A stretch of DNA of 26,218 bases from a virus, in the IMG/VR virus record IMGVR_UViG_3300009151_005621, positions 1-26,218 of that record; one strand, given 5' to 3'. A program made the position numbers and the translations under genes. Shown here piece by piece: positions 1-26,218 of the stretch. Below the pieces are notes generated by a model. It made no database searches. It was given only the letters and a program-made list of their open reading frames with translations, and was not told where the DNA came from. Numbering within the stretch: position 1 is the stretch's first letter; every line of letters begins with the position of its first letter.

Positions 1-43
1 GCTTCGGGGGTCGAAATTAAATCTTGCTTTTAAGGAGAAAAAT

Positions 44-472
44 ATGTACGCTAAAGACTTAACTACTTTTAGAACAATTCATAATTCAGCATTAATTGGT
101 TTTGACGAATTATTTCGCAGAATCACTGAATTGGAAAAGCCTCAAACTGGTTTTCCTCCATATGATATTATCAAACATTCTGAAGAGAAGTTTGTTATTA
201 AAATGGCAGTTGCTGGATATACAAAAGATCAAATCTCAGTTACTTTAGATGCAGGTAAACTTATTGTTACAGGTAAAATCAAACCAGATGAATCTAAAAC
301 TGATGCAGAATTCTTATATAAAGGAATTGCTGAAAGAGATTTTACTAGAACATTTACCATAGCTGATACTGTTGAAGTCGATAAAGTATCATTATCAGAT
401 GGTATGTTATATGTATCGCTAAGAAATGTAATACCGGATAATAAAAAGCCTAAAATATTTCAAATAGAATAA
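44..472 (+). CDS. hsp20: Hsp20/IbpA-like small heat-shock protein
   Basis: The 142-residue product looks like a small heat-shock protein: a short N-terminal arm, then the family signature FPPYDI near residue 37, an alpha-crystallin beta-sandwich (residues about 40-130, with VAGYTKD and the DGMLYVSL strand), and a short C-terminal tail. Such proteins are ATP-independent holdases that keep unfolding proteins soluble in the cytoplasm. Hsp20 genes are common in T4-like phages of marine bacteria, where a role in virion assembly or host-stress buffering has been suggested. The start follows AAGGAG at about 32-37. A strong terminator at 491-523 separates it from the next transcription unit, so it belongs to a unit that began upstream. 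The family call is firm; the phage role is inferred. Confidence 0.9.
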   Translation: MYAKDLTTFRTIHNSALIGFDELFRRITELEKPQTGFPPYDIIKHSEEKFVIKMAVAGYTKDQISVTLDAGKLIVTGKIKPDESKTDAEFLYKGIAERDFTRTFTIADTVEVDKVSLSDGMLYVSLRNVIPDNKKPKIFQIE

Positions 473-490
473 TTAGGTTTTATAACTATA

Positions 491-523
491 GGGGCAATCA
501 GAAATGGTTGCCCCTTTTTTTTT
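491..523 (+). terminator. Rho-independent terminator after hsp20
   Basis: GGGGCAATC (491-499) pairs with GGTTGCCCC (506-514), with one T-G pair and a six-base loop, and is followed by nine T (515-523). This is the strongest terminator in the window. It lies 3 bases upstream of the -35 box of the next promoter, so it insulates the replication operon from hsp20 transcription. Confidence 0.93.
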
Positions 524-525
524 GC

Positions 526-554
526 TTGACAAAAAACAACTTATATAGTATAAT
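526..554 (+). promoter_or_regulatory. Consensus sigma70 promoter of the replication operon
   Basis: TTGACA (526-531) and TATAAT (549-554) are both perfect and are separated by exactly 17 bases. Transcription should start near 561 and read 584 onward. A perfect host sigma70 promoter in front of dCMP deaminase, gp43, uvsX and gp41 fits early expression. It is preceded directly by the terminator at 491-523. Confidence 0.92.
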
Positions 555-583
555 ATGAGTATAGTTTAAATTTAGGAGGTATT

Positions 584-856
584 ATGTCTTATAGCCGTTG
601 GTCTTGTTCAGATTGGTATGCATTTCATACAACTGAATCCGGTGAAACAAAAGAAACTCAAAAACTAGCTTTATGGTATGCTGGAGCTGATGAAAATCCA
701 ATTTATACATATGAAGAATTAAAAACAATTACTCCTGAGATAATTAGATCAAGGTGTGATATGGAAATTAGCGAAAGTAATATGGAAGAAGCGTTATATA
801 TTATAAAGCAATTTATATTTGATATTGATGATGAATTTAACCCTGATAAAAAATGA
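584..856 (+). CDS. Small phage protein of unknown function
   Basis: First gene of the operon: 90 residues, acidic, no membrane segment. It begins SYSRWSCSDWYAFH, a Trp/Tyr/Ser-rich opening that I associate with small uncharacterised tailed-phage proteins, and it has an acidic C-terminus (DIDDEFNPDKK). The start is secure: AGGAGG at 574-579 lies 4 bases before the ATG, about 25 bases after the expected transcript start. The stop overlaps the start of the dCMP deaminase gene (853), so the two are probably translationally coupled. No function can be assigned. Its position first behind a consensus promoter means it should be made early and strongly. Confidence 0.8.
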   Translation: MSYSRWSCSDWYAFHTTESGETKETQKLALWYAGADENPIYTYEELKTITPEIIRSRCDMEISESNMEEALYIIKQFIFDIDDEFNPDKK

Positions 857-1365
857 AAGAAAAATTTGTTAAATACTTTATGGATGTCGCCGAGAGAACT
901 GCTCAGTTGTCCTATGCGACGCGTTTAAAAGTTGGTACGGTCATAGTAAAGAATAATCGTATCATAAGCTGTGGATACAATGGAATGCCTGCAGGGTGGA
1001 CGCCTAATGATTGTGAATATCCAGTTTTTATTGATAATGTTGAATTTTCAAAATTACCTCTTGACGAACAAGCTAGATTCACATATAATTCCAATAAAAA
1101 TGAGTGGGAAGGATTAAAAACCTATGATGAGTTAATTCATTCTGAAGCAAATGCAATTAGTCAACTAGCACGTTCAACAGAATCTGGTATAGATGCAACA
1201 ATTATTTGTACTCATAGTCCTTGTTTGCAGTGCGCAAAAATTATATACAGTTCTGGTATAAAAACTTTATATTATAAAAACGAATATCGTTCAGCCGCAG
1301 GTATTCGTTTTCTTGAAAAATGCGGCGTTAAAATACATAAAATTGAGGAAGAAAATGACAGTTAA
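853..1365 (+). CDS. cd: Deoxycytidylate (dCMP) deaminase
   Basis: Converts dCMP to dUMP, the substrate of thymidylate synthase. The zinc-dependent cytidine/dCMP deaminase signature is complete: HSE at residues 96-98 (zinc His and catalytic Glu) and PCLQC at 123-127 (two zinc Cys). The N-terminal block TRLKVGTVIVKNNRIIS followed by GYNGMPAG is typical of phage dCMP deaminases. At 170 residues it is slightly shorter than T4 Cd (193). It works in the same pathway as the ThyX gene at the right end of the window (25862). It overlaps its neighbours on both sides by a few bases. Confidence 0.94.
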   Translation: MKEKFVKYFMDVAERTAQLSYATRLKVGTVIVKNNRIISCGYNGMPAGWTPNDCEYPVFIDNVEFSKLPLDEQARFTYNSNKNEWEGLKTYDELIHSEANAISQLARSTESGIDATIICTHSPCLQCAKIIYSSGIKTLYYKNEYRSAAGIRFLEKCGVKIHKIEEENDS

Positions 1366-1678
1366 ACAATTTAAATTATTATCTGGTGAAACAGTTCTTG
1401 GAACATATCTTGGTCCATGCGAAACGAGACCTGAATGTGATTTATTCGAAGATACGATTCAATTAGTTATTACTGACTCATTGGAAAATCCAAAAGAACA
1501 ATCAGTAGGGTTTGCTCCCTTTCCAGAATATAATAACCCAAAAAATAAAAATAAGATTGAAATTAATAAAAATTTAGTTGTATTCTATATTGAACCAGAT
1601 GAACAATTTGTTGAACAATATAATAAAATTTTTGGTAAAATCTTAACTGCGCCACAAAAAATCTTTACAGGAAAATAA
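1355..1678 (+). CDS. Conserved-looking small protein with a possible SH3/Sm-like barrel
   Basis: The ATG at 1355 is preferred because GAGGAAG (1345-1351) precedes it; the frame is open further upstream, but only inside the deaminase gene. The 107-residue protein opens with FKLLSGETVLGTYLGP, a pattern seen in small beta-barrel (Sm/SH3-like) phage proteins, and continues with strand-like segments (IQLVITD, NLVVFYIEPD) and a short helix. I do not recognise the family with certainty. It sits between dCMP deaminase and gp43; its stop abuts the gp43 ATG with no gap. In T4 this position next to gene 43 is held by regA, but I see no RegA similarity. Confidence 0.78.
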   Translation: MTVKQFKLLSGETVLGTYLGPCETRPECDLFEDTIQLVITDSLENPKEQSVGFAPFPEYNNPKNKNKIEINKNLVVFYIEPDEQFVEQYNKIFGKILTAPQKIFTGK

Positions 1679-3769
1679 ATGTCAAAATTCTACACTGACG
1701 TATCTATATTAGGGAATAGTATTTTATACAAAGGGATTGAAAATGGTAAGCGAGTTCAGTTCAAATATGAATATTCGCCTAAAGTTTATGTTAAATCAAA
1801 TAAACAAAGCGATTGGAAAAATCTTTTCGGTCAATATGTTGAAGAAATCCAACCTGGAGATATTAAAGAAACCCGTGATTTTATTAAAAGATACGAAGAT
1901 GTAGATAATTTTGAAATTTATGGTGATATCGGATTCGATGTTCAATTTATTTCTGATCAATTTCCAAAAGTTATTGATTGGGATATAGAATTCATTAATT
2001 CTTATGTATTGGATATCGAAACTGCAACTGAAAACTCCGGTTTTCCTTCTCCTGACGTTGCGGCAGAGGAAGTTCTTCTTATTACCCTAAAAAACATGAA
2101 AACAAAACGCAGCACAACTTTCATGTCTAAAGAATATACTGGAGATAAAAAAGAAAACTGTGATTTTATTCTGTGTGATGACGAATATTCATTATTAAAT
2201 CGTTTTGTTGATTTCTGGAAACGTAGCGATATCGATATTATTACAGGTTGGAACGTAGAAGGGTTCGATATAAAATATCTGGTTAATCGTATTGCTAAAA
2301 TTGTTAGCGAAGATAGAGTTCGCGAGTTAAGTCCATGGAATCGTATTAAAGAACGTAAAACAAAAGACGATTTTGGTAAACCAACAACTCTATTTGAAAT
2401 TGTTGGAGTTAACGTTGTTGACTTTCGAGATCTTTATAAAAAATACGGACAGAAAAAACCAGAAAATTTACGATTAGAAACTGTAGCTCAGTTAGTTTTA
2501 GGTCATGGTAAATTAGATCATAGTGAATTTGATACATTTAAAGATTTTTACACTAATGGTTGGAATAAGTTTGTGGATTATAACATTATCGACTGTGATA
2601 GAGTCGATGAGCTAGAAGATTCAGAAAAACTTATTGATTTGTGCTTAACCATGAGTTATTTGGCCAAAATTAATTATGGTGATATTTATAGCCAAATTAG
2701 AATGTGGGATGCAATTATTTTTAATCATTTAAAAGCGAATAAAATTGTAATTCCACCTAGATCTAAAAATAGTAAAAATGAACAGTTTGAAGGTGCTTTT
2801 GTTCGTGAACCAGTTCCTGGGTTTTATCGTAATATTGCTAGTTTCGATGCCACTAGTTTGTATCCAAGTATTTTACAAACATGGAATATTTCGTTGGAAA
2901 CTTTTACTGGTATGTTTGATGGTAATATTACAACTAAAGGTTTATTAGATAAAGAATATACTTTTCCAGAAGAATATGCTGTTGCAGCTAATGGTGCTAT
3001 GTATCGCAAAGACAAAGTTGGTATGATTCCTGAGTTGATTGACGTTTATATGAAAAAACGTAAAGAGGCGAAATCAACAATGTTAAAATATGAATCTGAA
3101 ATGGAGTTATTAAAAGCTAATAAAGATTATGATAAAAAAGAATACAAAAGAATATCTAATTTAATTTCAAAGTTTAATAATGAGCAGATGGCATTTAAAA
3201 TTGCTATGAATAGTTTGTATGGAGCTTTAGGTAACGCTTTCTTTAGATATTACACCTTAGAAAATGCTCGAGCTGTAACTTTATCTGGTCAATACATTAT
3301 TATTTCCGTTGGTGAATTTGTTAAATTAAAATTAGATAAAATGTTTAAAGCTGATTATCCATGGGTAATTTATCAAGATACGGATTCTGTTGTAGGTGAA
3401 ACTGTAATTTCTGTTAATGGTGCTAAATTGACTATTGCAGATTTTTATAATTCTATTCCAGATAATTATTTTAAGAAAGATGATTTTAATCAAGATTATG
3501 TAAAACCAGTAAGTAATTGTATTACCCCAAGCGTTTCTTCTAGTGGAATATTAAAAAATAAATCTATTTCTTATGTAATGAAACATAAGGTAGAAAAAGA
3601 ATTATTTAAAATTACAAATTCGTGCGGGAATAGTTGTATCGTTACAGTTGATCATAGTATTATTGTAAAAAATAAAAAAACCGGCGAAATTAGTAGTATT
3701 TCTCCAAAAAAACTTGATACGAAAAAACATTTTATTATAAGTATTATAGATACCGATTCAATGGAGTGA
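1679..3769 (+). CDS. 43: DNA polymerase gp43, N-terminal half fused to the N-part of a split intein
   Basis: Family B replicative polymerase, T4 gp43 type, cut inside its active site. Exonuclease motifs: LDIET (111-115, Exo I), TGWNVEGFD (189-197, Exo II), YNIIDCD (301-307, Exo III). Polymerase motif A is SFDATSLYPS (388-397); motif B is KIAMNSLYGALGN (507-519). Motif C begins YQDTD (565-569), which holds the metal-binding aspartates, and is interrupted at Ser570. Residues 570-696 are not polymerase: they form an N-terminal intein segment (block A SVVGETV; block B IVTVDHSIIV) ending at a stop. The rest of the polymerase is encoded at 4789-5724. AGGAAAA near 1668 serves the ATG, which abuts the preceding stop. 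The family call is very secure; trans-splicing is inferred. Confidence 0.96.
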   Translation: MSKFYTDVSILGNSILYKGIENGKRVQFKYEYSPKVYVKSNKQSDWKNLFGQYVEEIQPGDIKETRDFIKRYEDVDNFEIYGDIGFDVQFISDQFPKVIDWDIEFINSYVLDIETATENSGFPSPDVAAEEVLLITLKNMKTKRSTTFMSKEYTGDKKENCDFILCDDEYSLLNRFVDFWKRSDIDIITGWNVEGFDIKYLVNRIAKIVSEDRVRELSPWNRIKERKTKDDFGKPTTLFEIVGVNVVDFRDLYKKYGQKKPENLRLETVAQLVLGHGKLDHSEFDTFKDFYTNGWNKFVDYNIIDCDRVDELEDSEKLIDLCLTMSYLAKINYGDIYSQIRMWDAIIFNHLKANKIVIPPRSKNSKNEQFEGAFVREPVPGFYRNIASFDATSLYPSILQTWNISLETFTGMFDGNITTKGLLDKEYTFPEEYAVAANGAMYRKDKVGMIPELIDVYMKKRKEAKSTMLKYESEMELLKANKDYDKKEYKRISNLISKFNNEQMAFKIAMNSLYGALGNAFFRYYTLENARAVTLSGQYIIISVGEFVKLKLDKMFKADYPWVIYQDTDSVVGETVISVNGAKLTIADFYNSIPDNYFKKDDFNQDYVKPVSNCITPSVSSSGILKNKSISYVMKHKVEKELFKITNSCGNSCIVTVDHSIIVKNKKTGEISSISPKKLDTKKHFIISIIDTDSME
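3386..3766 (+). other. N-terminal half of split gp43 intein (IntN)
   Basis: 127 residues from Ser1 (the Ser of YxDTDS) to the stop. Block A is SVVGETVISVNG, matching the usual (C/S)hxGxT pattern with Ser as the first nucleophile. Block B is CIVTVDHSIIV, with the TxxH signature that assists the N-terminal acyl shift. After block B a Lys-rich stretch and the strand KHFIISI lead to a tail ending DTDSME. The break lies where continuous inteins carry their endonuclease domain. Together with the C-part at 4789-4914 this gives a 169-residue split intein. Confidence 0.9.
3749..3763 (+). repeat. Near-copy of the spliced motif C coding sequence at the gene break
   Basis: These 15 bases encode DTDSM, four codons before the end of the IntN reading frame. 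The uninterrupted polymerase site, rebuilt by joining 3377-3385 to 4915-4920, also encodes DTDSM, and the two stretches agree at 13 of 15 bases (mismatches at third codon positions). Flanking bases do not match. It could be a relic or mimic of the endonuclease target, or coincidence. Confidence 0.5.
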
Positions 3770-3773
3770 TAAC

Positions 3774-4808
3774 ATGGCCAAACGAGTAAGTAATAAACAA
3801 TGGTTCGATAGATTTATATTGAATATTCCATATGATCATAATTTTGAGTTTGATAATTCGTTTTGTTATCAAACTCTTGTAACTAAGAAAATGAGGAAAA
3901 TGACGTCATCATCAAATTCCTCGTATTTCCTAGCTATGATAACACATAAACCAAAAATTATGGTTGACTTACTTAATCTTATAGAAAAAGTTAGTAGTTT
4001 TAAAGGTATAACAAAAGATAAAATGGTTTTCGTTCATGGTGAAATAGTTGGAATGGAGCGGTGGAATTCTTATTGTTATAAGCAATCTTATACTAATTCA
4101 TTTGAATATAAGAATGCAAAATATGGGATGACTGAAGAGGAATTTAAGTTATTTAATAAAAGTAGAGCCATTACAGAAGAATTATGTATACAAAGACACG
4201 GTGACATTAAAGGGAAAGAACTTTGGAAATCTTATTGCGAAAGACAATCTTATACTAACTCAGAAGAATATTTTGGAGCTGAACGATACGTTAGTGTTAA
4301 TAGATTAAAATCTCATACATTTGATGTTTATGTTGAGAGATATGGTGATCCTGAAATTGCTATTAAAAAATTGCATGAGTATTATGATGGGATGCAACTT
4401 TCATATTCTAAGATATCCCAACAATTATTTTTTACTTTGATTAGGGATTATATATTTAAAGATAAATCAATTTATTTTGCTGAATATAATAAAGAATATG
4501 GTGTTTTTGATACTGTTCTAAAGAGATATTATAAATTTGATTTTGTGTGTATTGAGTTAAAATTGGCAATAGAATTTCAGGGTGACCATTATCACGGAAA
4601 TCCTAAATTATATAATCCTTCTGATAAATTACGTGGAAGAGGTCAACGAAGAACTGCTTCTGAAGCTTGGATTACAGATAACGAAAAGAAATGTGTAATG
4701 GAAAGAGAACGGGGGTTTGATATTATTCAAATCTGGGAAAGTGATTATATTGATAATCCTAAACTTATTATTGAGGAAATTATAAATTATGCAAAAACTA
4801 GAATTTGA
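3774..4808 (+). CDS. Free-standing Vsr-like (PD-(D/E)XK) homing endonuclease inside the fractured gp43 gene
   Basis: 344 residues lying exactly between the two polymerase halves. The C-terminal region (about 215-340) resembles very-short-patch-repair-like nucleases: FDF (255-257), AIEFQGDHYHG (265-275), a Lys/Glu-rich helix (ITDNEKKCVMERERG) and the core strand FDIIQIWESDY (315-325). Upstream are two copies of a 22-residue unit (88-109 and 142-163; H-G-x-I-x-G, W-x-S-Y-C and QSYTNS conserved, 15 of 22 identical) and a looser third near ERYGD (188-192), probably DNA-binding. This nuclease family has been described between split-intein halves in metagenomic T4-like genes. GGAGTGA lies just before the ATG, overlapping the IntN stop. 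The 3' end overlaps the next gene by 20 bases. Homing activity is inferred. Confidence 0.88.
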   Translation: MAKRVSNKQWFDRFILNIPYDHNFEFDNSFCYQTLVTKKMRKMTSSSNSSYFLAMITHKPKIMVDLLNLIEKVSSFKGITKDKMVFVHGEIVGMERWNSYCYKQSYTNSFEYKNAKYGMTEEEFKLFNKSRAITEELCIQRHGDIKGKELWKSYCERQSYTNSEEYFGAERYVSVNRLKSHTFDVYVERYGDPEIAIKKLHEYYDGMQLSYSKISQQLFFTLIRDYIFKDKSIYFAEYNKEYGVFDTVLKRYYKFDFVCIELKLAIEFQGDHYHGNPKLYNPSDKLRGRGQRRTASEAWITDNEKKCVMERERGFDIIQIWESDYIDNPKLIIEEIINYAKTRI

Positions 4809-4914
4809 TGATGGGTTTACGGTTGAATCATTAGGAGTTCAATCTGAATGGGTCTATGATATTGAAGTAGAAGATAATCATAATTTTTTTGCAAATGATA
4901 TATGCGTTCATAAT
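4789..4914 (+). other. C-terminal half of split gp43 intein (IntC)
   Basis: 42 residues. Blocks F and G are complete and canonical: WVYDIEVEDNHNFFANDICV followed by the terminal His-Asn. The +1 residue is Ser (codon 4915-4917). The length and the extra leader MQKLEF before the conserved strands are like other naturally split phage inteins such as gp41-1. Confidence 0.94.
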
Positions 4915-5724
4915 TCGATGTATCTTTCATTAGAACCTATTGTTAATAAATTTTATTCTGATAAAGAATTTAAAGAAATTGTTCCTGTTTTAAGTAAAAT
5001 TTGTAAAGAAAAGATTGATCCAATTATTAATGAATGTTGTGATGATTTGCAAGCCTATACTCATGTAAAACGTAACTGTATTTCATTTAAACTTGAGGGT
5101 ATTAGTTCTAATGGTTTTTGGACTGGTAAAAAACGATATGCGCTAAATGTTTACGAAAATGAAGGTGTGGTTTATAACGAACCAAAAATAAAAATTATGG
5201 GATTAGAAGTTGTTAAATCTTCAACTCCGTTGGTTATTCGTGATAAATTGCGTAGTTCAGTTGGTTTAATTTTAAATGGAACTGAAGGAGATATTCAAGA
5301 TTTTGTATCTGGAGTTAAATCTGAGTTTAAAAATTATTCTGTTGAGGAGATTGCGTTTCCTCGTGGAGTAAATGGTATTGAAAAATATTCTGATTCTGAA
5401 ACAATTTATGGTAATAAATGCCCGATTCATACTAAAGGATCGATACTATATAACAATAAACTTCGTGAAATGAGTCTTCAGAACAAATATGAAATGATTG
5501 GTGAGGGTGCACATATTAAATTTTGTTATTTAAAATTACCTAATCCATTAAAACATGAAGTAATTTCATTTCCAGTTTCAATTCCACCCGAGTTTGATTT
5601 AGAACAGTATGTCGATTATGATAAACAGTATGAAAAAACTTTCTTAGATCCATTAAATGGTATGTTACAAGCCGTTGGTTGGTCGCATGAAAGAAGAAAT
5701 TGTATTGATGACTTTTTTGCTTAA
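4789..5724 (+). CDS. 43: C-part of the split intein fused to the C-terminal half of DNA polymerase gp43
   Basis: Residues 1-42 are the IntC segment ending VHN; Ser43 is the +1 residue and resumes polymerase motif C as SMYLSLEP. The remaining 269 residues are the rest of the palm and the thumb, with the gp43-type block KKRYALNVYENEG and KIMGLEVVKSSTP. The C-terminus (DPLNGMLQAVGWSHERRNC, then IDDFFA) resembles the T4 clamp-binding tail. Joined to residues 1-569 of the first half it gives an 838-residue polymerase, close to T4 gp43 (898). GAGGAA (4773-4778) lies 10 bases before this ATG and inside the endonuclease gene, so this half is translated independently. It cannot polymerise alone because the catalytic aspartates are on the other half. 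Confidence 0.95.
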   Translation: MQKLEFDDGFTVESLGVQSEWVYDIEVEDNHNFFANDICVHNSMYLSLEPIVNKFYSDKEFKEIVPVLSKICKEKIDPIINECCDDLQAYTHVKRNCISFKLEGISSNGFWTGKKRYALNVYENEGVVYNEPKIKIMGLEVVKSSTPLVIRDKLRSSVGLILNGTEGDIQDFVSGVKSEFKNYSVEEIAFPRGVNGIEKYSDSETIYGNKCPIHTKGSILYNNKLREMSLQNKYEMIGEGAHIKFCYLKLPNPLKHEVISFPVSIPPEFDLEQYVDYDKQYEKTFLDPLNGMLQAVGWSHERRNCIDDFFA

Positions 5725-5737
5725 AGGAAAATAAAAT

Positions 5738-6820
5738 ATGAGTTTGTTAGATAAAATTAAAAAGAATAGTACAATTAAAGAAACTTCGGTTCTTTCTAAA
5801 TCAAAATTCTTTGTTGATAAAGATATGATTCAAACGCCAATTCCAATTATTAACGTGGCGTTATCTGGATCTTTAGATGGCGGGTTTACTCCTGGATTTA
5901 CAATGTGGGCTGGTCCAAGTAAACATTTTAAAACTGCATTTAGTTTATTAATGGCTAAATCGTATATGGATAAATATCCAGAATCAGTTTTATTATTTTA
6001 TGATTCAGAGTTTGGTACGCCGCAATCATATTTCCAATCTTTTGGTATTGATATGGATAGAGTGATCCACACTCCTCTTAAAAACGTCGAAGAATTGAAG
6101 TTTGATATAATGAATCAGATTGATAATATTGTCCGTGGAGATCGAATTCTTATCCTTATAGACTCTATTGGTAATTTGGCTAGTAAGAAAGAAGTTGATG
6201 ATGCCTTAGATGGTAAATCAACAGCTGATATGACAAGAGCTAAACAATTAAAATCTTTGTTTAGAATGATTACTCCTCATTTAATGTTAAAAGATATTCC
6301 ATTGGTAGCTGTTAATCATACCTATAAAACTATGGAACTTTATGCAAAAGATGTTGTTGGTGGCGGTACTGGTTCATATTATGCAGCTGATAACATTTAT
6401 ATTTTAGGTCGTCAGCAAGAAAAAGAAGGAACTGAAGTAATTGGATATAACTTTATTATTAACGTTGAGAAGTCAAGATATACTAAAGAGAAATCTAAAA
6501 TTCCAGTTTGCGTAAGTTTTAAAGGTGGTATTAGTAAATGGTCTGGTTTAATTGATTTAGCATTAGAATCTGGTATCGTTATTAAACCGAGTAATGGTTG
6601 GTATCAAAAAGTTAATTTAGCAACTGGTGAACTTTTAGAGAAAAAATATCGATTAAAAGAAACTGAATCTGCTGAATTTTGGGATCCTATTTTGGAAAGC
6701 ACTCAATTTAAAGCATTTATTGAAAGTAAATATAAAGTATCTCATGGAGATATTTTTGGTAATGATATTGATGAAGATATTGATGCTGTATTTGCTGATG
6801 AGGAATTGGAAGATGCATAG
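5738..6820 (+). CDS. uvsX: UvsX, RecA-like recombinase
   Basis: Strand-exchange protein that drives recombination-dependent replication and repair in T4-like phages. Walker A is AGPSKHFKT (58-66), the phage-specific variant also seen in T4 UvsX; Walker B is RILILIDSIG (136-145, Asp142). The segment VNHTYKTMELYAKDVVGGGTG and downstream DNA-binding-loop region follow the UvsX pattern. 360 residues against 391 in T4, with the acidic C-terminal tail kept (DEDIDAVFADEELEDA). AAAGGAAAA precedes the ATG, 13 bases after the gp43 C-half. It lies between gp43 and gp41, the usual T4-like neighbourhood. Confidence 0.96.
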   Translation: MSLLDKIKKNSTIKETSVLSKSKFFVDKDMIQTPIPIINVALSGSLDGGFTPGFTMWAGPSKHFKTAFSLLMAKSYMDKYPESVLLFYDSEFGTPQSYFQSFGIDMDRVIHTPLKNVEELKFDIMNQIDNIVRGDRILILIDSIGNLASKKEVDDALDGKSTADMTRAKQLKSLFRMITPHLMLKDIPLVAVNHTYKTMELYAKDVVGGGTGSYYAADNIYILGRQQEKEGTEVIGYNFIINVEKSRYTKEKSKIPVCVSFKGGISKWSGLIDLALESGIVIKPSNGWYQKVNLATGELLEKKYRLKETESAEFWDPILESTQFKAFIESKYKVSHGDIFGNDIDEDIDAVFADEELEDA

Positions 6821-6884
6821 ATTAACTAGAATTGATATTAATGATATTTTTTATGTAACGCTTATTATTAGTTTTCTTTGTTGA
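6813..6884 (+). CDS. 23-codon reading frame: leader peptide or 5' part of a frame-disrupted membrane-protein gene
   Basis: ATG at 6813, overlapping the end of uvsX, with GAGGAA (6800-6805) 7 bases upstream, so initiation here is likely. It encodes MHRLTRIDINDIFYVTLIIS plus FLC and stops at TGA 6882-6884. The second half is strongly hydrophobic (FYVTLIISFLC). A second hydrophobic frame continues at once in the -1 frame (6881-7015). Either this is a coupled leader, or one base has been lost and the two pieces were one protein of about 67 residues. Confidence 0.5.
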   Translation: MHRLTRIDINDIFYVTLIISFLC

Positions 6885-7015
6885 CAATAGCATCTTGGTT
6901 TACTCATATTATAGTTTGTATTAACAATAAAGAATGGTTATTTTTAATTGCCGGAGCCATAATGGCTCCAATTGCGTGGGTTCATGGAACTGGCGTTTGG
7001 TTTAATTTTTGGTAG
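6881..7015 (+). CDS. Small two-helix membrane protein (TTG restart, or 3' part of a frameshifted gene)
   Basis: 44 codons from TTG 6881 to TAG 7013. The protein is hydrophobic with two likely membrane segments, IASWFTHIIVCI and EWLFLIAGAIMAPIAWVHG, and ends GVWFNFW. The pattern WxxHIIxCI...LLIAGAI..P.G..HGxGxWF is one I associate with a small membrane protein of T4-like cyanophages, so this frame is probably real coding sequence. It has no ATG and no clear ribosome site. Its only possible starts are TTG codons, one of which overlaps the TGA of the preceding frame (TTGA), which would allow reinitiation. A single inserted T near 6880 would join it to the upstream frame. T4 also has a small membrane protein gene (40) between uvsX and 41, but homology is not claimed. 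Confidence 0.62.
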   Translation: MTIASWFTHIIVCINNKEWLFLIAGAIMAPIAWVHGTGVWFNFW

Positions 7016-7024
7016 GAGAAAAAA

Positions 7025-7363
7025 ATGGTTGACGAAAGAACGGTTGTAGAGTATAATTTCATTGAGGTCAATGGAGCAAATGGATTAAAACTTACTTCAG
7101 GAGAATTTGAAAATGTTATTGTTACATTAAGCGATCTTAGTGTATCTGATGATGGTACAGATAATCCAGATGGCCATGCTGTATTAAGTTTTAATTACGA
7201 TGTGGTTTATGACGCAGAAAAACCAAAAGAATTATTTGAAACCTTAGAATTTAAAAATACTATAGGTGATATTTTATTAAAAATTCTTTCAGATAGTATT
7301 AAACAAGCAGGAGAAAATATTGAATCTGAATACGCTGATTTTGAAGAACCTTCATTACTCTGA
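7025..7363 (+). CDS. Conserved-position phage protein of unknown function between uvsX and gp41
   Basis: 112 residues, acidic, soluble. Strand-rich first two thirds (VVEYNFIEVNG, ENVIVTLSDLSVS, AVLSFNYDVVYD) followed by one amphipathic helix (FKNTIGDILLKILSDSIKQA). TAGGAG at 7013-7018 places the ATG well. The last 44 bases overlap the start of the gp41 gene, and that overlap contains the gp41 ribosome site, so the two are tightly coupled. I do not recognise the family. The location suggests a role in replication or recombination, but that is only context. Confidence 0.75.
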   Translation: MVDERTVVEYNFIEVNGANGLKLTSGEFENVIVTLSDLSVSDDGTDNPDGHAVLSFNYDVVYDAEKPKELFETLEFKNTIGDILLKILSDSIKQAGENIESEYADFEEPSLL

Positions 7364-8717
7364 AGAATATACTAGAAAAGTATTACCTTTTTTAAGGGCA
7401 GATTATTTTAATGATAGAAATGAACGAACAATTTTTAACGAGATTAGTTCGTTTATTACTAATTATGGAAATATTCCAACATACGAAGCTCTTATTATTC
7501 AGTTGAATGAAAAACAAGTTTCAGAAGAAGAACATAAAGAAACGTTTACATTATTAAATGAATTGCATGAAGCTAAATCTGAAACTGTAGATTTAGAATG
7601 GTTAGTTGACAAAACAGAAACTTTTTGTCAAGATCAAGCAATCTTTAATGCCGTTAGGGAATCTATTACAATTCTCGATGGAAAACATAAAGATTTATCA
7701 AAAGGAAGTATTCCTACGTTATTATCTGAAGCATTGTCTGTTTCTTTTGATTCAAGTGTTGGTCATGATTATTTGGGTGATGCTGATAGCCGTTATGAAT
7801 ATTATCATAGAACTGAAGAAAAAGTTCCTTTTGGACTAAACTATTTTAATCTTATAACAAATGGTGGATTACCAAAGAAAACTTTAAATGTTATCTTAGC
7901 TCCACCTCATGGCGGTAAAAGTTTAATGATGTGTAACTTTGCAGCTGATTTTCAAACAGCAGGTAAAAATGTTTTATACATAACTTGTGAAATGGCTGAA
8001 GAAGAAATTGCAAAACGTATTGACGCTAATTTGCTTAGAATATCTATGGATGATTTAATGCAAATGGATAAATCAACTTTTGATAAAAAAATAAATTATG
8101 TTAAATCAAAAACTATTGGTAAATTATTCGTTAAAGAATATCCAACAGCTGCAGCTAATGTAAATCATTTTAGAACTTTATTGAATGAATTGCGTTTAAA
8201 GAAGAATTTCGTTCCTGATGTAGTTTTTATTGATTATTTAAATATCTGCGCTAGTTCTAGAATGAAGATGTCTGGTAGCATTAACACTTATACATATATT
8301 CAAGCTATTGCACAAGAATTACGTGGATTTGCTCAGGAATTTAGTATTCCAGTTATTACTGCAACTCAAACAACTCGTAGCGGCTCTCAAAGTAGTGATG
8401 TTGATATGAGCGATGTGTCAGAATCATTTGGTGTGCCTGCTATTGCTGATTTTATGTGTGCAATTATTAACAGCGAAGAGTTATATGATTTAAATCAAAT
8501 GATGATTAAACAGTTAAAAAATCGTTATAGAGATTTAAATTTAAATAAACGTTTTGTTGTTGGCGTTGATAGAGCTAAGATGAAATTATTTGATGTTGAA
8601 CAATCAGCTCAGGAAGGTATTACTGATGCTGGAAGCATGGATCCATCTGAGTCGTATAAATCTATGCAAAAACAAAATAAATTTGAAAAGAAATCATTTG
8701 ATGGGTTTAAAGTATGA
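7320..8717 (+). CDS. 41: gp41 replicative DNA helicase (DnaB family)
   Basis: Hexameric 5'-3' helicase of the T4-type replisome, partner of the gp61 primase. The N-terminal helical domain (LKNLHYSEEYTRKVLPFLRA) aligns by eye with T4 gp41. In the RecA-like domain Walker A is APPHGGKS (194-201), Walker B is VVFIDYLNI (301-309, Asp305), and the helicase blocks LYITCEMAEEEIAKRIDAN and VSESFGVPAIADFM are present. 465 residues against 475 in T4; no intein, although gp41 is a known intein host gene. The start is a TTG at 7320: AGGAG (7309-7313) lies 6 bases upstream, and the resulting N-terminus matches the T4 length. It overlaps the preceding gene by 44 bases. Confidence 0.95.
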   Translation: MNLNTLILKNLHYSEEYTRKVLPFLRADYFNDRNERTIFNEISSFITNYGNIPTYEALIIQLNEKQVSEEEHKETFTLLNELHEAKSETVDLEWLVDKTETFCQDQAIFNAVRESITILDGKHKDLSKGSIPTLLSEALSVSFDSSVGHDYLGDADSRYEYYHRTEEKVPFGLNYFNLITNGGLPKKTLNVILAPPHGGKSLMMCNFAADFQTAGKNVLYITCEMAEEEIAKRIDANLLRISMDDLMQMDKSTFDKKINYVKSKTIGKLFVKEYPTAAANVNHFRTLLNELRLKKNFVPDVVFIDYLNICASSRMKMSGSINTYTYIQAIAQELRGFAQEFSIPVITATQTTRSGSQSSDVDMSDVSESFGVPAIADFMCAIINSEELYDLNQMMIKQLKNRYRDLNLNKRFVVGVDRAKMKLFDVEQSAQEGITDAGSMDPSESYKSMQKQNKFEKKSFDGFKV

Positions 8718-9436
8718 CAAAAAGTGCAGTAGTAATAATTCCAACAACAGGAGCTGATACTCTTATAGAAACAATTGAGAGTGTTGCCAAACAAACATAT
8801 GATAATGTTACTGCCCTTATTGTGGTTGATGGAAAACAATTTGCATCTAAAGTAAGAAAAATGCTTTTAGGTAAAGGTTTTAATATTCCTTTGCGAGTTG
8901 AATATTTAGATGAAAATGTTGGAGCTAATGGTTTTTATGGGCATAGAATCTATGCAGCTTATTCTCATTTAGTTAATGAAGATTATATTTTCTTTCTTGA
9001 TCAAGATAATTGGTTTGAACCAAATCATATTAAAACTATGATTGATGAATTGGAATCAACTAAATCTGACTGGGTTTATAGCTTGCGTAATATTTATGAT
9101 AAAGATGGAAATTTTATTTATCAAGATAATTGCGAAAGTTTAGGTAAATGGGAAGCATGGACAAATTGTTATCACATAGATACTAATTGTTATTGTTTTA
9201 CTAATAAAGTTGCTGTGGTAATTGCTGGTGCTTGGCATGGAGGCTGGGGTCAAGATAGAGTAGTATTTCAAGCATTAAAACAATATTTTCCTAATTTTTC
9301 TTGTTCTGGTTATTATACTCTTGATTATAGGCTTGCCGGTAATTCTGGGTCGGTAACTAAAGAATTTTTTGAACAAGGTAACAAAATAATTAAATCTAAA
9401 TATAAAACTTATCCATGGAGAAAAAATGATAATTGA
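8714..9436 (+). CDS. Family 2 (GT-A fold) glycosyltransferase
   Basis: First gene of the glycan cluster, starting at ATGA overlapping the gp41 stop. GT2 layout: beta-strand VVIIPTTG (6-13), then TLIETIESVAKQTYDNVTAL, LIVVDG (35-40), and a metal/nucleotide-binding DxD-like DQD at residues 96-98 within YIFFLDQDNWFEP. 240 residues, a single catalytic domain with no membrane segment, so probably cytoplasmic. Donor and acceptor cannot be read from sequence. Translational coupling to the helicase gene ties it to the same early transcript. Confidence 0.9.
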   Translation: MTKSAVVIIPTTGADTLIETIESVAKQTYDNVTALIVVDGKQFASKVRKMLLGKGFNIPLRVEYLDENVGANGFYGHRIYAAYSHLVNEDYIFFLDQDNWFEPNHIKTMIDELESTKSDWVYSLRNIYDKDGNFIYQDNCESLGKWEAWTNCYHIDTNCYCFTNKVAVVIAGAWHGGWGQDRVVFQALKQYFPNFSCSGYYTLDYRLAGNSGSVTKEFFEQGNKIIKSKYKTYPWRKNDN

Positions 9437-9770
9437 TAAATTGTGGGGTTATGAAAATATTATCGTTAATACTGATTTATATTGCGGTAAGATTATTCAT
9501 GTAAATGCAGGTAAACGAGGTTCGTTTCATTATCACAAAATTAAAGATGAAACATTTTATTTGTTGAAAGGTAAAGTTCAAATAAATTATTCTCTTACTG
9601 ATGAATTTTATACTGATACTATTATTCTAAATGAAGGTGATAAATTTTATTTGCCTCCTGGGTTAAGGCATCAAATTGTTGGAATCGAGGATTCTGATAT
9701 AATTGAATTTTCAACAAAAGATATGGATGAAGATTCATATAGAGTTATTCGTAGCGAGGATTTTTTATGA
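9426..9770 (+). CDS. Cupin-fold protein, related to sugar-phosphate isomerase cupins
   Basis: 114 residues forming one cupin barrel. Motif 1 is visible as G-x5-HxHxxKDETF (His35, His37, Glu42), followed by YLLKGK; motif 2 is EGDKFYLPPGLRHQIVG (His82). The opening KLWGYENIIVNTDLYCGKI is like the cupin domain of type II mannose-6-phosphate isomerases and small capsule-locus cupins. A metal-dependent sugar-nucleotide or sugar-phosphate step is likely but the reaction is not determined. It overlaps the preceding gene by 11 bases and the next by 4. Confidence 0.88.
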   Translation: MIIDKLWGYENIIVNTDLYCGKIIHVNAGKRGSFHYHKIKDETFYLLKGKVQINYSLTDEFYTDTIILNEGDKFYLPPGLRHQIVGIEDSDIIEFSTKDMDEDSYRVIRSEDFL

Positions 9771-10429
9771 ATGTAGAAATTAATACATTATATTGGGATA
9801 ATGGGGCATATTTAATTGATTCGCATAAAAAGGTTACTGAACATTTAAAAATTCCTGTAAATTATCATAATATTGATGGGGCTAATCACGGTTTATGGAT
9901 GGATTATGTTTTAGAAAATTCTAAATCCGATATTGTTGGTTTTTTAGATAATGATTGTGTTCCATTAAATATGGAAATTATAAATTCTTCAATTGAATAT
10001 GTTACAAAATATAGAAGTTTTATTGGAGTTGCTCAATCATCAAATCATATATATCCATATAATCATATTTTTGCTGCTCCTAGTTTTTTCTTTATTTCTA
10101 AAAAATGTTGGGTTGATTTAGGTAAACCTTCATTTGCCGAGAATAAAAGATCTGATATAGCTGAAGAAGTTTCTTATGTAGCTGAAGAAAACAAAGTTCC
10201 GTATAAAGCAATTTATCCAACTTATTATGAACGAAGTCCTCTTGGTGGCGTTTGGCGATTAAGTAATTATGGTAATTTTGGTATTGGAACTCTTTTTGGT
10301 GATTCTATATATCATCTATATCAAGGAAGATACCAACAAAATGCAGATTTATTTAAACAACGCTGTGATGATATAATAAATGGCACTTTTTCAACTAATG
10401 GTAGTATGACTCCTTCAGTTTCTTTTTAA
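9767..10429 (+). CDS. Probable GT-A glycosyltransferase
   Basis: 220 residues. The segment DIVGFLDNDCVPLN (residues 55-68) carries a DxD motif (Asp61, Asp63) after a hydrophobic strand, the hallmark of GT-A enzymes. The N-terminal part (LYWDNGAYLIDSHKKVTEHL) lacks the classic GT2 opening, so it belongs to a divergent family. The C-terminal half has aromatic acceptor-type segments (HIYPYNHIFAAPSFFFISKK, GIGTLFGDSIYHLYQG). It starts by an ATGA overlap with the cupin gene. Confidence 0.78.
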   Translation: MNVEINTLYWDNGAYLIDSHKKVTEHLKIPVNYHNIDGANHGLWMDYVLENSKSDIVGFLDNDCVPLNMEIINSSIEYVTKYRSFIGVAQSSNHIYPYNHIFAAPSFFFISKKCWVDLGKPSFAENKRSDIAEEVSYVAEENKVPYKAIYPTYYERSPLGGVWRLSNYGNFGIGTLFGDSIYHLYQGRYQQNADLFKQRCDDIINGTFSTNGSMTPSVSF

Positions 10430-10439
10430 TGAATATTTT

Positions 10440-11165
10440 ATGAAAATTATAAATGTAACGCCAACAAATTTTGGTGGAAAATTTCGGTGCGGTGATGTTT
10501 TAGGTGCTTGTAATGTATTAGAAGCACTTAGAGTTACTGAAAATAATCAATTAATAAAATTTTATGTCCCAGATGAAAGTATTTTTCCTTCTGATTACGT
10601 TTTAAAATTTAAAAATTTTGTACAAAAACATACAGATTATTTTTCTGATGTTCCAGGAGAACATCAATTAGATGTTAATAATTTAAATATATGGGATTAC
10701 CGTTCAAATATTCCCGATAGAGTTAAAGTTGATAATTCTGCATATATTAAAGAAAAGAAAATTTGTATTTTTCCATTATTTGATGCTGCATATAATTTTT
10801 ATCGTAATTGGGATATTATACTATTAACAGGTTTGATTGATTATTATTCTGAAAACTTTTCTGATTATAGGTTAATTATATGCGCATCATTAAATATTAA
10901 ACATATAATTGATACAGTAGATTTAAAAAGTTTTGAAATTAGTTATGACTATGATGAAAATTTAAATCATGTTATGACTTGCGAATATTATATCGGTGGA
11001 GATACTGGAATGACGCATTTAGCTGGAGCATTAACTAATCCATCAAAAAATATATACTATTATTCTTGTAGGGAATTACTTCAAGTTTTTCCCCTTCATT
11101 GGAAATCTCATGGAGAAATACGAAGTTATAGTGAGTATGGATTTACATTAAAAATTGATCATTAA
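10440..11165 (+). CDS. GT9/heptosyltransferase-like (GT-B) glycosyltransferase
   Basis: 241 residues. The N-terminus GGKFRCGDVLGACNVLEALR is like the start of ADP-heptose transferases. The C-terminal domain has YYIGGDTGMTHLAGALTNP (residues 183-201), the DTGxxHLAxAL nucleotide-sugar-binding motif of GT9. It is shorter than cellular heptosyltransferases (about 320-350), so both Rossmann lobes are trimmed. There is no clear ribosome site in the 10-base gap, so reinitiation from the preceding gene is likely. Substrate unknown. Confidence 0.78.
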   Translation: MKIINVTPTNFGGKFRCGDVLGACNVLEALRVTENNQLIKFYVPDESIFPSDYVLKFKNFVQKHTDYFSDVPGEHQLDVNNLNIWDYRSNIPDRVKVDNSAYIKEKKICIFPLFDAAYNFYRNWDIILLTGLIDYYSENFSDYRLIICASLNIKHIIDTVDLKSFEISYDYDENLNHVMTCEYYIGGDTGMTHLAGALTNPSKNIYYYSCRELLQVFPLHWKSHGEIRSYSEYGFTLKIDH

Positions 11166-11175
11166 GCGAGGTTTT

Positions 11176-11874
11176 ATGAAATTATATGCCCAGCATGGAA
11201 GTAGTAATATGGGCGATTTTTTAAATTGCCTTCCTGTATTATCTGGAATATATAAACAATATGGAAAGATTGATTTAGTAATTCAGGATAGTATGGAGAA
11301 ATTTAATGGGTTTATAGATTTATTATCATATCAAGATATATTTAATACCGTTACATTTCAAAAAGAAACTCCGGAATTATCTGATTATATATGGTTTAAT
11401 AGCTGGGTTAATGGAGTTGAATATGATGGTATTAACCCGATTGAAACTACTAGGTATGAAAAATATATAAAACATGTTTCTGGAATTCAATTTAATATTG
11501 ATTCTGAATTTGAATTAAAAATACCTCATTTAAATATTGGTAAATTTGATACGGTTATTGGCGATAGATGTTCAAAAACTACTGTTGATACAAGTAGACC
11601 CTCAGAAGTATTAAAAAATTCTGGAAAATTTAATGATTCATTTTATTTGGATTTTTCTAGAAGTTGTATATATAATGCAAACGTTATTAAACAATCTAAT
11701 AAATTTATTACTATGTTTACAGGTATTAGCATATTAGCTGATTTAATGAACGTTCCTCTTGAAGTTTATTATACAAAAGAATTAGATGGTTGGCAAAATC
11801 AACCTATACAATATTCGTATATGAAACATTTTTATGCGAATAGAAAATCTACGTTAAAATTATTAGATGAGTGA
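11176..11874 (+). CDS. Probable GT-B type glycosyltransferase, heptosyltransferase-like N-terminus
   Basis: The ATG at 11176 is preferred over an in-frame start at 11155 because GCGAGG (11166-11171) precedes it. 232 residues opening KLYAQHGSSNMGDFLNCLPV, the glycine/asparagine loop typical of GT9-like proteins, which find a nucleotide sugar between two Rossmann domains. A later segment KFITMFTGISILADLMNVPL replaces the DTGxxHLA motif with FTGISILAD, so it is divergent and could be catalytically altered. It follows another GT9-like gene, suggesting duplication or paired transfer steps. Confidence 0.65.
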   Translation: MKLYAQHGSSNMGDFLNCLPVLSGIYKQYGKIDLVIQDSMEKFNGFIDLLSYQDIFNTVTFQKETPELSDYIWFNSWVNGVEYDGINPIETTRYEKYIKHVSGIQFNIDSEFELKIPHLNIGKFDTVIGDRCSKTTVDTSRPSEVLKNSGKFNDSFYLDFSRSCIYNANVIKQSNKFITMFTGISILADLMNVPLEVYYTKELDGWQNQPIQYSYMKHFYANRKSTLKLLDE

Positions 11875-11876
11875 TT

Positions 11877-12374
11877 ATGGACTTAATTGAATATAAAGGA
11901 AAAATATATCCTAAATTTCAAACTATAGGGTATGCTTCTCAGTTTGCTATCCCTTTTGCCAAACATTTTTGTATCGGTGAAGGTTTTGATATTGGGTGTA
12001 ATCGCATTGAATGGGCTTTTCCTGGATCCATTCCTATTGATTTAAATTTTAATGATGGGTGGGATGCATATAATTTACCAAAAGATTCCGTTGATTATAT
12101 TTACTCTAGTCATTGTTTAGAGCATTTACCTGATTGGGTAGATGCTTTAGATTATTGGAAAACTAAATTAAAAGTTGGTGGAATATTATTTTTGTATTTG
12201 CCTGATTATGCACAAACATATTGGAGACCTTGGAATAATTTTAAACATAAACATATTTTTACTCCTGAAATAATTGAAGATTATTTATCTGACAGAGGAT
12301 ATATTAATATATTTAAATCTGAGCGCGATTTAAATAATTCTTTTATGGTTGTTGGGGAAAAAAGTAATGATTGA
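11877..12374 (+). CDS. SAM-dependent methyltransferase (class I)
   Basis: 165 residues from ATG 11877; an in-frame GTG at 11871 is possible but adds only two residues. The AdoMet-binding loop is FDIGCNRIEW (37-46), followed by PIDLN, then SSHCLEHLPDW (77-87), the methyltransferase type 11 region after motif III, and GGILFLYLPD. In a glycan cluster it most likely methylates a sugar hydroxyl or a sugar nucleotide. It is shorter than most type 11 enzymes (about 200-250), with a compact C-terminus. It overlaps the next gene by 8 bases. Confidence 0.85.
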   Translation: MDLIEYKGKIYPKFQTIGYASQFAIPFAKHFCIGEGFDIGCNRIEWAFPGSIPIDLNFNDGWDAYNLPKDSVDYIYSSHCLEHLPDWVDALDYWKTKLKVGGILFLYLPDYAQTYWRPWNNFKHKHIFTPEIIEDYLSDRGYINIFKSERDLNNSFMVVGEKSND

Positions 12375-13743
12375 GTTAATTATATTTGACTTAGATGGAG
12401 TTTTGGTCGAATCTAAAGATTGGCATTATACAGCTTTAAATTCTGCATTATTATCAATTGATCCAAAATACGTTATATCTTATGATGAACATTTATGTAC
12501 TTATGATGGATTAACTACAACAAAAAAACTAGAATTACTATCAATTAATAAAGGATTAGACAAAATACATTTTAATAAAATATGGAAAGATAAACAATAT
12601 TCAACATTTAATATTTTGCGGCAAATAGAAGTTAATTCACATTTAATTAATATTTTTTTAACATTAAAACAAAAAAATATTAAAATTGCAGTAGCTACAA
12701 ATTCAATACGAGAATCCGTTAAATTATGTTTATTAAAATTGGGTATCTTAGAATATGTTGATTATTACATTAGTAATGAAGATGTTACTAAACCAAAACC
12801 ATTTCCTGAGATGTATTGGCGTTGTATGACTGCTTTAAATGTTATTCCGAAAAATACAATAATTGTTGAGGATAGTCATATCGGTAGAAAAGGAGCTCTT
12901 GATTCCGGAGCTAATCTATTAGCAATTGAAAACCCAGAAGATTTATCATTAGCTAAAATCGAAATGAAAATAAATGAAATTAATTCTGTGTCAAAAGAAA
13001 ACACTATTCCATGGATTGACAAAAAACTAAATGTATTAATTCCAATGGCTGGGCTTGGTTCTAGGTTTGCTCAAAAAGGATATACTTTTCCAAAACCATT
13101 AATTGATGTTAATGGTCGCCCTATGATTCAAGTTGTTGTTGAAAATTTAAATATTGATGCTAATTATATTTTTGTTGTTCAACAAGAACATTTAGAAAAA
13201 TATAATATTAAACACCTATTAAATTTAATTAAGCCAAATTCAAAAATAATTATTATTGATAGTTTAACTGAAGGTGCAGCTTGCACAACACTACTGGCTG
13301 AGGAATTTATAGATAATGATGCTCCATTATTAATTGCTAACTCTGATCAATATATTGAGTGGAATTCAAATGAAACTATGTATTCTTTTTCTAATAATAA
13401 TATTGATGGCGGAATGCTTGTATTTAATGCGGTTCACCCTAAATGGAGTTTTGCTAAACTTGGTAAGGATGGATTTGTTGAACAAGTTGCTGAAAAAGAT
13501 CCAATTAGCGATATAGCTAGTGTTGGAGTTTATTATTGGAATAAAGGTTCTGATTACGTTAAATATGCTAAACAAATGATTGAAAAGAATATTAGAGTTA
13601 ATAATGAATTTTATGTTTGTCCTGTAATTAATGAAGCTATTTCTGATGGTAAGAAATTTAAAGTTAGTTATGTTCAGGAAATGTGGGGTATTGGAACTCC
13701 AGAAGATTTAGATGCATTTTTAAAATTGAAAAAGGTTAATTAA
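12367..13743 (+). CDS. Bifunctional HAD phosphatase-nucleotidyltransferase fusion
   Basis: The ATG at 12367 follows GGGGAAAAAAG. 458 residues in two domains. Domain 1 (1 to about 205) is a HAD phosphatase of the beta-phosphoglucomutase type: FDLDGVLVES (7-16, Asp8 and Asp10), VATNS (109-113), TKPKPFPEMY (141-150), IIVEDSHIGRKGA (165-177). Domain 2 (about 220-458) is a sugar-1-phosphate nucleotidyltransferase: LIPMAGLGSRF (224-234), FPKPLIDVNGRPMI (241-254), and the metal-binding NSDQY (325-329). The pairing suggests it makes an NDP-activated sugar or polyol and removes a phosphate from a precursor; the actual substrate is unknown. Overlaps the methyltransferase gene. Confidence 0.9.
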   Translation: MIELIIFDLDGVLVESKDWHYTALNSALLSIDPKYVISYDEHLCTYDGLTTTKKLELLSINKGLDKIHFNKIWKDKQYSTFNILRQIEVNSHLINIFLTLKQKNIKIAVATNSIRESVKLCLLKLGILEYVDYYISNEDVTKPKPFPEMYWRCMTALNVIPKNTIIVEDSHIGRKGALDSGANLLAIENPEDLSLAKIEMKINEINSVSKENTIPWIDKKLNVLIPMAGLGSRFAQKGYTFPKPLIDVNGRPMIQVVVENLNIDANYIFVVQQEHLEKYNIKHLLNLIKPNSKIIIIDSLTEGAACTTLLAEEFIDNDAPLLIANSDQYIEWNSNETMYSFSNNNIDGGMLVFNAVHPKWSFAKLGKDGFVEQVAEKDPISDIASVGVYYWNKGSDYVKYAKQMIEKNIRVNNEFYVCPVINEAISDGKKFKVSYVQEMWGIGTPEDLDAFLKLKKVN

Positions 13744-13744
13744 T

Positions 13745-14542
13745 ATGGATGATATTACTTTAGTATCAATGTTTTATGATATAGGTAGAGAACAATGGAA
13801 CCTTTACCCTAGAAAAGTTGATGAATATATTTCTGCTTTTGAGAAATTTTTAGATTACAATTATACAATGATTGTATTTATCGATGATAGATATATCGAT
13901 AAATTGCAAGAAAAAGTTATTGGATCTAAAATTACCCTTATTCCTATTAATCAACATTGGGTTTTGTCTAATTTATGGTCTTGGTCTAGGTTGGATAAAG
14001 AAAAAGAAATAATGTCTAGTTTGAAATATCAATCGCTAGTTACTCATAGAATAGAACGAAACTATCCGGAAAACGTTAATCCATATTATACAATATTAAC
14101 TCACAGTAAAATAGATGTTGTTAATTATGCTATAGATAATAATTTAATTGACAGTAGTTATGTTGCTTGGGTTGATTTTGGGTATTTTCATGGAAAAACT
14201 TCTGAAGAATTTTTACCTACTGGACCTTTAGATTTAAATAAGTTTGATTTGGATAAAGTTAATATTTGTTTAATTAATCCCATTACCGATAGAGATCAAG
14301 ATATAATTTATAGTTTACAGCAAGCTCCAGAGAAAATTGGAGCCTATTTCTTTTTAGCTAGTAAGCAAAAAATGTATGAATTTCAGCAATTATGTCATAA
14401 ATGGTTATTAACTTTTCAAGAAAAAAATATTGCTGATGATGAACAAGCAATCTGGCTTCAGTGTTATTTCGAGAATTTGGATTTGTTTAAAACTCATATA
14501 TTTTATAAATGGCATCAAGCATTAAGAGAGTTTTCTAAATGA
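13745..14542 (+). CDS. HtrL/YibB (WlaTC)-family putative glycosyltransferase
   Basis: 265 residues. The opening TLVSMFYDIGREQWNLYPRK, followed by NYTMIVFIDDRY, fits the HtrL_YibB family, found in LPS and lipooligosaccharide loci of Escherichia and Campylobacter. Later YVAWVDFGYFHGK (139-151) fits the family's central aspartate motif. Family members are thought to transfer sugars but few have been tested. It starts 1 base after the HAD fusion gene and ends overlapping the next gene. Family call is good; activity inferred. Confidence 0.82.
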   Translation: MDDITLVSMFYDIGREQWNLYPRKVDEYISAFEKFLDYNYTMIVFIDDRYIDKLQEKVIGSKITLIPINQHWVLSNLWSWSRLDKEKEIMSSLKYQSLVTHRIERNYPENVNPYYTILTHSKIDVVNYAIDNNLIDSSYVAWVDFGYFHGKTSEEFLPTGPLDLNKFDLDKVNICLINPITDRDQDIIYSLQQAPEKIGAYFFLASKQKMYEFQQLCHKWLLTFQEKNIADDEQAIWLQCYFENLDLFKTHIFYKWHQALREFSK

Positions 14543-15252
14543 ATATAGCTATTCTATTAACTGGAAATATACGAACTTTAGATTTATGTAAACAAAATAC
14601 TTTAAATGCATTTAAATTCTTATCTCCTGATTATTTTGTTTCTACATATAATGCTTCGCATCAATATCATTATTTGGTAAAAAATGCTATTAACTTTAAC
14701 AACGATTCTATATTAACTGATATACAAATAGAAGAAAAATTTTTAGATTTTTATCCAAAATCTATATTAATTGATGATATTTTGTATGCTAAAAATGTAT
14801 ATGAAACTGAATCTAAAAAGTTTAATAAAAATATGATATTTGATGCTTCATCTCATTTTTTACAATTTTGGAAAATTAAACGCGGATTAGACTTAATACA
14901 GCAATATGAGATTGATAATAATATTTCGTATGACATTATTATAAAAACTAGAACAGATTTAATTTATAAAGATTTATCTTGTATTGATTTCGCAAATATT
15001 AATGAAAAGGTAGTTGTTTGTAATGGTGCAGTAGAACTAAACGATCAAGTTATAATTTCAACAAAACAAAATATGATTAATGTTATAAATTCTATGCTCA
15101 ATGAATTTTATAATTATACTAGTGAATATAGTAAAATAAACCCCCCGCATGGTTTATTAAAATATTCTATTGATAAAAATAACCTTAAACCTGATATTCA
15201 GCCATTATTAGAATATATACAAAGGGAAAATGGAATACGGAGTTATTTATGA
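14539..15252 (+). CDS. Putative glycosyltransferase-like protein, unassigned family
   Basis: 237 residues. The N-terminus MNIAILLTGNIRTLDLC, then PDYFVSTYNAS, and the central DIIIKTRTDLIYKD (132-145; Arg138, Asp140) resemble uncharacterised GT-A-like proteins of capsule loci and large DNA viruses, in which an R-x-D motif takes the place of DxD. The last third is Asn/Ile-rich and helical. It starts by ATGA overlap and ends overlapping the next gene by 4 bases. I do not know the substrate, and the enzymatic role rests mainly on the cluster. Confidence 0.65.
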   Translation: MNIAILLTGNIRTLDLCKQNTLNAFKFLSPDYFVSTYNASHQYHYLVKNAINFNNDSILTDIQIEEKFLDFYPKSILIDDILYAKNVYETESKKFNKNMIFDASSHFLQFWKIKRGLDLIQQYEIDNNISYDIIIKTRTDLIYKDLSCIDFANINEKVVVCNGAVELNDQVIISTKQNMINVINSMLNEFYNYTSEYSKINPPHGLLKYSIDKNNLKPDIQPLLEYIQRENGIRSYL

Positions 15253-15692
15253 AAATAATTTCGCATAGAGGAAATATAACTGGACCAAATTCTTTAACTG
15301 AAAATAGCCCAGAACAAATAAATTTGTGTATTTCAAAAGGATATGATGTTGAAATAGATATTTGGTATATTGATAGCGAATTTTATTTAGGTCACGATAA
15401 ACCTACATATAAAATTCCGTTTTCGTATTTAGTTGAAAGAAAAGAAAAATTATGGATTCATTGTAAAAATCAAGATGCTATATTTAAATTAAATAATATA
15501 GGGTTTAATTATTTCTGGCATCAAGAAGATGACGTTACGTTAACATCTCAGGAATTTATTTGGGCTTATCCAGATAAACATACAAAATATTATAGAAATC
15601 TTGTTATATTGGATTTTTCTAAAAATATTGATTTTGATTTTTATGCTGCTCGTAATGTATATGCTGTTTGTGTTGATTATATAGGAAATTAA
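15249..15692 (+). CDS. Minimal GDPD-like (glycerophosphodiester phosphodiesterase) protein
   Basis: 147 residues. The start IISHRGN (3-9) matches the catalytic His-Arg-Gly motif of GDPD enzymes; ENSPEQINLCISKGYDVEID (18-37) gives the second block with metal ligands Glu35 and Asp37; FYLGHDKPTY (46-55) gives the next His. A full GDPD TIM barrel needs about 230-250 residues, so only the front half is recognisable, with the rest shortened. No signal peptide, unlike secreted GDPDs. It could hydrolyse or transfer a glycerophospho group on a glycan; that is inference. Overlaps the preceding gene by 4 bases and abuts the next. Confidence 0.75.
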   Translation: MKIISHRGNITGPNSLTENSPEQINLCISKGYDVEIDIWYIDSEFYLGHDKPTYKIPFSYLVERKEKLWIHCKNQDAIFKLNNIGFNYFWHQEDDVTLTSQEFIWAYPDKHTKYYRNLVILDFSKNIDFDFYAARNVYAVCVDYIGN

Positions 15693-16496
15693 ATGAAAAA
15701 AGTTATTGTAAGCCACATTTATAATGAAGAATATCTTTTACCATGGTGGTTAAATTATCATAAAAAATATTTTGATCATGGTGTAATTATTGATTATCAT
15801 TCTACTGATAGAAGTAGAGAGATAATTAAAGAAATCTGTCCAACTTGGGAAATACATACATCAAGAAATAAATTATACGACGAATTTAATCTTCAAGAAG
15901 AAGTTTTTGAATACGAAAGTAGGTTTGGGGAAGATTGGTGGAAAGCATGTTTAAACGTTACTGAATTTTTAGTAGGAGATTTTAATTATCTAGATACTAT
16001 TTCTGGAACTTTGGTTATTCCTTGTTTATATTTTATTGATGAACAACAATTAAGAGATTCATCAACATTAAGTTATGATAAACCTTTATGGGATGTAATC
16101 AAGACTGGATTAGATGTTCCATATACAATGGATTTCAGGGGTTCTAGAGCAATACATACACAAAATTTTAGATATCCATCTGGTAGACATTTTCGTAGAT
16201 TAATCACTACAGACAGATTTATGATATTTAATTATGGTTTTGCTCCAATGACAGAAGAATTTTATACAAGAAAATTGCAAGTTCAAAATTTAATTCCTTT
16301 AGAAGAAAGATTGAAACATAATGGAGGAGCGCATACCGATGGACAAAATCCAAATGGATTAACCAGAGAAAGATTTATAGAAATGTATAAAGAATATACT
16401 CCTGTTATTAATCCACACCCAGAAAATTTACGTCAAAGATTTTCTGATTTAAGTTCGGAAATAAATAAATTTTTAAGTTTTTTACCTAGAGGTTAG
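15693..16496 (+). CDS. GT92/GT2_4-like glycosyltransferase
   Basis: 267 residues. The opening VIVSHIYNEEYLLPWWLNYH followed by VIIDYHSTDRSREI is the pattern of the glycosyltransferase 2_4/GT92 group (Asn-Glu after the first strand; D-x2-STD-S as nucleotide/metal site). Later segments GSRAIHTQNFRYPSGRHFRR and NGGAHTDGQNPNG are probable acceptor-site loops. The ATG abuts the previous stop with no gap. Cytoplasmic, no membrane helix. Confidence 0.82.
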   Translation: MKKVIVSHIYNEEYLLPWWLNYHKKYFDHGVIIDYHSTDRSREIIKEICPTWEIHTSRNKLYDEFNLQEEVFEYESRFGEDWWKACLNVTEFLVGDFNYLDTISGTLVIPCLYFIDEQQLRDSSTLSYDKPLWDVIKTGLDVPYTMDFRGSRAIHTQNFRYPSGRHFRRLITTDRFMIFNYGFAPMTEEFYTRKLQVQNLIPLEERLKHNGGAHTDGQNPNGLTRERFIEMYKEYTPVINPHPENLRQRFSDLSSEINKFLSFLPRG

Positions 16497-16499
16497 GAA

Positions 16500-17090
16500 G
16501 TGGAATTTTATAATAAAGTTAGACCAATATTGAATGCAAGAATTCCTGGATTTGATTTAATATTTGATTATCTTCAGCAAGTTGATAATCCATTAATTGT
16601 TGAAACTGGATGCGCTCGTCAAGAAGATAATTATACTGGCGATGGTCAAAGTAGTTTATTATTTGATGAATATATAAACCAATATGGCGGAGATTTTTAT
16701 ACTGTTGATATAGCAGAAGAAAGTATTGCATATTGTAAAAGTAGAATGAAATCAAATAGATCTATAGTTACACAGGAAGATAGTATAACATATTTAAAAG
16801 AATTAAATAAAAAATTATTATCTGAAAATAGAAAAATTGATTTTCTTTATTTAGATAGTTTTGATGCTCCTAGAAATGATCCAGAAATTTTATTTACTAG
16901 CGCAAAACACCATTTATATGAATTAATGACAATTTTACCTTCTTTAAAAGAAGGAGCTTTAATTGGGGTTGATGATAATTGGTATGAGGCTGGAATATTT
17001 GATGGAAAAGGAAAATTTGTTTTTGATTATATGCAATCTATAAAAAATAATCCAATATTAACTGAGTATCAAATTTTTTGGAAATGGTAA
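16500..17090 (+). CDS. SAM-dependent methyltransferase (class I), GTG start
   Basis: 196 residues starting at GTG 16500, with AGAGG (16488-16492) 7 bases upstream; no better ATG is in frame nearby. AdoMet motif I is IVETGCARQ (33-41), motif II ends in DFYTVDI (65-71, Asp70), and IDFLYLDSFDAP gives the metal or catalytic aspartate region of methyltransferase type 24/TylF-like enzymes, which methylate sugar or catechol hydroxyls. GALIGVDDNWYEAG is a further typical block. Second methyltransferase of the cluster, unrelated in detail to that at 11877. Confidence 0.82.
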   Translation: MEFYNKVRPILNARIPGFDLIFDYLQQVDNPLIVETGCARQEDNYTGDGQSSLLFDEYINQYGGDFYTVDIAEESIAYCKSRMKSNRSIVTQEDSITYLKELNKKLLSENRKIDFLYLDSFDAPRNDPEILFTSAKHHLYELMTILPSLKEGALIGVDDNWYEAGIFDGKGKFVFDYMQSIKNNPILTEYQIFWKW

Positions 17091-17093
17091 TAT

Positions 17094-18062
17094 ATGAAAA
17101 TTGCATTTCAATCAAATACCCTATGTCATAGAGGAACTACAACTGCAATTCTTGATTATGCAAAATATAATCAAGAAATTTTAGGTAACGAAAGTATAAT
17201 TGTTTATCCAACAAACGTAGATTTTCCTGGAGTTAGTTCTGATTCATTAACACAAGATGATGTTGTTGAATCAGTTAAAACTAAATTTCCTTTATTTGGT
17301 TATGATTCATTAGAAGAGTTAGATAATATTATAGTTAATAATAATATTGACGCTACTTATTTTATTAAAGGTGGTTTTGATGATGGAATATTAACAACAA
17401 AATCTAAAAATTTAATTCATGCGGTATTTCAAGCTAATCAGCCGCATGGAGATAGATATGCATATATATCTGAATGGTTATCTGAACATATGAGTAATAA
17501 ACAAATTGATTATGTTCCGCATATAGTTAATTTACCAAAAGAAAGAAAAACTAATTTTAGAGAAAAATTAAGAATAGGTGAAGATAAAATTATTATTGGT
17601 AGAATTGGTGGATTACATCAATTAGATATTCCATTTGTATTAGAAACTATTGCTTATTTTGCATATAAAAACCCTAATTACGTTTTTGTATTTGTAAATA
17701 CATTTAAATTTGTTAATTTACCGAATATTATATTTCTTGATCCAATAATTGATATGCAAGAAAAAACTGATTTTATTTTGTCTTGTGATGCAATGCTTCA
17801 TGGTAGAAGCGATGGTGAATCTTTTGGTCTGGCAATTTGCGAGGGTTTATTTCATAATAAACCCGTATTTTGCTTTAATGGTGGAAGAGACAAACACCAT
17901 ATAACTTTATTAAAAAATACTGGATTGTTATACAACAATGCCAATGATTTATATAATATGTTACTTAATATTGTATCTTATAGAGATGAATATTCTAAAT
18001 TAGTGGAAAAATTTAATCCATATACTGTTATGGAAAAATTTAAAAAAGTTTTTCTTGATTAA
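17094..18062 (+). CDS. GT4-like (GT-B) glycosyltransferase
   Basis: 322 residues. The C-terminal Rossmann lobe carries HGRSDGESFGLAICEGL (236-252), the donor-binding E-x7-E motif of GT4 enzymes (Glu242, Glu250), followed by HNKPVFCFNGG. The interdomain region IIIGRIGGLHQLDIP (167-180) matches the usual G-R-x strand of this fold. The N-terminal lobe starts KIAFQSNTLCHRGTTTAILD. Last gene of the first glycan transcription unit: a separate promoter follows at 18069. Confidence 0.86.
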   Translation: MKIAFQSNTLCHRGTTTAILDYAKYNQEILGNESIIVYPTNVDFPGVSSDSLTQDDVVESVKTKFPLFGYDSLEELDNIIVNNNIDATYFIKGGFDDGILTTKSKNLIHAVFQANQPHGDRYAYISEWLSEHMSNKQIDYVPHIVNLPKERKTNFREKLRIGEDKIIIGRIGGLHQLDIPFVLETIAYFAYKNPNYVFVFVNTFKFVNLPNIIFLDPIIDMQEKTDFILSCDAMLHGRSDGESFGLAICEGLFHNKPVFCFNGGRDKHHITLLKNTGLLYNNANDLYNMLLNIVSYRDEYSKLVEKFNPYTVMEKFKKVFLD

Positions 18063-18068
18063 AAGTGC

Positions 18069-18097
18069 TTGACAATATAGATGCTTTATATTATAAT
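18069..18097 (+). promoter_or_regulatory. Consensus sigma70 promoter for the epimerase gene
   Basis: TTGACA (18069-18074) and TATAAT (18092-18097), both perfect, with a 17-base spacer. The transcript should begin near 18104. It shares the local form gcTTGACAa with the promoter at 526-554. It overlaps a palindrome (18077-18108). Confidence 0.9.
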
Positions 18098-18108
18098 AAG
18101 GCATCTAT
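18077..18108 (+). repeat. Perfect inverted repeat covering the spacer and -10 box
   Basis: ATAGATGCTTTA (18077-18088) pairs with TAAGGCATCTAT (18097-18108) over 12 positions (one T-G) around an 8-base centre. It spans from within the promoter spacer to just past the expected start site. It has no T-run after it, so it is not an ordinary terminator; it could be an operator, or a hairpin in read-through RNA. Confidence 0.75.
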
Positions 18109-18126
18109 AACATAAACGGTGAAATT

Positions 18127-19038
18127 ATGAAAGTATTGGTTACAGGTGGGTGCGGGTTTATTGGAAGTCATTTAATTGATACATTAGTTGACTCTGGTTA
18201 TACTGTCGTTAATGTTGATGATTTATCAGCTGATAACGATCAATTTTATTTTAATGACAGTAAAAATGTTATCAATCATCATTTCGATGTTTGTGATACG
18301 AAAAAATTAACTACAATTAGTAGAGGTTGCGAGTTTATTTTTCATCTAGCAGCAGAATCGCGTTTGGGTTCATCAATTGCTAATCCAAGAAAAGCAATTG
18401 ATTCAAATATTAAAGGTGTTGTTTCAGTATTGGAAGCAGCAAAAGCAAATAAAATTAAAGGTATTGTTTTTTCTTCTACTTCTTCAATATATGGATTAAA
18501 TACTAATTTTCCGTTAAAAGAAACTGAACGAGAAGATTGTTTAAATGCATATGCATCAACTAAATACGCAGCAGAATTATTTTTGAGAAATTATTATGAA
18601 ATCTACGGAATTAAATCAGTTATTCTTCGCTATTTTAATGTTTATGGCGAACGTTCTCCCAAATCTGGTCAATATGCGTTAGTATTGGGTATTTTTGAAA
18701 AACTATTAAAAGATGGTAAACCGTTAACGGTTACTGGTGATGGGACTCAAGAGCGAGATTTTATTCATGTAAAAGATATTGCTCAAGCTAATATTGAATG
18801 TATAAATTATTTTGATACAAATCCAGATATGTGGAAAGCTCAAGTATTTAATATTGGATATGGAGAAACAAAAACTATTAATGAAATTGCTAATACTTTA
18901 TCAGATAGTATTGTTTATATTAAAAAACCCGCTGGTGAGGCATTAAATAATTTATCAGATAATACTAAATTTAAATTAGCAACAAATTGGGTTCCAACTA
19001 TAAATGTAATTGACTGGATTAAAGAAAAACTATTATAA
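18127..19038 (+). CDS. NAD-dependent sugar epimerase/dehydratase (extended SDR, GalE-like)
   Basis: 303 residues. Rossmann motif GGCGFIG (7-13) for NAD binding, FHLAAESRL (72-80), catalytic Ser in SSTSSIYG (116-123) and YASTK (142-146). ALVLGIFEKLLKDGKPLTV, GDGTQERDFIHVKD and NIGYGE are typical of nucleotide-sugar 4-epimerases and dehydratases. It probably supplies a UDP- or GDP-sugar to the glycosyltransferases upstream. It is the only gene between its own sigma70 promoter and the late promoter at 19039. There is no strong ribosome site (cggtgaaattATG). Confidence 0.92.
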   Translation: MKVLVTGGCGFIGSHLIDTLVDSGYTVVNVDDLSADNDQFYFNDSKNVINHHFDVCDTKKLTTISRGCEFIFHLAAESRLGSSIANPRKAIDSNIKGVVSVLEAAKANKIKGIVFSSTSSIYGLNTNFPLKETEREDCLNAYASTKYAAELFLRNYYEIYGIKSVILRYFNVYGERSPKSGQYALVLGIFEKLLKDGKPLTVTGDGTQERDFIHVKDIAQANIECINYFDTNPDMWKAQVFNIGYGETKTINEIANTLSDSIVYIKKPAGEALNNLSDNTKFKLATNWVPTINVIDWIKEKLL

Positions 19039-19046
19039 TATAAATA
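19039..19046 (+). promoter_or_regulatory. T4-type late promoter TATAAATA
   Basis: The exact octamer TATAAATA that T4-like phages use with the gp55 sigma factor lies immediately after the epimerase stop and 38 bases before the ATG at 19084. No -35 element is needed for such promoters. It lies at the point where gene content changes from glycan genes to virion-type genes, which supports it. An eight-base AT word in AT-rich DNA can occur by chance. Confidence 0.75.
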
Positions 19047-19083
19047 GTTAATTATATTATATACATTAAGCCAGAGAGGTTAT

Positions 19084-20256
19084 ATGCTAAGTTTTAAAGA
19101 TTTTCTTGTTGAGAACGAGGAAGAAGGTGCTAAATTAAAGCACATTAAACATCCAGAAGATAGAGTTTTTGAAGGTTCAAATGGATATGCTCATGCCAAG
19201 GGGGCATTACATCATGCTCATGATGCAATTAAATCTGGAGAACATAGCACTAACCTTACTATGAAATACGATGGATCTCCTTCCATCGTATATGGTCATC
19301 ATCCAGAGAATGGTAAATTCTTTGTAGCCAGTAAATCTGCATTTAATAAAAATCCAAAAATAAATTATACTCACGAAGATATTGAGCAAAACCATGGCCA
19401 TGCTCCTGGATTAGTTGAGAAGTTAAAAGATTCGTTGGATCATTTACATAAAATTACTCCAAAAAAGGGTGTATATCAAGGCGATTTAATGTTTAGTGGA
19501 GATGATAAGAAACATAATGATAATGGATCCGTATCATTTACACCAAATACAATTAAATATACTGCTCATGGCGAAGAAGCAGATAAAGTTAAAAAAGCAA
19601 AATTAGGTGTTGTTACTCATACGCAGTATCATGGAGATACTTTATCTTCTATGAAAGCTGATCCTCATCCAGATTTACATAATTTTAAATCTCATTCAGA
19701 TGTTTGGAGTAAAACTCCAGAGCACGATACTAGAAATGTTCATTACAGTGAATCTGATCAAGCTAAATTTCAAAAACATATGGATGCTGCCGAGAAAATT
19801 CATAAAGCGCATAAACATACAATGTATGATGCTACAGCACCTCATGGTGGTGACAGCGGTCATTTAGCAACATATATTAATCATACGGTTAGAACTGGAG
19901 AAAAACCAACTGCAGAAGGATTGCAGCATCATATAGCAGGTAAATATGAAAAACAAATTGATAAGTTAAAAAGCGATGCAGGTAAAGCTAGAAAACATAC
20001 CGAATTAACTGGTCATCTATCTCATATTGCTGGTAATTCTGATCATTATAATCATCTATTAAAAATGCATGGGCATTTACAGTCGGCTAAAGATATTTTA
20101 ACCAAAACATTAAATCAACATGAAGGTGGATTAGAACACCATATTGGTGACAAAAGAACTAATCCGGAAGGATTTGTTATTCATCATAATGGAGAACCAA
20201 CTAAACTTGTTAATAGAGAAGAATTTTCTAAAGCTAATTTGTTAAAGGTACGTTAA
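19084..20256 (+). CDS. Ligase-superfamily-like nucleotidyltransferase with capsid-targeting-like N-terminus
   Basis: 390 residues, very His-rich. Covalent nucleotidyltransferase signatures in order: MKYDGSPS (60-67, KxDG with Lys61 as the presumed AMP-accepting residue), GVYQGDLMFS (129-138, motif III-like), PEGFVIHHNG (361-370, motif IV-like EGFV) and TKLVNREEF (373-381, motif V-like Lys). I take it to be a phage protein of the DUF6267 type. The N-terminus MLSFKDFLVE|NEEE resembles T4 internal-protein capsid-targeting sequences (MKTYQEFIAE) cut by the gp21 protease after x-x-E. Late promoter upstream; AGAGAGG before the ATG. Ligase activity and packaging are inferred. Confidence 0.8.
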   Translation: MLSFKDFLVENEEEGAKLKHIKHPEDRVFEGSNGYAHAKGALHHAHDAIKSGEHSTNLTMKYDGSPSIVYGHHPENGKFFVASKSAFNKNPKINYTHEDIEQNHGHAPGLVEKLKDSLDHLHKITPKKGVYQGDLMFSGDDKKHNDNGSVSFTPNTIKYTAHGEEADKVKKAKLGVVTHTQYHGDTLSSMKADPHPDLHNFKSHSDVWSKTPEHDTRNVHYSESDQAKFQKHMDAAEKIHKAHKHTMYDATAPHGGDSGHLATYINHTVRTGEKPTAEGLQHHIAGKYEKQIDKLKSDAGKARKHTELTGHLSHIAGNSDHYNHLLKMHGHLQSAKDILTKTLNQHEGGLEHHIGDKRTNPEGFVIHHNGEPTKLVNREEFSKANLLKVR

Positions 20257-20879
20257 TGAGCACTAAAAATCCTGTTGTTACTGCTTTTGGTAGAATGAAT
20301 CCACCTACAACTGGGCACTTACAGTTAATTAATTCTGTTCGTTCTACTGCAGAAAAAGAAAATGCTGATCATAATATTATCGCTTCTGGTAGTCATGATT
20401 CAAAGAAAAATCCATTAAGCTCAGAACAAAAATTAAAACATTTATCTAGATATTCTCCTGGAACTAATTTTTCTGTAGCCGATTCTAAATCTCCAACATT
20501 ATTACATCATTTATCCAAATTACATGATGCTGGTCATGATCATTTAATTTATGTTGCTGGTAGTGATCGCACAAAAGGTATGGAAGAATTAATACATAAA
20601 TATAATGGAGTACCTTCTAAACATGGATATTATAATTTTAAAAAGATAGAAGTACGTTCCGCTGGACATAGAGATCCAAATGCAGAAGGAACTGCTGGAA
20701 TGTCGGGAACTAAAATGAGAGAATTTGCTAAAAACAATGATTTCCATTCATTTAGACAAGGAGTTCCATCTCATGTTTCAGATGATCATGCAAAAGAATT
20801 GATGAGTGATGTTAAATCTGGTATGAATGTTCATGAATCATATATTCGTGGATTTTTAAACAAAATAAGACTATTTTAA
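20256..20879 (+). CDS. NMNAT/cytidylyltransferase-like adenylyltransferase (HIGH superfamily)
   Basis: 207 residues. AFGRMNPPTTGHLQLI (10-25) holds the TxGH version of the HxGH nucleotide-binding motif; VAGSDR (100-105) and MSGTKMREFA (149-158, the ISSTxxR-type block) complete the fold. Such proteins are annotated in T4-like cyanophages as cytidyl- or nicotinamide-nucleotide adenylyltransferases; the specific substrate is not clear here. The ATG overlaps the preceding stop, so it is coupled to the ligase-like gene. Rich in His, Ser and Lys like its neighbours. Confidence 0.86.
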   Translation: MSTKNPVVTAFGRMNPPTTGHLQLINSVRSTAEKENADHNIIASGSHDSKKNPLSSEQKLKHLSRYSPGTNFSVADSKSPTLLHHLSKLHDAGHDHLIYVAGSDRTKGMEELIHKYNGVPSKHGYYNFKKIEVRSAGHRDPNAEGTAGMSGTKMREFAKNNDFHSFRQGVPSHVSDDHAKELMSDVKSGMNVHESYIRGFLNKIRLF

Positions 20880-20880
20880 A

Positions 20881-21690
20881 ATGCAAAATAAACAAGCAAT
20901 TTTTATTATCGGATCTCCTGGATCCGGAAAGGATGTCGTAATTAGAGATATTGCATCTAATTACGGTATTGTAGAATTTACGTCAACTCAAATTGATGAG
21001 ATGTTGTATAATGACGCAGTATTTAAACGAGCTAAATCGGAAAAACAAGATTCTCTTTTAGAAAGATATTCCATACTCGTTACTGGAAATTTATTCGATC
21101 TGGGGTTTGTTATAACTAAAGATATATTAGAAACAATTGGTTATACAACGCATTTAATTGTTGTTGAGGCTAATTTAGGAATTGCTGTAGAACGATTAAA
21201 AGATAGAAAAAATTTAAAAGAATCATTGGATAGAATTAGTGTTGGAAATGCAAATAGACAAGCAATTATTAGTTTATTTAACTCTTATATTACTGTTGAT
21301 AATTCAAAATCATTGGATTTAACTGAATCAAGAGAATTTATTTATGATATTTTAGAAGATTTAACATTTAAATCAGATTTACGTTTAGAAGAAATTGTAA
21401 AAATTAATTTGAAGAAAAAAGTTAATAAAATTGTTCCATTAAAACTTCCTGCTGATTCTTCTGATACTAGAAGTATGACTCCAGGAACATGGTCTGTTTA
21501 TAATGGAGTTGCTGAATCAGTTGAATCGCCTAATTATGATATTTCTCCAATAGCTACTGGTCCGCTACAAAGTACCGCGTCTTCAACAGCTAGTATGCAA
21601 TCTGATCAAGATAAAGAAAATACTAGAAAAGTGTTGAATAAAATTAAAAAAATAAATTTTAAAAAGGTGGTTCCCCGTGGAATTGGATGA
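20881..21690 (+). CDS. P-loop kinase-like protein with disordered C-terminal tail
   Basis: 269 residues. Walker A is GSPGSGKD (11-18) after the strand AIFIIG; TTHLIVVEANLGIAVERLKDR (about 98-118) is the Walker-B strand and lid region typical of small nucleotide or polynucleotide kinases. From about residue 190 on the sequence is Ser/Thr/Pro-rich (LPADSSDTRSMTPGTW onward) and ends in a basic helix (NKIKKINFKKVVPRG), a layout more like a virion-associated protein than a free kinase. Third gene of the ligase-like/adenylyltransferase/kinase set. It overlaps the next gene by 14 bases. Confidence 0.82.
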   Translation: MQNKQAIFIIGSPGSGKDVVIRDIASNYGIVEFTSTQIDEMLYNDAVFKRAKSEKQDSLLERYSILVTGNLFDLGFVITKDILETIGYTTHLIVVEANLGIAVERLKDRKNLKESLDRISVGNANRQAIISLFNSYITVDNSKSLDLTESREFIYDILEDLTFKSDLRLEEIVKINLKKKVNKIVPLKLPADSSDTRSMTPGTWSVYNGVAESVESPNYDISPIATGPLQSTASSTASMQSDQDKENTRKVLNKIKKINFKKVVPRGIG

Positions 21691-22432
21691 ACAAATGCAT
21701 AATAAATTTACCTCATTAAAACCTTTATTTAAATCTACTGATCCATCAAAGCATTTTCATGGAACTAAACCTAGAAAATTCTCTACTGGGAAAGATCAAA
21801 TGGATCCATCTCATGCTCAGTTAACTTCTAAATCAAATTCAAATAATGCTCCTGTATCAATGGGATTTAAAGATAAGTTACTAAGTCATTATAAAGAAAA
21901 TTTTGTTAGATTAAATGAAGATAAATCAACCCGAATTTATCATAATGCATTATCTGCTAAATCAGCTGATGCTGGAATTAAATTGCATTCAAAATATACA
22001 AATCCGCAGATATTAAAAAATACTCGCAAATTTGCAAATAGAGAAAAACAAATAACTAAATCTGATAGCGAAAATAAAGCTGATACTGCATTAATGACTA
22101 GTATAAACAGAGAGCACGAACATAATTATGAAATGCAACATCATCAACAGCATCATCCAGAGCCAGTAGAACCTAGATTAAAACAGCGCGTTTTACCTAA
22201 ACAATCAGTTTTATCTAAATTTATGCCAAAAAAACCAAATGTTACTAGTCCTGCTATGCATAATCCACAAGTTATTGCGCATAAACAGGATTCATTGGCA
22301 GTTCATCATGCTGCTACTGCTCCAACTACTCATTTAGATACAACCCCATCGCATTCTTTAAGTCACCCAACTCCAGTGCATATAGTGCATCCAGTTGCCG
22401 TTCGTCAATCAATGCAACATAAAAATAAATAA
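21677..22432 (+). CDS. Basic, His-rich, largely disordered protein of unknown function
   Basis: 251 residues from GTG 21677; AAGGTGG (21664-21670) is correctly spaced for it, better than for the ATG at 21695. The protein is rich in His, Lys, Ser, Asn and Pro with few hydrophobic stretches. One short helical segment (FKDKLLSHYKENFVRLNE, about 77-94) may be ordered. The tail has His clusters (MQHHQQHHPEP, LAVHHAATAPTTHL, SHPTPVHIVHP). Composition suits DNA or RNA binding inside the capsid, but no family is recognised. Located in the late block. Confidence 0.75.
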   Translation: MELDEQMHNKFTSLKPLFKSTDPSKHFHGTKPRKFSTGKDQMDPSHAQLTSKSNSNNAPVSMGFKDKLLSHYKENFVRLNEDKSTRIYHNALSAKSADAGIKLHSKYTNPQILKNTRKFANREKQITKSDSENKADTALMTSINREHEHNYEMQHHQQHHPEPVEPRLKQRVLPKQSVLSKFMPKKPNVTSPAMHNPQVIAHKQDSLAVHHAATAPTTHLDTTPSHSLSHPTPVHIVHPVAVRQSMQHKNK

Positions 22433-22448
22433 TAGGAGATAACCTAAA

Positions 22449-22859
22449 ATGGATTTACAAAGTATAAAAGCTCTTCGTTTAGAAAATTCTTTATCGGATA
22501 TTATTGATAATGAATTAGAACAAATTGATGAAGTAAGTAATTATGATCAAGTCGTAACTTATTATAGACATTTAGGATTAGATCCATATAAATTGCGCGG
22601 AGTTATTGGTGCGAAACTTCGTGATAAAATTAAGAATTCTCCGGCATTTAAAGCTTGGTTGCACTTAAAAAATCGTATGGAAGATACTGAACAAGATGCG
22701 ACTAAATCATTAATTGAAACTATTAAAGATGCTAAGAAAGAAAGTAGCGGAAAAAAAGCTAAAGTTACGTTTTACGGATATCCAGATAAAAACGCTAAAG
22801 TAAGTAATACTGACTTGGAACAGGCTAATACTCCAAATAATTATCTTAACCAAAATTAA
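22449..22859 (+). CDS. Small helical protein of unknown function
   Basis: 136 residues, mostly helical and charged. The ATG follows AGGAGAT (22434-22440) after a short gap, a good ribosome site. The first half has an acidic helix (LSDIIDNELEQIDEV), the middle YYRHLGLDPYKLRGVIGAKL looks like a small folded unit, and the C-terminus is polar (ANTPNNYLNQN). No motif that I recognise. Between the His-rich protein and a conserved T4-like hypothetical gene. Confidence 0.72.
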   Translation: MDLQSIKALRLENSLSDIIDNELEQIDEVSNYDQVVTYYRHLGLDPYKLRGVIGAKLRDKIKNSPAFKAWLHLKNRMEDTEQDATKSLIETIKDAKKESSGKKAKVTFYGYPDKNAKVSNTDLEQANTPNNYLNQN

Positions 22860-22875
22860 AACTGAACATATAATT

Positions 22876-23259
22876 ATGGATGAATTGACTGAAGATAGTT
22901 TTTTATTATTTGCTGCAAAACATTATTATTCTATACATTATTCTGTAGTTGAATTTAATTCTGATTTAAAACGAATAATTTACATTAAACGATTGTTAAA
23001 GAAATATAAAAAATCTGGTGAATTGGCTGAGCGGTTAATTTTAAATCATTTAATATTATTATATAATGTTTTTGAGCCAACTATAGCAGTAAATAAAATG
23101 TTGTTTTTTAAATTAGATGATAATTGCTATAGTGCATTAAAAACGTTTTTAGTTTATTTAAATAGAATGCCTACAGAAATTTCATATGATGGAAATAAAT
23201 TAATTTCCTCTGATATTCCTTTAGATATGGAAATCGCAAAAATATTAAGAGAATTATGA
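22876..23259 (+). CDS. Conserved T4-like hypothetical protein (DUF7207-like)
   Basis: 127 residues. The pattern FLLFAAKHYYS, LKRIIYIKRLLKKYKKSGEL, AERLILNHLILLYNVFEP and ALKTFLVYLNRMP matches, from memory, a small all-helical protein conserved in T4-like phages of marine bacteria with no known function. There is no clear ribosome site before the ATG, so translation may be coupled to the gene ending 16 bases upstream. Its stop overlaps the next start (ATGA). Confidence 0.78.
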   Translation: MDELTEDSFLLFAAKHYYSIHYSVVEFNSDLKRIIYIKRLLKKYKKSGELAERLILNHLILLYNVFEPTIAVNKMLFFKLDDNCYSALKTFLVYLNRMPTEISYDGNKLISSDIPLDMEIAKILREL

Positions 23260-23432
23260 AAACATTTAAACAATTTTTAGAAGAAGATGGGGAAGGTGCT
23301 CCTGCTGCGGTTAGTACCACTCCAACTAATACTACAAATGGTATAGCAGGACTTAAAGATCCTGGAGTAAAAATGCCAAGAAAAAAACAATCTCCAGTTA
23401 TGACTGGAACTCCAATAACAAGGGCAGGATAA
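23256..23432 (+). CDS. 58-residue protein with capsid-targeting-like N-terminus
   Basis: ATG at 23256 overlaps the preceding stop; ends TAA 23430-23432, 1 base before the next ATG. The N-terminus MKTFKQFLEE is close to the T4 capsid-targeting sequence (MKTYQEFIAE) and to the start of the ligase-like protein at 19084 (MLSFKDFLVE). After a possible gp21-type cut behind Glu9 or Glu10, the remainder is a short Ala/Thr/Pro-rich, basic peptide (MPRKKQSP). It could be an internal capsid peptide or core component. The gene is real by tight packing; function is inferred. Confidence 0.7.
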   Translation: MKTFKQFLEEDGEGAPAAVSTTPTNTTNGIAGLKDPGVKMPRKKQSPVMTGTPITRAG

Positions 23433-23433
23433 A

Positions 23434-23958
23434 ATGGATAATAAATATAAAAATAAATTAACTTCTATTATTGAAGATTGCGGTTTTGATAGAACACGTA
23501 AAGCTAATCAAAAAGAAATAGAACAAGCTTTATTTGAAGCTACAAAACCTGGATATCCGCCTGAAGAAGCTCAAGATCCAAGTTCAAAAGAAGGAATTTC
23601 CAATGCAATTGCTTCTGAATTTTTTGCTCGTTGTAGAGCTCTAGCTACAACTACTCATTTTGCTCATTTAAGTACAGATTCTTTTTCGGAACATTCTGCT
23701 CTAACAACTTTTTATGTAGAAATTGTTGAAACTGTAGATAAATTCTGTGAAGCTTATATTGGATTATATGGTAAATTTATTAGTTTGCCTCCAATTGCTG
23801 CTGAAATGAAAATCGCAGTTGATGCTATTATAGAATTTAGGGATTGGATTTCTAAAAATAGAGGATTAATTACTGATGATACTTCTATGCAAAATATAAT
23901 TGACGAATCTGTTGAATTATGCAATACTACAATTTATAAATTACAAAAATTGAAATAA
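23434..23958 (+). CDS. Helical-bundle phage protein (DUF5856-like)
   Basis: 174 residues. The core LATTTHFAHLSTDSFSEHSA, LTTFYVEIVETVDKFCEAYI and GLYGKF has the His/Glu spacing of a phage family with a Dps/ferritin-like four-helix layout (DUF5856, from memory). The N-terminal 40 residues are polar and variable. GGCAGGATAAA precedes the ATG. Whether the His and Glu residues bind metal is not known. Part of the late block of small genes. Confidence 0.75.
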   Translation: MDNKYKNKLTSIIEDCGFDRTRKANQKEIEQALFEATKPGYPPEEAQDPSSKEGISNAIASEFFARCRALATTTHFAHLSTDSFSEHSALTTFYVEIVETVDKFCEAYIGLYGKFISLPPIAAEMKIAVDAIIEFRDWISKNRGLITDDTSMQNIIDESVELCNTTIYKLQKLK

Positions 23959-23970
23959 CTGGTATTTGTT

Positions 23971-24162
23971 ATGATGACTGTCAAAGAGGCAACCCCAATG
24001 ATCCATTATAATAATTATAACGATAAAGAAATATTATCAAAAAGTAATATGGCAAAAAGACTTAACTTATTGCGATCTTTAGAAAATTATTCTCATAAAC
24101 TAGATAAATTACTTGAACAAACATCAAAAATAGAAGATATTTCTCTAAAGGTGGGCAGATAA
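23971..24162 (+). CDS. Small helical protein of unknown function
   Basis: 63 residues starting at ATG 23971; an ATG directly follows, and other in-frame starts exist, so the start is uncertain. Basic and helical in the second half (LNLLRSLENYSHKLDKLLEQ), a possible short coiled coil. The last codons overlap the next ATG (TAATG), a sign of coupling. Probably works with the coiled-coil membrane protein that follows, judged by context only. Confidence 0.6.
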   Translation: MMTVKEATPMIHYNNYNDKEILSKSNMAKRLNLLRSLENYSHKLDKLLEQTSKIEDISLKVGR

Positions 24163-24620
24163 TGGCAGATAATTCAACGTTGCATGATGTAAAAGTCGAA
24201 ACGTTATCGGAATTAAAAGTTGAAGTTGCAGTCTTAAAACAAGAAGTCGGATTTATTAATAGGCTTTTTAGTAGAATCGAAGACGTAATTGATAAAATCG
24301 ATACTCAACATGCAGCAGTATTAGATAAAACTACGAAAATAGAATATAACCTTCTTAATACTAAAGATGAATTAGAAGATTTATATAAAATATTAGAAGA
24401 CTCTGAGAAAAATATTTCAAGTAGAATTAATGCTATTGAGAAGTTATTAACAGAGGAAATTAATTCTATGAATAAAATTTTAACTGATAGAGTTGATAAA
24501 AATGAAGCCAAGACTGTAGACCTATTACAATACAAATGGTTATTGTGGGGCGGCGGTGTAGTTGTTTTATGGATATTTTCAAATATTGATATGCTCAAAA
24601 AATTATTTGTAATAAAATAA
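24162..24620 (+). CDS. Coiled-coil protein with C-terminal membrane anchor
   Basis: 152 residues. Residues about 15-115 are an extended heptad-like coiled coil (LKVEVAVLKQEVGFINRLFS, then DELEDLYKILEDSEKNISSR). One membrane segment follows at 125-142 (KWLLWGGGVVVLWIFSNI) and a short basic tail. AAGGTGG precedes the ATG. The layout, a long soluble helix tethered by a C-terminal helix, is seen in several small phage membrane proteins; whether it serves lysis, membrane-bound assembly or exclusion cannot be told. Last gene before the terminator at 24653. Confidence 0.78.
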   Translation: MADNSTLHDVKVETLSELKVEVAVLKQEVGFINRLFSRIEDVIDKIDTQHAAVLDKTTKIEYNLLNTKDELEDLYKILEDSEKNISSRINAIEKLLTEEINSMNKILTDRVDKNEAKTVDLLQYKWLLWGGGVVVLWIFSNIDMLKKLFVIK

Positions 24621-24623
24621 TGC

Positions 24624-24652
24624 TTTACTTTTTTATCTTTTCGTAGTATAAT
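24624..24652 (+). promoter_or_regulatory. Sigma70-like promoter for the primase gene
   Basis: TATAAT (24647-24652) is perfect; TTTACT (24624-24629) is a 4-of-6 -35 box at exactly 17 bases. As in the other two promoters, GC precedes the -35 box. The expected start near 24659 lies within the 5' arm of the following hairpin. Confidence 0.75.
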
Positions 24653-24681
24653 AAGCCTGAATATAAACTTCAGGCTTTTTT
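24653..24681 (+). terminator. Rho-independent terminator directly before the primase ATG
   Basis: AAGCCTGAA (24653-24661) pairs perfectly with TTCAGGCTT (24669-24677) around a 7-base loop, followed by a T-run to 24681. It should stop transcripts coming from the late block. RNA started at the overlapping promoter lacks most of the 5' arm and should escape. Confidence 0.88.
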
Positions 24682-24684
24682 ATT

Positions 24685-25686
24685 ATGAGCATTTGGATAG
24701 ATAGAAAATACATTTTAATGTTATCACCTAAGTTGGAACTCTTTAAACAAAAGAATACCAACTTGTACACCATGCGTTGCCCATATTGCGGCGACTCACA
24801 AAAAATGAAATCAAAAACTCGTGGATTCGTTTATGCAAAAAACGATAATTATTTCTACACGTGTTTTAATTGCGATAAAGGAACAACTCTTAGATCTTTG
24901 CTTGGTTATCTAGATCCTTATCTAGAACAAGAATATATCATGGAAAATTTCCAGGAAAAATTTACTGGAAAGAAAACTAATTCTATTGATAAACCTGCAA
25001 TTCCAAAATTTAAAATTCAAGATAAAAAAATAGATTTACCTACTATTGCTGATTTAGACGACGATCATATTGCTAAAAAGTATATCTTAGATCGCAAAAT
25101 ACCAGAAAAATATCTTAAATATCTATTTTTTACCGATGATTTTAAAGCTTTTGTTGAATCCGTTTCTGATAAAAAACTTGATCAAACTGGTCCAAGGGTA
25201 ATCATTCCATTTTATTCTAGATCTGGTGATTTAGTTGCATTTCAGGGAAGAGCTCTTGATAGTTATTCCATGAGATATATAACAGTAAAGATTGACAGGG
25301 AACAAGAAAAGATTTTTGGATTGGATAAAGTTGATCCAATGAAACCAATAATGGTATGTGAGGGTCCATTTGATTCTTTATTCCTTCCTAATGCGATCGC
25401 AACTGCAGACTCAAATTTGTCCGCTGCAGCTAATGTGTTTGATAAGAGTAAGTTGATACTCATTCCGGATTGCGAGCCTAGAAACGCCAATATCGTTAAA
25501 AATATCGGGAAGTTTATTAAGAATGGGTTCTCTGTTTGTTTATTACCAGAATCGATTGGAGTTAAGGATATTAATGATGCAATAAAAAATGGCTTGACAC
25601 AGGAGGAATTATTAGTTATAATAAGTAATAACACCTTCTCTGGGTTACGAGCTGAACTGGAATACTTAAATTGGAAGAAAATATGA
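24685..25686 (+). CDS. 61: gp61 DNA primase
   Basis: Makes RNA primers at the fork with gp41. Zinc-binding cysteines at 32/35 (RCPYCGD) and 60/63 (CFNC) as in T4 gp61. RVIIPFYSRSGDLVAFQGRA (171-190) is the conserved primase core. The TOPRIM domain follows, with MVCEGPFDSLF (223-233, Glu226) and LIPDCEPRN (259-267, Asp262 and Glu264). 333 residues against 342 in T4. The start gives SIWIDRKY, matching the T4 N-terminus. The ATG lies only 3 bases after the terminator T-run with no good ribosome site, so its leader is very short (about 25 bases) and initiation may be weak. Confidence 0.95.
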   Translation: MSIWIDRKYILMLSPKLELFKQKNTNLYTMRCPYCGDSQKMKSKTRGFVYAKNDNYFYTCFNCDKGTTLRSLLGYLDPYLEQEYIMENFQEKFTGKKTNSIDKPAIPKFKIQDKKIDLPTIADLDDDHIAKKYILDRKIPEKYLKYLFFTDDFKAFVESVSDKKLDQTGPRVIIPFYSRSGDLVAFQGRALDSYSMRYITVKIDREQEKIFGLDKVDPMKPIMVCEGPFDSLFLPNAIATADSNLSAAANVFDKSKLILIPDCEPRNANIVKNIGKFIKNGFSVCLLPESIGVKDINDAIKNGLTQEELLVIISNNTFSGLRAELEYLNWKKI

Positions 25687-25865
25687 CAACTAAAATAGAA
25701 AAAATTAATGCTAGCGAAGATGGAAATACGAAATTCCTTATTGATGGTCTAGAATACATGAGAGTTAGTGGCATTTGGTTTAGATGGGATAAATATCAGG
25801 TAAAATATATTCCCGAAGATAGACCGGAATTGGAAAGTTTATATTTGGAGACTTTTGGAAAATGA
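25683..25865 (+). CDS. 60-residue phage protein of unknown function
   Basis: ATG at 25683 overlaps the primase stop, with GGAAGAA (25673-25679) as ribosome site; the frame is open to a TTG at 25671, but the ATG is better placed. Compact, mixed strand and charge: FLIDGLEYMRVSGIWFRWDK looks like a small beta unit, followed by YIPEDRPELESLYLETFGK. No recognised family. The stop overlaps the thyX start, so it sits in a tight coupled trio with primase and thyX. Confidence 0.72.
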   Translation: MTTKIEKINASEDGNTKFLIDGLEYMRVSGIWFRWDKYQVKYIPEDRPELESLYLETFGK

Positions 25866-26218
25866 TTACAGCTAAAATGATTGCAGATTCTTATTACGAT
25901 TTTGATAATAGAATTTGTACTTTACAATTAAAATACCCTAGATTTATTCATGCTGAGTTTATGACGCATCGAGTATTTTCTAGATCTGCGTCTAGTTCCA
26001 GAGCAATTCCAATTAGTAAAATTATTTCTCAAGTTTGGAATGATCCAGCTATGCCAGTTTACTGGGGTGCCAATGAGTCCGGTATGCAAGCCAATGCTGA
26101 ATTAACTGGATGGAAATTATCTGCTGCTAAATTTATTTGGAAAACTTCAGCTAAAGTTGCTTGCGTTTTTGCTTATGGGTTTAGTAAAATTGGATTACAT
26201 AAACAGATTGGCAATAGA
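25862..26218 (+). CDS. thyX: FAD-dependent thymidylate synthase ThyX (5' part, runs off the window)
   Basis: 119 codons are visible. ThyX uses FADH2 and methylenetetrahydrofolate to convert dUMP to dTMP. The signature region is THRVFSRSASSSRAIP (35-50), the phage-type form of the RHRxxSxNxxSxR motif with Thr for the first Arg and Ser for the Asn. PVYWGANESGMQA (65-77) is also typical of the phage group. It uses the dUMP made by the dCMP deaminase at 853. Starts by ATGA overlap; the remainder lies beyond the right edge. Confidence 0.93.
   Translation, partial: MITAKMIADSYYDFDNRICTLQLKYPRFIHAEFMTHRVFSRSASSSRAIPISKIISQVWNDPAMPVYWGANESGMQANAELTGWKLSAAKFIWKTSAKVACVFAYGFSKIGLHKQIGNR

Follow-up and report, generated by a model that had tools for sequence, protein, structure and literature searches.

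The 58-residue protein encoded at positions 23256 to 23432 (+ strand) of the phage fragment studied here appears, with slightly better than even confidence, to be a peptide that is targeted to the prohead, cleaved by the gp21 protease and docked in the shell as a mimic of the N-fist of the major capsid protein gp23. The fragment, hereafter the window, is a whole virus record (G000), linear and 26,218 bases long. The sequence-only reading had treated the protein as one of two unrelated cargoes sharing a leader. Our comparisons suggest that it overlooked something: far from being a random cargo, the protein corresponds to T4 gp61.1 in its position and layout, and it mimics the N-terminus that the gp23 of its clade has when mature. 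For T4-superfamily phages as a whole we propose, a little short of even confidence, that they encode a separate, head-targeted and protease-released peptide that mimics the N-terminus of their own mature gp23 and evolves in step with it, a "spare N-fist" that would fill or control docking sites in the shell and would have been overlooked in T4 as gp61.1. Should this hold, a conserved component that copies the docking arm of the capsid protein has been missed in one of the most thoroughly studied pathways of virus assembly, and the idea is directly testable in T4.

The window carries T4-type replication genes (DNA polymerase, UvsX, a DnaB-type helicase and primase). The gp23 and gp21 genes of this phage lie outside the 26,218-base fragment; the 58-residue protein was compared with the gp23 of the sister contigs G001 and G002. 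Around the gene, the order on the + strand is a DUF7207 gene (22876 to 23259; PF23837, E 3.4e-36) whose stop codon overlaps the start of the 58-residue gene (ATGA), the 58-residue gene itself, a DUF5856 protein (23434 to 23958; PF19174, E 4.4e-18), a 63-residue protein, a 152-residue protein (24162 to 24620) and the gp61 DNA primase (24685 to 25686; phrog_47, E 1.4e-69). By eye, the 152-residue protein has a coiled-coil look and a C-terminal hydrophobic segment; its position before primase is shared with Syn9, DLP6 and phiM12. The ORF, the family alignment and the comparisons below describe the 58-residue protein as a putative gp61.1-family member in three parts, all on the + strand: the leader MKTFKQFLEE (23256 to 23285), a stretch at residues 23-36, PTNTTNGIAGLKDP (23322 to 23363), which resembles the gp23 mature N-terminus GTPTNTTGGISNFDP of G001 and G002, and a basic C-terminal tail starting GVKMPRKKQSPV (23364 to 23429).

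Two other regions of the window were observed alongside. The DNA polymerase gene (1679-5724) is split into two ORFs (1679-3769 and 4789-5724), both matched by phrog_262, with a 344-residue ORF between the halves; by eye this has the look of a split intein into which an endonuclease gene has been inserted. Between the helicase and the leader block lie some 10 kb of genes for sugars and glycans (8714-19038), among them a HAD hydrolase fused to a nucleotidyltransferase-like part, a nucleotide-sugar epimerase and, by eye, glycosyltransferase-like ORFs.

The second leader protein of the window, 390 residues long (19084 to 20256, + strand), is a DUF6267 protein (PF19782, E 2.4e-99) and predicted packaged cargo. 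Its leader MLSFKDFLVE (19084 to 19113, + strand) continues with N, that of the 58-residue protein with D, and both have the form M-x-x-F-x-x-F-L-x-E, which confirms the shared FKxFLxE start noticed from the letters; a start-codon scan finds exactly these two leaders in the window. The two mature parts have no family match in common, and a Pfam-type family search with the 58-residue protein gave no match, in agreement with the earlier view that the two proteins are unrelated. Within the 58-residue family, residues 1-9 are identical in all 12 complete rows of the alignment, a 13th row without the start being left out of this count. The likeness to T4 internal proteins holds as well, IPII and IPIII beginning MKTYQEFIAE in the T4 record. 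According to a review on the assembly of the T4 head (PMC9026906), residues 4 and 7 of IPIII govern targeting, residues 8 and 10 govern processing, and gp21 cuts after L/I-x-E. Both window leaders carry aromatic residues at positions 4 and 7 of this capsid-targeting sequence (F4, F7), together with L8 and E10 in the predicted gp21 cleavage motif.

To measure enrichment we counted the motif M-x-x-[FY]-x-x-[FYW]-[LIVM]-x-E at gene starts in eight phage genomes and two sister contigs, with its frequency inside proteins as the expectation. The results show 14 starts against 0.40 expected, not all of them independent because the two sister contigs are closely related; the greedy gene set overlooked at least one start in G002 and at least one in S-WAM1. 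The sister contig G001 (126 kb) alone has four leader starts against 0.019 expected, on mature proteins without a family in common. Searched across IMG/VR as a DNA pattern with ATG, the exact leader MKTFK[QE]F.. matches at least 120 stretches, compared with three when an Ala codon replaces the ATG. These two contrasts rule out a chance or generic leader. Over 17 records the DNA pattern recovers the leaders found in the clade of the window; its T4 matches are precisely ipII, ipIII and gene 61.1. A backward control pattern gives two matches, both in one record. Some forward matches are not genes; one at 70741 in G001, for example, meets a stop.

The IMG/VR matches listed comprise 80 readable loci with 87 leader proteins, which fall into 50 clusters once the leader is removed. 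Among the 50 cluster representatives Pfam finds 18 families, each in a single member, including three ADP-ribosyltransferase (ART) types, SAM lyase, zeta toxin/AAA_33, glucosaminidase, a lytic transglycosylase-type DPBB, cytidylyltransferase and zinc protease. The largest cluster (20 of the 87 listed leader proteins) resembles the SAM lyase ORF6 of S-CREM2. The ten-residue leader can serve as a readable barcode for proteins that may be packaged, such as ARTs, SAM lyase, nucleotidyltransferases and cell-wall enzymes, in genomes of uncultured phages, where virion proteomics is impossible.

The gp21 protease that the earlier reading proposed to locate is present in the sister contigs G001-G003 (PF03420, E 1e-29 to 2.4e-29), outside the window fragment, and in seven of the 11 records searched; in G001 and G002 it adjoins gp20, gp22 and gp23. 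The enrichment and the protease support a capsid-targeting role of the leader well, and in the window's phage such a role is probable. Published virion proteomics of relatives, the other check proposed, gives a divided answer. In S-CREM2, three CDS begin with the DNA pattern (the SAM lyase ORF6, ORF136 and the cytidylyltransferase ORF154) and all three are among 52 virion proteins, or two of two by the strict motif, as ORF136 has F at position 8; a fourth pattern match lies inside NrdA. The authors of the S-CREM2 paper consider that such virion proteins might be co-purified contaminants. In S-SZBM1, the 30 virion proteins include neither of the two CDS that begin with the pattern (_191 and _192) but do include the cytidylyltransferase _140, whose leader is one residue shorter; a further match to the pattern is internal to a CDS.

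The expectation of more cargo elsewhere in the genome was borne out by the search for N-termini, at least in the sister contigs: G001 adds a 566-residue protein beginning MLRFKSFLTEA and a 289-residue ART-like protein beginning MKTFKQFIFES, and G002 carries two tandem ART-like copies. The 289-residue protein matches ADPrib_exo_Tox with E 4.8e-4, and one of the tandem G002 copies does so with 7.2e-5. The three ART-like proteins reach 20.0, 17.8 and 22.6 bits, below the Pfam cut-off of 23.4. The 289-residue protein, in which S-S-S and E-x-E motifs are seen by eye, is a probable ADP-ribosyltransferase; it has no match among the phage records. G001 has one copy (L026, 4391-5260); the leaders of the tandem G002 genes (L032, 604-2344) are nearly identical, and a KPKEYE-ISNSHG stretch that follows the leader is repeated. 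A profile search of the PDB gave no relatives at E 1 for either the DUF6267 or the ART-like protein. A K-x-D-G stretch gives DUF6267 a possible resemblance to a ligase.

DUF6267 proteins bear a leader in the divergent relatives DLP6 (MMKFTQFLAE) and phage C48C1 (MMLDFKNFITE), with a variant in Melnitz, and are without it in Syn9, S-WAM1, S-PM2, P-SSM2 and S-SZBM1. The cytidylyltransferase bears the leader instead in Syn9, P-SSM2 and S-CREM2, with variant spacing in S-SZBM1, while the cytidylyltransferase-like protein of the window (20256 to 20879, + strand) is without it. The leader thus sits on DUF6267 in the window (19084-20879) and on the nearby cytidylyltransferase elsewhere, as if one packaged partner suffices. 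We also observed the leader on the virion-detected SAM lyase ORF6 of S-CREM2 (L213; PF23780, E 2.3e-19), and a 14-kb contig on which four leader proteins, unrelated to one another, lie near each other (L247, 6505-9422, - strand), an apparent island of packaged cargo. Both the DUF6267 protein and the sister contig's ART-like protein would be ordinary packaged, perhaps injected, cargo with the same leader.

That the two window genes belong to one late block, as the sequence-only reading assumed, is plausible at most. The T4-type late-promoter octamer TATAAATA stands upstream of the block, 38 bp before the 390-residue gene (19039 to 19046), and is its sole + strand copy in the window; the octamer is not enriched overall, so its placement is suggestive and late promoters were set aside as proof of late expression.

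T4 gene 61.1 surfaced unsought, alongside ipII and ipIII, when the leader was searched for. Located directly upstream of primase gene 61, it encodes 54 residues in which the leader MKTFKEFIKE is followed by a stretch of Gly, Asn and Thr and a Lys-rich tail. The 58-residue gene (23256) likewise lies upstream of primase (24685) in the gp41-gp61 region, and its protein has the cut motif, the N-fist-like stretch and the basic tail. The order DUF7207, 58-residue-type gene, further genes and primase recurs in Syn9, S-CREM2, S-SZBM1, S-WAM1, P-SSM2 and phiM12; in Syn9 the locus reads gp189 (the DUF7207 position), gp190, gp191 and primase. Searched against proteins of the phage records, T4 gp61.1 included, the 58-residue protein gave no match at E 10; orthology with gp61.1 therefore rests on position and layout. 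Based on these, the 58-residue protein is probably a positional ortholog that works like gp61.1. The mimics differ between clades because their gp23s differ.

Matches of the T4 gp61.1 type occur in 1386 phage records. Members without the leader and with another N-terminal domain are found in RB43, CC2, Minot, PC-Liy1, phiM12 and DLP6, and a strict L/I-x-E directly before the mimic is missing in RB43, PC-Liy1, HTVC008M and Syn9. gp61.1 appears in a table of PMC3468402. In our literature search, neither mimicry of gp23 by gp61.1 nor the presence of the leader in marine phages was described in any paper. Public records name some gp61.1-type proteins "major capsid protein", "major head protein" or "head morphogenesis", and one such annotation gives E 2.8e-5 to T4 gp23; the likeness is therefore already on record without interpretation, and the labels "major capsid protein" and "major head protein" are misleading name transfers.

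Cleavage of T4 gp23 falls after ...SFLTE, with AEIGGDHGYNATNIAAGQTSGAVTQIGP next, and T4 gp61.1 reads ...EFIKE DMVAGDSGGNPENISIGTTSGAVVNKGP; G001 gp23 reads TLME GTPTNTTGGISNFDP, and the 58-residue protein contains TPTNTTNGIAGLKDP. With T4 gp23 as query, the gp61.1 genes of four of five T4-type phages (CC2, E26, Minot and RB43) are matched with E 5.6e-6 to 8.6e-5 through gp23 residues 62-107, and that of PC-Liy1 is not matched. We then ranked every ORF of ten genomes or contigs by its local score to the phage's own N-fist. The gp61.1-type gene came best after gp23 itself in five (T4, 69 vs 39; Syn9, 98 vs 38; phiM12, 48 vs 37; G001, 43 vs 30; G002, 43 vs 32) and second in HTVC008M and P-SSM2 (a tie), and no gp61.1-type gene was among the top six in DLP6, S-WAM1 and RHph_I1_18. 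No internal protein came near gp61.1 in the T4 ranking. Between ORF160 of S-CREM2 and the gp23 of that phage, 18 of 24 residues are identical, a score reached by none of 2000 shuffles. A 54-residue leader protein at another locus (L232, 7821-7982, - strand) has a C-terminal half, KYDPLLGAKMFRRK, with likeness to both the N-fist and the N-arm of gp23.

To characterize the match further, we paired each mimic with the gp23 of its own phage. In a first test of 12 pairs, the own score was reached by at most four of 2000 shuffles in 11, and by 91 of 2000 in DLP6. Among nine non-T4 phages, seven mimics rank their own gp23 first (DLP6 third, S-SZBM1 fourth), and the own pairing was reached in none of 50,000 permutations (one of 50,000 without S-SZBM1). 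In six T4-type phages the own pairing is no better than chance (7842 of 20,000), since their gp23s are nearly alike. Profile comparison with hhalign gives 98.6% for T4 mimic and T4 gp23 and 86.9% for marine mimic and marine gp23, as opposed to 1.0% for T4-type mimic with marine gp23 and 0.1% for the other crossing. For several marine phages the mimic had been selected by eye or by its position ahead of the pairing test, and the unbiased part of this evidence is therefore the whole-genome ORF ranking. In five phages, the identical residues share the same codon at only 29 of 72 positions, which indicates that the likeness is kept at the protein level and disfavours recent gene conversion from gp23. 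Shared ancestry can be the source of some of the own-gp23 matching.

These observations fit a role in head assembly. The N-fist comprises residues 66-91 and is disordered in five portal-facing subunits, according to PMC7136217; PMC9958956 describes the gp23* N-fist as binding four subunits and the disordered N-terminal regions as becoming ordered upon expansion. The first ten residues of the 58-residue protein would act as a capsid-targeting sequence that brings it to the prohead core, a step which in family members with another N-terminal domain that domain would perform instead of the leader. The gp21 protease would then cut after L8-x-E10 and release a 48-residue peptide made of a copy of the gp23 stretch that gp21 exposes and the basic tail. 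The free mimic could dock at gp23* N-fist sites or compete for them, perhaps at places left without an N-fist, such as vertices, and so stabilise or time the maturation of the shell, while the basic tail may face DNA. One family member, S-CREM2 ORF160, is present in virions with seven unique peptides and 13.1% coverage (PMC10665884, Table 3); the positional ortholog _134 of S-SZBM1 is not in the list of 30 virion proteins.

Other explanations of the 58-residue protein have to be weighed. It might be a small cargo, packaged by its leader, cut, injected and acting in the host like T4 IPI-III, with the gp23 likeness a by-product of both being gp21 substrates. The same leader is found on 50 unrelated mature parts among the matches listed, and T4 Ip1-3 are described as injected inhibitors of restriction enzymes in PMC12373910. 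However, joint cleavage accounts only for L-x-E and not for the 24 to 37 residues that the stronger cases align around this motif and further downstream, the match to each phage's own gp23 is left unexplained, and the internal proteins fall far below gp61.1 in the T4 ranking; we consider this reading unlikely. Rather improbable is that the peptide misleads host sensors of major capsid proteins, or tunes gp21 as a competing substrate. Bacterial immunity that senses capsids does exist (PMC11312562), and the T4 mimic takes in the cleavage region, the alignment starting at residue 2. On the other hand, the family occurs in phages with many different hosts, which points to a structural need, and Lit/Gol, the best-known case of capsid sensing, uses the stretch just after the mimicked one, which counts against a decoy.

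The gene position suggests a further explanation, namely that the gene is kept beside primase for action with gp61 and gp41 and that its gp23 likeness is a coincidence of low complexity. The position upstream of primase is conserved in T4-type and marine phages, and T4 61.1 sits in a replication cluster. Nevertheless, in most pairs none of 2000 shuffles reached the alignment score, composition would not lead one to expect phage-specific matching, and the S-CREM2 member is found in virions, so that we give this explanation little credit. Least credible is a shared N-terminus by chance or as a generic amphipathic start: the leader is only ten residues long and an AT-rich genome favours F and K, yet the excess at gene starts and the IMG/VR control given above exclude a chance origin.

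The gp23 N-fist mimic that we favour can be compared with several known components of T4. In concordance with T4 gp61.1, the 58-residue protein has the same leader type, a gp23 N-fist-like stretch, a basic, Lys-rich tail and a place upstream of primase, although gp61.1 is directly beside primase in T4 and three genes lie between in the window. The gp23 N-fist itself (T4 residues 66-91) is the stretch exposed by gp21, and the 58-residue protein imitates it for its clade (PTNTT..GI..DP), but as a free peptide from a separate gene without the capsid fold. The capsid-targeting sequences of T4 IPI, IPII and IPIII share with the window's leaders their length of ten residues, the aromatic positions 4 and 7 and a site for cutting, I/L-x-E, at 8-10; as opposed to T4, the leader of the window's clade sits on a DUF6267 protein, an ART-like protein, the 566-residue protein and the gp61.1-type peptide, all of them candidates for packaging. 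Finally, the 289-residue leader protein of G001 recalls T4 Alt, a packaged ADP-ribosyltransferase, through its weak match to ADPrib_exo_Tox, while to the Alt PHROG it is only marginal (E 0.5).
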